60,050 nt of DNA. Source: an uncultured beta proteobacterium (GTDB lineage Bacteria > Pseudomonadota > Gammaproteobacteria > Burkholderiales > Burkholderiaceae). The stretch spans positions 1 to 60,050 of the forward strand of contig CAIUOP010000017.1 in assembly GCA_903900805.1 (NCBI GenBank). Reading direction: 5' to 3'. Positions 1 through 60,050 of the stretch are shown piece by piece (positions within the stretch are counted from its first letter, which is position 1; every line of letters begins with the position of its first letter). Below the pieces are notes generated by a model, which was not told the origin of the DNA, did no database searches, and worked only from the letters and a program-made list of their open reading frames with translations. The position numbers and the translations under genes were made by a program.

Positions 1-501
1 AATAAAACCAGCGATTTATCAGATTCACAACCTACCAAAGGCAATATTGCTGGTGGTCTCACTACGATCGAAGAAAAAGCGCTTGGTAATATTCAGAAAA
101 TCGGCAAGAAATGTGTTGTGGATGGCGTATTAGATAAGGCCGAGACCCCTACTATTCCAGGTTTGCATTTTATGGACTCCTCTTCAGCTGCCGCTGAAAT
201 GGTGACTCTTTGTGCTGCTGCTGGTTTTGCGGCCCATTTCTTTCCAACTGGACAAGGTAACGTGATTGGTAACCCAATTCTTCCGGTGATTAAGTTATGT
301 GCTAATCCAAAAACAGTGCGGACGATGTCTGAACATATCGATGTAGATGTTTCTGGTATTTTGCGTCGCGAAGAGACTTTAGATTCTGCTGGTGAGAAGC
401 TTCTCGATGCTCTTTTGAGAACTGCAAATGGCGAATTAACAGCAGCTGAGATTTTGGGTCACCGTGAGTTTGTGATGACCCGTCTATACGAGTCTGCTTA
501 A
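1..501 (+). CDS. UxaA-family dehydratase/lyase, C-terminal part (5' end outside window)
   Basis: The reading frame is open from the first base to the TAA at 499-501, so this is the last 166 codons of a longer gene. The residues [16 protein letters not shown] and, further on, [20 protein letters not shown] match the C-terminal domain of the altronate/galactarate dehydratase (UxaA/GarD) family, whose full proteins run to about 390-500 residues. The same fold also includes SuyB, the large subunit of (R)-sulfolactate sulfo-lyase. Given the sulfonate genes further on, SuyB is a possible alternative, but the visible part cannot decide. A GntR regulator starts 10 bases after the stop, so the two are probably co-transcribed. 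The family call is firm; the substrate is unknown. Confidence 0.8.
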
Positions 502-511
502 GTCTTAGAGT

Positions 512-1231
512 ATGAAATCCCTGACCGCTTATCAAGAGGTGAAACAAAAGATCACTGAAGATCTGGTCAGGGGGCGTTATCCAATGGGGCAGGCATTGCC
601 TGCCGAAAAGGATTTGGCCAATGAATTAGATGTATCTATAGGAACCCTGCGCAAGGCGGTAGAGGAATTGGTTGCGGAAGGTATTGTTGTCCGCCGTCAA
701 GGCAGGGGAACCTATGTTGCAGAACACGATGCTAAGCGATTGCTATATTATTTTTTCCATGTTGCTCGCCAGGATGCTGATAAAAAAACGTATCCTCGTG
801 TGGAGACTGCTTCTTTTGGGGCGGCGCAAGCAAGCAAGGAGGAGTCTCTTAAGTTAGGCATCAAGGAAGGAGCTCCTGTTTGGCGCATCGTCACTCGCTT
901 ATATTTGGAGGGTGAGTGTGTGATGATTGACCACATCACCTTGGATAAAAAACGTTTCAAAAATTTAACTCGCAGTGAATTTGATGGGCGAGAAGGTAGT
1001 ATTTACCAGTTATACCAAATACGTTATGGTCAATCTGTAGTTAAAACGAATGAAAGGCTGCGTGCTGGTTTGGCGGGTAGACAAATGTCGACTTGGTTAA
1101 AGTTAAAGCCAGACTCACCAGTGCTACATATTCGTAGAGTAGCGCTTAATATCCAAGATGAGCCTCTAGAATGGCGCATTTCTACACTCAATACGACTCA
1201 TCATGAATATTTTAATGAGTTGGTTACCTAG
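512..1231 (+). CDS. GntR-family transcriptional regulator with UTRA domain (HutC subfamily)
   Basis: This 239-residue protein has an N-terminal winged helix-turn-helix (about residues 5-75; AEKDLANELDVSIGTLRKAV is the helix-turn-helix and RRQGRGTYVA the wing), followed by a UTRA ligand-binding domain (about 90-235). HutC-type regulators usually repress a nearby catabolic operon and release DNA on binding a small metabolite. The gene follows the UxaA-family gene by 10 bases, which suggests it controls that operon. It converges on the CobT-like gene with an 8-base overlap of the ends. A second HutC-type regulator of nearly the same length lies at 15202; the two share the family architecture but are clearly different in sequence. 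The effector is unknown. Confidence 0.9.
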   Translation: MKSLTAYQEVKQKITEDLVRGRYPMGQALPAEKDLANELDVSIGTLRKAVEELVAEGIVVRRQGRGTYVAEHDAKRLLYYFFHVARQDADKKTYPRVETASFGAAQASKEESLKLGIKEGAPVWRIVTRLYLEGECVMIDHITLDKKRFKNLTRSEFDGREGSIYQLYQIRYGQSVVKTNERLRAGLAGRQMSTWLKLKPDSPVLHIRRVALNIQDEPLEWRISTLNTTHHEYFNELVT

Positions 1232-2954
1232 TTTTTACAGTCTTAAGCTCTTTAGCCCAATTCATCAGGGATTCACTGGGATCTTCACTTTCTTGATCCC
1301 AACTTAAGCGATGCGGAAAGAATGGTCTTAGTTCTTCTCCAATTCCGCAGCCCCACAACTCAAAATTATTTTGCTGTTCACACCATGCAATTGCCTGTAA
1401 GAGGTGATCTTTAAGGTAGTGCTCTCCATTTGCCTCGATAGTAGCTCTATCCATAGGGCAGCCATCAGAAAATAAAATGAGTTTTTTCTGGATAGATTTA
1501 TTTCCACTTTCATTTTGCAGGCGTCGAGCTGCCCAAAGAACGGCTTCGCCATCAATGCTCTCTGCATAGATCTCTGGTCTAAGGAGCGCGGCAATGCCAG
1601 GTCTTGCCCTATGCCAATGAGTACGAAAGTCTTTGAAGATCCAGTGCGCACGTTCATTAAGTCGACCGGGGTTAGGCGCTTGACCACTTCGTCGCCATTC
1701 TTTAAATGGTCGTCCACCTTGCCAAGTGCTCGTACTATAGCCAAGTACTTCAGTTTGAATATGGGCCTGCTCCAGTATCCTCACTAAAGAATCTACACAA
1801 GTAGCGATCTTTAGCCTTTGATCTTTCATCGAGCCAGAGCAGTCAATTAACAGCGTAACCTTTCCTAAAGCCTCAATCTGTTGCGAAGGGTGCTTATAAA
1901 GAATGGGGTCAAGTGGAGCAGTTGCAATACGGGTGAGATAGCGTCTATCTATAAGACCCTCAGCCTGAGTAGTCTCCCACCTTTTCTGTGTTTTTGTATT
2001 GAAGATATGTTGATAAGACCTTGTTAACTTACCCCAAGGGATATTGAGCTTTGTGACTTCCTCGCTCAGCTCTTGCTGGTAGATGGCAAGTTGGGCAGGC
2101 CGAATACTCTTTTTAGCTTCAATCTCAATGTCGTATGCAGAGTTAAAGACTTTGTATTGCTCTAATGACTGCTCTAAATATTTTTTAGAGTCTTGCACAG
2201 AATAGTTTCGCCCCTTTTCAGAGGTTGAGCTCGGACTTGGGGGTTGAATCCATTCAATTTTTAAGAACGTGTTACTAATATTTTTTTGTTTTGTGCGAAT
2301 ACTTGGAACATTTTGATATTCAGCATCAATTAAATTAGATACTAATCGTGTAATTTCAAGAGCAGTCTTTGCATAGCTGACTTGGTCAAATTGATTCTTT
2401 TTGAGTTTGACTAAATGAGGTCCAAGTTCTGCCGCAAGCCCCGCTCTAGTTGCCTCTACTACATCTTGCATCAATTGCGGAAGAGGTCGTAGGTTGAGTT
2501 TTACCCAGGCCGTAGAGAAAATAGAGAGCAATAAAAGGCCAATACTGCCTTCCACTCCACCATTGGCCATAAACTCTTGCATCCAGGCAATAAATTGATT
2601 TTCAACATTTTGCTTGCTGCCCTTTAGCCCAGTTGGGCAAATACTTTCTACCCTGATCTGCTCTAGTACTTCGAATATCAATGACTCAATTAAGCCATCT
2701 GGCGAATTCGAAAGATGCAGCTCATAGTCTGAATAACGAAGACGCAAGGCAACGCCATCTAATACTCCTCGTGGATGAGCCCAAGGAGCTTGTAAATAAT
2801 TGAAGTTGAGGTGCGGGGCTAAGGCGTTGAGAACTAGACTTTTATGAAACAACTGCCAATCCCGAATTTGAAGATGGGTATCCCCAGATAAGGAGCGCAT
2901 GATAGCTCCATAACGGTTTTGTAGCTCTACTTCATCGTGAGATTCGGTTTGCAA
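1224..2954 (-). CDS. CobT-like VWA-domain protein (cobaltochelatase CobT family)
   Basis: The 576-residue protein carries a C-terminal von Willebrand A domain (about residues 365-570) with a perfect MIDAS motif, D371-C-S373-G-S375. The C-terminal text (APNPGRLNERAHWIFK, RARPGIAALLRPE, SIDGEAVLWAARRL) follows CobT of the aerobic cobaltochelatase closely. The N-terminal part is more divergent and lacks the long acidic stretch of classical CobT. In known systems CobT pairs with the AAA+ protein CobS and with CobN to insert cobalt into hydrogenobyrinate a,c-diamide. The CobS-like gene lies immediately upstream (19-base gap), so the pair is one operon, but no cobN is in this window. It could be a metal chelatase part or a general MoxR-like chaperone pair. 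Confidence 0.85.
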   Translation of the reverse strand: MQTESHDEVELQNRYGAIMRSLSGDTHLQIRDWQLFHKSLVLNALAPHLNFNYLQAPWAHPRGVLDGVALRLRYSDYELHLSNSPDGLIESLIFEVLEQIRVESICPTGLKGSKQNVENQFIAWMQEFMANGGVEGSIGLLLLSIFSTAWVKLNLRPLPQLMQDVVEATRAGLAAELGPHLVKLKKNQFDQVSYAKTALEITRLVSNLIDAEYQNVPSIRTKQKNISNTFLKIEWIQPPSPSSTSEKGRNYSVQDSKKYLEQSLEQYKVFNSAYDIEIEAKKSIRPAQLAIYQQELSEEVTKLNIPWGKLTRSYQHIFNTKTQKRWETTQAEGLIDRRYLTRIATAPLDPILYKHPSQQIEALGKVTLLIDCSGSMKDQRLKIATCVDSLVRILEQAHIQTEVLGYSTSTWQGGRPFKEWRRSGQAPNPGRLNERAHWIFKDFRTHWHRARPGIAALLRPEIYAESIDGEAVLWAARRLQNESGNKSIQKKLILFSDGCPMDRATIEANGEHYLKDHLLQAIAWCEQQNNFELWGCGIGEELRPFFPHRLSWDQESEDPSESLMNWAKELKTVKTR

Positions 2955-2973
2955 GATTGATCAGTAAAGAGTT

Positions 2974-3951
2974 CTAGTTTTGATTGATTACTAGCTCAGT
3001 TGCAAAGCAGCGTTGATAGTATTCAGCAACCAAAGATTTTTCTTCTGATTCACACTTATTTAAAAATGCTAAGGTAAAGCCAAGTTGCAAGTCCTTGAAG
3101 ATCCGCCAGTTTTCACCCCAAGTAATGAGGGTTCTGGTTGACATCAGGGTAGAGATGTCGCCAGCCTCAAACCCTTTTCGAGTGAGATTAGCGAGTGCGA
3201 TCATTTGCTTAGCAGTCTCAGGTGAAAGCTCCGGAACCTTTGCTAGTAATATTTTTTCTTCTTCTAATGGCTCAAGATAATTGAGGGCGGCAACAATATC
3301 CCAGCGGTCCATCTGGCCATGATTTAGTAATTGAGTTCCCTGGTACATCCCATTCCAATTTCCTAAGCCAACTGTATTACTGGTCGCAAAAATCCGAAAT
3401 GCTGGATTTGGTTCGATCACTCTATTCTGGTCGAGTAGGGTGAGACGACCTTCGCGCTCAAGCATGCGTTGAATCACAAACATGACATCGGCTTGGCCGG
3501 CGTCATACTCATCTAGTATTAGTGCGATGGAGCGTTGCAAGCTCCACGGAATGAGTCCTTCTTGAAACTGGGTGACTTGTTTGCCATCCTCAAGGGTGAT
3601 GATGTCTTTTCCAATAAGATCCATACGGGTAATTTGCCCGTCTAGATTGATGCGTAAGCAGGGCCAATTTAAGCGGGCGGCAACCTGTTCTAAGTGGGTT
3701 GATTTTCCAGTGCCATGCATGCCTTGCAACATGACTCTACGGTTATAAGCAAAACCAGCGAGGATCGCCACACTGGCTTGTGGATTGAGTTGATAACTTG
3801 GGTCAACTGGGGGTACTAGGTCAGATTTTTGACTAAATGCTGGAATTTGAAAATCGGCAAAGCCCCGGCACTCTGGAAAGACAGAATGCAGTGAAACCAT
3901 CTGATCTGGTTGAAAACTCAATAAGTCGATGGATGAGGGGCTGGCAGCCAT
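2974..3951 (-). CDS. CobS-like AAA+ ATPase (cobaltochelatase CobS family)
   Basis: This 325-residue protein is a MoxR/CobS-type AAA+ ATPase. Walker A is GMHGTGKST (residues 77-85) and Walker B ends in DEYD (147-150). Long stretches such as EQVAARLNWPCLRINLD, ATSNTVGLG and QMDRWDIV are close to CobS of aerobic B12 synthesis, and the length fits. CobS hydrolyses ATP to drive cobalt insertion with CobT and CobN. The CobT-like partner follows directly. The promoter side faces xsc, so the 142-base gap to xsc must hold both promoters. No B12 synthesis genes are in the window, although a B12-dependent glutamate mutase lies about 5-8 kb away. The family call is strong; participation in a real cobaltochelatase is not shown. 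Confidence 0.88.
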   Translation of the reverse strand: MAASPSSIDLLSFQPDQMVSLHSVFPECRGFADFQIPAFSQKSDLVPPVDPSYQLNPQASVAILAGFAYNRRVMLQGMHGTGKSTHLEQVAARLNWPCLRINLDGQITRMDLIGKDIITLEDGKQVTQFQEGLIPWSLQRSIALILDEYDAGQADVMFVIQRMLEREGRLTLLDQNRVIEPNPAFRIFATSNTVGLGNWNGMYQGTQLLNHGQMDRWDIVAALNYLEPLEEEKILLAKVPELSPETAKQMIALANLTRKGFEAGDISTLMSTRTLITWGENWRIFKDLQLGFTLAFLNKCESEEKSLVAEYYQRCFATELVINQN

Positions 3952-4012
3952 GGTGCGTCCTTTAATAGTCTTAATGCGTTGTCAAATATATTCCATATTG
4001 GGGTTTATATGC

Positions 4013-4042
4013 TTGACACGAGTGAAAATACACGATTAATAT
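4013..4042 (+). promoter_or_regulatory. Predicted sigma-70 promoter of xsc
   Basis: A perfect -35 box TTGACA (4013-4018) is followed after 18 bases by TAATAT (4037-4042), a 4-of-6 match to the -10 consensus. Transcription would start near 4049, just in front of the inverted repeat at 4052-4066. That position suits a repressor site. Confidence 0.6.
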
Positions 4043-4051
4043 ATGGATTGT

Positions 4052-4078
4052 AGAACAAAATGTTCCGTTTAATTGAAT
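4052..4078 (+). promoter_or_regulatory. Sulfonate-regulon operator in front of xsc
   Basis: The inverted repeat AGAACA-AAA-TGTTCC (4052-4066) is followed by GTTTAATTGAAT (4067-4078). The same arrangement, RAAACA-N3-TGTTCC then GTT, recurs in front of the sau operon (23491-23517) and, on the other strand, in front of dctP (34564-34590). The spacing and dyad symmetry suit an IclR-family dimer; the only IclR gene in the window is at 22598-23398. That the IclR protein binds here is inference. Confidence 0.65.
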
Positions 4079-4093
4079 ATCTAGGAGAGCTGA

Positions 4094-5902
4094 ATGTCTA
4101 AGACTGGCGCTAATTTACCTGCTGGCCCACAAAAAATGACCCCCTCAGAGGCTTTTGTCGAAACAATGGCCGCGAACAAGGTGACAGATATTTTTGGCAT
4201 CATGGGCTCTGCCTTTATGGATGCAATGGATATTTTTGCTCCTGCTGGCATTCGTTTAATACCAGTAGTACATGAGCAGGGTGCTGCACATATGGCAGAC
4301 GGCTACTCACGAGTAAGCGGTCGGCATGGTGTGGTGATTGGTCAAAATGGACCCGGCATTAGTAACTGCGTTACAGGTATTGCAGCTGCCTATTGGGCAC
4401 ATAGCCCAGTAGTGATTGTGACACCTGAAACTGGAACTATGGGCATGGGTTTGGGCGGCTTTCAGGAAGCCAATCAATTACCGATGTTTGAAGAGTTCAC
4501 TAAATATCAAGGCCATGTTAATAATCCAAAACGGATGGCTGAATATACTGGCCGCTGCTTTGATCGTGCGATGTCAGAAATGGGTCCAACCCAATTAAAT
4601 ATTCCTCGCGATTATTTCTATGGTGAGATTGAAGTAGAGATTCCACAACCTCATCGCCTGGATCGCGGCCCTGGTGGCGAGAAGAGCTTAGACGAAGCTG
4701 CAGAGTTATTGGCGAATGCGAAATTTCCAGTCATCATCTCTGGTGGTGGCGTAGTGATGGCTGATGGCGTAGAAGAATGCAAGGCATTTGCTGAGCGCTT
4801 AGGTGCCCCGGTAGTTAATAGCTATCTACATAATGACTCCTTCCCAGCAAGTCATCCTCTATGGTGTGGTCCTTTAGGCTATCAAGGCTCAAAGGCAGCT
4901 ATGAAACTGATTTCTCAAGCTGACGTAGTGGTTGCATTAGGCTCCCGCCTCGGGCCATTTGGTACCTTGCCACAGCATGGTATGGATTATTGGCCTAAGA
5001 ATGCCAAGATTATTCAGATTGATGCTGACAATAAAATGTTGGGCTTGGTTAAGAAAATTTCTGTAGGTATTTGTGGTGATGCAAAAGAAGCAGCAATTGC
5101 ATTGACTAAGCGTTTAGCTAGCAAAACTTTAGTTTGTGATGCAACAAAGGCTGAGCGTGCAAAGACGATTGCTGCCGAAAAAGCTGCATGGGAAAAAGAG
5201 TTAGATGAATGGACTCATGAACGTGACCCATTCAGCCTTGACATGATTGAAGAGCAGAAAAAAGAAAAGACCCCAACCGGTGGCCACTACTTGCATCCCC
5301 GTCAGGTCCTTCGCGAGCTAGAAAAAGCGATGCCAGCTGATGTAATGGTCTCTACAGATATCGGAAATATTAATTCTGTTGCAAATAGCTATCTCCGCTT
5401 TGAAAAGCCACGGAGTTTCTTTGCCCCAATGAGTTTTGGTAATTGCGGTTATGCATTGCCAACCATCATTGGTGCGAAAGCGGCCGCTCCTAATCGACCT
5501 GCAATTGCTTATGCTGGTGATGGTGCATGGGCGATGAGTATGGTGGAGATTCTGACTGCAGTCCGCCATGACATTCCAGTGACAGCTGTGGTGTTTCACA
5601 ATCGTCAATGGGGCGCAGAGAAAAAGAACCAAGTTGACTTCTATAATCGTCGCTTCGTTGCTGGTGAATTAGATAGCCCAAGTTTTGCAACGATTGGGAA
5701 ATCTATGGGTGCAGAGGGAATTGTGGTTGATCAACTTGATCAAGTTGGCCCAGCTCTTAAGAAGGCAGTCGAAATGCAAATGAAAGAGGGTAAAACCTGT
5801 GTTGTTGAGATTATGTGTACTCGTGAACTGGGTGACCCTTTCCGTCGCGATGCACTTTCTAAGCCAGTACGCCTCTTAGATAAGTATAAGGATTACGTTT
5901 AA
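4094..5902 (+). CDS. xsc: Sulfoacetaldehyde acetyltransferase (thiamine-diphosphate enzyme)
   Basis: Xsc converts sulfoacetaldehyde and phosphate to acetyl phosphate and sulfite in the cytoplasm, the central desulfonation step for C2 sulfonates. The 602-residue protein has the ThDP-enzyme layout: N-terminal pyrimidine domain with catalytic Glu61 (HEQGAAHMADGYSR), a middle domain, and a C-terminal pyrophosphate domain with GDGAWAMS near residue 475 and NRQWG about 30 residues later. Segments such as AQNGPG-like GQNGPGISN, LGYQGSKAAMKLIS and KKISVGICGDAKE match Xsc rather than acetolactate synthase. The ATG at 4094 follows an AGGAGAG ribosome-binding site (4083-4089). The gene stands alone with its own promoter, operator and terminator, 16 kb away from pta and soeABC. 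Confidence 0.9.
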   Translation: MSKTGANLPAGPQKMTPSEAFVETMAANKVTDIFGIMGSAFMDAMDIFAPAGIRLIPVVHEQGAAHMADGYSRVSGRHGVVIGQNGPGISNCVTGIAAAYWAHSPVVIVTPETGTMGMGLGGFQEANQLPMFEEFTKYQGHVNNPKRMAEYTGRCFDRAMSEMGPTQLNIPRDYFYGEIEVEIPQPHRLDRGPGGEKSLDEAAELLANAKFPVIISGGGVVMADGVEECKAFAERLGAPVVNSYLHNDSFPASHPLWCGPLGYQGSKAAMKLISQADVVVALGSRLGPFGTLPQHGMDYWPKNAKIIQIDADNKMLGLVKKISVGICGDAKEAAIALTKRLASKTLVCDATKAERAKTIAAEKAAWEKELDEWTHERDPFSLDMIEEQKKEKTPTGGHYLHPRQVLRELEKAMPADVMVSTDIGNINSVANSYLRFEKPRSFFAPMSFGNCGYALPTIIGAKAAAPNRPAIAYAGDGAWAMSMVEILTAVRHDIPVTAVVFHNRQWGAEKKNQVDFYNRRFVAGELDSPSFATIGKSMGAEGIVVDQLDQVGPALKKAVEMQMKEGKTCVVEIMCTRELGDPFRRDALSKPVRLLDKYKDYV

Positions 5903-5926
5903 GACGAGGTAATCTTAAAAAGAAGG

Positions 5927-5952
5927 AGTCCAGTTGATCTGGACTTTTTCTT
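5927..5952 (+). terminator. Rho-independent terminator after xsc
   Basis: The stem AGTCCAG / CTGGACT (5927-5933 and 5939-5945) with loop TTGAT is followed by a T-rich run (ttttcttt). It lies 24 bases after the xsc stop and separates xsc from the next operon. Confidence 0.85.
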
Positions 5953-6007
5953 TATTTGTACTAGACTAGCCATATACACCCCCACTCCTATTCTGAGGTC
6001 TATTGAT

Positions 6008-6991
6008 ATGAAAAGTTTTAAATTAATTTTAATAAAACATTTTTTAATCTGTTTTGGATTGATTTTACTTTCGACTAATGCACTCGCACAGAATTATCCC
6101 AATAAGCCAATTAAGTTAATTGTCCCTTTTCCACCTGGCGGTCCTACCGATATTGTTGCTAGACCATTAGCCTTATTACTGGGCGAAAGTTTGAAAGAGC
6201 AAGTCGTAATCGAGAATAAAGGCGGTGCTGGCGGCTCTATTGGCGCAGATCTCGTTGCTAAGTCAGCGCCAGATGGGTACACCTTATTTATGGGTACTGT
6301 AGGGACAAATGCGATTAATGGAAGTTTGTATAAGCAGCTTCCCTATGACATGACTAAGGACTTCACGCCGATAGCATTAGTAGCAACTGCACCGGTGGTC
6401 ATCGTTGTAAATTCAAGTGATCGCATCAAAACACTAGCTGAATTAATTGCAGAGGCCCGCTTAAAGCCAGATACGATTGCTTATGGCACTGCAGGAAACG
6501 GAACTCCAGGACATTTAACCGGAGCTCTATTTGAATCAACTGCTCAGATTAAATTGAAGCATATTCCTTATAAAGGAAGCGCTCCAGCTGTAACCGACTT
6601 GATCGGCAATCAAATCCCATTAATGTTTGATCCAATTCAGTCTGTATTGCCACATATTACTTCGGGAAAATTACGTGCACTAGCTGTAACTAGTAAAACC
6701 CGTTCTCCTTTATTACCGAATATCCCTACGGTAGCCGAACTAGGTTACCCACAATTTGAATCTACTGCTTGGTGGGCATTATTTGGACCCGCTAAATTAC
6801 CGGACAGCATTACTAAACAACTCAGGACCGATACAGAGAAGGTAGCCAAATCTGCAGCATTTAAAGAGCGGCTTGGAAATTTAGGTGTTCAGCCTAATAC
6901 TGACTTTAAAGAGAGCTTGGGAAATTTTCAGACAAGCGAAATAGCTAAATGGGCTAGGGTTGTACGAGATTCTGGCGCCACCGTTGATTAA
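6008..6991 (+). CDS. TTT-family (Bug/TctC) periplasmic substrate-binding protein 1
   Basis: The 327-residue protein begins with a signal peptide (about residues 1-27, ending ALAQ) and continues with the Bug-family start YPNKPIKLIVPFPPGGPTD. GGAGGSIGADLVAKSAPDGYT and HIPYKGSAPAVTDLIGNQI are family hallmarks. Such proteins bind carboxylates in the periplasm and normally feed a TctA/TctB membrane pair, none of which is in the window. The gene is first in a plus operon; the aconitase-X large subunit follows after 17 bases, so the ligand is probably the substrate, or a precursor, of that enzyme. The ligand cannot be read from the sequence. Confidence 0.9.
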   Translation: MKSFKLILIKHFLICFGLILLSTNALAQNYPNKPIKLIVPFPPGGPTDIVARPLALLLGESLKEQVVIENKGGAGGSIGADLVAKSAPDGYTLFMGTVGTNAINGSLYKQLPYDMTKDFTPIALVATAPVVIVVNSSDRIKTLAELIAEARLKPDTIAYGTAGNGTPGHLTGALFESTAQIKLKHIPYKGSAPAVTDLIGNQIPLMFDPIQSVLPHITSGKLRALAVTSKTRSPLLPNIPTVAELGYPQFESTAWWALFGPAKLPDSITKQLRTDTEKVAKSAAFKERLGNLGVQPNTDFKESLGNFQTSEIAKWARVVRDSGATVD

Positions 6992-7008
6992 TTAGTAGAG
7001 AAGAAAAA

Positions 7009-8241
7009 ATGAAGTTAAACGATGAAGAAAAGGCAATGCTGGCTGGTGAATTTGGCCCAGTCAGACAAATTGCCATCCAACACCAAATTAAAGTTGGTGA
7101 GTTTTTTGGTGCTCAAGACTTAGTCCCGGTATCGCAGGCGCATATCATGGCCGATACAGAAAGCTTAGGTGAGTCAGGCGTGGAATGGTTGGAGACCTTA
7201 GCTCTAAATACATTAGAGGATCGACAAGTTCGCATCCCCACTATTACTGATCCAAGAGGTACCGACTTTACAAAGGCCAAGCAACTTGGTCAAACTGAAA
7301 AAATGATTGAGTTAGAAAGACGTGCAATCAATGCATTTGTCAAAATGGGTGTCTCAATGACTGACACCTGTATTAATTATCAAACTATCATGGCCCCTGT
7401 TTTTGGTGAGCACTTAGCGTTTGGTGATACGGGCGTCGTGATCTATTCAAATAGCGTTTGTGGCGCTAGGTCTAATTTTGAGGGGGGTCCCTCAGCTCTA
7501 GCTGCAGGGCATACCGGAAGAACGCCGCGCTATGGATACCATCTAGATGAGCATCGTAGGCCAACCCATCGATTTAAAACACTCTGGACGCCTAAAACAT
7601 TAAATGAATGGGGTGCATTAGGTGGTGTGATTGGAAAGAAATCGGGTAACTACTGGTCTGTACCGGTACTTGAAGGTATCGAAGGCCATCCTGGCTCCGA
7701 TGCAATGAAACATTTTGGTGCTGCAATGGCCAGTTTTGGATCTACCGCTTTATTTCATGTCTTGGGTGTTACGCCCGAAGCTTTGCATACCCGAGATTTA
7801 GAGTATCTCCATCTGCCAGAGGTGGTGATTACTAAAGAAGAAGTCATGAGCCTGCAAAACTCTTATCGCATTGCAGAGGAGGTTGATGTAGTAGTTTTTT
7901 CAGCGCCTCAGTTAAGTTTGATGGAAATGAAAAGCATCGCAGAGCTATGTCATGGTAAGAAATTCATCAAGCCATTATTGGCGATGACAAGTCCACAAGT
8001 AAAGCCTGATGCAGACCGAATGGGTTATACAGCAATGATTGAGAATGCTGGGGGAACGGTATTTTCAGGGATGTGTTTTTATCAATCCTATGCAAGAGAA
8101 ATTGCTGAAGCAAATGGATGGAAGGTTTTGGCAACTAATAGCGCAAAGATAGTCAATATCTTGGGCGGTTACGGTTATACGCCGATGCTAGCCTCTATGG
8201 AAGATTGCGTTAATGCAGCAGTATCTGGGAGGTTGAAATGA
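7009..8241 (+). CDS. Aconitase X, catalytic (large) subunit
   Basis: This 410-residue protein belongs to the AcnX family (formerly DUF521). It shows the conserved block YSNSVCGARSNFEGGPSALA followed by TGRTPRYGYHLDEHRR, and three cysteines at the usual ligand places: C121 (DTCINYQT), C151 (NSVCGARSN) and C356 (FSGMCFYQ). Characterised AcnX enzymes are dehydratases, namely cis-3-hydroxy-L-proline dehydratase in bacteria and mevalonate-5-phosphate dehydratase in archaea. No proline or mevalonate genes are nearby; a B12-dependent glutamate mutase is encoded by the converging operon. The small subunit overlaps the end by 4 bases (ATGA). Substrate unknown, probably a hydroxylated or unsaturated di-acid. 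Confidence 0.85.
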   Translation: MKLNDEEKAMLAGEFGPVRQIAIQHQIKVGEFFGAQDLVPVSQAHIMADTESLGESGVEWLETLALNTLEDRQVRIPTITDPRGTDFTKAKQLGQTEKMIELERRAINAFVKMGVSMTDTCINYQTIMAPVFGEHLAFGDTGVVIYSNSVCGARSNFEGGPSALAAGHTGRTPRYGYHLDEHRRPTHRFKTLWTPKTLNEWGALGGVIGKKSGNYWSVPVLEGIEGHPGSDAMKHFGAAMASFGSTALFHVLGVTPEALHTRDLEYLHLPEVVITKEEVMSLQNSYRIAEEVDVVVFSAPQLSLMEMKSIAELCHGKKFIKPLLAMTSPQVKPDADRMGYTAMIENAGGTVFSGMCFYQSYAREIAEANGWKVLATNSAKIVNILGGYGYTPMLASMEDCVNAAVSGRLK

Positions 8242-8645
8242 GCGGAAAAATATATCAAGCTAAACATGCACAGGGTAATAGCATCGAAGGCGAATGTTTA
8301 AGTGCCTCAGACGGGTTTTCTGCCAGATATGATTTAGACCGTCTTAAGGGTGTCTTTTCTAGACCAGCCCACAAGCTTTTTGGTCAATCTTATAAAGATA
8401 AAATTCTAGTTTTAGACGCTGCTAAGGGCGGCGTTGCGAGCGCATGGATGTTGTATGAGATGAAGACCAGAAATATTTGTCCATTGGCGATTATTTTTAA
8501 TGCCGTCAACCCTATTTTGGCCCAAGGTGCTGCACATGCAGATATTCCAATGCTGAGTGGTTTTGACTGTGATATTACGCAGGCGATTAAAAGCGGCTCA
8601 CGCTTGCGCATTGATACTAATAAACAAACAGTTGAAGTTCTTTAA
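8238..8645 (+). CDS. Aconitase X swivel-domain (small) subunit
   Basis: The 135-residue protein matches the AcnX swivel domain (DUF126): HKLFGQSYKDKILVLD and then NPILAQGAAHADIPML. In characterised AcnX proteins the loop after the first strand is rich in serine and supplies the catalytic serine; here the loop reads AAKGGVASAW (residues 61-70), with a single serine at 68. The subunit is therefore a variant that may act on a different substrate or by changed chemistry. It is translationally coupled to the large subunit by a 4-base overlap. Its TAA (8643-8645) directly abuts the stop codon of glmE on the opposite strand, with no terminator in between. Confidence 0.82.
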   Translation: MSGKIYQAKHAQGNSIEGECLSASDGFSARYDLDRLKGVFSRPAHKLFGQSYKDKILVLDAAKGGVASAWMLYEMKTRNICPLAIIFNAVNPILAQGAAHADIPMLSGFDCDITQAIKSGSRLRIDTNKQTVEVL

Positions 8646-10115
8646 CTACCATTTATCACTCAATAAAGTTTGCATAGATTCAGACATTTCGTAAACACTG
8701 GATACTGCTAAATTAAGATCATAGGGTTGGTTTTCTTTTTCAGCCCGTAGCCTAAGCTTTTCCTCGTGAAATTCCAATACTTCTTTGGGGAATGGCATAT
8801 TGCCTGGATCTAATATTCGAAGGCAGCCATCCACATCTCTGGCTGGCATGACTTTGCTCTTAACCCATTTATTTGGAGACCAAGGGATATCTAAAATCCC
8901 TGCCTCAAAAGCTCTCACAGACCCAAGGGCGACATCACCATCACCCATTTCCAATACCTTATTTACGATTGGGCGCACCTCACTCTTAATCAAATTCACT
9001 TCATTTTGAAATTCAGGCATGGAGTCTAATTTAATATTTCTAGCGAGATAGATAGCCATTCTTGTCATTCTTAAGCCATCAGCGTTAATTTTCGGGGTTG
9101 GTATACCAAAAGCCTCATGCAGTGTTTTAGTGGTTACTGAACTTGCCCCAGAAATAGCTGCGAGTGTGCCGCCATAACTCACTAAAGATGCTGCTTGAGC
9201 TTCGTCTTGTGGCCAAGCCCCCATCCAATGCAATAGTGTGATTGGAGTAAATACGTCGGGGTAGCCTTTGATGCTGAGATATTCTTGGCATAGCTCTTTA
9301 CAGGCTTTTACTGCTGCTGCATCTTGTATGAGATGTAGTGTTTCACCCATCTCTAGCCCATAATTCTTGACGCCTTGAGCTGCAGCAAGTAGTAAATCTA
9401 GTATTGCAATAATGATTGCAATTGAAGGCGGTATATTAGTACCAGTCAAAAAGCCTGGTTGGCGACGATGTAGCTCAACACCATGATCTAGGTACATTGC
9501 AGAAAGTCTATCTAAGTACTGATAGTTCTTAATGCCATCCTCGATAGACAACTCTTTAATATAGGACGTGGTGTAGGCGATACCAGACCCTAGATAGCCC
9601 GTATAACCAGCCGCAAAACCAATCTCGCCAGTTAACTTAGGCATAGTTGTGCCAGTTAACATAATTGCAGGCTTGTCGATTGCATCAATGAGTTCACTCG
9701 CTTTTGCAACCCCATAATTCACTATTGGATAACCGTTTAATAGTGAGCGTCCTAATTTTTCAGATTCATCAATACCCTTTTGAGCTAGCGCAAATTGTTC
9801 ATTGCGAGTGTAGCTATCGGTTGTGGTTGGAACGATATCTGCTAATCCTTCTTTATCGATGATTTGCATCAACTCTTTTTGATCTTTAAAGGTGCCAAAT
9901 CCACCGCGAGGCTGGACTAGGCATCTGCCTTGCGTAACTGCTTTTCTCATGACCAGATCAAGTCTTTTGTGGTCAGGCAGTGATTTTTGTCTTTCTAGAG
10001 CACGCTCAAAATCGACATCCGCACCTGTTGGCCATCTCAACAGATTGGCTTTGCGCATTTCAAGAAATTCAGATTCATCAATTCTTTTTTCGGATATGGA
10101 GGATTCATTGCTCAT
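8646..10115 (-). CDS. glmE: Glutamate mutase (methylaspartate mutase) epsilon subunit
   Basis: GlmE is the large, substrate-binding TIM-barrel subunit of adenosylcobalamin-dependent glutamate mutase, which interconverts L-glutamate and (2S,3S)-3-methylaspartate. The 489-residue length is close to the family norm of about 483. Typical segments are VQPRGGFGTFKDQ, TDSYTRNEQFA, GYPIVNYG, and LHWMGAWPQDEAQA. All three parts (glmS, glmL, glmE) follow in order on the minus strand with gaps of 21 and 11 bases, so this is a full mutase operon. No classical methylaspartate ammonia-lyase is seen, but an enolase-superfamily gene heads the operon. Glutamate itself is the probable substrate because GlmS and GlmE both look canonical; a related substrate cannot be excluded. 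Confidence 0.92.
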   Translation of the reverse strand: MSNESSISEKRIDESEFLEMRKANLLRWPTGADVDFERALERQKSLPDHKRLDLVMRKAVTQGRCLVQPRGGFGTFKDQKELMQIIDKEGLADIVPTTTDSYTRNEQFALAQKGIDESEKLGRSLLNGYPIVNYGVAKASELIDAIDKPAIMLTGTTMPKLTGEIGFAAGYTGYLGSGIAYTTSYIKELSIEDGIKNYQYLDRLSAMYLDHGVELHRRQPGFLTGTNIPPSIAIIIAILDLLLAAAQGVKNYGLEMGETLHLIQDAAAVKACKELCQEYLSIKGYPDVFTPITLLHWMGAWPQDEAQAASLVSYGGTLAAISGASSVTTKTLHEAFGIPTPKINADGLRMTRMAIYLARNIKLDSMPEFQNEVNLIKSEVRPIVNKVLEMGDGDVALGSVRAFEAGILDIPWSPNKWVKSKVMPARDVDGCLRILDPGNMPFPKEVLEFHEEKLRLRAEKENQPYDLNLAVSSVYEMSESMQTLLSDKW

Positions 10116-10126
10116 AATATTTTTCT

Positions 10127-11512
10127 TTATTTACTGTTAGTGAGACGCTCTATTGCTAAGTTGAATGCAGCCTTTGGGTCAACTTGACTTAAAAGACCAC
10201 ATGCGTAGAGGATGTAGTCCCTATCAATCAAAATTTGAGGTGATGTTGGTCTAAGGGAGTTAGGCTCATCTGAGGATGAGAGAGTGCATTGGAGCAGGGC
10301 CATAGGATCTTTGCTATGAGCGATAACTCCACCAGTCCCAATGAGAGTTTTAATTTGAGTAAGGTCTTTACCATCTTGTGCTGTCACTGGTCCAGTAGCG
10401 GTATAAACAACCTCAATAGAGCCACAATGTCTTTTCATAGCAATTTTCAATGCAGTACTAGCAAGCGCACTATCTAAAGCAATCTCCTCTGGGCTTTGAG
10501 GAACGGAATCAGGATTTTTTGATAGGTAGGTGATCATTTCGATAATCTTTTCACCATGAATCTTGCTTAAGCTAACTAACTCATCAACACCGACAGTCTC
10601 TAGAATGGTAACTGCGTTATGGCGCATTCCTAAGTCACCTTCCACAGTTCTTTTAACGCGGGTCTCAGGCAGCCCTCGCTGAATAACACCTTGTACCGAT
10701 GGGTTCCCAGTGGCAATGGAGTGCACGTCTGTTGTAGCGCCACCAGGATCAATTACTAACAATTCTCCAAGCCCAGTACTGTCGTTGTAACCATCTGCTA
10801 TGAGACGTGCACCCTCCATTACGGCTGATGGGGTTGGCATAAGCAAATGATCAAATTGACCTTTTGCTTTATCGATACCTTTTGCATGAATGATGCGATT
10901 GATAAAAATATCCCGAATGGCCGCTCGTGCGGGCTCGATATTTAGTACATTAAATTCCGGCATCACATTTTCTGTAATGACCAGATTTTTATGTGCAAAT
11001 GCATGACTTACCTCATCCACTGCAGACCGATTGCCAGCATAAATAAATGGGCAATCTAAGGAGCTCTCACCGAGTTTTTTTGCATTATGGATAACAACCT
11101 GAGAATCCCCTCCATCTGTTCCACCAGCAAGTAGGATGATGTCTGGATTTAAGTCAATGATCTGTTTTAGATCTGCAGAGTTCAGCCTGTTTGCAAAAAT
11201 ACCTATCAATTTTGCACCAGCACCAAGTGCTGCACGCTTGGCAGCCTCGACGGTGAGCTCTTTCACCAATCCAATCGTAATCATTTTGAGACCACCAGCA
11301 GCGCTGCTCGAGGCGAGGCGATACTTAAATGGAGGAAGGTTACCAAGACTATTTTTTAAGCTATTGAGGGCCTGCTCCATACCAACATTAATATCTGACG
11401 TAACAGTAGAGGGCCCTTGACTGGATCCAAGGATTTTTGCCTCATCTAAATTAATGGCTCTTAATTTGGTGTAAGTGCTACCAAAATCTATCAAGAGGGC
11501 GAATTCACTCAT
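10127..11512 (-). CDS. glmL: Glutamate mutase accessory/reactivating ATPase GlmL (MutL)
   Basis: This 461-residue protein belongs to the ASKHA-fold GlmL/MutL family found between the two subunits of B12-dependent mutases. It begins with the phosphate-1 loop LLIDFGSTYTKLRA, contains a DLNPDIILLAGGTDGGD motif and a second phosphate loop VIDPGGATTDVHS, followed by GLPETRVKRTVEGDLGMRHNA. The role known for related proteins is ATP-driven exchange of inactivated cobalamin, keeping the mutase active. It lies between glmS (21-base gap) and glmE (11-base gap). The family is clear. Confidence 0.9.
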   Translation of the reverse strand: MSEFALLIDFGSTYTKLRAINLDEAKILGSSQGPSTVTSDINVGMEQALNSLKNSLGNLPPFKYRLASSSAAGGLKMITIGLVKELTVEAAKRAALGAGAKLIGIFANRLNSADLKQIIDLNPDIILLAGGTDGGDSQVVIHNAKKLGESSLDCPFIYAGNRSAVDEVSHAFAHKNLVITENVMPEFNVLNIEPARAAIRDIFINRIIHAKGIDKAKGQFDHLLMPTPSAVMEGARLIADGYNDSTGLGELLVIDPGGATTDVHSIATGNPSVQGVIQRGLPETRVKRTVEGDLGMRHNAVTILETVGVDELVSLSKIHGEKIIEMITYLSKNPDSVPQSPEEIALDSALASTALKIAMKRHCGSIEVVYTATGPVTAQDGKDLTQIKTLIGTGGVIAHSKDPMALLQCTLSSSDEPNSLRPTSPQILIDRDYILYACGLLSQVDPKAAFNLAIERLTNSK

Positions 11513-11533
11513 GGGATCAGCATCATTTTTTAG

Positions 11534-11947
11534 TTATTGTTTTCCTAGGTCCTGCTCTAGCCAAGAAAGAATATCTTCTAATCTAGTTCCTGGCGGAGCG
11601 GCCCTATCAAAACCCATATCTAAGAAAATAGCGTTGACTTCATCCCAAGAGCGCTTTCCAACCACAAGGTTACCTCCCACATAAAGCAAAATACCATCAA
11701 GGCCAGCTTCAGTACATAAGCTACGAAAGCCGCGACAGTCTAGTTCTCCCTGACCATATAAAGACGACACCAGAATCGCATCGGCTTTAGTTTCAATGGC
11801 GGCTTTTACAAAATCTTCAGCAGGCGTTAATGCACCTAGTGAGATGACTTTATAGCCAGCCTTCTCTAAAGCCATAGAGATGATTCGATTTCCAACAATA
11901 TGGGTATCTGAGCCTATGACTCCAGTAACAATGGTTTTCTGCGACAT
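11534..11947 (-). CDS. glmS: Glutamate mutase sigma subunit, cobalamin-binding
   Basis: The 137-residue protein is the B12-binding half of glutamate mutase. It carries the base-off/His-on signature D14-T-H16-I-V-G19, the lower ligand being His16, and the loops ILVSSLYGQGELDCRG and ILLYVGGNLVVGK that hold the nucleotide tail. Residue for residue it is very close to the clostridial GlmS I know, in both length and motif positions, which favours true glutamate mutase over a related mutase. The symbol glmS here means the mutase subunit, not glucosamine-6-phosphate synthase. It sits 2 bases after the preceding binding-protein gene. No cobalamin riboswitch is visible upstream of the operon. Confidence 0.93.
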   Translation of the reverse strand: MSQKTIVTGVIGSDTHIVGNRIISMALEKAGYKVISLGALTPAEDFVKAAIETKADAILVSSLYGQGELDCRGFRSLCTEAGLDGILLYVGGNLVVGKRSWDEVNAIFLDMGFDRAAPPGTRLEDILSWLEQDLGKQ

Positions 11948-11949
11948 TC

Positions 11950-12918
11950 CTATTTTCCTGATTTAGTCGTTAGTTTTTTGAAGATCGCTAGCTCATTCTC
12001 AAGAAAGGTATTTGCTTCAGCCATTGGGATATAACTATCTGGCAGGGCATATTGCTCTTTCAAGTAATTAGTAAACTCAGGGGTCGTAGATAGTTTATTT
12101 AGTGAATTTGCAAGCACTAGTAACTTTTTAGGATCCACACCCTTTTTTGCAACAATTGAACGTGTTTGAGGCAATAAAATATCGTATCCGTAATCACTCG
12201 ATACTGGGATGTCAGCAAATGGAGGGGGAAGTCTCTTTGATGCGAAAAAAATTAGGGGACGCAGTTTTTTAGCCTCTAGATGACTTCTGATATCACCGGC
12301 TTGTTCATACAAAAGCTCTACTTGATTACCTAGAACTGCCACATAACGTTCTGCTGGTTTTGGATAAGGGATGCCAACCAAATTAACGCCCTTTGTACCT
12401 AAATAAATTACAGTAGATTCGTCAGGGCTATTAGGGCCTGTAATAGCAACATTGATTGAGTTTGGCTTTAGTTTTGCTGCAGCAATTAAATCATCCCAGG
12501 ATTTGATTGGGCTATCGTAGTTTATGAAGAGACCTGAAGGCTGGCGAATCAGCACTGCCAAAGGTGTTATATCACTGTAGGCGAATGTAGATTTTGGAAA
12601 AGCATCTAAAGAAAGAGTATCGCCAGTCATAACCCCTATTGAGTAGCCTTTCGCTCCATTTTGGATCATTTTATTTAGTCCAATACTGCCGGTCGCCCCT
12701 GGAACATTTTGAACAACAATGTTAGTTTTTAAATCACTTTCAAGCCATCTTGCAGCCATCCTTCCCATGATGTCTGCGCCACCTCCAGGCCCCCAAGGAA
12801 CAATTAACTCGATTGGACTTGCCGGATATACTTCTTGGGCGTAAACAGGGTTTATATGCAATAGTGAAATGATGGGCAATACAAGGGCATAAATGCTTTT
12901 TCTGAAATTTTTCATCAT
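11950..12918 (-). CDS. TTT-family (Bug) periplasmic substrate-binding protein 2
   Basis: The 322-residue protein has a signal peptide (about residues 1-28, ending VYAQ) and a Bug-family N-terminal lobe (SPIELIVPWGPGGGADIMGR, VVQNVPGATGSIGLNKMI). It is clearly a different branch from the proteins at 6008 and 23592: the usual HIPYKG segment reads GIPYPKPAERYVAVLGNQ. Lying inside the glutamate-mutase operon, between the MDR oxidoreductase and glmS, it probably binds a substrate of that pathway. No TctA/TctB membrane genes are in the window, so it must share membrane components coded elsewhere or act as a sensor partner. Two adjacent Met codons (12918 and 12915) make the exact start uncertain by one codon. 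Confidence 0.88.
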   Translation of the reverse strand: MMKNFRKSIYALVLPIISLLHINPVYAQEVYPASPIELIVPWGPGGGADIMGRMAARWLESDLKTNIVVQNVPGATGSIGLNKMIQNGAKGYSIGVMTGDTLSLDAFPKSTFAYSDITPLAVLIRQPSGLFINYDSPIKSWDDLIAAAKLKPNSINVAITGPNSPDESTVIYLGTKGVNLVGIPYPKPAERYVAVLGNQVELLYEQAGDIRSHLEAKKLRPLIFFASKRLPPPFADIPVSSDYGYDILLPQTRSIVAKKGVDPKKLLVLANSLNKLSTTPEFTNYLKEQYALPDSYIPMAEANTFLENELAIFKKLTTKSGK

Positions 12919-12933
12919 GTGACTCCTTCGGTT

Positions 12934-13923
12934 TTAAGCTACGTTCAAAAGAAATTTACCTAAAGTTGCTCGAGATTCAAGCAATTCATGGACTTTTTGG
13001 ATTTCGGATAATGGATACACATCATGTATCGAGACGTGTAACTTTCCGTTTGAAATCAAAGAAAAAATTTCACTCATTCTTTGATTGATAACTTCAGCAT
13101 TTGGAATGTAGTCTGCTAGATGTGGGCGAGTGAAATAAATAGAGCCAGCTTCCGCCAGAGCTAGGGGTGCAATACCCGCTACTTGGCCAGAGCTTGCCCC
13201 AAACATGACGCATAAACCCCTTTTTTGCAGACATCGAATGCTTCTATCAATGGTGTCTTTTCCAACAGAATCAAACACGACGTTGACGCCCTGATTTTCA
13301 GTAATTCTCATTACCTCTTTCTGAAAATCTAACTCGCGATACAGAATAATATGATCTGCCCCTAATTTCTTTGCAATTTCAGCCTTCTCTTCGCTGCCAA
13401 CAGTCGTGATCACAGTGGCGCCTTTAAGTTTAGCCAGTTGTATTGCAAGCTGACCCACTCCACCAGCGCCCGCATGAATCAAGCAGGAGTCATTATTTTT
13501 TAGAGCATATGCTGAATTAGTCAGGTAATGCGCCGTGAGGCCTTGAAGCATTAATGCTGCAGCACGACTGCTATCAACTGTTTCCGGAATTTTGACGAGT
13601 CTCCATGCGGGAACTGCAGCATATTCTGCATAACTTCCCCTGGAGAGGCAATATGCAACTCGCTCACCCAATTTGAATTCCTTAACATTTTTACCAAGCG
13701 CATGAACTGTCCCAGCACCCTCCATGCCAACAGTCATCGGTAAGGGTGTTTGATAAGTGTGGGATTTTGCATATGAACCATTGCGCATATACACGTCCAT
13801 ATAGTTAATACCGGAGTACTCTAATTTGACGACCACCTCATTTTCCGCTGGAGTTGGTATAGGAATATCTTTTTCTAGTAATTTGTCTGGTCCACCGAAT
13901 TCATCAATTTGGATTGCGCGCAT
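12934..13923 (-). CDS. MDR-family zinc-independent NADPH:quinone oxidoreductase / enoyl reductase
   Basis: This 329-residue medium-chain dehydrogenase/reductase has an N-terminal GroES-like domain (NYMDVYMRNGSY) and a Rossmann domain with HAGAGGVGQLAIQLAKLKGA around residues 150-170. It lacks the catalytic zinc cysteine/histidine set, as in the quinone oxidoreductase (QOR) subgroup, which reduces quinones or activated C=C bonds with NADPH. Within the glutamate-mutase operon it is preceded by the enolase-superfamily gene (11-base gap) and followed by a TTT binding protein (15-base gap). Reduction of an unsaturated intermediate is a reasonable guess but not demonstrable. Confidence 0.88.
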   Translation of the reverse strand: MRAIQIDEFGGPDKLLEKDIPIPTPAENEVVVKLEYSGINYMDVYMRNGSYAKSHTYQTPLPMTVGMEGAGTVHALGKNVKEFKLGERVAYCLSRGSYAEYAAVPAWRLVKIPETVDSSRAAALMLQGLTAHYLTNSAYALKNNDSCLIHAGAGGVGQLAIQLAKLKGATVITTVGSEEKAEIAKKLGADHIILYRELDFQKEVMRITENQGVNVVFDSVGKDTIDRSIRCLQKRGLCVMFGASSGQVAGIAPLALAEAGSIYFTRPHLADYIPNAEVINQRMSEIFSLISNGKLHVSIHDVYPLSEIQKVHELLESRATLGKFLLNVA

Positions 13924-13934
13924 TTTTTCCTCGA

Positions 13935-15008
13935 TCAGTAATATTGCTTAGATGAAATCTGGAATTGATTGATTAAATTTAAGTCAATATTGGGTAGGTA
14001 GGAGGGTTCAAGTGAGATGCAGCCATCTTTGAATTGAAGGGGATTTTGTAGGACAGAGGAGACCGGCTTCATAAAGCCATTCATTTCACCAGCATTAGTA
14101 ATATGTGTTCTCGCAGCTAGTGCCTCCATCCAACAGCCGATTTCACCTGCAACGCCATTACCAAGAACAGGCTTCATCCCAAGATTAGATATGAGGGACA
14201 GAGCATTGGTTAAGTTTTTATAGGAGCCAAATTTCATAAGCTTGACCTTAATATAGGTGGCGATATTCAAATCAGCCGCTCTCTGGATATCTTCAAGTCC
14301 ATAAATTGACTCATCAAGCATCATTGGGACATTCGCGATTTTTGAAATTGCCAGAGCCGAATCCCAATCATCAGCATGACAAGGTTGTTCAAATAGCTCG
14401 ATTCCTGCTGGATTTAGTTGCTCAATAAATCTGATGGCCTCAGATCTCGAGTAGCCTTGGTTGCCATCGAGCCGAATTTTTGCCCGCTCCCTCAAGACTT
14501 TTTGAATGTTCTTCACCTTCACACTATCTTTATCTACATCAAATCCAACCTTAACCTTGAGGGTCTTAAATCCATTGGATAACAGAGCCTCAATTTCAAG
14601 CTCAAGATCTTCAAGAGTTTCAGCATTCACTACCCCGAGTATGGGGATGGATGCATGCGATTGATTTAGCAACGCACCTTGATGCTTGGCCAGCTCAATC
14701 GCTGAAGCAAGGGCTGTAACTGTAAAAGGATCGCTTACTAAATATTGATCAAGAAGTCGTTGATTTGACTCATCGGATTGCGCTACTAAATTTTTTGCAA
14801 GTTCTTGAATTAAATCCCAGCTACCTGCAATAGTTTCCTGTGTATAGCCAGTGAGAATGGTTGCTTCACCGAAGCCTTGATTTCCATTGGCATCTGTAAC
14901 ATTGACGATCAATGTATCAAAATGCGTAACAGGCCCAAAAGCAAGTTTATAAGGCACCTTCAAGGGCAGCTCAAGCCGATGGAGAGCAATGGATTCGAGT
15001 GATTTCAT
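13935..15008 (-). CDS. Enolase-superfamily enzyme, muconate-cycloisomerase subgroup
   Basis: The 357-residue protein has the two-domain enolase-superfamily layout with residues of the MLE (muconate cycloisomerase/dipeptide epimerase) subgroup: K151-V-K153 on strand 2, metal ligands D181 (RLDGNQGY), E207 (ELFEQP) and D232 (MLDES), and the opposite lysine K256 in KVKLMKFG. The late segment GVAGEIGCWMEA differs from the dipeptide-epimerase signature, so the substrate is open. It is first in the minus operon that encodes glutamate mutase. Methylaspartate ammonia-lyase is also of this superfamily but of another subgroup, longer and without the KxK motif, so this protein is not its orthologue; it might fill a comparable step or act as a racemase or cycloisomerase. 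Confidence 0.85.
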   Translation of the reverse strand: MKSLESIALHRLELPLKVPYKLAFGPVTHFDTLIVNVTDANGNQGFGEATILTGYTQETIAGSWDLIQELAKNLVAQSDESNQRLLDQYLVSDPFTVTALASAIELAKHQGALLNQSHASIPILGVVNAETLEDLELEIEALLSNGFKTLKVKVGFDVDKDSVKVKNIQKVLRERAKIRLDGNQGYSRSEAIRFIEQLNPAGIELFEQPCHADDWDSALAISKIANVPMMLDESIYGLEDIQRAADLNIATYIKVKLMKFGSYKNLTNALSLISNLGMKPVLGNGVAGEIGCWMEALAARTHITNAGEMNGFMKPVSSVLQNPLQFKDGCISLEPSYLPNIDLNLINQFQISSKQYY

Positions 15009-15201
15009 TTCAATTTATGTTAGCTACTTTGCTATAGATTGACAATTAGCTGTTTCCCGCTCATTTACAACTTTAAAATGCTAAGCATTTGTTTTTATTG
15101 AATTATTTTCTGATCACCTGTTTATATTAAGGTTACAATCATTCAATAAGTCATATATATGAATATCTACTTTCAGATTCTTTTTGAGTTGGTGCTAGGT
15201 A
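15009..15201. promoter_or_regulatory. Divergent promoter region with 12-base palindrome
   Basis: This AT-rich gap separates the minus mutase operon from the plus GntR gene and must hold both promoters. It contains the perfect palindrome TCATATATATGA (15151-15162), a plausible site for a GntR dimer. No riboswitch-like fold or cobalamin-box sequence was recognised. Confidence 0.4.
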
Positions 15202-15927
15202 ATGGTTAAAACATCCGAGTTTGCATATAAGCGGGTTAAGTACGCCATCACAGAATTGCTACGTCAAAATAAGTGGCGCCACAATCAAGCTATTCCAAGT
15301 GAGCCGATCTTAGCGGCTCGCTATCAGGTCAGCATTGGAACAATTCGGCGGGCTATCAATGAATTGGTTGCAGAAAATATCCTTGTGAGAGAGCAGGGTA
15401 GAGGGACATTTGTTGTTAGTCATACGCCTGATTACATGCTCAACGTATTTTTTAGGATTGAGAGTTCTGAGGGGGTGCGTGAATTGCCTCATTCGAAACT
15501 GATTTCCTTTGAAAAAATACGGGCTACTCAATTTATTGCAAAGAAACTATCAATTAAGCCCTATGAAAAAATCTATAAAGTGAAAACTTTGCTTAGTTTT
15601 AAGCATCAGCCTGCAATAGTCGATGAAATCTACTTGTCTGAAAAAATGTTCCCAAATTTAAGTGAAGATTTTTTTTCGGATAGGAATGAAACGCTTTATG
15701 GCTTATTTCAGAGGGTATATGGCATCACAGTTTTAAATATTAGCGAAACAATTGAGGCAATTCCTGGTAATAAATACATATCAAAACTACTTAAGCTAAA
15801 AATTAATCTACCTATTCTATGTGTAAAAAGAGTTGCTTACGCCTATAAAGGAAAGCCGGTGGATATGCGCATTCGCTATATTCATTCTAGTAAATACCGT
15901 TACTTTAATAATTTAGGTGGAGGGTAG
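15202..15927 (+). CDS. GntR-family transcriptional regulator with UTRA domain (HutC subfamily)
   Basis: The 241-residue protein has an N-terminal winged helix-turn-helix (about residues 5-75; LAARYQVSIGTIRRAINEL, then REQGRGTFVV) and a UTRA effector domain (about 85-235). It is divergent from the enolase/glutamate-mutase operon across 193 bases, the common layout of a local repressor with its target operon, so control of that operon is likely. The effector would then be a pathway intermediate. The coding region looks more AT-rich than the flanking housekeeping genes. It resembles the regulator at 512 in architecture only. A GST gene follows after 10 bases. Confidence 0.9.
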   Translation: MVKTSEFAYKRVKYAITELLRQNKWRHNQAIPSEPILAARYQVSIGTIRRAINELVAENILVREQGRGTFVVSHTPDYMLNVFFRIESSEGVRELPHSKLISFEKIRATQFIAKKLSIKPYEKIYKVKTLLSFKHQPAIVDEIYLSEKMFPNLSEDFFSDRNETLYGLFQRVYGITVLNISETIEAIPGNKYISKLLKLKINLPILCVKRVAYAYKGKPVDMRIRYIHSSKYRYFNNLGGG

Positions 15928-15937
15928 ATCTATCAAA

Positions 15938-16558
15938 ATGCAATTGGTCGGCTCAATAACTAGCCCTTTTTCAAGAAAAGTAAGAATTTGTTTTATTGAA
16001 AAAGAGATTCCTTACGATTTGCTTATTGAAGATGGATGGGATGTTCATACCAAGCTTCATCAAATTAATCCGCTAGGAAAAATACCTTGCTTGGTTCTTC
16101 CTAATGGACATCCCATATTTGATTCATCTGTGATAGCTGACTACATTGATAGCATGAGTGAAATCACACCATTATTCCCCAAGTTAAACTTAGATAAAGC
16201 TCATGTAAAGACCTTTGAAGCACTTGCTGACGGCCTTTTAGATGCTGCTATTTTGGCACGCCGTGAAAGAATATCTAGACCCTTAGCAGAGCAAAGTGAG
16301 GCATGGATTGAGAGACAGATTAGTAAGGTCAAAATATCTTTGCAGTATATATCTAACTCAATAGGAACTTCAGAGTTTTGCTATTTAAATCAGTTCACGA
16401 TTGCTGATATCGCTATAGGGTGTGCACTAGATTGGTTAGACTTTCGCTTACCTGAAATTACATGGCGAACGGAATATCCCAATTTAGATGTTTATTTCTC
16501 ACGCTTAAGTTTAAGACCATCTTTTCTGTTGACAGATCCACGTAAAACCAATCCTTGA
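15938..16558 (+). CDS. Glutathione S-transferase family protein
   Basis: This 206-residue protein has an N-terminal thioredoxin-like GST domain (LVGSITSPFSRKVRICF, with a Ser/Cys-type active-site region SPFSRK; then GKIPCLVLPNGHPIFDSSVI with the conserved cis-proline and glutathione-contacting DSS) and an all-helical C-terminal domain (FTIADIAIGCALDWLDFR). Family members conjugate or transfer glutathione, or act in haloacid and aromatic catabolism. I chose the ATG at 15938 because its protein starts at the first strand of the domain; an upstream GTG at 15917 would overlap the regulator gene. It is probably co-transcribed with that regulator (10-base gap). Specific substrate unknown. Confidence 0.85.
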   Translation: MQLVGSITSPFSRKVRICFIEKEIPYDLLIEDGWDVHTKLHQINPLGKIPCLVLPNGHPIFDSSVIADYIDSMSEITPLFPKLNLDKAHVKTFEALADGLLDAAILARRERISRPLAEQSEAWIERQISKVKISLQYISNSIGTSEFCYLNQFTIADIAIGCALDWLDFRLPEITWRTEYPNLDVYFSRLSLRPSFLLTDPRKTNP

Positions 16559-16578
16559 GCATGAGTTTGCAGAGTTTT

Positions 16579-17148
16579 TTAAAACACTGAGAAGTATTCT
16601 GCTAAACCAGGTCTCACTCGACCCGGTTTATTTTGAGTGACCGTACCAATCGTAATAAAGCATATTGGGTCTTCATGATCTGCAAGATTAAACAGACTTC
16701 TTAGTATTGGACTTTGTAGGGCTTTGCCGCTAGAGAGTCCAGAGCCAAAGCCAAGAGCGTAAGCACTTAGTAAAATATTCTGTATTGCACACCCCAAGGA
16801 CACTAGTTTCTCTTCTTTGCTAATTTCATTAGCGTCATCCGCATAGTTAGCGATAGCTAATAGGAGTAGGGGACCGCGTAAGGCCTTTTCTCGGGCCTCT
16901 TGAAGTTGGATCGGTGTGGCACTTTGGTCTCGATCGAGTAAGCATTGATGGAATACTTCACCAAGAGCATTGCGGCTACTTTGCCCGATTTCAATAAAGC
17001 GCCAGGGCATCATTCTGCCGTGGTCTGGGGCAGCATTTGCTGCTAAGAGAATCTGATTCTTTTGTCCTGCATCAGGACCGGGGTTGCCTAGTCTCTTAGG
17101 TGAGACATGTACTCTTCCATGAATAAGTTTCTCAGCAAATTCATCCAT
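16579..17148 (-). CDS. Nitroreductase-family flavoprotein (YdjA-like)
   Basis: The 189-residue protein fits the short single-domain nitroreductase family: an N-terminal segment AANAAPDHGRMMPWRFIEI (FMN-contacting; YdjA-type) and a C-terminal LGFGSGLSSGKALQSP and ITIGTV. Members use FMN and NAD(P)H to reduce nitro groups, quinones or other small electrophiles. It is the last gene of the minus operon IclR-pta-soeA-soeB-soeC, 14 bases after soeC, so it may be induced with sulfonate growth. A direct role in sulfonate breakdown is not known to me; it may be a passenger. Confidence 0.87.
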   Translation of the reverse strand: MDEFAEKLIHGRVHVSPKRLGNPGPDAGQKNQILLAANAAPDHGRMMPWRFIEIGQSSRNALGEVFHQCLLDRDQSATPIQLQEAREKALRGPLLLLAIANYADDANEISKEEKLVSLGCAIQNILLSAYALGFGSGLSSGKALQSPILRSLFNLADHEDPICFITIGTVTQNKPGRVRPGLAEYFSVF

Positions 17149-17162
17149 GGAATGAGCGATCT

Positions 17163-18098
17163 TTATGACACTCTCTGATAGTACAAATTTTGAGGGTGAT
17201 TTGCTTCAGCAAAAAACATCCATCTTTCAGCCAATAGACCAATGTAATGCATTAATAAGGCAATCGCTATTTGGGCAATGTTTGGTGAATTCATAGAAAA
17301 AGCGAGCAAAATCATTGGACCAACATAGGCCATCAATAAAATAATCTTTCGAATATTGCTAATGACCCGATCGGTTTGATGATGGAAAAACTCTCGAGTA
17401 TTAAAGCTGCCGCCCATAAAGCCCATCGAAGTTTGGCGAATATTGCTACCTTTAATGCCTGTAGCAGAAGCCAAATTAGATTTAGGCTTTAACTTTTGAT
17501 TGCGCCGCCAGATCCATAGCTTGAGATTGAGAGCAAGAAATAACAAGATAAAGTTAGCGCCCGAGATCATGCTCATGGCTAAAGGAGCACTCGGCTCATT
17601 CCAAAGCATCAGAAGAAATTCTAGTAGCAAGCCGCCTGAGGTTAATCCTAGCAGGATGAAGTTGCTGAGAGTAGAGGGATGCGACCACTCTTGAATAAAG
17701 CGAATGCATTGGTAAATCTTGGCAGTACAGATCCATAGGGCTAGGATGCTGATCAGTAATGCTATCCAGAGCCATAATGGCACTAACCCAGAAACGACAA
17801 AGAGAAATGTCATTGCTGTCAGTAGCATCACTGCCGGCAGGGCAATCACTTCTCTAGAAAGCCAAGAGGTGCGCCACATCATCGCGGCACGCCAAGCTCG
17901 TTCAGGATGTCCTAAATGAAAAAATGAGGCTACTAAGCTTAATATAAGCAGTATGAAACTTACAGGCAAGGCTAGCATTGCTAGAAATGGCGCAGACAAG
18001 ATGGGCGCCTCTATATTCAAAAGAGCAATGAAAAATAATAAGCCTTGTGCCATCCCTGCAAGGGTCGTAAAAAAGATAATGGAAAATTGGGGGCGCAT
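17163..18098 (-). CDS. soeC: Sulfite dehydrogenase (quinone) membrane anchor SoeC, DmsC-like
   Basis: The 311-residue protein is an integral membrane subunit with about eight hydrophobic helices (for example FFTTLAGMAQGLLFFIALL near the N-terminus), of the DmsC family. HLGHPERAWRA is a conserved stretch of this family. It anchors the molybdoenzyme to the inner membrane and passes electrons to quinone. Its ATG overlaps the soeB stop (TAATG), as expected for a tightly coupled complex. The assignment to sulfite oxidation rests on the neighbours pta, IclR, sauS/sauT and the likely presence of sulfite from Xsc; dimethyl-sulfoxide or polysulfide reductase are family alternatives. Confidence 0.85.
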   Translation of the reverse strand: MRPQFSIIFFTTLAGMAQGLLFFIALLNIEAPILSAPFLAMLALPVSFILLILSLVASFFHLGHPERAWRAAMMWRTSWLSREVIALPAVMLLTAMTFLFVVSGLVPLWLWIALLISILALWICTAKIYQCIRFIQEWSHPSTLSNFILLGLTSGGLLLEFLLMLWNEPSAPLAMSMISGANFILLFLALNLKLWIWRRNQKLKPKSNLASATGIKGSNIRQTSMGFMGGSFNTREFFHHQTDRVISNIRKIILLMAYVGPMILLAFSMNSPNIAQIAIALLMHYIGLLAERWMFFAEANHPQNLYYQRVS

Positions 18099-18754
18099 TA
18101 TTTGTCATTCCTTGCTGCGTCAATCGTTTCCATAATCGAGCGAGGTAAGTAGTGGTTAGCGGGTTGGGTTTCCCATTCAGGCATGAGGGCGTAACCTCCA
18201 CGCTCTGCAATCGCTTTGCTTGCTTCTGACTCTGGATCATGAACATCGCCAAAAATACGGGCGCTGGTTGGGCATGCGAGTACACATGCAGGCTTACGCT
18301 CTGACTCAGGTAAGGTTTCGCTGTAAACACGATCTACGCACAAAGTACATTTCGTCATGACTTGGCGTTCTTCATCTAGTTCACGTGCTCCGTAAGGGCA
18401 TGCCCAAGAGCAATAGCTACAGCCAATACATTTATCGTAATCAACCAATACGATGCCATCTTCTTTGCGCTTATAACTTGCTCCTGTTGGGCAAACAGGG
18501 ACGCAGGGAGGCTCTTCGCAATGCAGACAGGATTTTGGAAAGTGGACTGTTTGGGTATTGGGAAATGATCCTGCTTCATAGGTTTGCACTCTATTAAAGA
18601 AGGTCCCACTTGGATTGGCACCATAAGCATTCAGGTCTGTTAGCGGTCCTGCAGAGCCAGAAGTATTCCACTCTTTGCATGATGTGACGCAGGCATGGCA
18701 GCCTACACAAACATTGAGATCAATGACTAAGGCGAGTTGTTTATTAGCGCTCAC
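18098..18754 (-). CDS. soeB: Sulfite dehydrogenase iron-sulfur subunit SoeB
   Basis: This 218-residue ferredoxin-type protein shows the cysteine motifs for four [4Fe-4S] clusters: CVGCHACVTSCKEW, CLHCEEPPCVPVCPTGA, CIGCSYCSWACPYG, and CTLCVDR with CVLACPTSA. It carries electrons from the molybdenum subunit to the membrane anchor. Length and cluster arrangement match SoeB and DmsB/PsrB proteins. Its start overlaps the soeA stop by 4 bases and its stop overlaps soeC, showing tight co-translation. There is no signal peptide, which fits the cytoplasm-facing SoeABC enzyme. Confidence 0.88.
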   Translation of the reverse strand: MSANKQLALVIDLNVCVGCHACVTSCKEWNTSGSAGPLTDLNAYGANPSGTFFNRVQTYEAGSFPNTQTVHFPKSCLHCEEPPCVPVCPTGASYKRKEDGIVLVDYDKCIGCSYCSWACPYGARELDEERQVMTKCTLCVDRVYSETLPESERKPACVLACPTSARIFGDVHDPESEASKAIAERGGYALMPEWETQPANHYLPRSIMETIDAARNDK

Positions 18755-21636
18755 TTGTTTGCCTCCTTTTTGAGAGGCATGCCGGGTACTTCATGTGCCT
18801 TTACTTGAGGCCATGTCTCTTGCACTTCATCATCTCCAGCTACGGCTAATCTCACTCGAACATCGTACCAACCTGCCTGCCCAGTAATAGGATCGGAGTT
18901 GCTCACAGTAAAACCACCTAATGTGAGCTTTTCAGAAATCAAATGATTTAATAAGAATCCTTTTTTGGATTCATCTGCATTATCAGACAGGCTCCAGGCA
19001 GATTCAGCTTTACCAATTGCATTCCAGGTCCAAACTGTTCCAGGATCAACTGCTTCTGAATGACGGGCCATGCATTTGACCTTGCCCCATTGAGATTCAA
19101 TCCACATCCAGGCGCCATCTGCAATACCATGCTGTAGAGCCGTTGCAGTATTGACATATAAATAGTTGTGGCTATGGATTTGTCTTAACCAGGCATTTTG
19201 AGAATCCCAGGAGTGATACATCGCCATAGGGCGCTGAGTAATCGCATTCAAAGTAAATTTATTGAGATCAGTTGCCTCATCTTCAAGCGGTGGATACCAG
19301 AATGGCAAGGGATCGAAATATTTATAGATTCGATCTTTGAGGTGGGCAGGTGGCTGAGCTCCAGGACGCTTGCCAGTGGCGGCCAATCTAAATCTTTGCA
19401 AGATATCCGAATAAACAGCAATCATGATGGGATCATTCTTCTGCCTTAGCGCATTTTCTTTAGAAAAATCTAAATATCCCTTATTCCAATTACGCATGTA
19501 TTGGTGTTCAGGCGGCATATGGTATTGATGTACGCAGTTATTTTCAGCATATTTTTGCCACTGATTGGGATTGGGTTCGCCTTTAAGAGGTTTTTCACCA
19601 TCCTTGCCACGCCATCCAGAGAGAAATCCAATGCCTGAATCAGGTGCAGTCTGAAAGCGGGTAATAAAGTCTGGATAGTCTTTGAATTTGCGCTCACCTT
19701 CTGGTGTTGTAAATGCTGGAAACTTTAAGCGAGAAGCGAGTTCAATCAAGACTTCTTGAAATGGCTTGCATTCTCCCAAAGGCTCGAGAACTGGAATGCG
19801 GACTGAATCAACCGGCCCATCAAATTCTGAAATCGGGCGATCTAACATACTCATGACGTCGTGACGCTCTAAATAAGTAGTATCAGGCAATACGAGATCA
19901 GCAAAGTCCACCATTTCTGATTGGAAAGCATCACATACGACTAAGAATGGAATCTTAAATTCGCCATCATCATTCTTAGCATTCAAATGCTCCCGTACTT
20001 CCATCGTGTTCATCGTGGAATTCCATGACATATTGGCCATGAAAATCATCAAAGTATCAATAGAGTAAGGGTCACCCTTGACTGCATTAGTAATGACGTT
20101 ATGCATCAAACCATGAGCAGCTAAAGGATGCTCCCAAGAGTAAGCCTTATCAATACGCAGTGGATTACCTTGTGAATCTAGTGCTAAATCTTCTGGTTGT
20201 GTTGGCCAGCCTAAAGGTGGCTTAGCCAAGGGTGTATTAGGCTTAATATCATTTTCAGAAGACGGGGGCTTTGCATTGGGCGGCACTTGTCTTGGGTATG
20301 GAGCCTTATGTCTAAAGCCTCCTGGGCGATCAATCGTACCCAATAGAGACATCAATACCGCTAAGCCGCGCGTTGTTTGAAAGCCATTTGAGTGAGCAGA
20401 GAGTCCACGCATTGCATGAAATGCAACAGGCCTACCGGTTACGGAGTCGTGTTTTTCTCCCCAAGAATCTGTCCACGATATAGGTAACTCAAACTCTTGA
20501 CCGAATGCGGTATCTGCAATTTCTAGCGCAAGTTTGCGGATTCTTGCTGCAGGGATGCTGGTAATTGCTGATGCCCACTCTGGAGTAGTTTCACTCACTT
20601 GTCGTTTGAGTAGTTCAAATGCAGGAACCACTTTCTTGCCCTGATGTGGACCAGGGCCCATCGTATATTCACCAAGCAAAACTGGAGACGTTCCCTGTTT
20701 AAAGCAGGGTTGTGCGCTTTGGGTCTGTTCATCCCAAATGTATTTGTTATGTGGTAAATCTAGATTGATCGGATCAGAATCTGGATCATATAAAAATAAG
20801 CCTTCTTCGGCACCAGAATCCATACAAACCAATTGCGCTGAATTACTAAAGCGTTTTAAGAATGGCGCATCATATTTCTCAAGACGAATAAGTTCGTGCA
20901 TGAGTGCCATAAAAAGAGCACCGTCGGTGCCAGGCTTAATTGGGATCCACTCATCTGCAATTGCTGAATATCCAGTTCGCACTGGGTTAATCGAGATAAA
21001 GCGACCACCCGCTCTTTTAAATTTGGATAGTGCAATCTTCATTGGATTGCTATGATGATCTTCAGCAGTACCGATCATCACAAACAGCTTGGCCTGATCT
21101 AAATCGGGGCCACCAAATTCCCAAAAACTTCCGCCAATGGTGTAGATCATTCCCGCAGCCATATTGACTGAGCAGAACCCACCATGAGCAGCATAATTCG
21201 GCGTACCAAATTGACGTGCGAATAAACCCGTTAAGGCTTGCATTTGATCTCGTCCGGTAAAGAGTGCAAACTTTTTAGGATCGGTAGCGCGTATGTGGCT
21301 GAGACGCTTAGTCAGAATTTCAAAGGCTTTATCCCAACTAATGGCTTCAAATTCACCATCTCCGCGATTACTACCCGCTTTTCTCAAGAGCGGTTGAGTA
21401 ATGCGGGCAGGGGATTTTTGCTTCATGATTCCTGAGGCACCCTTGGCGCAAATGACGCCTTGATTTAGAGGATGCTCTGGATTGCCATCAATATAGACAA
21501 GTTCACCATCGCGCAGATGTGCGCGAATACCGCAGCGGCATGCACACATGTAGCAGGTCGTTTTCTTAATCTCTGTTATGGCCTCTTGCTTCTTGAGGGG
21601 ATCATGTACAGGATCATTTGAAAATATTTTGAACAT
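18751..21636 (-). CDS. soeA: Sulfite dehydrogenase molybdopterin subunit SoeA
   Basis: The 961-residue protein is a molybdopterin-guanine-dinucleotide oxidoreductase of the DMSO-reductase superfamily. The N-terminal [4Fe-4S] site is C28-x2-C31-x3-C35-x27-C63, followed by the molybdenum-cofactor domains and a C-terminal dinucleotide-binding domain with SNSDPITGQAGWYDVRVRL. No twin-arginine signal is seen, so the enzyme should face the cytoplasm as known for SoeABC, which oxidises sulfite to sulfate and reduces quinone. Its place between pta and soeB, next to the sau genes and with xsc in the same window, supports this role over a DMSO/thiosulfate/polysulfide reductase; the substrate itself is inferred. 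Confidence 0.85.
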   Translation of the reverse strand: MFKIFSNDPVHDPLKKQEAITEIKKTTCYMCACRCGIRAHLRDGELVYIDGNPEHPLNQGVICAKGASGIMKQKSPARITQPLLRKAGSNRGDGEFEAISWDKAFEILTKRLSHIRATDPKKFALFTGRDQMQALTGLFARQFGTPNYAAHGGFCSVNMAAGMIYTIGGSFWEFGGPDLDQAKLFVMIGTAEDHHSNPMKIALSKFKRAGGRFISINPVRTGYSAIADEWIPIKPGTDGALFMALMHELIRLEKYDAPFLKRFSNSAQLVCMDSGAEEGLFLYDPDSDPINLDLPHNKYIWDEQTQSAQPCFKQGTSPVLLGEYTMGPGPHQGKKVVPAFELLKRQVSETTPEWASAITSIPAARIRKLALEIADTAFGQEFELPISWTDSWGEKHDSVTGRPVAFHAMRGLSAHSNGFQTTRGLAVLMSLLGTIDRPGGFRHKAPYPRQVPPNAKPPSSENDIKPNTPLAKPPLGWPTQPEDLALDSQGNPLRIDKAYSWEHPLAAHGLMHNVITNAVKGDPYSIDTLMIFMANMSWNSTMNTMEVREHLNAKNDDGEFKIPFLVVCDAFQSEMVDFADLVLPDTTYLERHDVMSMLDRPISEFDGPVDSVRIPVLEPLGECKPFQEVLIELASRLKFPAFTTPEGERKFKDYPDFITRFQTAPDSGIGFLSGWRGKDGEKPLKGEPNPNQWQKYAENNCVHQYHMPPEHQYMRNWNKGYLDFSKENALRQKNDPIMIAVYSDILQRFRLAATGKRPGAQPPAHLKDRIYKYFDPLPFWYPPLEDEATDLNKFTLNAITQRPMAMYHSWDSQNAWLRQIHSHNYLYVNTATALQHGIADGAWMWIESQWGKVKCMARHSEAVDPGTVWTWNAIGKAESAWSLSDNADESKKGFLLNHLISEKLTLGGFTVSNSDPITGQAGWYDVRVRLAVAGDDEVQETWPQVKAHEVPGMPLKKEANK

Positions 21637-21648
21637 AGCTTTACTTAT

Positions 21649-22560
21649 TTATTGAGGTTGTTTAGCAAGCAAAATAGCCATTGCAGCAGATGCCACCCTT
21701 GAAAATACAGAGTCAGATCGCGATGTGAGAATGATAGGAACTTGAGCTCCTAAAATAGTTCCTGCGCACTCTGCTCCAGCCATATACACCAAAGATTTAT
21801 ATAGGATATTACCTACTTGTAAGTCAGGAACTAAAAGAAGGTCTGGATCACCAGCAACCTGTGAATGGATTCCTTTTGTTTTAGCAGCATGGGCAGAAAT
21901 AGCATTATCGAATCCAAAAGGGCCTTCGATAATGGTTGCGGGGTGAATTGGGCTTACTGCATGAGTATCCACAATCTCTTTTGCATCAATAGTGGCTTGC
22001 ATACTTGGATTAATGACCTCTGTAGCAGCAATGATCGCCACCTTTGCATCTTTGATCCCGACTTTATTAAGGGCTTCGAGACTACTTTTCAGAATCTGTA
22101 TTTTTTGAGAGGCATTGGGCGCGATATTGACTACGCAATCACTGATTCCTAGTAATTTGGGGTAATGTTCCAGCTCAAATAAAAATAAATGGCTCGTTCT
22201 GCGATCGGTTCTTAATCCGTCACGCTTCACTATAGGGCCCATCAGATCTTCGGTGTGTAATGATCCCTTCATCAGAACTGCCAACTTACCCTCTTTAACC
22301 AGCTCCACCGCTTTCTTGGCTGCAATGATGGGGTCATTGGGCGTATCGACAATTTCAATTCCATCTAAGGATAGTTTTTCCTTAGCTGCCAGTTCCAAAA
22401 TAAGGTCTCGAGGTCCAATTAAGATTGGGGTGCACAGCTGCCGTTTGATTAAGTCAAGAACGGTTTCAAGGGCGGGCACACTCAGCGGATAAACAACACC
22501 TAAAGGGACATCACTTTTGGCCCCATCAATCATTTTTTCTAATAAGGGATATTTATCCAT
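21649..22560 (-). CDS. pta: Phosphate acetyltransferase (PTA/PTB family)
   Basis: This 303-residue single-domain protein belongs to the phosphate acetyl/butyryltransferase family; VVNIAPNASQKIQIL, GPFGFDNAISAHAAKTKGI, AGDPDLLLVPDLQVGNILYKSL and MAGAECAGTILGAQVPIILTSR are family segments. It would convert acetyl phosphate from Xsc and CoA to acetyl-CoA and phosphate, the step that follows Xsc in known sulfonate pathways. The gene lies 12 bases upstream of soeA and 37 bases after the IclR gene. A phosphate butyryltransferase is the alternative by sequence type; the context favours acetyl phosphate. Confidence 0.85.
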   Translation of the reverse strand: MDKYPLLEKMIDGAKSDVPLGVVYPLSVPALETVLDLIKRQLCTPILIGPRDLILELAAKEKLSLDGIEIVDTPNDPIIAAKKAVELVKEGKLAVLMKGSLHTEDLMGPIVKRDGLRTDRRTSHLFLFELEHYPKLLGISDCVVNIAPNASQKIQILKSSLEALNKVGIKDAKVAIIAATEVINPSMQATIDAKEIVDTHAVSPIHPATIIEGPFGFDNAISAHAAKTKGIHSQVAGDPDLLLVPDLQVGNILYKSLVYMAGAECAGTILGAQVPIILTSRSDSVFSRVASAAMAILLAKQPQ

Positions 22561-22597
22561 GAGGTTTGCCTAAGGGGTTTACCGTTATCAGATGGAA

Positions 22598-23398
22598 TTA
22601 GGACAGGGTTTGAGAGATACGCTCAGATGCTTCTTTGAGCTTTGGAATATGTTCCATGGCTTGATTGAGAGGCAGTCTTGCAGTCGCTGCATGAACCGCG
22701 ATAGCCGCTACTACATCGCCCGTAGCATCTCGAACTGGCACCGCAACACACGAGACACCAAGAACATATTCCTCGTTATCAATGGCATATCCAGTACTGA
22801 CAATGCGTTCAAGCTCAGACTCGAGTAGATCGCGATCGGTAATTGTTCTATGAGTAAATTTCTCGAGCGGTAAATTTTCTAAAAGCTTGGCGCGCTCATC
22901 AGGTGTTTTGAAGGCTAGCAATAGCTTGCCACTAGCGCTGCAATGTGGGGGTAGCACAGTGCCAGGTGGGAGATGCAAGCGTAAGGCCCAATTGGCTTCT
23001 ACGCGATCTAGATAAAATAGCTCGCCACGTTTAAGGACAGCCAAATTACAGGTCTCCCCTAGATCAGCGACCAATTTCCTTAAGATGCTATGCCGAATCG
23101 CGGAGACGGTGTCATGTGTCAAAGTGGCCATTGCTAAACTGGACAAGCGATCTCCAGGCGCATAAGTGCGACCACCGGGTTCTCTAGCTACCAGTCCAGC
23201 TTCTTCGAAAATGGCTAGGGTGCGATGCAAAGACGCTTTTGGCATTCCCGTAATTTGCATAAGTTGCGCTAAAGTTGCGGGCTGCTGTAGAGCCGCTAAA
23301 GCCTCTAATATGACAATGCCTTTGAGCATTGACGAATTTTCGTTGGCACCATCTTTTTTACTGATGTCTAACGGTTCGTTATTGTCAATTTCAAGCAT
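22598..23398 (-). CDS. IclR-family transcriptional regulator, probable sulfonate regulator
   Basis: The 266-residue protein has an N-terminal winged helix-turn-helix (about residues 24-85: TLAQLMQITGMPKASLHRTL) and a C-terminal IclR effector domain (about 100-262; LPPHCSASGKLLLAF and GYAIDNEEYVLGVSCVAVPV). IclR proteins bind as dimers or tetramers to inverted repeats and respond to small acids. It heads the pta-soeABC operon and is divergent from the TTT-sauS-sauT operon, whose promoter region holds two inverted repeats. In Cupriavidus necator the sau regulator SauR is also divergent from sauSTU, so this is a plausible functional counterpart. Binding to the xsc and dctP sites is inference. 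Confidence 0.9.
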   Translation of the reverse strand: MLEIDNNEPLDISKKDGANENSSMLKGIVILEALAALQQPATLAQLMQITGMPKASLHRTLAIFEEAGLVAREPGGRTYAPGDRLSSLAMATLTHDTVSAIRHSILRKLVADLGETCNLAVLKRGELFYLDRVEANWALRLHLPPGTVLPPHCSASGKLLLAFKTPDERAKLLENLPLEKFTHRTITDRDLLESELERIVSTGYAIDNEEYVLGVSCVAVPVRDATGDVVAAIAVHAATARLPLNQAMEHIPKLKEASERISQTLS

Positions 23399-23428
23399 AA
23401 GTAGAAAATCTCAAGAATTGTGTCATTT

Positions 23429-23447
23429 TGTTCATTCTAATAGAACA
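23429..23447. promoter_or_regulatory. Inverted repeat in the IclR/sau divergent region
   Basis: TGTTC at 23429-23433 and GAACA at 23443-23447 form an inverted repeat with a 9-base spacer, 31 bases upstream of the IclR start codon. It uses the same half-site letters as the sulfonate-regulon operator but in the outward arrangement, so it may be an autoregulatory site for the IclR gene. Confidence 0.4.
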
Positions 23448-23449
23448 TA

Positions 23450-23478
23450 TTGGCAATATCCAGAGAAAATGTTAGTAT
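23450..23478 (+). promoter_or_regulatory. Predicted promoter of the TTT-sauS-sauT operon
   Basis: TTGGCA (23450-23455) and TAGTAT (23473-23478) are separated by 17 bases, each close to the sigma-70 consensus. Transcription would start near 23485, a few bases before the operator at 23491-23505, the same geometry as at xsc. Confidence 0.5.
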
Positions 23479-23490
23479 TTTTACTTATAC

Positions 23491-23517
23491 GAAACAACTT
23501 GTTCCGTTTAGTAGGAT
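23491..23517 (+). promoter_or_regulatory. Sulfonate-regulon operator in front of the sau operon
   Basis: GAAACA-ACT-TGTTCC (23491-23505), followed by GTTTAGTAGGAT (23506-23517), matches the xsc and dctP sites. The identical run TGTTCCGTTTA is shared with xsc. The dyad has one mismatch between its 6-base arms. Confidence 0.65.
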
Positions 23518-23591
23518 TAGTTATCGTATGTAGACTTTCCAATAAGGGCTAATATAAGCCCATAGTGTGTCTTTAAAACAGGAGATAAGGT

Positions 23592-24569
23592 ATGCGTAGA
23601 AGCAATCTGTTGGTCGCAGTACTAACTATAGCCTTGAGCTTGCTGAGTTTTGCTCAGTTAGCAAGGGCCCAATCATGGCCTACTAAGCCAATTAAATTTG
23701 TTGTGCCATACCCGCCCGGTGGTGGAACTGACGTGATAGCGCGCATCATGCAGGAGCCAATGGGTCAAGCTTTAGGTCAGCAAATTATTATTGATAACCG
23801 CGGTGGTGCAGGCGGATCTATCGGCTCAGATATTGTTGCAAAATCCCCGGCAGATGGCTATACGGTTTTATTCACACTGTCTTCCCATACGATTAATCCT
23901 GCAATCTATCCAAAGCTGGCTTTCGATACTGAAAAAGATTTTTTGCCAGTTTCATTAGTAGCCTCATTACCGCAGGTATTAGTAGCCAATCCAGACTTTC
24001 CAGCTAAGACTGTGAAGGAAGTGATTGATATGGCCAAGGCAAAACCCGATTCAATTTCTTATGCATCTGTAGGCAATGGATCACCAGGACATTTGGCTGG
24101 TGCGATGATGGCCGGCTCTGCAGGAGTATCCATGACTCATATTCCTTATCGTGGCGGCGGCCCGGCTGTTACTGATGTCATGGCAGGTCAAGTGCCACTT
24201 CTTTGGGTTTCTATTCCAGCAGCAGCAAACTTTATTAAAGCAGGGAAGCTACGTGCTTTGGCAGTTTCTACTGTCAAGCGCTCTCCTATTTTTCCTGATG
24301 TGCCTACGATGGCTGAGTTAGGATTTAAAGATTATGAGGTTGACTCTTGGTATGCCATGTTTGTTCCAGCTAAAACGCCACAACCTATTATTGATACGCT
24401 CTACAAGGCAACGATCAAAGCATTGGCAGACCCAGCAGTAAAAGAAAAGTTATTGGGCCAGGGCGCTGAGGCAGTGGGTAGCACACCTGCACAACTTGGA
24501 GCAATCGTCAAAAGTGAGATTGTGAAGTGGAAGAAAGTAACAAAAGACGCTGCTATCAAAGCAGAGTAG
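23592..24569 (+). CDS. TTT-family (Bug) periplasmic substrate-binding protein 3, probable sulfonate binder
   Basis: The 325-residue protein has a clear signal peptide (about residues 1-26, ending ARAQ) and standard Bug-family blocks: WPTKPIKFVVPYPPGGGTDV, NRGGAGGSIGSDIVAKSPAD, HIPYRGGGPAVTDVMAGQVP. It is the first gene of the operon with sauS (42-base gap) and sauT. In the characterised sauRSTU cluster the transporter is the MFS protein SauU; here a periplasmic binding protein takes that place, so it may capture sulfoacetate. Membrane TctA/TctB partners are not in the window. Confidence 0.9.
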   Translation: MRRSNLLVAVLTIALSLLSFAQLARAQSWPTKPIKFVVPYPPGGGTDVIARIMQEPMGQALGQQIIIDNRGGAGGSIGSDIVAKSPADGYTVLFTLSSHTINPAIYPKLAFDTEKDFLPVSLVASLPQVLVANPDFPAKTVKEVIDMAKAKPDSISYASVGNGSPGHLAGAMMAGSAGVSMTHIPYRGGGPAVTDVMAGQVPLLWVSIPAAANFIKAGKLRALAVSTVKRSPIFPDVPTMAELGFKDYEVDSWYAMFVPAKTPQPIIDTLYKATIKALADPAVKEKLLGQGAEAVGSTPAQLGAIVKSEIVKWKKVTKDAAIKAE

Positions 24570-24611
24570 ATGAACTTCTAATCAATTAAAGATGTTAACC
24601 AAGTATAAGAT

Positions 24612-26018
24612 ATGACGCCAGTAGAGAGCATTATTGAAAGAGGTCGCGTAGCTCAAAAAAAATATGAGCAATATACGCAAGCACAAGTGAACTTAGTGGT
24701 AGAGGCGGTAGCTTGGGCAATCTTAGAGCCCAAGCGAAATCAAGAGTTAGCTGAGCTTGCAGTGAAAGATACTGGTCTTGGTGATGTTGCTGATAAGTTT
24801 ACGAAGAACTTTAGAAAAACGCTGGGCCTGATTCGCGATTTGAGTACGGCTAAAACGGTAGGGGTTATTTCTGAGGATTTGAAGACGGGGCTTACTGAAT
24901 ATGCCCGTCCAGTAGGGGTGGTGGCGGCTATCACACCCTCAACTAATCCAGGCGCAACCCCGATTAATAAAATTCTGAATGCAATCAAGTGTCGAAATGC
25001 TGTTGTAGTTGCGCCATCCCCTAAAGGATATTCAACTTGTGCACGATTGTTGGAGTTTGTTCATCAACAATTGGATTTGGTAAATGCACCACGTGATTTA
25101 GTGCAGATGTTGCCATTTCCGATTACTAAAGATTCCACCAATGAATTAATGCGTTTAGCAGATTTAGTTGTTGCCACTGGTTCACAAGCCAATATTCGGG
25201 CTGCCTATAGTTGCGGCACTCCTGCTTTTGGGGTGGGAGCAGGTAATGTGCTGGCCATTATTGATGAGCATGCTGATTTAAATGGAGCTGCTGCAAAAAT
25301 TACTCAATCTAAAATTTTTGATAATGCAACAAGCTGCTCTAGTGAAAACGGCGTGGTGATTTGTGCTGACGTTTATCAGAATGCAATTATGGCGTTGGAG
25401 CAGGCCGGCGGCCTTATGCTGGATGCTACTGATAAAAAACGTCTTGAGGAAGTGATGTTTCAGGGCGGCAAACTGACATCGACCCTAACAGCGCAATACC
25501 CATCGGTCATTGCAGAGCACGCGCAATTAAAAAATCCAAAGGCAAAAGAAGCCAAATTTTTGATGATTGAGGAAGATGGCTTTGGGCCATCCGCTCCCTT
25601 CTCAGGCGAGAAATTAAGTCCCGTTCTCACAGTTTGGAAGGCTGCTGATTTCAAGGCGGCTCAGGACTTAGTGGCTAATGTGTATAACTATCAAGGGAAT
25701 GGCCATTCAGTTGGTTTACATACCGCCTTCAGTGGTGAAGTAATGGAAAAGCGCGCTGCAACTCTGGCTGAGAATTTAAAAGTAGCTAGAGTGATTGTGA
25801 ATCAAGCGCATACCATTGCTACAGGTGGTAGCTTTGAAAACGGGCTTCCATTTTCGCTTTCCATGGGCTGTGGTACCTGGGGTAAAAATAATTTTTCTGA
25901 CAATATGACCTATCGCCACTACCTTAATATCACCAGAGTGGTGCGGCCGATTCCTGAGCGGGTGCCTAGGGTTGAAGATCTCCTGAAAGATTATTTCACA
26001 CGTTTTCCTCAGGCTTAA
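24612..26018 (+). CDS. sauS: Sulfoacetaldehyde dehydrogenase (acylating)
   Basis: SauS reduces sulfoacetyl-CoA with NADPH to sulfoacetaldehyde and CoA. The 468-residue protein is of the CoA-acylating aldehyde-dehydrogenase family (EutE/AdhE N-terminal type): ITPSTNPGATPINK, AAYSCGTPAFGVGAGNV, the catalytic cysteine C242 in TSCSSEN, and the C-terminal GGSFENGLPFSLSMGCGTWG. Length fits SauS. The next gene is a CoA ligase of the SauT kind, 8 bases downstream, and xsc for the product is in the same window with the same operator, which together make sulfoacetaldehyde the most likely substrate. Another acylating aldehyde dehydrogenase is the alternative. Confidence 0.82.
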   Translation: MTPVESIIERGRVAQKKYEQYTQAQVNLVVEAVAWAILEPKRNQELAELAVKDTGLGDVADKFTKNFRKTLGLIRDLSTAKTVGVISEDLKTGLTEYARPVGVVAAITPSTNPGATPINKILNAIKCRNAVVVAPSPKGYSTCARLLEFVHQQLDLVNAPRDLVQMLPFPITKDSTNELMRLADLVVATGSQANIRAAYSCGTPAFGVGAGNVLAIIDEHADLNGAAAKITQSKIFDNATSCSSENGVVICADVYQNAIMALEQAGGLMLDATDKKRLEEVMFQGGKLTSTLTAQYPSVIAEHAQLKNPKAKEAKFLMIEEDGFGPSAPFSGEKLSPVLTVWKAADFKAAQDLVANVYNYQGNGHSVGLHTAFSGEVMEKRAATLAENLKVARVIVNQAHTIATGGSFENGLPFSLSMGCGTWGKNNFSDNMTYRHYLNITRVVRPIPERVPRVEDLLKDYFTRFPQA

Positions 26019-26026
26019 GTTTCACA

Positions 26027-27559
26027 GTGATCACATCATGCCAAAGCTTGGGCGAGGTTTTGTTGCATTGGTCGGCAGTGCAAGCGGGCAAAGTTTTTTT
26101 ATATGCCCCTGAAACTGAAGCCACTCTGAGTTATGGGCAACTTGCTAAAGAGTCGCATCATTTTTCAACATGGCTAGAAGAGCAGAAGATTAATGCTCAT
26201 GGTCATGTTGGTTTATATATGCACAATGGTCGTCAAACCAGCACGATCTTTCTGGCTGCGATGGCTTGTGGTCGGGTGATCACCCCCCTAAATCTATTAG
26301 CACCTACAAATCAACTTGCTTGGGTTTTAGATCATAGTGATATAGAGGTCTTGTTCTATTCCCCGGATAAAAAACAGAGTTTATTTGCAGCACTAGAAAA
26401 GACCAAGCGAAAATTTCTGTTGGTAGAGCTGGACCCTGATGTGGCTGAGGGCCCATTTATGCAGTGTGTAGCAGGGGATTTGCCAATAGTAGAGCCAACT
26501 CAGGCTGCGCTTCTGATGTATACCTCTGGTACAACTGGGACTCCTAAAGGAGTCTTACTTACCCATGCTAATTTAATGCATGCAGCACGATCTATGGCCT
26601 CTTGGCATTCATTAACTCAGGCAGATATCGTTTTAAGTTCTTTACCCATCTACCATATCAATGGACAAGTAATTTCGACGATTACTCCCTTTGTTTCTGG
26701 CGGATCTGTTGTTGCTCCTCATGCTTTCTCAGCATCGAGTTGGTGGAAGCTAGCAATTCAATATCAATGTACTTGGATCAATATGGTACCCACCATCATT
26801 GCCTATTTAATCAATGCAGCAAAAAGCGGGGGTAGCCTACCTAGCCGTGAGGAGTTGAAAGCAATTCGCTTTGGCCGCTCAGCTTCTGCCCCACTGCCTC
26901 CTGAACACCATCGTGAATTCGAAGCTTTGTTCGGAATTGCCCTAATAGAAGGCATGGGTATGACGGAGTCTTGTTCTATGGTTTTTTGCAATCCTCATGA
27001 TGAGAGACGGCGTTATGGAAGCCCCGGGCTGCCTTGTGGAGTTGAGGCCAAAGTCATTGATGCTGATGGTAAGCTTCTTGGCGCGAATGTGGCCGGAGAG
27101 ATTTGCTTACGTGGTGGCAATGTTCTCAGTGCCTATTACAAAGCGGAGGCCGAGACAGCCAAGGCATTTGATGGTGAGGGATGGCTAAAAACTGGCGATT
27201 TAGGAATGCGTGATGATGATGGTTTTTACTTCATTACTGGCCGTCTGAAGGAGCTCATCATTAAAGGCGGGGAAAATATTGCCCCACGTGAAATTGATGA
27301 GGCCATACTGAAACATCCAGCAGTATTAGATGCAGCTGCAGTTGGCATTCCAGATGCAAACTATGGGCAGGAAATTATGGTTTGCATTATCTTAAAACCA
27401 GATGCTATTTGTTCCGAAGATGAGATGCGTGATTTTTGTCTGAAAGAGCTTGGAAAGTTCAGAACGCCTAAGTTGATTCTGTTTATGGAAGACTTGCCCA
27501 GAGGCCCATCGGGCAAAGTTCAGCGATTGAAGCTCTTAGATTTACTGAAAGCCCATTAG
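26027..27559 (+). CDS. sauT: Sulfoacetate-CoA ligase (AMP-forming), SauT-like
   Basis: This 510-residue protein is an adenylate-forming acyl-CoA synthetase. The P-loop LMYTSGTTGTPKG sits at residues 163-175, the LKTGDLGMRDDDGFYFITGR motif in the last third, and the catalytic lysine in GPSGKVQR near the C-terminus. SauT activates sulfoacetate with ATP and CoA to sulfoacetyl-CoA for SauS. The start is a GTG at 26027 with no strong ribosome-binding site, 8 bases after sauS, so translational coupling is likely. The end overlaps the SulP gene tail-to-tail by 4 bases. Oxalate- or malonate-CoA-ligase-like activity is possible by sequence alone; the context argues for sulfoacetate. Confidence 0.8.
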   Translation: MITSCQSLGEVLLHWSAVQAGKVFLYAPETEATLSYGQLAKESHHFSTWLEEQKINAHGHVGLYMHNGRQTSTIFLAAMACGRVITPLNLLAPTNQLAWVLDHSDIEVLFYSPDKKQSLFAALEKTKRKFLLVELDPDVAEGPFMQCVAGDLPIVEPTQAALLMYTSGTTGTPKGVLLTHANLMHAARSMASWHSLTQADIVLSSLPIYHINGQVISTITPFVSGGSVVAPHAFSASSWWKLAIQYQCTWINMVPTIIAYLINAAKSGGSLPSREELKAIRFGRSASAPLPPEHHREFEALFGIALIEGMGMTESCSMVFCNPHDERRRYGSPGLPCGVEAKVIDADGKLLGANVAGEICLRGGNVLSAYYKAEAETAKAFDGEGWLKTGDLGMRDDDGFYFITGRLKELIIKGGENIAPREIDEAILKHPAVLDAAAVGIPDANYGQEIMVCIILKPDAICSEDEMRDFCLKELGKFRTPKLILFMEDLPRGPSGKVQRLKLLDLLKAH

Positions 27560-28827
27560 CGTTTCTCTAAGAAGCGCTTGGCTATGATTGAAGTCAGTAT
27601 TCCGCCAAGGATCGCCCATTCCAATGGAATGGTGATGGTGCCAACCCCAGTGATCAGCATTGGAATCCAAGCGCTTGGCCCCATCTGAATCTCATGACGA
27701 ATCTGCTTGAGATCAATTAAGTTAAACGCCACCACTAGTAAAAGTGATGCAATCACTACGTAAGGAATATATTTTGCTAGTGAAGAAACAAAGACCAGCA
27801 GAATGACTAGAAATATTGCTGCGCACATTGCAGAAAGAGGAGTTTTGGCTCCAGAAGCCAAGTTCACTCCGGTTCGATTAAATGAGCCGCTAGCAGGGTA
27901 GGCTGAGAAAAAAGAACCACATACGTTTGCTAAACCTTGCCCAATAAATTCTTGGTTTGCATTGAAATTATCTTTAGTCTTGAGTGCCATTGCACGGGCG
28001 ATCGCCATTGCTTCAGTTGATGCTAGAAGGGTCATGATGAGTGCGGCACTAAACAGCTTTTGTAGAGTTTCGATACTGAAGTCTGGAGTTGAAATTGGTG
28101 GAAACGCACCAGGAATATCCTGTACTTTTTTAAACGCCTCAATGGATGGGAAAGAGGACTCCATCATTAGTGCAGCAACGCTACCAAATATGACTGCTAC
28201 TAACATCGCTGGTATATATCGATTCAATCGTCTCCAAATACGAATAGTGATGAGGGTAAGCAATACCAAGACAGGTGCAGCAATCTGCCATTGATTATGA
28301 AGTAGGGCATTTGTAACGGTAGTCATTGTTTCGATAACATTTTTACCTCTTGGGACGCTCACCCCAAGAAGGGTACCCAGTTGACTATTGATAATTAAGA
28401 TCGCAGCACCTACGGTGAATCCAACAATCACCGAATGTGGAATCTTTTCTACCCATTTGCCTGCTTTACTAATACCAAGTGTTAATTGAAGCGCGCCAAC
28501 TAAAAAACTGAGGGTGAGTACATAAGCAACATATTGACTAGACTCTGGTATGGCTAGCGGGGTAATTAAAGCCATTGTCGTGAGAGAAATAGCATTTGCA
28601 GGTCCAGTAACCATTAAACGACTAGAGCCAAATAGTGCTGCAATTAAGCAAGGGAGCATTGCTGCATATAAGCCATACTGCGGCGGCATGCCGGCTAGTA
28701 ATGCAAATGCAATGCCTTGGGGCATCACCACAATTGCACCAGTGAGTCCCGCTAAAACATCGGCACGAATGACGCCTGGATTTTTATATTCAGGAAGCCA
28801 TCTGCTAAAGGGAAGTTGCCAATTCAT
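27556..28827 (-). CDS. SulP-family anion permease lacking a STAS domain
   Basis: The 423-residue protein is a SulP (SLC26-type) permease: GLTGAIVVMPQGIAFALLAG near the N-terminus, TGPANAISLT, and GSFNRTGVNLASGAKTPLS. It has about 10-12 hydrophobic helices. It ends right after the membrane part (IIAKRFLEKR), so the usual cytoplasmic STAS domain of about 100-150 residues is missing. No STAS-like frame follows, because sauT on the other strand starts its coding there. Placed last in the minus operon with BKACE and GMC genes, it may move sulfate made from sulfonates, in or out; the direction is not evident. Confidence 0.85.
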   Translation of the reverse strand: MNWQLPFSRWLPEYKNPGVIRADVLAGLTGAIVVMPQGIAFALLAGMPPQYGLYAAMLPCLIAALFGSSRLMVTGPANAISLTTMALITPLAIPESSQYVAYVLTLSFLVGALQLTLGISKAGKWVEKIPHSVIVGFTVGAAILIINSQLGTLLGVSVPRGKNVIETMTTVTNALLHNQWQIAAPVLVLLTLITIRIWRRLNRYIPAMLVAVIFGSVAALMMESSFPSIEAFKKVQDIPGAFPPISTPDFSIETLQKLFSAALIMTLLASTEAMAIARAMALKTKDNFNANQEFIGQGLANVCGSFFSAYPASGSFNRTGVNLASGAKTPLSAMCAAIFLVILLVFVSSLAKYIPYVVIASLLLVVAFNLIDLKQIRHEIQMGPSAWIPMLITGVGTITIPLEWAILGGILTSIIAKRFLEKR

Positions 28828-28832
28828 TAGAA

Positions 28833-30434
28833 TTAAATTCGTCCTAGGATTAGATCTGCTGCTCTTTCAGCCAGCATCACTGCAGGCCAATTAGTATTGC
28901 CTGATGGGACTGTCGGCATTGCAGAGCAATCGACTACTCTAAGGCCTTGCACTCCTCGGACTCTTAATGAGGAATCAAGAACTGCCATTGGGTCATCATT
29001 TCGACCCATTTTGCAGGTACCAGTGGGGTGAAAGATAGTAGCGCCATTATTGCGGCAGTATTCCAAAACTTCTTCATCAGATTTTGGGTTATTGGGCTTC
29101 ACTTCACGAGTAATCAGAGAGCGCAGTGGTTCAGTTTGCGCAATTTTTCTTGCAAAGTTAACTGCTGCAACACTGGTATCGCGATCATGTTGTGTAGCTA
29201 AATAGTTGGCAAACATTTTTGGAGGCACTAATGGATCTGCAGATTGAATGCGGACATATCCGCGAGATTCTGGTCGAAGCTGACATACCGACATCGTGAA
29301 TCCCGAGAAGGGATGTACTTTACCCCCTGCCATTTCAGCGGATAGGGTTGCCATATGAAATTGAATATCAGGTGTTTTGGAATCCTTCATCACACGGGTA
29401 AAGAGACCACCTTGATTAATTCCAATAGAAAGAGGTCCGCCTCTAAATAATAGCCAATCTAAACCCATCTTCAGCTTTCCAAACCAAGACGAGAGTTCAT
29501 CATTGGTGGAAATAGGTTGATTTAATTCATATATCAAGCGAAATTGCAGGTGGTCCTGTAAATTTTCACCAACGCCTGGCAAGTCATGTATGACAGGGAT
29601 ATCAAATTCCTGCAAAAGTTTTACTGGACCTACTCCAGACAGTTGAAGAATTTGTGGACTCTGAATTGCTCCTGCACTGAGAATCACCTCTTTATTTGCA
29701 GAGAGAGTTTTTTTAATTCCTTGTTGGAAGAGCTCAACTCCAATTACTTTTTTATTTTCGAAGATGACTTTACTAACTTGGCTATTTGTCAGAATAGTGA
29801 GGTTAGAGCGCTGCTTTGCTGGTTTTAAGTAGGCTACTGCAGCACTGCAACGAAATCCCTTGTGGGTGCTGAGCTGGAAGTAGCCAACACCTTCCTGAGT
29901 GAGATTATTAAAGTCATCGGTGTTGGGGACGCCAAGCGCATTTGCTGATTTTTTAAATGCTTCGACTAAGGCATGTTTCTTGGGAATGGATGAAGCCTTG
30001 AGTGGACCTGTTTTGGAGTGCAGTGGCTCTCCTAATCTGTCGTTACCTTCCGCTTTTTTAAAGTAGGGTAATACATCATCCCAGCCCCAGCCGGAGTTGC
30101 CAAGATCACGCCAGCCATCGTAATCCTCTTTTTGTCCGCGGATAAAGATCAATCCATTAATTGAGCTAGACCCCCCTAAGGTTTTACCCCGTGGCCAATA
30201 TATTTGGCGATCATTCATGCCTGGATCAGGCTCGGTCTGAAATTTCCAATTGACTTTCGGATCCCACATGGTTTTTGCATAGCCAATGGGAAGATGAATC
30301 CAGGGAGAGCTATCCTTAGGTCCCGCCTCAATCAGACAAACAGAATTACTGGGATCTTCGGAGAGTCGGTTGGCTAAAACGCAACCGGATGATCCGCCAC
30401 CAACAATAATGTAGTCGAATAATGTGCTGGACAT
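28833..30434 (-). CDS. GMC-family FAD-dependent alcohol dehydrogenase
   Basis: This 533-residue flavoprotein shows the GMC signature set: FAD-binding DYIIVGGGSSGCVLANRLS at the start, the PROSITE-type block RGKTLGGSSSINGLIFIRG, the second block LSAGAIQSPQILQLSGVGP, and the C-terminal active-site regions IFHPTGTCKMG and TVPSGNTNWPAVMLAE (His then Asn). It resembles choline dehydrogenase-like proteins and oxidises a primary or secondary alcohol with a respiratory acceptor. I recall that isethionate dehydrogenase (IseJ) of C. necator is of this family, so isethionate or another hydroxysulfonate is an attractive substrate here, but the sequence cannot prove it. It lies between SulP (5-base gap) and BKACE (5-base gap) genes. 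Confidence 0.87.
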   Translation of the reverse strand: MSSTLFDYIIVGGGSSGCVLANRLSEDPSNSVCLIEAGPKDSSPWIHLPIGYAKTMWDPKVNWKFQTEPDPGMNDRQIYWPRGKTLGGSSSINGLIFIRGQKEDYDGWRDLGNSGWGWDDVLPYFKKAEGNDRLGEPLHSKTGPLKASSIPKKHALVEAFKKSANALGVPNTDDFNNLTQEGVGYFQLSTHKGFRCSAAVAYLKPAKQRSNLTILTNSQVSKVIFENKKVIGVELFQQGIKKTLSANKEVILSAGAIQSPQILQLSGVGPVKLLQEFDIPVIHDLPGVGENLQDHLQFRLIYELNQPISTNDELSSWFGKLKMGLDWLLFRGGPLSIGINQGGLFTRVMKDSKTPDIQFHMATLSAEMAGGKVHPFSGFTMSVCQLRPESRGYVRIQSADPLVPPKMFANYLATQHDRDTSVAAVNFARKIAQTEPLRSLITREVKPNNPKSDEEVLEYCRNNGATIFHPTGTCKMGRNDDPMAVLDSSLRVRGVQGLRVVDCSAMPTVPSGNTNWPAVMLAERAADLILGRI

Positions 30435-30439
30435 GCTAT

Positions 30440-31270
30440 TTAGTGTTTTCTTAATCCCAAAATTTCACGGGCTTGTGCTGGAGTGGCAACACTACGGTTA
30501 TATTTAGGAGCGATTTGCGCTAAGCGTGCAACTAATTCAGCATTGTCCTTGGCAACTCTTGTTTTATCAAAGCGGGTATTGTCTTCAAGACCAGTTCTCA
30601 CATGGCCGCCTAACTCCAGCGTCCATTCATTCACCGGTAGTTGATAGCGCGCTACTCCAGCTGCACACCAAGTGGCATCTGGCATAACAGCTTTTAATTC
30701 GGAAATCAAAAATTCTAGAATGGAGCGTCTTGCGGGCATGGCATTTGGAATACCCATGACAAACTGCACATGGGCAGGGGCTTTCAAGAGGCCTCGTTCG
30801 ATTAAGTTCGCGGCGTTATAAAGCATGGCAAGGTCAAAAATTTCAATTTCAGGCTTGATCTCATACTTCAGCATTTCACTAGCTAGTCCATCAACAAATT
30901 CTGGTGGATTCTCGTAAATGCTATTAGGAAAGTTCACAGAGCCTGTTGCCAGCGATGCCATATCAGGACGATGAAAGAGCATTCCGCCGCGAGCTGCCTG
31001 ATCACGCCCACGACCGCCTGTGGAAAATTGAACAATGATTCCAGGACAGTGCTTCTGGATACCAGCCTGTACCGCTGCATATAAGTCTGGGTCTGAGCTA
31101 GGGCTCTCATCTGGATTGCGAACATGAATATGGGCCAGGGTTGCGCCTGCTTCAAATGCCTTATGGATCTCTTCTATTTGTTCAGAAGTCGTAACGGGGA
31201 GACCTGGACAATCTTTCTTGCGCGGAATTGCACCAGTCATTGCGACGGTAATAATTACTGGGGTAGTCAT
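30440..31270 (-). CDS. BKACE-family beta-keto acid cleavage enzyme (DUF849)
   Basis: The 276-residue protein is a TIM-barrel zinc enzyme of the BKACE family (3-keto-5-aminohexanoate cleavage enzyme relatives): start TPVIITVAMTGAIPRKKD, the zinc motif HIHVR near residue 46, VQFSTGGRGRDQAARGGM, and LELGGHVRTGLEDN. Known members react a beta-keto acid with acetyl-CoA to give acetoacetate and a new acyl-CoA. I start it at the ATG 31270, where the conserved first strand begins; an upstream TTG at 31336 gives 22 extra residues of unrelated text. Its neighbours are a GMC dehydrogenase and a TRAP transporter. Substrate unknown. Confidence 0.88.
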   Translation of the reverse strand: MTTPVIITVAMTGAIPRKKDCPGLPVTTSEQIEEIHKAFEAGATLAHIHVRNPDESPSSDPDLYAAVQAGIQKHCPGIIVQFSTGGRGRDQAARGGMLFHRPDMASLATGSVNFPNSIYENPPEFVDGLASEMLKYEIKPEIEIFDLAMLYNAANLIERGLLKAPAHVQFVMGIPNAMPARRSILEFLISELKAVMPDATWCAAGVARYQLPVNEWTLELGGHVRTGLEDNTRFDKTRVAKDNAELVARLAQIAPKYNRSVATPAQAREILGLRKH

Positions 31271-31340
31271 ATTTACTCTGTTAAGTTTAAGTGCTGATTT
31301 GTGATGGCTTGCTTTGCATGTATGGTGCCGGCCCAATTTG

Positions 31341-31414
31341 ATTTACCGGCGTCACTGGACAATCTTTCATTCGGGAATATCACCTGTCATTACTATGGTC
31401 ATTAATTTGACCAT
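31341..31414 (-). pseudogene. Decayed 5' fragment of a second BKACE gene
   Basis: Read on the minus strand from ATG at 31414, this stretch encodes MVKLMTIVMTGDIPE followed by a stop, paralleling the true BKACE start (residues 5-19, ITVAMTGAIPRKKD). A 13-base run CTGGACAATCTTT occurs at 31355-31367 and again in the intact gene at 31204-31216, 151 bases apart, in the same relative place. A one-base deletion and a stop break the frame. It looks like the relic of a tandem duplication or of an earlier copy. Confidence 0.6.
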
Positions 31415-31415
31415 A
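31394..31415. promoter_or_regulatory. Inverted repeat upstream of the BKACE gene
   Basis: TATGGTCA (31394-31401) and TGACCATA (31408-31415) form perfect 8-base arms around a 6-base spacer. The site lies between dctM and BKACE and overlaps the BKACE relic. It could be an operator for the BKACE-GMC-SulP genes. Confidence 0.4.
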
Positions 31416-31455
31416 TGTATTGCCAATAAGTTAGATGGTTAACGTAACTGAAAAA

Positions 31456-32766
31456 TCAATTAACAGACGGTAGCCATGTGGCTAACTGAGGGAATATTAA
31501 CAGTAAAGCAACGCCGATAATTTGCAGAATCATAAATTGCGACATCCCAGCATAAATATCAGTAATTTTCCAGCTTGGTGCAACCCCCTTTAGGAAATAA
31601 GCTGACAATGCGACTGGCGGTGAGAGCCATGCTGTTTGTAAAGTGACTGCAACTAGAGTGCTAAACCAAATCAAGTCAATGCCAGCAGCTTTAATGATCG
31701 GTAGGAAAATAGGCACCACAATTAATACAATGGGTACCCACTCTAATGGCCAGCCCAACAGAAAAATTAAAAGTAGAATTAGTATTAACATCACCATCGG
31801 CGATACAGGCAAAGATGTTAGCAAATTGGCAATTAAATCTGCGCTTCCTAATCTTGAAAATACTGAGCCAAATAAATTGGATGTGGTTACTAAAAGCAAG
31901 ATCATGCTTGATACTTGTAATGACTGTATTACACAGTTTTTAATCTTGGCAAGAGTCATACGTCCAGAAAGAGTCGTAAGTAAAAATGTCGCTACACATC
32001 CAACTGCACCTGCATCAGTTGGCGTTGCTATTCCAGCAAGAATGACACCTAAGGTGGCAAAGAGCACCACAATCACAGGTGATATTCCGATAGCCAAATC
32101 AATTAGAACGGGCTTGAGTGATTTAGCTCTCATTTCCATTGGTAGTGCAGGCCCTAATGCAGGATTAATCCAGCAACGAATCATGCACCAAGCGGCAAAT
32201 AAAAAAGCTAGGAGTAAGCCTGGGAGTACTGCTGCCGCAAATAAATCAGTAGCGGGTATTCCAACGACTGGACCCATAACAATCAACATCACAGATGGGG
32301 GAATCAAAATTCCTAATGTGCCGCCCGCTGTAATGGCGCCAGCGGATAGACGGGTGTCGTAACCACTTTTAATCATCGATGGCGCAGCCATTACGCCCAA
32401 TAAAACCACTGAGGAACCCACAATTCCAGTGGCTGCAGCAAAAATAGTTGCGGTAACAATGACGGCTAAATATAAAGAGCCGCGAATACCAGCAAAAAGT
32501 TGCTGAATAGCCCCAAAAAGGCGCTCCATAATTCCAGATTGCTCTAGCAAGAATCCCATAAAAAGAAAAAATGGAATAGATGCCAAAACACTGTCTTGCA
32601 TGACTGAGAGGGTTTGTAGGATGGCTAGATCAAATACAACAGGCCCTAGGGCAATGAAACCCATTAAAATGCTTACAGCTCCCAGTGTAAAAGCAATTGG
32701 AAATCCAATAAAGATTGCGCAGAGTAAAACCCCTAGACCAACGATACCTAAAATTTGATCATCCAT
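31456..32766 (-). CDS. dctM: TRAP transporter large permease (DctM)
   Basis: The 436-residue protein is the large membrane subunit of a tripartite ATP-independent periplasmic transporter. It has about 12 hydrophobic segments; FLFMGFLLEQSGIMERLF, GTLGILIPPSVMLIVMGPVVG and TPTDAGAVGCVATFLLTTLSG are typical DctM blocks. It forms the Na+-coupled transport channel with DctQ and receives substrate from DctP. It overlaps dctQ by 8 bases. TRAP systems are known carriers of taurine, isethionate and other sulfonates, and the operator in front of dctP links this one to the sulfonate genes. The substrate is inferred. Confidence 0.92.
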   Translation of the reverse strand: MDDQILGIVGLGVLLCAIFIGFPIAFTLGAVSILMGFIALGPVVFDLAILQTLSVMQDSVLASIPFFLFMGFLLEQSGIMERLFGAIQQLFAGIRGSLYLAVIVTATIFAAATGIVGSSVVLLGVMAAPSMIKSGYDTRLSAGAITAGGTLGILIPPSVMLIVMGPVVGIPATDLFAAAVLPGLLLAFLFAAWCMIRCWINPALGPALPMEMRAKSLKPVLIDLAIGISPVIVVLFATLGVILAGIATPTDAGAVGCVATFLLTTLSGRMTLAKIKNCVIQSLQVSSMILLLVTTSNLFGSVFSRLGSADLIANLLTSLPVSPMVMLILILLLIFLLGWPLEWVPIVLIVVPIFLPIIKAAGIDLIWFSTLVAVTLQTAWLSPPVALSAYFLKGVAPSWKITDIYAGMSQFMILQIIGVALLLIFPQLATWLPSVN

Positions 32767-33319
32767 GTTGTATAGCCGCTTCTTTTGTATTGATGGGCCA
32801 GTGATTTGACCTAATTGCTACTATACATTTACAAACTTCCGAAGCACCCTGAATACATAGCAGGAATCCCGTCAATGGAAGAGTCAACTTAAAGGGCCAG
32901 GTAATCGCCATCCAAGGACTAGATACAAATCGCTCATCACTAGTAAATGCTTTATAAAAATATTCCCAGCCAACAATCGTAAAGATGAGTACGAACGGAT
33001 AGAAGAGTAAGACGTAGCAGGTTAAATCAACTAATGCTTGTTTCCTGGGGGGCCAATTGTCATAAAACATATCTGTACGAATATGCCCTTTAATTTTTAG
33101 TGTATAGCTTGATCCCAGCATAAAAAATGCGCCATAGAGCATGAATGTCATATCGTAGGCCCAAATAGTAGGGGCACCAAATGCATATCGGGCGACGACC
33201 TCGTATGCCAAGCTCAGGATCATTGGAATAATCATCCATGCAACAATATTGCCGGCAATATCAGTGAAGTGATCTATTTTTCTTGCAATTGAGATTAAAC
33301 CTTGATTTTTATCAGGCAC
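32759..33319 (-). CDS. dctQ: TRAP transporter small permease (DctQ)
   Basis: This 186-residue protein has four hydrophobic helices and the DctQ pattern (VVARYAFGAPTIWAYDMTFM, GHIRTDMFYDNWPPRKQALVDL). It stabilises the DctM channel. It overlaps dctM by 8 bases and is separated from dctP by 63 bases that contain a strong hairpin, so the permease genes are probably expressed at a lower level than the binding protein. Confidence 0.9.
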   Translation of the reverse strand: MPDKNQGLISIARKIDHFTDIAGNIVAWMIIPMILSLAYEVVARYAFGAPTIWAYDMTFMLYGAFFMLGSSYTLKIKGHIRTDMFYDNWPPRKQALVDLTCYVLLFYPFVLIFTIVGWEYFYKAFTSDERFVSSPWMAITWPFKLTLPLTGFLLCIQGASEVCKCIVAIRSNHWPINTKEAAIQHG

Positions 33320-33338
33320 GGATAAATTCCATTTAAAA

Positions 33339-33369
33339 AAAGGGTGGGAATCCCCACCCTTTAGTTGTT
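33339..33369 (-). terminator. Intra-operon terminator/attenuator between dctP and dctQ
   Basis: A perfect 10-base stem AAAGGGTGGG / CCCACCCTTT with a 4-base loop occupies 33339-33362. On the minus strand it is followed by a run of T residues (33334-33341 region), the form of a rho-independent terminator. Partial read-through would make more binding protein than permease. Confidence 0.75.
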
Positions 33370-33382
33370 AAAAAATAAACAC

Positions 33383-34498
33383 TTATTTACTCTTATTACC
33401 CACCGCAGTAGCACCAATGTTGTAATACAACTCATTAATTTGAGTCCAATAAGGTACTACGACACCAGCAAACTTTCTTTGAGAATCAAGAACTTCTTTG
33501 AAGAAGGGATTTTTTTCTGATTCACGTGTATACACCACTGAAGTTGCTTTTTGGAATGCAGTAAAAAACTCTTTTGGAGTGTTATGAACAGTAACTCCAT
33601 GATCTTTTTTGAGTTTTTCTAAGGCAACAGCATTACGATACACGTTAAATGTATAGGTTTCTGCAATTGTTGCAGAAACGGCCGTCTCAATTATTGCCTT
33701 TAAATCTGCCGGTAATTTATCCCAGTAGGTTTTATTGATCAATAGCTCAGCTACGTCGGTTGATTGATGTAAGCCTTGGAGATAGTAGTGCTTGAAGACA
33801 TTTTGGAAACCTAAGATCATGTCATCAGCTGGTCCGATCCACTCTGCAGCATCAATTACCCCACGCTGGGCAGCAGGAACAATTTCAGCGCCTGGCATTG
33901 CTACGGTTGTCAGCCCCATTTCTTTAAAGATCTCAGCAGTTAAGCCAGGAGGGGAGCGATACTTCATAGACTTCATATCATTGATTGAGTTAATAGGTTT
34001 CTTAAACCAACCAAATGGATCTGGCCCCATGGGTTGAATCATAAATGGCTTGATATTGGTTTTAAGAACTTCTGTAAAGAGGCGGTCATACAGTTGATCC
34101 CCACCACCATTTTTGAGCCAAGACATATGTGAAACTTGGTCTAAGCCAACGCCAGAGCCTGATGCCGGGTTAGAAAAGAGTGCTGCAGCCGAGTTTTTCC
34201 CGGACCAGTAGTGAGTCCATGCAAAGCCACCATCTACAACCCCTTTGTCAACAGCATCTAAAATACCAAAGGCGCCTACAACTGCGCCGTCAGGTAGAAC
34301 CTCAACTTTCATGCGACCATTTGACATTTTGTCAACACGCTCGCCAAAATTTTTCATTAATTCGAAATAAATACTTGCAGACGGAACGCCCGTCTGGATT
34401 TTCATCTTTATTGGACTGGACTGTGCGATAGCTACTCCAGATAACGCAACTGATAAAGCTGCAAACGCCAAAAAGCGTTTTGTTAATTTGATAAGCAT
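33383..34498 (-). CDS. dctP: TRAP transporter substrate-binding protein (DctP), probable sulfonate binder
   Basis: The 371-residue protein starts with a signal peptide (residues 1-26, ending VAIAQ) and has the DctP fold (PSASIYFELMKNFGERVDKMS, MSWLKNGGGDQLYDRLF, MKYRSPPGLTAEIFKEMGL with the arginine that clamps the ligand carboxylate). Length and motifs place it in the TakP-like branch for 2-oxo acids and related acids. It leads the operon dctPQM-BKACE-GMC-SulP. A -35/-10 pair and the sulfonate-type operator lie upstream, so it is likely induced with xsc and the sau genes. Ligand: perhaps isethionate, another hydroxysulfonate or an oxo acid. Confidence 0.88.
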   Translation of the reverse strand: MLIKLTKRFLAFAALSVALSGVAIAQSSPIKMKIQTGVPSASIYFELMKNFGERVDKMSNGRMKVEVLPDGAVVGAFGILDAVDKGVVDGGFAWTHYWSGKNSAAALFSNPASGSGVGLDQVSHMSWLKNGGGDQLYDRLFTEVLKTNIKPFMIQPMGPDPFGWFKKPINSINDMKSMKYRSPPGLTAEIFKEMGLTTVAMPGAEIVPAAQRGVIDAAEWIGPADDMILGFQNVFKHYYLQGLHQSTDVAELLINKTYWDKLPADLKAIIETAVSATIAETYTFNVYRNAVALEKLKKDHGVTVHNTPKEFFTAFQKATSVVYTRESEKNPFFKEVLDSQRKFAGVVVPYWTQINELYYNIGATAVGNKSK

Positions 34499-34563
34499 TT
34501 CGATCTCCTCTTCTCTTATGGGTCGAGTGTTTTTTTATCAACACCGTCTCAAGACAATACATG

Positions 34564-34590
34564 ATTCAATCTAACGGAACAAGATGTTTT
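34564..34590 (-). promoter_or_regulatory. Sulfonate-regulon operator in front of dctP
   Basis: On the minus strand the site reads AAAACA-TCT-TGTTCC (34590 to 34576) and continues GTTAGATTGAAT (to 34564). It differs from the xsc site in only two positions over the last 18 bases. It lies between the predicted dctP promoter and the start codon, suiting a repressor. Confidence 0.65.
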
Positions 34591-34611
34591 TCCCTTAGGT
34601 AAAAAACACTA

Positions 34612-34640
34612 CTAATACGCTTAAATTCTTTAATGTTCAA
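34612..34640 (-). promoter_or_regulatory. Predicted promoter of dctP
   Basis: On the minus strand TTGAAC (34640-34635) and TATTAG (34617-34612) are spaced by 17 bases. The -35 box is part of the perfect 17-base palindrome GTTCAACTCAGTTGAAC (34635-34651), so a second regulator may compete with RNA polymerase here. Confidence 0.5.
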
Positions 34641-34651
34641 CTCAGTTGAAC
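34635..34651. promoter_or_regulatory. Palindromic site overlapping the dctP -35 box
   Basis: GTTCAAC-TCA-GTTGAAC is a perfect inverted repeat with 7-base arms and 3-base centre. Its letters differ from the RAAACA-N3-TGTTCC operator, though spacing is the same. It may serve a second regulator. Confidence 0.45.
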
Positions 34652-34759
34652 GAAAAATAAGCAATTTCTGTAAAATGTGGAACTTAAGCTCAAAAAATTA
34701 GTGCGCTGCAATATTAGTGACTATTTGATTTCTAAAAAGGAAAGTGCGACCCCTCATAA

Positions 34760-34876
34760 ATAGTTTTACTGGGCGCTAAAGAGGGTGCAATCGTAAGTAA
34801 TGCCTATGAGGCATCTGTCAAAGAACCAGAAGAGCCAGAATTATCCAAAGAGGTTTACTTTGAGATTGAAGACTAA
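34760..34876 (+). pseudogene. Possible C-terminal relic of an unrecognised gene
   Basis: Between dctP and fpr (411 bases without a gene) a plus-strand frame from 34760 to TAA at 34874-34876 encodes about 38 residues with a protein-like acidic end (EASVKEPEEPELSKEVYFEI). There is no usable start codon; a stop lies directly upstream. I do not recognise the family. The rest of this gap holds the dctP promoter, the operator and the palindrome described separately. Confidence 0.3.
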
Positions 34877-34909
34877 GATCGTAATGTCTATTTCTTACTG
34901 CGCTAGAGA

Positions 34910-35686
34910 TTACTTCTCCACGAATGCACGCTCAAATACATAGTCACCCAGTTGACCTAAGCTCGGGGATACCTTAAAGCCTTTGGCATCGAGCATCTCG
35001 GAGGTTTCTTTAAGCATAGACGGGCTGCCACAAATCATCGCTCGATCTACTGTTTGGTCTAGTGGTGGCAAGCCAATATCTTTAAATAGCTGACCAGATT
35101 CGATTGCAGTAGTAAGGCGGCCGGTGTGCTTAAAAGCTTCACGAGTTACCGTTGGGTAATAGATGAGTTTTTCACGAATAATCTCGCCGATGTATTCATC
35201 TTGAGTGAGCTCATTCTTAATGTACTCACCGTAAGCCAACTCACTGACTAAGCGGACGCCATGAATCAAAACTACTTTTTCAAACTTATCATAGGTTTCT
35301 GGGTCACGAATGATGCTCATAAATGGAGCAAGTCCAGTTCCGGTGCTAAAGAGGTAAAGATGCTTACCGGGATTTAAGTCGTCAATCACTAAGGTCCCAA
35401 CGGACTTCTCGCTCACAAGGATAGGATCGCCCACCTGAATTTTCTGCAAACGTGATGTTAATGGACCATCTTGAACTTTAATGCTTAAGAATTCAAGATG
35501 CTCAGCATAGTTTGGACTGGCAACGCTATACGCTCTAACCAAAGGTTTGCCATCAACCTCAAGGCCAATCATTAAGAAGTGACCAGTGCGAAAACGCAAG
35601 CCTTTATTGCGAGTAGTAGTAAAGCTAAAAAGGGTGTCATTCCAATGGTGAACAGTAAGAACGGTTTCGGTGTTATATGCGGCCAT
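34910..35686 (-). CDS. fpr: Ferredoxin/flavodoxin-NADP+ reductase
   Basis: The 258-residue FAD protein matches bacterial Fpr: FAD-binding RAYSVASPNYAEHLEF, the phosphate loop SVGTLVID, the NADPH-binding FSTGTGLAPFMSIIRD, and a C-terminus YVFERAFVEK typical of the subclass I bacterial enzymes with short extended tail. It exchanges electrons between NADPH and ferredoxin or flavodoxin in the cytoplasm, in iron-sulfur and oxidative-stress physiology. It lies 66 bases downstream of lysS, possibly with its own promoter. Confidence 0.92.
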   Translation of the reverse strand: MAAYNTETVLTVHHWNDTLFSFTTTRNKGLRFRTGHFLMIGLEVDGKPLVRAYSVASPNYAEHLEFLSIKVQDGPLTSRLQKIQVGDPILVSEKSVGTLVIDDLNPGKHLYLFSTGTGLAPFMSIIRDPETYDKFEKVVLIHGVRLVSELAYGEYIKNELTQDEYIGEIIREKLIYYPTVTREAFKHTGRLTTAIESGQLFKDIGLPPLDQTVDRAMICGSPSMLKETSEMLDAKGFKVSPSLGQLGDYVFERAFVEK

Positions 35687-35752
35687 AGGTGCTTGTAAAT
35701 GAAATGGTTCGCCTTAGCAAAGCCATGATTATAGTATTTTGTTTGCTTCTAA

Positions 35753-37309
35753 TTACTCTTCTTCACGACGCAAATGGGGGAACAAAATTACATCTCGAAT
35801 ATTAGGAGAATCTGTGAGGAGCATGACTAAGCGGTCGATACCGATACCGCAACCACCCGTTGGGGGCATGCCATATTCTAGTGCGCGGATGAAGTCGTGA
35901 TCGAAGTACATTGCCTCCTCATCGCCCGCTTCTTTTTGTGCTACTTGCTTGCGGAAACGATTGGCCTGATCTTCAGCATCATTGAGTTCTGAGAAGCCAT
36001 TGGCAATTTCACGACCAGTAATGAAGAGTTCAAAGCGCTCAGTAACACCTGGGCGGGTATCAGATTCTCTAGCGAGTGGACTCACTTCGATTGGGTAATC
36101 GATGATGTAAGTTGGCTCCCAGAGATGCTCTTCAGCGACCAATTCAAATAAAGCGAGTTGAAGGGCGCCAAGACCAGCATTCTTGAGGGCTGGAGAGTCT
36201 GGATTCTCACCACCTTTTTTCAGTTCAGCACGAATGAAATCCGCATCCTCTAATTGAGCTGCTTGATAGGTCTTATTAGACTGTGGTCCGTACTTCAGGA
36301 TTGCTTCAGTAATCGTTAAGCGCTGGAATGGCTTGCTTAAGTCAAGTTCACGACCTTGATGAGTCAGGGTTGCAGTGCCTTGTGCATCCATCGCCGCCGC
36401 ACGAATCAATCCTTCTGTGAAGTCCATGAGCCAACGGTAATCGGTATAGGCTGCGTAGAACTCCATCATCGTGAATTCTGGATTATGACGTGGGCTGACA
36501 CCTTCGTTACGGAAGTTACGATTAATTTCAAAGACGCGCTCAAAGCCGCCAACTACCAAACGCTTGAGATAAAGCTCAGGTGCGATACGCAAAAACATTT
36601 GCATGTCTAAAGCATTGTGGTGGGTAGTAAATGGTTTTGCTGTAGCGCCACCAGGAATCGGGTGAAGCATAGGCGTTTCAACTTCCATGAAGTCCGCAGC
36701 AAGCATGTGACGACGTAATGAAGCGATTGCATTGCTACGAGCTTTAAATGTATTACGACTTTCTGGATTAACAATCAGATCTACATAGCGCTGACGATAT
36801 TTAGTTTCCAGATCAGAGAGGCCGTGGAATTTATCTGGTAAAGGGCGTAATGACTTGCTCAGCAAGCGTAAGTTGCTGCACTCAACTGATAATTCACCTT
36901 TATTAGTCTTAAAAAGATTGCCCTCAGCAGAAATGAAGTCACCCATATCCCAATGTTTGAAGGCGCCATGGGTATCAGCACCACTCAGTTCATCGCTGAT
37001 ATAGAACTGAATTTGACCGCTACGATCTTGAATGGTGGCAAAGCTGGCTTTACCCATCACGCGTTTAAGTACCATGCGGCCAGCAACTTTGACATGCACT
37101 TTCTTGGCAGCAAGCTCTTCTTTAGTGAGACTGTCGTAGTGGGTATGCAGATCGGCAGCGAGATGAGTCGGAACAAAATCATTTGGGAAGGCAATGCCAC
37201 CTTCGCGCAGCTTTGCGAGTTTTTCACGGCGCTCTGCAATGATGTGATTTTCATCGACAGCTTCAGTTGCTGGTGCTTGGTTGGCGCTTGGATTCGTTTT
37301 ATCGTTCAT
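35753..37309 (-). CDS. lysS: Lysyl-tRNA synthetase, class II
   Basis: The 518-residue protein contains the N-terminal OB-fold anticodon-binding domain (about residues 60-180: [20 protein letters not shown]) and the class II catalytic core with motif 2 ([19 protein letters not shown]) and motif 3 ([14 protein letters not shown]) near the C-terminus. It charges tRNA-Lys. The first about 50 residues are a short flexible extension. It follows prfB after 12 bases, the usual neighbour pair in proteobacteria. Confidence 0.96.
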
Positions 37310-37321
37310 ATTGGTGAGTAA

Positions 37322-38426
37322 TTAAACGCCCTGTTTCAGGCTAGCTTCAATAAAAGCATCCAGATCTCCATCCAACACCTTTTGGGTATTGGAGATCTCG
37401 ACGTTGGTACGTAAATCTTTAATGCGGCTTTGATCCAAAACATAAGAGCGGATCTGATGGCCCCAACCTACATCTGTTTTGCTCGCCTCTAACTTATCTT
37501 GCTCTACACGACGCTTTTGCATCTCATGTTCGTATAAGCGTGACTTTAGCATCGTCATAGCTTCAGCGCGGTTACGGTGTTGGCTGCGGTCATTCTGACA
37601 CTGAACCACGATTCCGGTTGGCAAGTGTGTGAGACGTACAGCAGAGTCTGTTTTATTAATATGCTGACCACCTGCACCAGAGGCGCGGTAGGTATCAGTG
37701 CGAATATCGGCTGGATTGACTTCAATCTCTATGGAGTCATCAATCTCAGGATAGACATAAATTGAGGCGAAAGAAGTATGGCGCCCATTAGAAGAATCAA
37801 ATGGCGACTTGCGCACTAAGCGGTGAACACCAGTTTCAGAGCGGAGATGGCCGTAGGCATACTCTCCATCGACTTTGATAGTTGCGCTTTTGATGCCAGC
37901 AACATCACCATCAGATTCCTCAAGAATTTCTGTTTTGTAGCCTTTACGTTCGCAATACTTGAGATATTGACGGAAGAGCATACTAGCCCAGTCACAAGCT
38001 TCTGTACCACCCGCACCGGCTTGAATATCAATAAAGCAATTGCATGAGTCCATTTCATTATGGAACATGCGGCGGAACTCTAGATCACCAATGATCTTGC
38101 TGTAAGTCTCTACGTCTTCCTCAATCGCTGCAATTGTGTCGAAATCATCCTCCTCTTTAGCCATATCAAATAGCTCAAGAGCGCTGGTAATGTTGGTATT
38201 TAAATTGGTTAAAGTAGCAACTACGCCATCGAGCAATTTCTTCTCTTTGCCAAGTGCTTGTGCCTTCTTTTGATCATCCCAAATGGTGGGATCTTCCAGA
38301 ATGGAGTTAACTTCGGTAAGACGACGTGACTTTACTTCGAAGTCAAAGATACCCCCGAAGAGCTTGCTCACGGGTGAGCAGGTCGGACAAGGTATTTGAA
38401 ATAGTGTTTAGTTGTTCAGCTTCCAT
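37322..38426 (-). CDS. prfB: Peptide chain release factor 2, programmed +1 frameshift
   Basis: RF2 ends translation at UGA and UAA; the GGQ motif is in [17 protein letters not shown] and the SPF recognition motif in [12 protein letters not shown]. The gene starts at ATG 38426 (MEAEQLN...), runs 27 codons to the shift site CTT-TGA-C (38348-38342), then continues +1 from GAC at 38344 to the stop at 37322; base 38345 is skipped. A GGGGG stretch just before the site acts as the internal ribosome-binding sequence. Total length about 367 residues is normal. The frame after the shift, if called alone, would seem to begin at 38371. A small hairpin (CCCCT/AGGGG) lies next to the start codon, 38427-38445. 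Confidence 0.96.
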
Positions 38427-38460
38427 CCCCTAATTATAAGGGGGTTATTGCACTTGCCCT

Positions 38461-40221
38461 TTAGGCTCCAAGACCCTCGTCATGTGCCTCAATCATAAGC
38501 TGGACGCGGGCTTGCCCTTGATAGCGGTCGGTTACCAAGCGGTAGGCCAATTTGGCTTTGGCTGGGAGGCTTTGGGTGCGGTTGAACCAAACAGCGCTCA
38601 GAGGCTTGTTGCCCATCTTGTCCTCGGCCATCCCAATAGGACGAAGCGTTAGGCGGAGGTGCTTGTCTTTCATGAGACTTTGCTGGGCAATCTCGAATTC
38701 CCCATAAAAAACCGGTTGCGGAAATCCTTGACCCCAAATTTCTTGCGCAAGCAGATCACCAATTTCAGGGGTGAACTCGGAGGCTTGAAGAGCGCCATCA
38801 TGGGAATGGCGACGTTCTAATAGCTCATCTGTCAGCAAGCTGCTCGCCACTTCCTGAAAACAGGCATCAAACTTTTCAAAATCACTTTTGCGAATCGTTA
38901 AACCTGCAGCCATCGCATGGCCACCAAATTTCAGAATAAGGTCAGGTTCGCGTTTAGAAACGATATCTAAAGCATCGCGTAAATGAAAGCCGGTTAATGA
39001 TCTGCCAGAACCACGCAATTCCTCTCCTGTGCTGCTATCAGCTGGAGCAAAAACAATAGCAGGGCGATTGAAGCGCTCTTTTAAGCGTGAAGCCACAATG
39101 CCGACAACACCTTGATGCCATTCTGGATTCCAAAGGCAGATGCTGGAGCGCTGCGCTATTGTTCCGGCTAATTGATCTTCTGCAAGATGAGCAAGAGCTG
39201 CCTCTTGCATACCTGTTTCAATCACACGACGTTCACGATTAATGCGATCGAGCTCTTGCGCAATCATCATCGCTTCATCAAGATTATCCGTTAGCAGTAA
39301 GCGAATACCTAAAGTCATATCCGCTAAGCGCCCAGCAGCGTTGAGACGTGGGCCAATAGCAAAGCCTAAATCAAAAGTATTAGCCTTGCGAGGATCTCGA
39401 ACGGCTACTTGAAACAAGGCTTGTATTCCAGGTTGAGATACACCAGCTCGAATGCGTTTCAAACCATTAGAAACCAGTACACGATTATTGCGATCAAGTT
39501 GCGCTACATCAGCAACAGTACCTAGAGCAACAAGGTCTAATAAATTCTCGACTTTAGGTTGAGTTTCATTAGTAAATTTCCCACGTTTACGAAGTTCTGC
39601 ACGTAATGCCACTAATAGATAAAACATCACGCCAACTCCTGCAAGCGCTTTGCTGGGAAAGGTGCAACCAGGTTGATTAGGATTGACAATGGCTGTAGCC
39701 TTGGGAAGGCGATCGCCAGGTAGGTGATGGTCGGTAACGATGACTTCCATGCCCAATTCACGTGCGCGGTCTACGCCAGCTTCACTTGCAATGCCGTTAT
39801 CAACAGTAATAAGATATTTAGGCTTTGGGCTTTGCTCAGCAGCAAGCTCGACTACTTCAGGGGTGAGACCATAGCCCATGGTGAAGCGATTTGGGACTAG
39901 AAAGTGAATAGGAGTCTCGAAACCACCGAGCATCCGTAAGCCCCTTAAGCCAACTGCGCAAGCAGTAGCGCCATCACAGTCATAGTCAGCCACGATGAGC
40001 ATCGGCTCTTTTCGTTCAAGGATATCCGCTAACAAAGATGCCGTACTAATGCAATTCTTAAGCTCTGTTGGTGAGAGTAATTGCTTTAAGTCGAGTGAGA
40101 GTTCTTCGGGAGACTCAAGACCTCGGGCTGCATAGAGTCTGGCAAGCAATGGATGAAGGCCACTTTGTTGCAACCAGGTGGCAGTGCGTTCTGAGAAGGG
40201 GCGTTGTGAAAATAGACCCAT
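38461..40221 (-). CDS. recJ: Single-stranded-DNA-specific exonuclease RecJ
   Basis: RecJ digests single-stranded DNA 5' to 3' in recombination and repair. The 586-residue protein has the DHH phosphoesterase motifs: VADYDCDGATACAVGL, VTVDNGIASEAGVDRARELGMEVIVTDHHLPGD (split by the DHH), and LGFAIGPRLNAAGRL; the DHHA1 block FGGHAMAAGLTI follows. I start it at ATG 40221, whose A overlaps the stop of the upstream gene (TAATG), giving the usual N-terminus SQRPFSERTATWLQ; an 18-codon upstream extension lies within the upstream gene. It is followed by prfB after 34 bases. Confidence 0.95.
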   Translation of the reverse strand: MGLFSQRPFSERTATWLQQSGLHPLLARLYAARGLESPEELSLDLKQLLSPTELKNCISTASLLADILERKEPMLIVADYDCDGATACAVGLRGLRMLGGFETPIHFLVPNRFTMGYGLTPEVVELAAEQSPKPKYLITVDNGIASEAGVDRARELGMEVIVTDHHLPGDRLPKATAIVNPNQPGCTFPSKALAGVGVMFYLLVALRAELRKRGKFTNETQPKVENLLDLVALGTVADVAQLDRNNRVLVSNGLKRIRAGVSQPGIQALFQVAVRDPRKANTFDLGFAIGPRLNAAGRLADMTLGIRLLLTDNLDEAMMIAQELDRINRERRVIETGMQEAALAHLAEDQLAGTIAQRSSICLWNPEWHQGVVGIVASRLKERFNRPAIVFAPADSSTGEELRGSGRSLTGFHLRDALDIVSKREPDLILKFGGHAMAAGLTIRKSDFEKFDACFQEVASSLLTDELLERRHSHDGALQASEFTPEIGDLLAQEIWGQGFPQPVFYGEFEIAQQSLMKDKHLRLTLRPIGMAEDKMGNKPLSAVWFNRTQSLPAKAKLAYRLVTDRYQGQARVQLMIEAHDEGLGA

Positions 40222-41216
40222 TAGAGAATAATTTCTTTCCAGTTGAGAGGTTCTGCTTTTTTCCAGAAGGCCCAAGATTTTTTATAAAGATCTTTAGCTT
40301 TGAAAATACGTTCGCGCGTTTTTCCTTTTGGGAAATCGATGATGAGTACTTCATCTAGTTCTTTATTCATCAGTGCTGCACTTAATGCTGGCCAGATAGT
40401 TTCGACTTGCTCAAGCCAAGCAAAAGATCCCGCTGCCGCTTCAATATTGAATTCGTTTGAGTGAGCTATATTGCATAGCTTTGCCAATCCTGCTAGAAGG
40501 GGATGTGACCCATAGAGGCAGTTTGATTGTTGAACTGCCTGGGGCGCTTGCACATCACTCAATTTACCAATGCCGCTAATCCATAAGGAGTTGATACTTG
40601 GCATACCACCTTGTTCTCGTTCTTCATTGACGGAGCTAATATGCCAGAGCATCTGAATTTCGTTTTGTAATTTACGCCAACGCTTTGCAATGCCATCCTC
40701 ATTTGTATCGCGTGGCATCCACCAATCAATATTGCGACCATGCGCTTGATCGACGCTATAGCTCGCTAAGCTCGCAAAAGGACCTGCTGGAATGAACCAG
40801 TAGTGCTGCCCCTCAAACAGAATAGAGCTTTGAAAATCTTCCTCAATAAAGGGTAGAGCGGCTTTCAGAAGTTCAGTAGATTCAGTTTGTGTCAGATCGA
40901 TCTGGTTTTGCCCCATCAAAATAAGATGATCGCGTGTCGCATGCAGATGAATAGGTTGTAGGCAGGCAACGGCTTCAGAGGGATTCACGGCTTGCGATGT
41001 TTGTCCTAACAATAAGACTGGTGCTAGCGGTACATGGCTCCCTAGTAAAAAACGCTCATGAGGCAGTCCTTTGACTGGACGATCACCCAAAGCCGGCTCT
41101 TCCTCGGAATCCAAAGCATCCTCACCTGACAACATCAGGGTAAAGCGCCGCAGCGTGCTCTGAGAGCTGGGGGAGGATGGGGAATTTACAGTCATTTCCC
41201 TGATTTTAGGTGGCAT
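40221..41216 (-). CDS. Conserved protein of the RpfE/phosphoglycerate-mutase-like type, function unknown
   Basis: This 331-residue soluble protein is the recJ-linked protein seen in betaproteobacteria that is sometimes called a cofactor-independent phosphoglycerate-mutase-like or RpfE-type protein. I see no metal-binding phosphatase motifs, so that name is doubtful. Recognisable segments are LQPIHLHATRDHLILM, WFIPAGPFASLASYSVDQAHGRNIDWWMPRD and LLIDFPKGK-like VLIIDFPKGKTRERI. It is translationally coupled to recJ by TAATG and divergent from lolC, which suggests a housekeeping role. An internal Met at 41195 is an alternative start. Confidence 0.7.
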   Translation of the reverse strand: MPPKIREMTVNSPSSPSSQSTLRRFTLMLSGEDALDSEEEPALGDRPVKGLPHERFLLGSHVPLAPVLLLGQTSQAVNPSEAVACLQPIHLHATRDHLILMGQNQIDLTQTESTELLKAALPFIEEDFQSSILFEGQHYWFIPAGPFASLASYSVDQAHGRNIDWWMPRDTNEDGIAKRWRKLQNEIQMLWHISSVNEEREQGGMPSINSLWISGIGKLSDVQAPQAVQQSNCLYGSHPLLAGLAKLCNIAHSNEFNIEAAAGSFAWLEQVETIWPALSAALMNKELDEVLIIDFPKGKTRERIFKAKDLYKKSWAFWKKAEPLNWKEIIL

Positions 41217-41262
41217 TTAGGTATTCCATCAGTTTGGCTTGGTAATTCACTAAACTGTGGCT

Positions 41263-42525
41263 ATGTTGAGACTTCCTATAGAGCTAGAAATTGGCCTGCG
41301 CTACACCCGATCCAAGCGTCGCAAGACGGTGGGTAAGCGCGATGGCTTCCTATCTTTCATTTCAGGAATCTCGACCGCAGGTATTGCCCTAGGCGTTGCC
41401 TCCCTGATTGTTGTCCTTTCAGTCATGAACGGTTTCCAGAAGGAAGTTCGTGACCGCATGCTATCTGTTCTCTCCCATGTAGAAATTACTGCACCAGAAG
41501 GCTTGGCTAATTGGGAGCCAGTTGCTCTTAAGGTTGCTGCCCAACCACATGTAGTGGGCGTAGCACCAATGGTGAGCTCTCAAGGTTTACTTAGTCGCGA
41601 CAATATCATGCGCGGTGTCAGTATCCGGGGCATAGCACCTAGTGATGAAGGAAAAGTCTCTGATCTGCCAAAACAATTCGTTGCTGGCAGCATTGATGAT
41701 CTTAAGTCCGGTAGTTTTGGTGTTGCTCTCGGCGCTCAACTTGCAGCACTCGTCGGCGCACATGTTGGTGATCGCATTAAGTTAATTGTTCCTGAGAGTG
41801 ATTTAACACCGGCAGGTGCAATGCCACGCATGCGTACGCTACAAGTAGTGGGCATTGTGGATAGCGGTCATTATGAATACGACAGCTCTTTGGCAATCAT
41901 GCATTGGAAAGACGCTGCTGCCTTACTGCGCTTGCAAGATCCGTCTGGCTTACGTGTGAAAATAGACGATATGCAGCGTGCACCTGAAATTGCCAATCAA
42001 TTGGCTGCAGTAGTGCCCCAAGCTTTATGGGTAACGGATTGGTCACGCTCAAATCGCAATTGGTTTGCTGCAGTTCAAACTGAAAAGAAGATGATGTTTA
42101 TCATCCTGACTTTAATTATTGCTGTGGCGGCGTTCAATCTAGTATCTACATTAGTGATGACCGTGAATGAGAAGCAAGCTGATATTGCTATTTTGAGAAC
42201 AATGGGTGCGAGCCCTGGCTTGATTCAAAGAATCTTTTTAATCCAAGGTCTAGCTATTGGCATTCTTGGCTCTTTATCAGGTGTTGGTTTAGGTTTACTC
42301 ATTGCACTCAATATCGATGTCATCGTTCCTGCGATCGAAGCAATCTTCCGCGTACGTTTCTTGCCGCGTGAGATTTACTTTATTAGCGAGTTGCCTTCAG
42401 ACGTTAGGCTGAGTGATGTAGTCACCGTCGGATTGATGGCATTTGGTTTATCGGTATTAGCCACTCTCTATCCAAGTCGACGTGCCGCCAAAGTGCAGCC
42501 TGCGGAGGCACTCCGTTATGAGTAA
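41263..42525 (+). CDS. lolC: Lipoprotein-releasing ABC transporter permease LolC/LolE
   Basis: The 420-residue protein has the LolCE layout: first helix near residues 30-55 ([24 protein letters not shown]), a large periplasmic domain, and three C-terminal helices (for example [21 protein letters not shown]). The [21 protein letters not shown] and [15 protein letters not shown] end is characteristic. With LolD it frees lipoproteins from the inner membrane for LolA. A single permease gene is present, so it likely acts as a homodimer (LolF type). ATG at 41263 is chosen; a GTG lies two codons upstream. lolD overlaps the end by 8 bases. Confidence 0.94.
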
Positions 42526-43213
42526 TCAAGATAATTTAGTTCTTATGGCTAGAGGTTTAGCTAAGACCTACGGTCAAGGCCCCACAGCGGTAGAAGTGCT
42601 GAAGAGTGTTGATTTAGATGTCATACCTTCAGAGAAGGTTGCTATTGTGGGCTCGTCCGGCTCAGGCAAAAGTACCTTACTACATCTTTTAGGAGCCTTG
42701 GATAGCCCAAGCGCAGGCTCTATTGTTCTGGCTGGCTCTAATTTAAAACAGCTATCTGTCAAAAAGTTAGATCAACTCCGCAATCAAAGTCTGGGGTTCA
42801 TTTATCAGTTTCACCATCTCTTAGATGAATTTAGTGCTGTTGAGAACGTTGCTTTGCCGTTACGTATTCGTGGCCTAGATAACGACGAGTCCATGGAGCG
42901 TGCCAGCAAGATTCTTAAAGCAGTTGGTTTAGCTACACGTGAGTTACATACCCCCGGTGAATTATCAGGGGGCGAGCGTCAGCGCGTTGCTGTTGCAAGA
43001 GCCTTGGTGGGTAATCCTGCTTGTGTATTGGCGGATGAGCCAACTGGCAACTTAGATACTGAAACTGCCGATAGTGTTTTTGATTTAATGCTAGATATTG
43101 CTCGCGATCAGGGTACTGCCTTTGTGATTGTGACTCATGATCCAATTCGCGCTAAACGTTGCGATCGTATTTTGCATTTAGAGCGCGGAGTATTAAAGAC
43201 TTTTACACAATGA
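42518..43213 (+). CDS. lolD: Lipoprotein-releasing ABC transporter ATPase
   Basis: This 231-residue ATPase of the MacB/LolD class has Walker [10 protein letters not shown], the Q-loop in [18 protein letters not shown] (with the LolD-type FHHLL stretch), signature [15 protein letters not shown], Walker [12 protein letters not shown] and the H-loop VTHD. It powers lipoprotein release by LolC. The start at ATG 42518 overlaps the lolC end by 8 bases; an in-frame upstream Met would lie inside lolC. It is followed by tatD with a 4-base ATGA overlap. Confidence 0.95.
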
Positions 43214-44070
43214 TCATGGGAGCAGCCCACCCCATGTGGATCGATACCCATTGCCATCTAGATGCACCTGAGTTTGCACGTACTTTACCTGAAGTCATTC
43301 AGGCTGCTGCCGAAAAGAATGTTCAGGCCATTTTGTTACCTGCTGTAAAAGCGGGAGATTGCCAGCATGTTCGTGAAATTGCAAAAGAATATAGTCAATT
43401 CATTTCAGGTTTGGTTTATACACTTGGTATTCATCCTCTTTATACCAATCAAGCCCAAGAGGGTGATATTGCTATTCTCGAACAAGAAATATCTCAATCT
43501 CTTGCTGATCCTCGCTTTGTTGGTATCGGTGAAATCGGCCTAGATTATTTTGTAGAAGGCTTAGATCCGCATAAGCAAGAATATTTTTTTAATGCGCAAT
43601 TAGATTTAGCGCAACAGTTTCAGTTGCCTGTGATTCTGCATGTACGTCGTTCCCAGGATATCATTTTGAAAGCCTTACGCCGTCGCAAAATTCCTGGTGG
43701 TATTGCTCATGCATTTAATGGCAGCTTTCAGCAGGCCGAACAATTTATTGAAATGGGCTTTAAGCTAGGATTTGGTGGCGCTGCTACTTATGAGCGCGCT
43801 TTACAAATTCGACGGCTCTTAACGGATTTACCTATTGATAGCATTGTTACGGAAACTGATGCACCCGATATTCCGCCGGCATGGTTAAGAGGAGAAGGGC
43901 TTGCATTTAATGAACCCGCATTCTTGCCCCGCATTGTCAAGACTTTGGCAGCTGTTCGCGGGATCAACGAGGCTGACTTTGCCTTGGCAGCATGGCGCAA
44001 TGCCATGCAGGCATTACCCCGATGGTCAGCGCTCTGCGCAGATCTCTCAAACCCTAATCTAGCTTCTTAA
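43210..44070 (+). CDS. TatD-family metal-dependent deoxyribonuclease
   Basis: The 286-residue TIM-barrel hydrolase shows TatD motifs: [12 protein letters not shown] at the start, [39 protein letters not shown], and [10 protein letters not shown]. TatD proteins are 3'-5' exonucleases or phosphoesterases in DNA repair. I place the start at ATG 43210, which overlaps the lolD stop (ATGA), because the upstream in-frame extension lies in lolD and has no homology. comEC starts 4 bases after the stop. This is the YcfH/YjjV type rather than the Tat-operon TatD, but which of them is not certain. Confidence 0.9.
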
Positions 44071-44074
44071 ATTC

Positions 44075-46543
44075 TTGCGCTTTGCTATTACGGCGTTTAT
44101 CGCTGGGGGATCACTCCTTTTCTTTTTGCCAAAGATTCCGCTTTATTGGATGTCAGGATGTTTTCTGCTTGGTATCAGTTGCATATTCTTTTTCTTTATC
44201 AGCAAACCATTAAGTTGGCTGCGTCAATTAGCAATGATTGCTTTCATATTTATTCTGGGCTTTGCTTGGAATGCACGCTATGCTGAAAATCGATTACATA
44301 ATATTCTTTCTCCGGCAATGGAAGGTAGCGAATTAGTAATAGAAGGGCGCGTAGCTGCATTACCGCAAGGGAATTCTGAGGGCGCCAAGTTTGCATTTGA
44401 ACTGGATGATGCTACAGGCACACTTCCTCAGCGCATCTATTTAAGTTGGCAGCCTGCTTGGAGAAATCCACAAGCAATCCCTGAGATTATTCCTGGCCAG
44501 CGTTGGGAGTTCAAGGTAAAACTCAAGCGCCCTTATGGGTCTCTCAATCCTTATACCTTTGATTTTGAGCGGTGGTCCTTTCATCAAGACTTTGGGGCTA
44601 GTGGCTCAGTCCGATCAGGAGAGTTGATATCAGCTAAAGATATTGGGTTAACAGAGTTTGAACTACGCATGGAATTAGTCCGTTGGGAGTTGCGTAAAAA
44701 GATTCAATCCATGTTGCCAGCAGATGCTCGCTATGCAGGTGTAATGATTGCTTTAGTAATGGGTGATCAAAATGCGATTGATCAGGATGACTGGCGGGTA
44801 TTTAATGCTACTGGTATTGGACATTTGATTTCTATATCAGGGCTACATGTGACGATGTTGGCTGGCGTTGGTGCATCGCTAGCAGCCTTTATTTGGCGAC
44901 GCCGGTCTTGGCCACTACTAATTCCTGTTGGCAAGATTGCTGCAATCGCTGGATTTCTGACGGCATTTATATATGCATGGTTAGCGGGTTTTCAGATTCC
45001 GGCGCAAAGAACGATGTATATGGTCGGTGTAGTGGGATATGCGCTATGGTCTGGCAGAAATCCTAGATCCTTTGATATTTGGTGGTGGGCATTGGCATTT
45101 GTTCTATTGATTGATCCAATGGCGCCATACACCCCAGGATTTTGGTTGTCATTTGGCGCAGTTGCAGCCATCTTGTATGCCATGGGTGACTCAACAGGCT
45201 TGCTTGGTATTCCAACCGGTAAAGAGTTAGAAATTCATTGGGCCCATCGCTTCATTCAAGCCTTACGTGAGGCCTGTCGAGTACAAGCGGTTGTTACTAT
45301 TGTATTACTCCCATTTACTTTGTATTGGTTTTATCAGGTATCAGTAGTCTCACCACTGGCTAATGCCTTTGCAATCCCATTGGTGAGTTATCTTGTGACC
45401 CCATTAGCTATTGCTGGATCATTACTACCAGAATTTATTGGCAGGTGGCTCGTATTACTAGCCCACATGTCAATGGAGTATCTAGCAATGGCATTAGATT
45501 GGATGGCTAGTTGGAGTTGGTCAGTGGTTTGGGCGGGGCAGCCTGAGTGGTGGATCTTATTACTATCTGGAGTTGGCATTATTTATGCCATTCGCCCGGG
45601 CAGCTTGGTTTGCGATTGGAGAATACGTACTTTAGCCTTATCTCTATCGATTCTATTGTTTTTTCCGCCACTCAGTTTTTCGAATCTAGATTCTTTAGTT
45701 GCTGGTGAATTCAGAGCCACCGTTCTGGATATTGGCCAGGGCACGGTAGTCTTGCTTGAGACGGCGAATAGGAAATTACTTTATGACACTGGGCCCATTC
45801 AGGGAAAAAGGGATGATGCAGGGCAGCGCGTCATTCTCCCTTATCTACGGGGTAGAGGTATTGCACAAATAGATCGCATGATAATTAGTCATAGTGATAG
45901 CGATCATGTTGGTGGCGCCGCTACCTTACTAAAGCAAATTCAGTTTGATTTCATGATGGGCTCATTGCCTAGAGATAATCTTTTACTTCAAAATCTTCAA
46001 ACTAGAAAAATCCCAAGCATTCCTTGTCGGTTTGGGCAGCGTTGGACTTGGGATGACGTTGAATTTATAGTGTGGCATCCAAATGAAGACACACTTTTCG
46101 AAGATCAATATTCTAGAAAGCCAAATGAAATGAGTTGTGTACTAGAGGTCCGCAACCAGAATGCTTCTTTTTGGTTAACCGGTGACGTAGAAAAGCAGGG
46201 TGAGGCTGAGATGAGGGAACGACTCAATCAATTCAGACTTAAAGAGATTGGTGATAGGCAGCTCATCTTCATGGCGCCACACCATGGAAGCAAAACTTCA
46301 TCATCCCTCGACTTACTTAAAAATTTAGAGCCTGATCAGGCTTTTGCGCAGAATGGTTACCGTAATCGTTATGGTCATCCACATCCTACCGTTAGCGCAC
46401 GCTATCAAGATTTAAATATCCCTTTTTATCAAACTCCGATTACTGGCGCACAAATCTGGGTATTTAAAAATAACACTAAATTTTCGACACAATTTTGGCG
46501 ACGTGATATAAATCGTCTATGGCATAGAAGTGTCGAAAAATAA
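44075..46543 (+). CDS. comEC: DNA uptake channel ComEC/Rec2
   Basis: The 822-residue membrane protein has the three ComEC parts: an N-terminal DUF4131/OB-like periplasmic region (about residues 60-190), a central competence domain with many helices (GIGHLISISGLHVTMLAGVG is the hallmark), and a C-terminal metallo-beta-lactamase-like domain (IISHSDSDHVGGA, MAPHHGSKTSSS). It forms the inner-membrane channel that brings single-stranded DNA into the cytoplasm in natural transformation. The start is a TTG 4 bases after tatD, with weak ribosome-binding sequence, which suggests coupling. The full length suggests a working protein. Confidence 0.93.
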   Translation: MRFAITAFIAGGSLLFFLPKIPLYWMSGCFLLGISCIFFFFISKPLSWLRQLAMIAFIFILGFAWNARYAENRLHNILSPAMEGSELVIEGRVAALPQGNSEGAKFAFELDDATGTLPQRIYLSWQPAWRNPQAIPEIIPGQRWEFKVKLKRPYGSLNPYTFDFERWSFHQDFGASGSVRSGELISAKDIGLTEFELRMELVRWELRKKIQSMLPADARYAGVMIALVMGDQNAIDQDDWRVFNATGIGHLISISGLHVTMLAGVGASLAAFIWRRRSWPLLIPVGKIAAIAGFLTAFIYAWLAGFQIPAQRTMYMVGVVGYALWSGRNPRSFDIWWWALAFVLLIDPMAPYTPGFWLSFGAVAAILYAMGDSTGLLGIPTGKELEIHWAHRFIQALREACRVQAVVTIVLLPFTLYWFYQVSVVSPLANAFAIPLVSYLVTPLAIAGSLLPEFIGRWLVLLAHMSMEYLAMALDWMASWSWSVVWAGQPEWWILLLSGVGIIYAIRPGSLVCDWRIRTLALSLSILLFFPPLSFSNLDSLVAGEFRATVLDIGQGTVVLLETANRKLLYDTGPIQGKRDDAGQRVILPYLRGRGIAQIDRMIISHSDSDHVGGAATLLKQIQFDFMMGSLPRDNLLLQNLQTRKIPSIPCRFGQRWTWDDVEFIVWHPNEDTLFEDQYSRKPNEMSCVLEVRNQNASFWLTGDVEKQGEAEMRERLNQFRLKEIGDRQLIFMAPHHGSKTSSSLDLLKNLEPDQAFAQNGYRNRYGHPHPTVSARYQDLNIPFYQTPITGAQIWVFKNNTKFSTQFWRRDINRLWHRSVEK

Positions 46544-46583
46544 TCCTTTTATCCTAAGTTCATCAAGCAAAAAGGCGGTGAGT

Positions 46584-46955
46584 ATGAATAAGTTATTTAC
46601 ATTGTGTCTCTTGGTTGTTATAGCGACAGTGGGTTGTGCAGGTGCTGATGTTCGCCCAATTGTGGATATGAAGGGAGTCAATCAGGCTTCTTATGATAAG
46701 GATCTGCAAGAGTGTCAGGACTATGCCAAAGAGCAGTCCGGTATGGGTGAGACTGCCGCAAAAGGTGCTGGTGCAGGTGCCGTAGTTGGTGGCTTACTAG
46801 GGCTTGTTACGGGCGGCAATAAGACCGGCATCGTTCAAGCTGCAGGTGCTGGCGCAGTTATAGGGGGAGCTGGGGGTGCATTTAGCGGCAACCAAGCTCA
46901 AGAATCCGTTGTTAAGCGCTGCTTAAGTGGCAGGGGTTATAAGGTGTTGAATTAA
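46584..46955 (+). CDS. Glycine-zipper lipoprotein
   Basis: This 123-residue protein has a lipoprotein signal peptide ending in TVGC-AG (mature Cys near residue 18) and two glycine-zipper stretches, AAKGAGAGAVVGGLLGLVTGG and AAGAGAVIGGAGGAFSGNQ, that form short hydrophobic helices. Such proteins sit in the envelope, often as outer-membrane lipoproteins of unknown role. ATG 46584 after an aaaggcggtgag site is preferred over an upstream start at 46530 that overlaps comEC and would bury the signal peptide. Confidence 0.8.
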   Translation: MNKLFTLCLLVVIATVGCAGADVRPIVDMKGVNQASYDKDLQECQDYAKEQSGMGETAAKGAGAGAVVGGLLGLVTGGNKTGIVQAAGAGAVIGGAGGAFSGNQAQESVVKRCLSGRGYKVLN

Positions 46956-47071
46956 GCCTTTAATATAGAGTAAAGCTAAAAACGGAAATGCTTGTCGCCA
47001 TTACATCTAGCGGCAATAGATCCCTCTTTAGTCGGTCGATAGTATGATTTGCAGACTTAAGGGATTTAGAC

Positions 47072-47611
47072 ATGTACAGAATAATTGTTTTACTCATAGT
47101 TAGCCTTGGTTTAATAGCGTGCAGAGGCAACGATAAAGTCGTTAGCGCTTGGGAGATAAATGACGTTTATCAATCTACCATCGTGAGCTCAAATCCAAGC
47201 ACTGGTGGAAAAACATATCAAGGTCCTCCTATCAACACAATGGATGCTGCTAATACGTTTGAAATGTTTAGTCTCAGAGCTGAGAAAAGCACTCAGGGTG
47301 CTAAAACATACGAACTCCTGGTTCATCTAACTTACTTCTCGCCTTGGCGTTACTACGAATCTGCTAACTTGCTGAATAAACCTGCAAGCACTTTCAAGGT
47401 TGTATCTAGAGAAGCTGGGATCTGTGAGGCTAGGGGATGCGTTTTTAAAGAATTAATGTCAATTCAGGTGACCGATGCTTTTTTACGGGAGCAAACGGAT
47501 AAGGGATTCCAAGTCACGATTTCTTCAAAAACTGGGATCAGCAGTGATTTGTTTGTACCAGCCCAGTATCTGAAGGGCTTCTTGCAGGCAGTTGACGGCC
47601 CTAAAAACTAG
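47072..47611 (+). CDS. Hypothetical lipoprotein
   Basis: The 179-residue protein begins with a lipoprotein signal (IIVLLIVSLGLIAC, the lipobox LIAC with Cys at residue 17). The mature part is soluble, with a mixed pattern and a CEARGC segment that could form a disulfide. I do not recognise the family. It stands 116 bases after the glycine-zipper gene and before a terminator and the initiator tRNA on the other strand, so it is probably a single-gene unit. Confidence 0.7.
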   Translation: MYRIIVLLIVSLGLIACRGNDKVVSAWEINDVYQSTIVSSNPSTGGKTYQGPPINTMDAANTFEMFSLRAEKSTQGAKTYELLVHLTYFSPWRYYESANLLNKPASTFKVVSREAGICEARGCVFKELMSIQVTDAFLREQTDKGFQVTISSKTGISSDLFVPAQYLKGFLQAVDGPKN

Positions 47612-47640
47612 TATCAAGGAAGCTTGCAATTTAGCGTCAG

Positions 47641-47675
47641 CAAAAAAGCAAAAAGCCCTTAAAAATTAAGGGCTT
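47641..47675 (-). terminator. Terminator of the initiator tRNA gene
   Basis: A perfect 10-base stem AAGCCCTTAA / TTAAGGGCTT (47653-47662 and 47666-47675) with a 3-base loop is followed on the minus strand by T-rich sequence (to about 47641). It is 13 bases after the end of the tRNA. Confidence 0.85.
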
Positions 47676-47688
47676 AGTACTGAATTAC

Positions 47689-47765
<77 letters not shown>

Positions 47766-47920
47766 TCTGAAGCTGAAATTCTACCATTTTTTGGGGGTCT
47801 CTGTCTAGGTTTTCCTGCAAATGAGATATAAAAAAGCGGTATTTGAAGGTTTAACTCATCATTGAGCGGGCCCCTATAAGGAGTAACATATTGCCACGCA
47901 ACATACCTTAAGGCTATGAG

Positions 47921-49861
47921 ATGTCTATTAGCAATCCAGAGTTTTCTAGTTCAACACTTCTAAATCCAGTAGAGGTGAGTGGCCCTGGTGGCGAGCATAA
48001 AAAAAGTATGGGCGTAATGATGCTTGCAGCAATTGGTGTGGTCTTTGGCGATATCGGAACTAGTCCGCTGTATGCATTAAAAGAATGCTTTGCTCCCAAT
48101 CATGGCATTGCGTACACCCCAGAAGCTTTGTTTGGCGTCATCTCAATGATGATTTGGGCTCTTATCCTAGTCGTGACAGTTAAATATATCTTGTTTGTGA
48201 TGCGGGCAGACAATAAAGGTGAGGGCGGAGTTCTATCTTTAATGGCCTTAGCTTTACGATCTTTTGATAGCAAATCAAAAGGGTATTTCTTTTTTATGAT
48301 CATGGGCATGTTGGGCGCCTGCATGCTGTTGGGCGAGTCGGTTATTACCCCAGCTATTTCTGTTTTATCTGCCGTTGAGGGTATTGAGATCGCCACCCCA
48401 AACTTACATAAATTCATTATTCCCATATCAGTCATTATTTTGGTTGGGTTATTTCTAATTCAGAAATATGGCACTGCTACAGTCGGAAAATTATTTGGAC
48501 CAATTACGCTTGCTTGGTTTATAACTCTTGCTGCCTTAGGCATATGGAACATTGGTAATGCTCCTGAAATTATCTCGGCCTTCAATCCTTTATATGCTAT
48601 TGACTTTGTCAGGCTGCATCCAATGACTGCATATATTGTTATGGGCGCAGTAGTTCTTGTGGTGACAGGTGTTGAGGCACTTTATCTCGATATGGGGCAT
48701 TTTGGGCGCGCACCAGTGAGATATGCATGGTTGCTGATTGTTTTGCCAAGTCTTTTAATCAATTATCTTGGGCAGGGCGCTTTAGTGCTCTCTAATCCTG
48801 AGGCAATTAAAAACCCCTTCTATTTGATGGTGCCAGAGTGGGCTTTATGGCCAACAGTTGGTTTAGCTACTGCCGCAACTGTAATTGCTTCCCAAGCCGT
48901 CATCTCCGGAGCTTTTTCATTAGTAAGTCAGGCAATTTTATTGGGCTTTATGCCGCGGATGAATATTCTTCATACATCAGATTCTGAGCAGGGACAAATT
49001 TATATACCGATCGTTAATTGGGCTTTATTGTTCATGGTAGTTGTGACAATTATTGAGTTCCGAGAGTCTGTTAATTTAGCAGCAGCTTATGGTATTTCAG
49101 TAACCTCCACAATGCTCATCACCACAATTTTGCTGGCAGTGGTTATGTTTCGAGAATGGAAGATGAATTTTGTATTGGTGGCAGTAATTACAACAGCCTT
49201 CTTTTTGGTTGATTTTGCATTCTGGACTGCTACCCTAATTAAGATCAAAGATGGTGGCTGGTATCCATTGGCCCTGGGCCTACTTTGCTTTACCTGTCTC
49301 ATTACTTGGTATCGTGGCCGTCAGATTTTGCGTGAACGGGCAATAAAAGGTGGTATTCAACTGGGTAGCTTTATTAGTTCATTGCTTGCTCACCCTCCTC
49401 ATCGTGTTGAAGGAACTGCAGTTTTCTTAACAGCTCATGTGGACTATTTGCCGATCTCCTTTTTACATAATTTAAAGCACAACCATGTGCTACACGAAAG
49501 AGTCTTCTTCTTAAAGGTCAGTATTTGGGATGTGCCTTATATAAACGATAAAGAGCGCATTACCTTGAAAGATTTGGGCGGTAATATATTTATAGTGAGG
49601 GCTATCTATGGATTTAAAGAGACGCCTGATATGGGGAAAATCCTTAATTTGATTGAGGCCAAATTCGATATGAAATTTGACATGATGGATACTTCCTTCT
49701 TCTTGTCGCGGGATACGATTGTTCAATCGGCTATACCCGGTATGGCAATCTGGCGTGAGCGTCTGTTTCGTTGGATGTATAAAAATGCAGGGCGTCAGTC
49801 TGACTTCTTTAAGATACCTACCAATCGCATTGTTGAGTTGGGTTCGAAGGTGGAAATTTGA
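47921..49861 (+). CDS. kup: Potassium uptake permease Kup
   Basis: The 646-residue protein is a KUP/HAK/KT potassium-proton symporter. The first segment [19 protein letters not shown] is the family signature and is followed by about 12 membrane helices and a C-terminal cytoplasmic domain (about residues 450-646) with a degenerate end. It takes up K+ at low external concentration. A 155-base gap separates it from the divergent tRNA. The next gene starts in a TTGA overlap with its stop. Confidence 0.95.
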
Positions 49862-50364
49862 GAAGTCTGGCTCTGCGCTCAAAAATATTCCTCGGGATTT
49901 TTTTTGTAGCTTGTTCGTTTAGTAACTTAGTCCTAGCAACACCTGCAGAAGAGGCTGAGCTTGAGCAGCTTGATAAGATTGAACAAGAGCTTGAAGTTCA
50001 GCGCGAGTGGGCTAAGTATCGATGGGGTAAGGCTCAAGCTGAGTGCTATCAAAAGTATTGGGTTAATTACTGTATTGGCAGTGCTAGATCCCAATATAGC
50101 AAAGAGATAGATCCAATTACCCAGCAAGAGATTGCACTTCATGAGGCACAGCGAAAATTACGCAAGAGCCTAAAAGATCAAGAAGATATTAAGCGAGCTG
50201 CTGAGCGTGCTTCGCCTGTGAAAGCGGCTGAGCGCGCAGATAATCAGCGTGAATTTGAAGAAAAGCAAAAAGCAGCCGCTGTAAGGGCAGCAGACCTTGA
50301 GCGCCGCCGCCAAGATGCACCCAAGCGTGCGCAAGAAAACAAAGCCGGCATGCAGCTCGATTAA
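49858..50364 (+). CDS. Exported coiled-coil protein of unknown function
   Basis: This 168-residue protein begins with a signal peptide (about residues 1-27, [16 protein letters not shown]), followed by two cysteines in [17 protein letters not shown] and a highly charged region rich in Glu, Lys, Arg and Ala (about 85-160) predicted as a coiled coil. The TTG start overlaps the kup stop by 3 bases, so expression is likely coupled to kup. I do not recognise a named family. It may be a periplasmic structural protein. Confidence 0.65.
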
Positions 50365-50405
50365 TTACTGATTCAATATTTTTTAATTTTATTACTAGGT
50401 AACTC

Positions 50406-51770
50406 TTGGCTAAAGTCAAAACGGTTTATATCTGCCACTCCTGTGGCGGCACCTCTGCAAAGTGGCAAGGACAGTGTCCGTCTTGTCAGGAGTGGAACAC
50501 GATGGAAGAAGGTTTACCAGAGACAACATCAAATTCTCGTTTTCAAGGCTTAGCGCAATCTTTACCAAGACAAAAACTTTCTGCAATTGCTGCAGAGGAT
50601 CTGCCAAGATTTACTACAGGTGTTGAAGAGTTTGATCGCGTCTTGGGCGGAGGTTTAGTTCCTGGCGGCGTAGTTCTCTTGGGCGGTGATCCCGGAATTG
50701 GTAAATCGACATTGCTATTACAGGCTTTGGCGGAGATGAGTGCTGCTGGCATGAATGTGCTCTACAGTAGCGGTGAAGAATCAGCAGCTCAAATTGCATT
50801 AAGAGCAAAACGGATTGCACTCAACGCACCACAGTTAGAGGTCTTGGCAGAAATTCAGTTGGAGAAACTGATTTCGATTATGGATACCGTTAAGCCACAA
50901 GTATTGGTAGTGGATTCTATTCAAACCTTGTATTCCGAAGTGCTGAGTTCTGCTCCCGGATCCGTAGCGCAAGTGCGCGAGTGTGCTGCGCAATTAACTA
51001 GAGCTGCTAAATCCAGCGGTATCTGTGTATTGATGGTAGGCCATGTTACTAAAGATGGCCACCTCGCTGGACCAAGAGTCTTAGAGCATATCGTGGATAC
51101 CGTTTTGTACTTTGAGGGCGATACCCATTCCTCCTTTCGCCTAGTGCGCTCGATTAAGAATCGTTTTGGTCCCGTGAATGAACTGGGTGTATTTGCAATG
51201 ACCGAAAAAGGCCTGCGTGGCGTCACTAATCCTTCAGCAATTTTCTTATCGCAGCATGAGCAAATGGTTCCAGGCGCTTGTGTACTGGTTACCCAGGAAG
51301 GCAGCCGCCCTTTATTAGTAGAAATCCAAGCCTTAGTAGATACCGCACACGTTCCTAACCCACGGCGTCTAGCAGTCGGCCTAGAGCAGGCTCGTTTAGC
51401 AATGCTCTTAGCTGTATTGCATCGTCATGCAGGTATTGCTTGCTTTGATCAAGATGTTTTTTTAAACGCTGTAGGCGGTGTCAAAATCTCTGAACCAGCT
51501 GCTGATTTGGCGGTATTGCTGGCAATTCAATCATCAATTCGCAATCGTGCACTACCGAAAGAGCTAATCGTGTTTGGTGAAGTTGGTTTAGCGGGTGAGA
51601 TTCGTCCATGCCCACGTGGCCAAGAGCGTTTGAAAGAGGCAGCAAAATTAGGCTTTACGCTGGCCATTATTCCAAAGGCTAATATGCCTAAGACAAAAAT
51701 TCCAGGATTGAAAATAATTCCAGTTGAGCGAATTGATCAGGCAATTGCTGCTGCAGCTGAGCTGAGTTAA
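50406..51770 (+). CDS. radA: DNA repair protein RadA
   Basis: RadA aids branch migration in recombination. The 454-residue protein has a C4 zinc finger (CHSCGG and CPSCQEW), a RecA-like ATPase core with Walker A GGDPGIGKSTLL and the RadA motif KNRFG, and a C-terminal Lon-protease-like domain (VGGVKISEPAADLAVLLA and EVGLAGEIRPCPRGQERL). Length is standard. The start is TTG at 50406, 41 bases after the upstream gene. It converges on prmB with a 10-base gap. Confidence 0.96.
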   Translation: MAKVKTVYICHSCGGTSAKWQGQCPSCQEWNTMEEGLPETTSNSRFQGLAQSLPRQKLSAIAAEDLPRFTTGVEEFDRVLGGGLVPGGVVLLGGDPGIGKSTLLLQALAEMSAAGMNVLYSSGEESAAQIALRAKRIALNAPQLEVLAEIQLEKLISIMDTVKPQVLVVDSIQTLYSEVLSSAPGSVAQVRECAAQLTRAAKSSGICVLMVGHVTKDGHLAGPRVLEHIVDTVLYFEGDTHSSFRLVRSIKNRFGPVNELGVFAMTEKGLRGVTNPSAIFLSQHEQMVPGACVLVTQEGSRPLLVEIQALVDTAHVPNPRRLAVGLEQARLAMLLAVLHRHAGIACFDQDVFLNAVGGVKISEPAADLAVLLAIQSSIRNRALPKELIVFGEVGLAGEIRPCPRGQERLKEAAKLGFTLAIIPKANMPKTKIPGLKIIPVERIDQAIAAAAELS

Positions 51771-51780
51771 ACCTTACAGT

Positions 51781-52680
51781 TTATTGGCGTAGGTCTTCTG
51801 CCTGAATTAATAAGACTTGCTCTTCCCCAGCAGAGATTTCCATCCAGATTGCTGGAATTTGTGGGAAAGCTTTTTTGAAGTTTTCATACTCATTGCCAAT
51901 CTCAAGCAGAATAGCGCCTCGCTCAGATAAGTAATCTGCTGCCAAAGCAATAATCCGTCTGATTAAGTCCATGCCATCATCTCCACCTGCTAATGCTAAG
52001 ACTGGCTCAGCATGATATTCAGCGGGGAGAGCATTCATTGAATTAGCATTTACATATGGCGGATTGCAAATGATCAGATCAAATAAATTGTCATCATTAG
52101 GCTCAGGCAAGGCATTCCATAAATCACCCCCCAATAATTCCACCTGGGAGTTCAGACCATGGCGATCTACATTACGCGCGGCAACAGATAAGGCTGGCAT
52201 GCTGATATCGCATGCACTTACATGAACATCGGGGCAAGAGAGCGCCAAGAGAATCGCTAGTGAGCCATTGCCGGTACATAAATCCAGTGCTTTGCCATCT
52301 GCTGGTAACCAGGACTCTAATGAACCATCCACAATAAGTTCAGCAATCCATGAGCGCGGAACAATGCTTTGCTCGCTACAGAAAAAAGGGACACCCATCA
52401 ACCAGGCTTCGCCCAAGATATAGGCGAGTGGTTTGCGCGTAAGGATTCTTTGATCGGCAACAGCTAAAACTTTTTTCTGTTGCTCGTCTGTGATGGGGCC
52501 ATCTAAATGATCAAGTGCTTCAGTTGGACTTAAATTAATTTGTTTACTGACGAGCCACAAAGCTTCGCTTTGTGCATCAATTGCGCCATGCCCATAATGC
52601 AAGTTTGCCGCCCCCAGTTTTTGTGCAATTTGATCTATGCACTGATTGACTGTTAAGGATTGTGAAGGCTCAGGATCCAT
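51781..52680 (-). CDS. prmB: Ribosomal protein L3 glutamine methyltransferase PrmB
   Basis: The 299-residue SAM-dependent methyltransferase shows an N-terminal helical domain, the SAM loop DLCTGNGSLAILLAL, and the catalytic NPPYVNANSM motif that binds glutamine. HemK-family members modify glutamine; the length, the AEYHAEPVLALAGGDDGMDL segment and the position suit PrmB, which methylates L3, rather than PrmC. It is the last gene of the minus operon dapD-dapE-prmB, with 37 bases from dapE. Confidence 0.9.
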   Translation of the reverse strand: MDPEPSQSLTVNQCIDQIAQKLGAANLHYGHGAIDAQSEALWLVSKQINLSPTEALDHLDGPITDEQQKKVLAVADQRILTRKPLAYILGEAWLMGVPFFCSEQSIVPRSWIAELIVDGSLESWLPADGKALDLCTGNGSLAILLALSCPDVHVSACDISMPALSVAARNVDRHGLNSQVELLGGDLWNALPEPNDDNLFDLIICNPPYVNANSMNALPAEYHAEPVLALAGGDDGMDLIRRIIALAADYLSERGAILLEIGNEYENFKKAFPQIPAIWMEISAGEEQVLLIQAEDLRQ

Positions 52681-52717
52681 GATGGATTAGATTCAGTTGA
52701 AAAAAATGTATTCGCGA

Positions 52718-53869
52718 CTAAGCAATGAGTTGCTCAAGTGTTTTGCGATAAATATTTTTGAGTGGCTCTACATCATCCACAATGACACACTCATTGATTT
52801 TGTGACTAGTAGCATTGATAGGACCAAACTCTACAACTTCTTTGCAAATCTTGGCAATAAAGCGACCATCGCTAGTGCCACCGGTAGTAGATAACTCAGT
52901 TTCTAATTGGGTTTCTGCTTTGATTGCCTTACGCAATGCGCCAGCGAGCTCACCATCCCCAGTAATAAAGGGGCTGCCACCTAAGTGCCAATCAATTTCA
53001 AAATCAATACCAGCATCTTTGAGAATCTTTTCAAGACGCTCTCGTAATTGCTCTGGCTTACTCTCAGTAGAGAAGCGGAAGTTGAAATCAATTGTTAATT
53101 CACCGGGAATGATATTGTTCGCTCCGGTTCCAGAATGAATATTAGATATCTGAAAACTGGTAGGCTGAAAATATTGATTACCTTTATCCCACTCTGTTTC
53201 TACTAAAGCAGAGATTGCGGGCGCTGAAAGGTGAATCGGATTCTTACCTAGATGGGGATAAGCGATATGCGCCTGGATGCCTTTAATGATCAACTTGCCT
53301 GATAAAGAGCCACGACGACCATTTTTAATCATATCGCCTAGTTGTTCTACTGAGGTAGGTTCACCAATCACGCAGTAGTCCAGGCGCTGCCCTTGTTTTT
53401 GCAAACGCTCACACATGATGACAGTGCCATCATTTGCTGGGCCTTCTTCATCGCTCGTGATCAGAAAGGCAATCGAGCCTTGGTGATTAGGGTGAGTAAT
53501 GACAAATTCTTCAGTGGCAACGACAAAGCCTGCAAGAGAGGTTTTCATATCCGCTGCGCCACGCCCATAGAGCATGCCATCTCGAATAGTCGGAGTAAAA
53601 GGATTGCTCACCCACTTTTCTAATGGTCCAGTTGGCACTACATCTGTATGTCCAGCAAACATCAATAATTTGCCTTGGTCACCAGCTTTACCTTTTTTAA
53701 TTGCCCATAGATTGGTCACCTGAAAGTGATCAGGGCCACTGATGACACTCTCAGTATGAAAGCCAATTGCCTGCAAGCGTTTAGCAATTAATTCTTGGCA
53801 ACCACCATCAGCCGGAGTAACGGAGTGGCAAGCAATCAGAGCCTCTGTCAGCTCAAGGGTGGCGCTCAT
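52718..53869 (-). CDS. dapE: Succinyl-diaminopimelate desuccinylase
   Basis: DapE hydrolyses N-succinyl-LL-diaminopimelate in lysine and peptidoglycan synthesis. The 383-residue M20 metallopeptidase has the zinc motifs [28 protein letters not shown] and [11 protein letters not shown] and the late segment [12 protein letters not shown]. It follows dapD with a 6-base gap, a functional pair in the succinylase route. Confidence 0.96.
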
Positions 53870-53875
53870 AGAAAT

Positions 53876-54703
53876 CTAGTCGCGGAGTAATTCGTTGATG
53901 GCAGTCTTTGCTCTAGTTTGAGCATCCACTTTCTTCACGATGATGGCAGCATACAAACTATATTTTCCACAAGCAGAAGGAAGAGAGCCGGGGACTACTA
54001 CAGAGCCTGCTGGAACACGGCCGTAGTGCACTTCACCCGTTTCACGATCATAAATCTTGGTACTTTGGCCCAGATAGACTCCCATGGAGAGAACCGAGTT
54101 CTCTTCGATGACTACGCCTTCAACCACTTCGGAGCGGGCACCGATAAAGCAGTTATCTTCAACGATGACTGGACCAGCCTGGATCGGTTCCAAAACGCCG
54201 CCGATACCTACGCCACCAGAAAGGTGAACGTTCTTACCAATTTGAGCGCACGAACCTACAGTTGCCCAAGTATCAACCATAGTACCTTCGCCTACATAAG
54301 CGCCAATATTGACGTATGAAGGCATTAAAACTGCATTTTTGCCAATAAATGAGCCACGACGGGCTACTGCAGGGGGAACTACGCGAAAGCCACCTGCAGC
54401 AAAGTCAGCCGCAGTGTAGTTCTGAAATTTACTCGGTACTTTGTCGTAAAACTGAGTGTAACCACCAGCACCCATAGGAACGTTGTCCTCTAAGCGGAAA
54501 GAGAGCAAAACAGCCTTCTTCACCCACTGATTGACATCCCATTTGCCAACGCTACGGCGTTCAGCAACGCGAATAGTACCTGCATTGAGGCCTTCTAAGA
54601 CCGCATTTACAGCATTACGGACATCCCCTGGAGCGGTATCTGGGGAGAGGTTTGCGCGGTTTTCCCAGGCTTGTTCAATGATGTTTTGTGGTGATTGGCT
54701 CAT
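53876..54703 (-). CDS. dapD: Tetrahydrodipicolinate N-succinyltransferase
   Basis: DapD transfers succinyl from succinyl-CoA to tetrahydrodipicolinate. The 275-residue length is normal. Hexapeptide repeats forming a left-handed beta helix are plain ([40 protein letters not shown]), as is [20 protein letters not shown]. It heads the dapD-dapE-prmB operon and faces smc across a 175-base promoter region. Confidence 0.97.
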
Positions 54704-54878
54704 GCTTTTTAGTTAACTATCAGATTGTTAAGGGATTTTGTCCCTGGAGGTAGATTTATCATTATATCGATGGGCAGAAAACGCGTCTAAGTAGTCCCAA
54801 GCTTGCTATCATCTTCCCACTTTAGCTGTAATTAGTTACCCCCTTATTTAAACCTCTTTTTTCCCTGCAAAGTACGCC

Positions 54879-57800
54879 GTGCAACTGAAATCCATCAAAC
54901 TTTCCGGCTTTAAGTCTTTCGTTGACCCAACCCATTTTGAAATGCCTGGTCAATTAATTGGCGTTGTGGGCCCTAACGGTTGCGGAAAGTCGAACATTAT
55001 TGACGCCGTCCGCTGGGTTTTGGGCGAATCTCGCGCTAGCGAACTACGTGGCGAATCAATGCAGGACGTCATTTTTAACGGTTCTGGTTTGCGTAAGCCA
55101 TCTGGCCGTGCCAGCGTGGAACTCATTTTTGATAATTCAGAAGGGCGTGCTCAAGGTCAGTGGAGTGCTTTTACAGAATTGGGTATCAAACGTGTTCTGA
55201 CACGTGACGGTAATTCTAGTTACTACGTCAACAACCAAGTAGTGCGTCGTAAAGACATTCAAGATATTTTCTTGGGCACTGGTATGGGTCCAAGAGGTTA
55301 CGCCATTATTGGACAAGGAACGATCAATCGCATCTTAGAAGCAAAGCCAGAAGAATTACGCATCTTCTTGGAAGAGGCTGCTGGTGTTTCTAAATATAAA
55401 GAGCGTCGCAAAGAAACTGCATCACGTTTAGAAGATACCGTAGAAAATCTAACTCGGGTTGAAGATATCTTGCGTGAGCTCGATCAGCAACTTACTCGTT
55501 TAGAAAAACAAGCTACGGTTGCAGAGCGTCATGCAGAGCTTTCAACACAAATGAAATCACAGCAGCAGTTGCTCTGGTTTGTACGTCAGACTGAGGCTGG
55601 TAAAGAGCAAGAGCGCCATGCCAATGGTATTCGCGATACTCAAGTAGGTTTGGAAGAGCAAACTGCCAAGCTACGTCATGCAGAGGCTCAATTAGAAACA
55701 ATGCGTACTCAACAGTATGCATTGCAAGATAAGGTTTCTCAGGCTCAAGGTGATTTGTATCAAACTAACTCTGATATTAGTCAAGTTGAGTCTCAGATTC
55801 ATTATGTACAAGAAGCACGTCAACGGTTACAACAGCAAACACTCGATTTGCAAGCGCAGTTACAACGTTGGACTGTTCAAGAGACTGATGCTGCTCAAGC
55901 GCAACGCACTACCGAGCATGAGCTATCTCTTGCTACAGAAAAAGAGCAAGCCCTCTTAGCAGATTTAAATGGCTTACAAGAACAAATGCCAGGCCGCGAA
56001 GGGGCTTATCAATCATCTGTGCAGGACCTGAACCATGCGCGCGAGAGCTTAGCATCCATCGAACAGCGCTTAGCAAGTTTGGGTGAGCGTATTCGTGCGA
56101 TGTCAGCACAATCAGATGAGCTAAAAGGGCGCGAGACTCGCCTCACCAGTGAATTAGATGGCATGCGCAGGCCCGATGCAGAGGCTTTGCAAACATCAAT
56201 TGATCGTCAAGTAATGGCCCAGCGTAAGGTTGATGAGGCTAAACAGCGCGCCGCCACTACTCAACAACGCGTACCAGCTGCAGATGAGGCACGGAATGCC
56301 GCACAACAAAAGATTCAGACTGCAAATCAGGATCTTGCACAAACTGAAGCGAAGCTAACAGCGCTGACTGCTTTACAGGCTAGTGTTCAGGCTCAAGGCA
56401 AGATTGGACCATGGCTAGAGAGCAAGGGACTCAAAGAAAGTAAGCGTCTCTGGCAAGAGCTTAAGGTTGAAAGTGGCTGGGAAGCCGCTTTGGAATCTGT
56501 GTTGCGTGAACGTCTAGCTGCAGTCACAGCAAAGAGTGTTCAAGAAACATTGGCTTTGGCTAATGATGCCCCTCCAAGCCGTTTGGCAATTTTGCTGACT
56601 GAAGAAATTACTCCTGCACACACCAATGTGCCTTCTGATTTCACACCACTTCTAACGCGTGTTCAAAGTGCTGGTGCAGCAAGGCTGACTTCTGTATTAC
56701 AAGAATGGTTAGACAATATTTATATTGCTAGCAGCCTCGAAGATGCTTTGCATCGTCGTGAGAAATTGCCCGCTGGCGGAGCTTTTGTAACTCAACAGGG
56801 CCACTTAGTGAGCCGTGTGAGTGTTCAGCTTTATGCTGCAGACTCAGAGCAAGCCGGCATGTTAGCGCGTGCTCAAGAGATGGAAGGTCTTGAGAAGCAA
56901 TTACGTGCACAAAAACTGATGCAAAGTGAGTTGCAAAGCGAACTAGATCAGTGCGTCGCAAATTATCAAGCTGCACACCAAGCAGCAGAACAGGCGCGCA
57001 TCAGTGCTGAGCATGCTGTGCAAGAAGCGCATGGCTTTGAAGTGGAGAGAATGCAGCTCACCCAAGCTGAAGAGCAATATAGTCAGCGTGCTGCACAAAT
57101 TCAGAGTGAGTTGTCAGAGTTGCATCAGCAGATGGAGCAATTAAGCACAAATCAAGCCCAATCAACTGCAGAGTTAGCAGAATCGGAGAGGTCAAAGCAA
57201 GGACTGCAAGAGTCTCTCCAGGCGGCCCAAGAAAAATTAGAGTCGGACACTCAAGAGCGCGATCGCTTACGTGAATCACTTCGTGTTGCTGAGATGGCCG
57301 CACAAGAAGCAGCATTTGCAACTCGCTCCTTGCAGCAGCGTATCGCTGATTTGCAACGCGATCAAACTACAGCCCGCACCCAGATCATGGAGATCCAAGA
57401 TAAATATGACTTGGCTACGCAAGAGCTGGCAGCTTTAAGCGATGAAGAAGCACAAGATAAATTACAAGGTTTATTGTTAGCACGCAGTGCACGTGAGGCC
57501 TCTCTTGCGAATGCTCGCACCGAACAAGATGCTTTATTGCATCAACTGCGTGAGGCTGATGAAGCCCGCATGCAAATTGAGCGTGGTTTACAGCCAATGC
57601 GCGACAAAGTAGTTGATTTGCAGTTACGCGAACAAGCTGCACGCTTGAACTACGAACAATTTGCAACCTTATTGACTGATGCTGAGGCTGATCTCATTGC
57701 CTTAGAGGCAAGCTTCAGTGCAGACTTGAGAGTGGGCGCGCTTCAAACTGAAGTTAATCGCTTGAATACTGAAATTCAATCCTTAGGCCCAGTGAATATG

Positions 57801-58400
57801 GCGGCTCTTGATGAGTTAGCCAGCTCACGGGAGCGCAAGCAGTTCTTAGATGCGCAATCTGCTGACTTAAATGAAGCAATGCAGACTTTGACTGATGCGA
57901 TTGCGAAAATTGATGCTGAAACCCGCGACCTCTTGCAGGGTACCTTTGATCAAGTCAATATCCATTTTGGAAAACTGTTCCCAGAGCTCTTTGGTGGCGG
58001 ACATGCTGAACTAGTGATGACTGGCGAAGAAATTTTGGATTCAGGTGTTCAGGTTATGGCACAGCCTCCTGGCAAGAAAAACAGCTCTATTCATCTTCTC
58101 TCTGGTGGTGAAAAAGCGTTGACTGCAATTGCCTTGGTTTTCTCGCTCTTCCTTCTCAATCCAGCCCCATTCTGCTTGCTGGATGAGGTGGATGCTCCGC
58201 TAGACGATGCGAATACCTTGCGCTATTCACAGATGGTTGCCAAAATGTCAGCAAAGACACAATTTATTTTCATCTCGCACAATAAGATCACGATGGAAAT
58301 TGCTCATCAACTCATTGGTGTCACCATGCAAGAGCAGGGTGTATCCAGAATTGTGGCAGTAGATATCTCATCTGCTGTATCGATGGTGGAGGCCGCCTAA
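54879..58400 (+). CDS. smc: Chromosome segregation ATPase SMC
   Basis: The 1173-residue SMC protein has an N-terminal Walker A (GPNGCGKSNIIDAVRWVLGE), long coiled-coil arms (about residues 165-500 and 660-1000), a hinge near residues 510-640 (LESKGLKESKRLWQ to PAGGAFVTQQGHLVSR), and a C-terminal signature and Walker B (LSGGEKALTAIALVFSLF, CLLDEVDAPLDDANT). It condenses and helps segregate the chromosome, with ScpA and ScpB coded elsewhere. The start is GTG at 54879. The gene is directly followed by zipA. Confidence 0.95.
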   Translation: MQLKSIKLSGFKSFVDPTHFEMPGQLIGVVGPNGCGKSNIIDAVRWVLGESRASELRGESMQDVIFNGSGLRKPSGRASVELIFDNSEGRAQGQWSAFTELGIKRVLTRDGNSSYYVNNQVVRRKDIQDIFLGTGMGPRGYAIIGQGTINRILEAKPEELRIFLEEAAGVSKYKERRKETASRLEDTVENLTRVEDILRELDQQLTRLEKQATVAERHAELSTQMKSQQQLLWFVRQTEAGKEQERHANGIRDTQVGLEEQTAKLRHAEAQLETMRTQQYALQDKVSQAQGDLYQTNSDISQVESQIHYVQEARQRLQQQTLDLQAQLQRWTVQETDAAQAQRTTEHELSLATEKEQALLADLNGLQEQMPGREGAYQSSVQDLNHARESLASIEQRLASLGERIRAMSAQSDELKGRETRLTSELDGMRRPDAEALQTSIDRQVMAQRKVDEAKQRAATTQQRVPAADEARNAAQQKIQTANQDLAQTEAKLTALTALQASVQAQGKIGPWLESKGLKESKRLWQELKVESGWEAALESVLRERLAAVTAKSVQETLALANDAPPSRLAILLTEEITPAHTNVPSDFTPLLTRVQSAGAARLTSVLQEWLDNIYIASSLEDALHRREKLPAGGAFVTQQGHLVSRVSVQLYAADSEQAGMLARAQEMEGLEKQLRAQKLMQSELQSELDQCVANYQAAHQAAEQARISAEHAVQEAHGFEVERMQLTQAEEQYSQRAAQIQSELSELHQQMEQLSTNQAQSTAELAESERSKQGLQESLQAAQEKLESDTQERDRLRESLRVAEMAAQEAAFATRSLQQRIADLQRDQTTARTQIMEIQDKYDLATQELAALSDEEAQDKLQGLLLARSAREASLANARTEQDALLHQLREADEARMQIERGLQPMRDKVVDLQLREQAARLNYEQFATLLTDAEADLIALEASFSADLRVGALQTEVNRLNTEIQSLGPVNMAALDELASSRERKQFLDAQSADLNEAMQTLTDAIAKIDAETRDLLQGTFDQVNIHFGKLFPELFGGGHAELVMTGEEILDSGVQVMAQPPGKKNSSIHLLSGGEKALTAIALVFSLFLLNPAPFCLLDEVDAPLDDANTLRYSQMVAKMSAKTQFIFISHNKITMEIAHQLIGVTMQEQGVSRIVAVDISSAVSMVEAA

Positions 58401-59453
58401 GTGTACGTGGAACAAATCATGACGATGTTGGGCTTGTCTGATTTGCAATTTGCATTAGCTGCCATTGGCTTAGTGATTCTGATAGCTGTAGCTATCATTA
58501 ATTTTAAATACGCGCGGGCACGTCGCCAAGCAAGAGAGCAAGCTCAATTTACTCACGATCCTAGTTTTACTCCTGGTTTTTCTGATCCAGAGATGGGACG
58601 CACTGAGCCGAGTTTTGGATCTATGTCAGCAGTAAAATCCACTTCAGAGAAATTTAGTATTGATCCTCGGATTGATTGCGTTATTACACTTCGTTTTGAT
58701 GAAGCTATTGCTGGATCAGAGATCTTAGAAGAGATTCATGATTGGACTAATTCGCAAGTACAAGCTACCGCCAGGTGGGTATGTGAAGGCTTTAATGCTG
58801 ACCAAGATGCTGCAGAGGATTGGGAAGCGCTTAAGCCTGAGTCTTCCTATTTAGAGTTGCAGTTAGCCATTCAACTAGCGAGTCGCCGCGGCGCTATTGG
58901 GGTATTGGAGCTGTCTGATTTTTGCTCACGAGCACAAGCACTAGCGGAGACTTTAGGCTCTCAAATTGATATGCCTAGTGTGAATACGATGCTGGAAAGC
59001 GCTAAAGAGTTGGATGTGATGGCTGCCGATAGCGATATTCAACTAAGTATTAACGTTTTATTTGATGCGCCATGTCCATGGGGTAATTTTGATGCCCTGA
59101 TGCGTCAACGTGGCTTCAAATTGGCTCGCAACGGCAGGCAATATGAGTTCTACATTAATGGTGGAGTTGTTTTTAATAGTGCTGATTTAGATCCCAATTC
59201 ATCGGTATCGCAATTGACCTTATTGCTTGAGGTTCCATTGGTTGCTCAAGAAGAGCATGCCTTTGAAAGAATGCTTGGCGAAGGTATTGAGATTGCACAA
59301 GCTGCCCATGGCCGCTTAGTTGATGACAATGGTATTAACTTGAGTGAAGCCGCAGTAGTGACCATTCGTCAGCATCTCGACGTTCTTTATGCCAATTTAG
59401 AGAAGTCTGGCGTGTCCGCTGGATCTTCTACGGCTAGCAGACTCTTTAGCTAG
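58401..59453 (+). CDS. zipA: Cell division protein ZipA-like
   Basis: This 350-residue protein has one N-terminal membrane helix (LQFALAAIGLVILIAVAIINF), a short charged linker and a C-terminal ZipA domain (about residues 80-335; FNADQDAAEDWEALKPESSY-like start and LLLEVPLVAQEEHAFERML), which binds the FtsZ tail. The GTG at 58401 follows smc without a gap and has a GGAGG site 8 bases upstream; a later ATG at 58419 would also keep the helix. Linking smc, zipA and ligA is common in beta- and gammaproteobacteria. Confidence 0.88.
   Translation: MYVEQIMTMLGLSDLQFALAAIGLVILIAVAIINFKYARARRQAREQAQFTHDPSFTPGFSDPEMGRTEPSFGSMSAVKSTSEKFSIDPRIDCVITLRFDEAIAGSEILEEIHDWTNSQVQATARWVCEGFNADQDAAEDWEALKPESSYLELQLAIQLASRRGAIGVLELSDFCSRAQALAETLGSQIDMPSVNTMLESAKELDVMAADSDIQLSINVLFDAPCPWGNFDALMRQRGFKLARNGRQYEFYINGGVVFNSADLDPNSSVSQLTLLLEVPLVAQEEHAFERMLGEGIEIAQAAHGRLVDDNGINLSEAAVVTIRQHLDVLYANLEKSGVSAGSSTASRLFS

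Positions 59454-60050
<597 letters not shown>

Follow-up and report, generated by a model that had tools for sequence, protein, structure and literature searches.

Within a 60,050-nucleotide stretch of DNA from an uncultured beta proteobacterium (assembly GCA_903900805.1, contig CAIUOP010000017.1; hereafter the window), a B12-dependent mutase operon lies together with sulfonate genes, and its gene content, linkage, residue changes and co-occurrence across genomes give good support to a role in organosulfonate catabolism. An SDH-like enzyme and Xsc are conserved partners of the mutase, as are further sulfonate genes. Judged from sequence, we put at about even the chance that the mutase has abandoned glutamate and, with AdoCbl, isomerises a small sulfonated carboxylic acid, with the conversion of 2-sulfopropionate to 3-sulfopropionate as its most likely reaction.

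The mutase operon and its genomic surroundings

The window encodes a complete GlmS–GlmL–GlmE set with a canonical B12 ligand (D14-T-H16-I-V-G19), each subunit scoring above its curated cut-off (Table 1), as the first-pass annotation had recognized. Its account of the surroundings also held: an MDR-family oxidoreductase and two TctC binding proteins (at 6008 and 11950) are present, and the operon converges on the aconitase X (AcnX) genes, the small-subunit gene ending one base before the GlmE stop. The gene preceding the TctC–AcnX unit is xsc, and the GntR/UTRA regulator divergent from the mutase operon occupies the identical position in the kin loci L012, L043 and L046. Among 41 other mutase loci, MDR is present in 12, a TctC2-like gene in 18 and TctA with TctB in 8.

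Table 1 Features of the window, their strands and their profile matches
Feature	Position	Strand	Profile match or remark
SuyB-like C-terminal end, galactarate/altronate dehydratase family, cut by contig start	1-501	+	
GntR/UTRA regulator adjoining SuyB-like gene	512-1231	+	order shared with L013, L046
CobT-like protein	1224-2954	-	PF11775, 110 bits
CobS-like protein	2974-3951	-	AAA_5
xsc, sulfoacetaldehyde acetyltransferase	4094-5902	+	TIGR03457, 1065 bits (cut-off 676)
TctC and both AcnX subunits, a unit of their own flanked by xsc and glmE	6008-8645	+	
AcnX large subunit	7009-8241	+	PF04412, 386 bits
AcnX small subunit	8238-8645	+	PF01989, 88 bits
GlmE-type catalytic subunit, Leu at 149 and 171	8646-10115	-	TIGR01503, 465 bits (cut-off 390)
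GlmL-type accessory protein	10127-11512	-	NF040745, 585 bits (cut-off 475)
GlmS-type B12-binding subunit	11534-11947	-	PRK02261, 187 bits (cut-off 110); D14-T-H16-I-V-G19
TctC periplasmic binding protein, tripartite carboxylate transporter	11950-12918	-	PF03401
MDR-family oxidoreductase, quinone-reductase-like	12934-13923	-	
MLE-type enolase-superfamily protein, first gene of mutase operon	13935-15008	-	PF13378, 103 bits
GntR/UTRA regulator, divergent from mutase operon	15202-15927	+	PF07702, PF00392
DmsC-like anchor, FeS and molybdopterin subunits	17163-21636	-	
TctC-like (by sequence), SauS, AMP-forming CoA ligase	23592-27559	+	SauS: NF047625, 738 bits (cut-off 600)

The sulfonate genes of the window are xsc, sauS and the end of a SuyB-like gene. 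A second contig of the same genome, C12, overlaps the start of the window by 141 identical bases, and the last gene of C12 runs on into the SuyB-like sequence. This contig carries SdhB, two Sdh_cyt subunits, the class I fumarase genes FumA and FumB, an SdhA-like gene, a TauE exporter, a 2-hydroxyacid dehydrogenase, an Ldh_2-type dehydrogenase and SuyAB-like genes, linking SDH-like and fumarase-like genes to sulfolactate-type genes. We take the name SuyB, for a galactarate/altronate dehydratase family protein, from context, and the names SuyAB and SlcC/SlcD from family and gene order. A kin protein of the SuyB-like product, in L013, scores 285 bits against PF20629 and 116 bits against PF04295; in the profile search the SlcD-like and SuyB-like proteins reached no equivalog cut-off and the SuyA-like protein had no Pfam match.

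Farther along the window, the TctC-like protein, SauS (an acylating sulfoacetaldehyde dehydrogenase) and the CoA ligase beside it (PF00501, 256 bits) probably constitute a sulfoacetate module. The layout of the DmsC-like, FeS and molybdopterin subunits resembles that of the sulfite oxidase SoeABC; these subunits also occur in the kin loci L043 and L046 (69-95% identity) and exceeded no equivalog cut-off in the profile search. The CobT-like and CobS-like pair possibly serves cobalt chelation for B12, its relatives in L046 scoring 186 bits against TIGR01651 (cut-off 759) and 453 bits against TIGR01650 (cut-off 559), both under the cut-off.

Residue changes in the mutase and features of its partners

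In the glutamate mutase structure, the glycyl group is held by R66, R149 and E171 and acrylate by R100 and Y177, according to PMC10947579. R149 and E171 are both replaced by leucine in all 38 aligned subfamily proteins (the window GlmE and those of 37 of the 41 loci, leaving out L042, L045, L050 and L051, which are cut or miscalled), and R66, R100, Y177, Y181, K326 and E330 are retained in every one; T/S150, S173 and R214 are candidate substitutes for the two lost residues. The same leucines were found in a separate check of L042, L045 and L051 (L050 ends before the site) and in six order-genome loci, L003-L008. Five distant GlmE homologues all keep R149, and four keep E171 (L011 keeps R149 only). 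The 38 subfamily members share 68 invariant positions at which they differ from Clostridium cochlearium GlmE, to which the window protein is 39% identical, and the B12 ligand motif D14xH16xxG19 of GlmS is constant in 35 of 35 proteins (window and 34 loci). The window system has the three-gene set, the B12 motif and R66, R100 and Y177 in common with the glutamate mutase GlmES and GlmL of C. cochlearium (EC 5.4.99.1; PDB 1cb7/1ccw), but differs from it by leucine in place of both R149 and E171. Because the glycyl- and amine-binding residues are lacking throughout (38/38), glutamate is an unlikely substrate.

The enolase-superfamily protein contains the motifs KVKVG, RLDGNQG, FEQP, LDES and KLMK, of which KxK, D, N, E, D and KLMK are constant in 20 of 20 sequences (window and 19 loci). 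With residue roles assigned by alignment to 1jpm, lysines stand on both faces (KxK and KLMK) beside three acidic metal ligands, as expected of an MLE-subgroup racemase or epimerase. KxK, D-x-N, E, D and the second lysine are shared with L-Ala-D/L-Glu epimerase (AEE; 1jpm) and muconate cycloisomerase, whereas the invariant motif GEMNG is the family's own and lies at the place of the AEE DxD dipeptide clamp. The protein matches MR_MLE families, scoring too low to pass the cut-off for any of the 15 NCBIfam families matched, and the profile search of the operon gave no methylaspartate ammonia-lyase family match. It adjoins the mutase in 19 of the 41 other loci and a relative is encoded in 34 of the 41 genomes; at 46% identity or more it occurs in 7 of 399 genomes of the order, 6 of which carry the mutase. 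The pairing of a KxK enolase with a B12 mutase, put forward in the first-pass annotation, is a conserved unit, and we propose that the enolase may be a racemase of the mutase's branched substrate.

AcnX presents another picture. It adjoins the mutase in none of the 41 other loci, each of which lacks the TctC–AcnX unit, the window alone having this pairing, and we rejected it as a locus partner acting as hydratase of the mutase pathway. In the relatives examined it is sited away from the mutase, often with a TctC gene, and in L137 it adjoins a TauE gene. As in aconitase X type II, its large and small subunits are separate, but it scores 181 bits against the cis-3-hydroxyproline dehydratase model NF051439 (cut-off 700) and, again in contrast, is not a mutase neighbour in the other loci; its best solved match is the DUF521 protein 7cnr (198 bits), which we take to be TkAcnX. 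A looser link between AcnX and the mutase may exist because AcnX is encoded in 24 of the 41 other mutase genomes (25/42 with the own genome). In the order sample, 5 of the 7 genomes with the mutase have it, as do 33 of the 51 with the SdhA-like gene, against 43 of 399 overall; AcnX may have a sulfonate role at other loci, given this genome-wide co-occurrence and the TauE neighbour in L137. The earlier interpretation is, as a whole, partly supported: its methylaspartate-like route with AcnX as hydratase finds no support in view of L149/L171 (38/38) and the neighbourhood count (0/41), and of its expectation that the genes be conserved together, the part concerning AcnX as a neighbour fell and that concerning the enolase stood.

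Linkage and co-occurrence with sulfonate genes

At least one of xsc, SauS, SuyB or TauE is present in 21 of the 41 mutase loci; no marker was detected in 16 of 41 within the locus DNA covered, nor in 10 of the 26 that span 12 kb or more. These counts combine anchored gene calling with tblastn (longest-ORF calling in high-GC loci yields shadow genes) at identity thresholds of 55% for xsc, 50% for SauS and SuyB, 60% for SdhA and 40% for TauE, by which an SdhA match of 31% in L032 was not scored as SdhA-like. The linkage can be immediate: xsc lies directly 5' of the MLE gene in L015, L058 and L060, and the SdhA-like gene directly 3' of GlmE in L014 and L048. SauS occurs in 12 of the 41 loci and is directly 3' of GlmE in L029, L030, L034, L036, L040 and L049, with a SucCD-like CoA ligase next in five. 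Class I fumarase genes are linked, inside sulfonate-type clusters, in some mutase loci and in the own genome, and Polynucleobacter meluiroseus (G400) holds GlmE, xsc, SuyAB-like, SlcD-like and SdhA-like genes on a single contig. Relative to the known sulfoacetate pathway of Xsc and SauS, both window genes exceed the curated cut-offs, but they seem to form a common terminal part of the island and not the mutase step. A reading of the SucCD-like ligase as HpfYZ (3-sulfopropionyl-CoA synthetase) is not supported: five SucD-like proteins have threonine at the HpfZ H160 site, a signature placed from the motif.

Across genomes, as raw counts in which related genomes are counted separately, the SdhA-like gene is found in 36 of the 41 other mutase genomes (5 lack it at the threshold) and xsc in 34 (35/42 with the own genome), against 0 of 14 control genomes for xsc. 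An MLE relative is missing from 7 of 41 and xsc likewise from 7 of 41 at the thresholds applied, genome completeness not being given. In the order sample, which shares at least two genomes with the set of 41 (G055 holds the L041 contig and G233 the L051 contig), all 7 mutase genomes carry the SdhA-like gene, compared with 51 of the full 399, the 51 being a hand count at 66% identity or more with the fragment-only G212 and G382 left out; 44 of the 392 order genomes without the mutase also carry it, three of them of the same genus. This protein is distinct from the other SDH of the own genome: the two match the SdhA-like query at 71% and 33% identity, respectively, and T244 is replaced by glutamate in 39 of 39 aligned rows (37 loci, the C12 and L048 proteins being entered twice), the other SDH having threonine. 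Of 26 SdhA-like loci from genomes lacking the mutase, 15 have SlcD-, 2-hydroxyacid-dehydrogenase- or Suy-like genes no more than 1.5 kb away, although the SlcD-like matches there (42-50%) are not specific.

A candidate sulfonate shift and its alternatives

We infer the substrate, the direction and each reaction as follows. 2-Sulfopropionate is the sole 1,2-shift isomer of 3-sulfopropionate. The enolase would racemise the α-carbon of the branched acid, much as methylmalonyl-CoA epimerase does for methylmalonyl-CoA mutase. The deoxyadenosyl radical would abstract a hydrogen from the methyl group of 2-sulfopropionate, and the substrate radical would fragment. R100 and Y177 would bind the resulting acrylate and R66 the sulfite radical anion, which would re-add at the other acrylate carbon to give 3-sulfopropionate. 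The SDH-like enzyme would then form 3-sulfoacrylate, class I fumarase would add water to give 3-sulfolactate, and sulfolactate dehydrogenases with a SuyAB-type sulfo-lyase would release pyruvate and sulfite, which TauE would export; alternatively, the route might end in cleavage of sulfoacetaldehyde by Xsc. This specific pairing, of a B12 enzyme shifting a sulfonate between neighbouring carbons through sulfite radical and acrylate with an enolase-superfamily 2-sulfopropionate racemase, is advanced tentatively, at somewhat less than an even chance. To our knowledge, such an enzyme would be the first B12 mutase in organosulfonate metabolism, and we know of no natural source of 2-sulfopropionate. 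Some features run against the three-carbon scheme: it gives MDR no part, it does not need the SucCD-like CoA ligase after SauS, and T244E of the SdhA-like protein adds a negative charge not obviously suited to a sulfonate.

The sulfonate context would hold whatever the exact substrate, and an isomerase of another sulfonate, such as 2-sulfoglutarate/3-methyl-2-sulfosuccinate or a hydroxy- or aldehyde-bearing C3-C4 sulfonate, gains from the MDR, SauS and CoA ligase that the three-carbon scheme leaves over; we consider it unlikely, though less so than the readings that follow, and if the migrating group bore a second carboxylate, R149 should be needed, judging from PMC10947579. Slightly less probable is a C4 shift by a migrating sulfomethyl radical, from 2-methyl-3-sulfopropionate to 4-sulfobutyrate, with oxidation of this product to sulfoacetyl-CoA, reduction by SauS and cleavage by Xsc. 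SauS in 12 of 41 loci (six times directly 3' of GlmE), xsc in 35 of 42 genomes and the window's SauS, CoA ligase, GMC dehydrogenase and BKACE enzyme, which could make sulfoacetyl-CoA, speak for such a shift, but BKACE is in 0 of 41 loci, the annotated neighbours (part of all neighbours) include no β-oxidation set, and the SDH-like partner (36/41 genomes) with fumarase fits a succinate analogue and not a glutarate analogue.

A sulfonate-free role, in which free methylmalonate and succinate, or methylsuccinate and glutarate, are interconverted to feed SDH and fumarase and the sulfonate genes are mere neighbours, is a little more doubtful again. SDH and fumarase would be its natural following steps, the missing E171, which binds the amine, suits a substrate lacking an amino group and R66 could hold a carboxylate as its small anion; the SdhA-like protein is, however, unlike the own SDH (71% against 33% to the query; glutamate at 244 in 39/39 rows), sulfolactate-type genes lie within 1.5 kb of it in 15 of 26 loci of mutase-less genomes (the SlcD-like matches, at 42-50%, being unspecific), and Xsc is encoded in 35 of 42 mutase genomes. 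Most improbable is a glutamate mutase starting the methylaspartate pathway, with the MLE enolase as ammonia-lyase and AcnX as hydratase: a catalytic subunit 39% identical to that of C. cochlearium, scores that pass the cut-offs for glutamate mutase and AcnX in 25 of 42 genomes agree with it, but leucine occupies 149 and 171 in 38 of 38 proteins while four of five distant homologues keep R149 and E171, AcnX adjoins the mutase in none of 41 loci and the operon has no methylaspartate ammonia-lyase match.

The preferred 2-sulfopropionate isomerisation has a parallel in methylmalonyl-CoA mutase and its epimerase, where a branched acid is racemised and then carried by a B12 radical shift to a linear isomer entering SDH and fumarase. 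The proposed order here (racemase, B12 shift, SDH and fumarase) is the same, but the racemase is of another family and the substrate would have no CoA ester and a sulfonate for a carboxylate. In Roseovarius nubinhibens, 3-sulfopropionate is degraded through sulfoacrylate and sulfolactate, according to PMC11489063, which cites a thesis; we propose this chemistry for the sulfolactate-type genes here and for their SDH-like and fumarase-like companions, whereas the Discussion of PMC11489063 names no B12 mutase and no racemase. The first-pass annotation knew of no description of the pathway, and the literature searched held none: 2-sulfopropionate gave no match in the papers searched, nor did sulfopropionate combined with mutase and sulfoacetaldehyde, and among the matches listed, judged on titles and abstract openings, none joined a glutamate-type mutase with sulfonates.

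If the proposal is correct, a whole subfamily is misnamed, as curated models score the window GlmE over glutamate mutase cut-offs, and functions are suggested for the MLE enolase and for an SDH-like enzyme that 51 of the 399 order genomes sampled encode. A 1,2-shift in which a sulfonate or a sulfonated group migrates would be a new radical reaction, B12 would enter the sulfonate branch of sulfur cycling, and the pathway would form a sulfur mirror of the methylmalonate–succinate–fumarate–malate route.

Substrate site of GlmE

The genome to which the window belongs (as contig C17) comprises 1.9 Mb, and its nearest named kin by GlmE are Polynucleobacter meluiroseus MAGs (97% identical). Every gene that the first-pass annotation listed for the mutase operon and the facing aconitase X (AcnX) unit proved correct; that unit is preceded by xsc (sulfoacetaldehyde acetyltransferase), which scores far over its curated cut-off. 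CobS/CobT-like genes adjoin xsc and the B12 mutase operon, as they also do in kin L013 and L046.

Aligned to the C. cochlearium glutamate mutase chain, window GlmE has R149 and E171 replaced by leucine. Both positions are Leu in all 38 aligned subfamily members (the window and 37 of the 41 other mutase loci), with H150 changed to T or S and G173 to S; R66, R100, Y177, Y181, K326 and E330 are kept in 38/38. The Leu pair recurs in L042, L045, L051 and six loci from genomes of the order (L003–L008); L050 is cut before these residues. Identity within this variant subfamily is at least 63%, and window GlmE is 32–39% identical to the canonical-type proteins compared. The distant homologues L009, L010, L141 and L142 retain R149 and E171. 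Genome G100 has a second GlmE homologue (L011), which shares 36% identity with window GlmE. It retains R149, carries T171 and F177 and is, judged by these residues, a third GlmE type.

In glutamate mutase, R66, R149 and E171 bind the glycyl part of the substrate, and R100 and Y177 the acrylate part, according to the relevant passage of PMC10947579. Given these roles, the acrylate half-site is intact and the half-site for the migrating glycyl part has been remade. On its sequence, the window enzyme is not an ordinary glutamate mutase, and glutamate is in all probability not its substrate.

Features of the window, contig C12 and related loci
Feature	Position	Strand	Remark
SuyB-like gene, window part	1-501		
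CobS/CobT-like genes	1224-3951		
MLE, MDR, TctC, GlmS, GlmL, GlmE	15008 down to 8646	minus	intergenic gaps 2 to 21 bases
TctC, AcnX large, AcnX small		plus	downstream of xsc; mutase operon converges on them
Molybdopterin, FeS, DmsC-like subunits	17163-21636		laid out like SoeABC sulfite oxidase
TctC-like protein, SauS, AMP-forming CoA ligase	23592-27559		probable sulfoacetate module; SauS 738 bits, cut-off 600
GMC dehydrogenase, BKACE, TRAP transporter	28833-34498		candidate module for isethionate or another sulfonate
Phosphotransacylase, SulP permease			further along the window
SuyB-like gene, C12 part	12685-13509 (C12)		
SdhB, two Sdh_cyt subunits, FumA, FumB, SdhA-like, TauE, TctC, D-2-hydroxyacid dehydrogenase, Ldh_2-type dehydrogenase, SuyAB-like	C12		
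SdhA-like gene	16156-17862 (G400)		
GlmE homologue	1438-2844 (L011)		
GlmL, in pieces	10287-11638 (L060)		
AcnX, TauE	5014-7022 (L137)		

Sulfonate genes around the mutase

The window opens inside a SuyB-like gene (galactarate/altronate dehydratase family) with whose start contig C12 (L057) of the same genome ends; the two ends have 141 identical bases in common and jointly form one gene, which very likely places C12 just ahead of the window in the genome. On C12, TauE matches PF01925 (102 bits), the Ldh_2-type dehydrogenase reaches 212 bits against NF040650 (L-sulfolactate dehydrogenase), below the cut-off of 500, and the SuyA-like protein has no Pfam match. The names SuyAB, SlcC and SlcD are tentative, given from family and gene order. 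In P. meluiroseus G400, one contig holds GlmE, xsc, SuyAB-like, SlcD-like and SdhA-like genes, which makes the sulfonate linkage independent of the overlap.

The SoeABC-like genes, which have no equivalog above cut-off in profile comparison, also occur in kin L043 and L046, and in L060 relatives of GMC, DctP and DctQ (55–65%) adjoin xsc-MLE-GlmSLE. In L060, the GlmL match of genome G092 is broken into three pieces in different frames, whereas GlmE and GlmS each match as one.

Among the 41 loci, many of them short contigs, the mutase is accompanied by GlmL in 36, GlmS in 34, the enolase-superfamily MLE in 19, the oxidoreductase MDR and SauS (acylating sulfoacetaldehyde dehydrogenase) in 12 each, and xsc in 7; AcnX accompanies it in none of them. 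The conserved association expected of a methylaspartate-like pathway with AcnX as hydratase extends to MLE and stops short of AcnX. At least one of xsc, SauS, SuyB and TauE is present in 21/41 loci (25 counting SdhA-like), 16 have none of the five, and among the 26 loci that span 12 kb or more a marker is found in 16 and none in 10. The mutase very probably belongs to a sulfonate context.

An opposite-strand gene lies upstream of GlmS in 8/41 loci (L020, L021, L029, L030, L034, L036, L040 and L049), the L036 copy being a trypsin-like peptidase. One operon-bearing 4.6-Mb MAG (L014) is recorded as Bordetella parapertussis, a label that may be wrong.

Genome-wide co-occurrence and AcnX

Whole-genome searches recover SdhA-like proteins in 36/41 mutase genomes (best matches 59–92% identical), an MLE relative in 34 (32 at ≥46% identity), Xsc in 34 plus the window's own genome versus 0/14 controls, and AcnX in 24 plus the own genome versus 2/14. 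GlmE matches occur in 9 of 399 genomes sampled from the order, seven of them variant. SdhA-like is found in 51/399, including all seven (Fisher 4e-7), MLE at ≥46% in 7/399, including six of the seven (9e-12), and AcnX in 43/399, including five (2e-4), all uncorrected for relatedness. In a phylum-wide sample the GlmE family appears in 3/229 genomes, own included, the other two being canonical at 149 and 171. Thirty SdhA-like loci were viewed within 1.5 kb, 4 from mutase genomes and 26 from others; these 26 have FumA or FumB in 20 and an SlcD-, 2-hydroxyacid-dehydrogenase- or Suy-like gene in 15, many at an unspecific 42–50% identity.

In the relatives examined AcnX is encoded apart from the mutase, in many cases together with the periplasmic binding protein TctC (75–83% identical in kin L126, L127 and L129). 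According to PMC8184944, no function has been assigned to the bacterial AcnX types IIc to IIf. In L137, from an alphaproteobacterial MAG, a gene for the exporter TauE adjoins AcnX; together with the presence of AcnX in 33/51 SdhA-like genomes, this hints at a sulfonate role.

A candidate 2-sulfopropionate mutase

The SdhA-like protein retains H232, E245, R287, H355 and R390 (fumarate reductase numbering) but T244 is E in 39/39 rows (37 loci). It may therefore act on an analogue of succinate instead of succinate itself. Roseovarius breaks down 3-sulfopropionate by way of sulfoacrylate and sulfolactate, according to PMC11489063, a paper on 3-sulfopropionate that cites a thesis for this. A set of SDH-like, fumarase-like and sulfolactate genes could carry out such a route.

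The sole acid that would give 3-sulfopropionate by a 1,2-shift is 2-sulfopropionate, which has a stereocentre beside its carboxylate. We propose that the mutase would catalyse this shift and that the MLE-type enzyme, whose lysines lie on both faces in 20/20 proteins compared, would racemise the carbon next to the carboxylate. In the literature searched, mainly openly accessible papers, no description of such an enzyme was found. The scheme leaves MDR unaccounted for, as well as the six loci in which SauS immediately follows GlmE, and we hold this specific reaction as tentative, at best evenly poised. It would account jointly for the mutase with its changed half-site, for the racemase, and for the SDH-like enzyme and fumarase.
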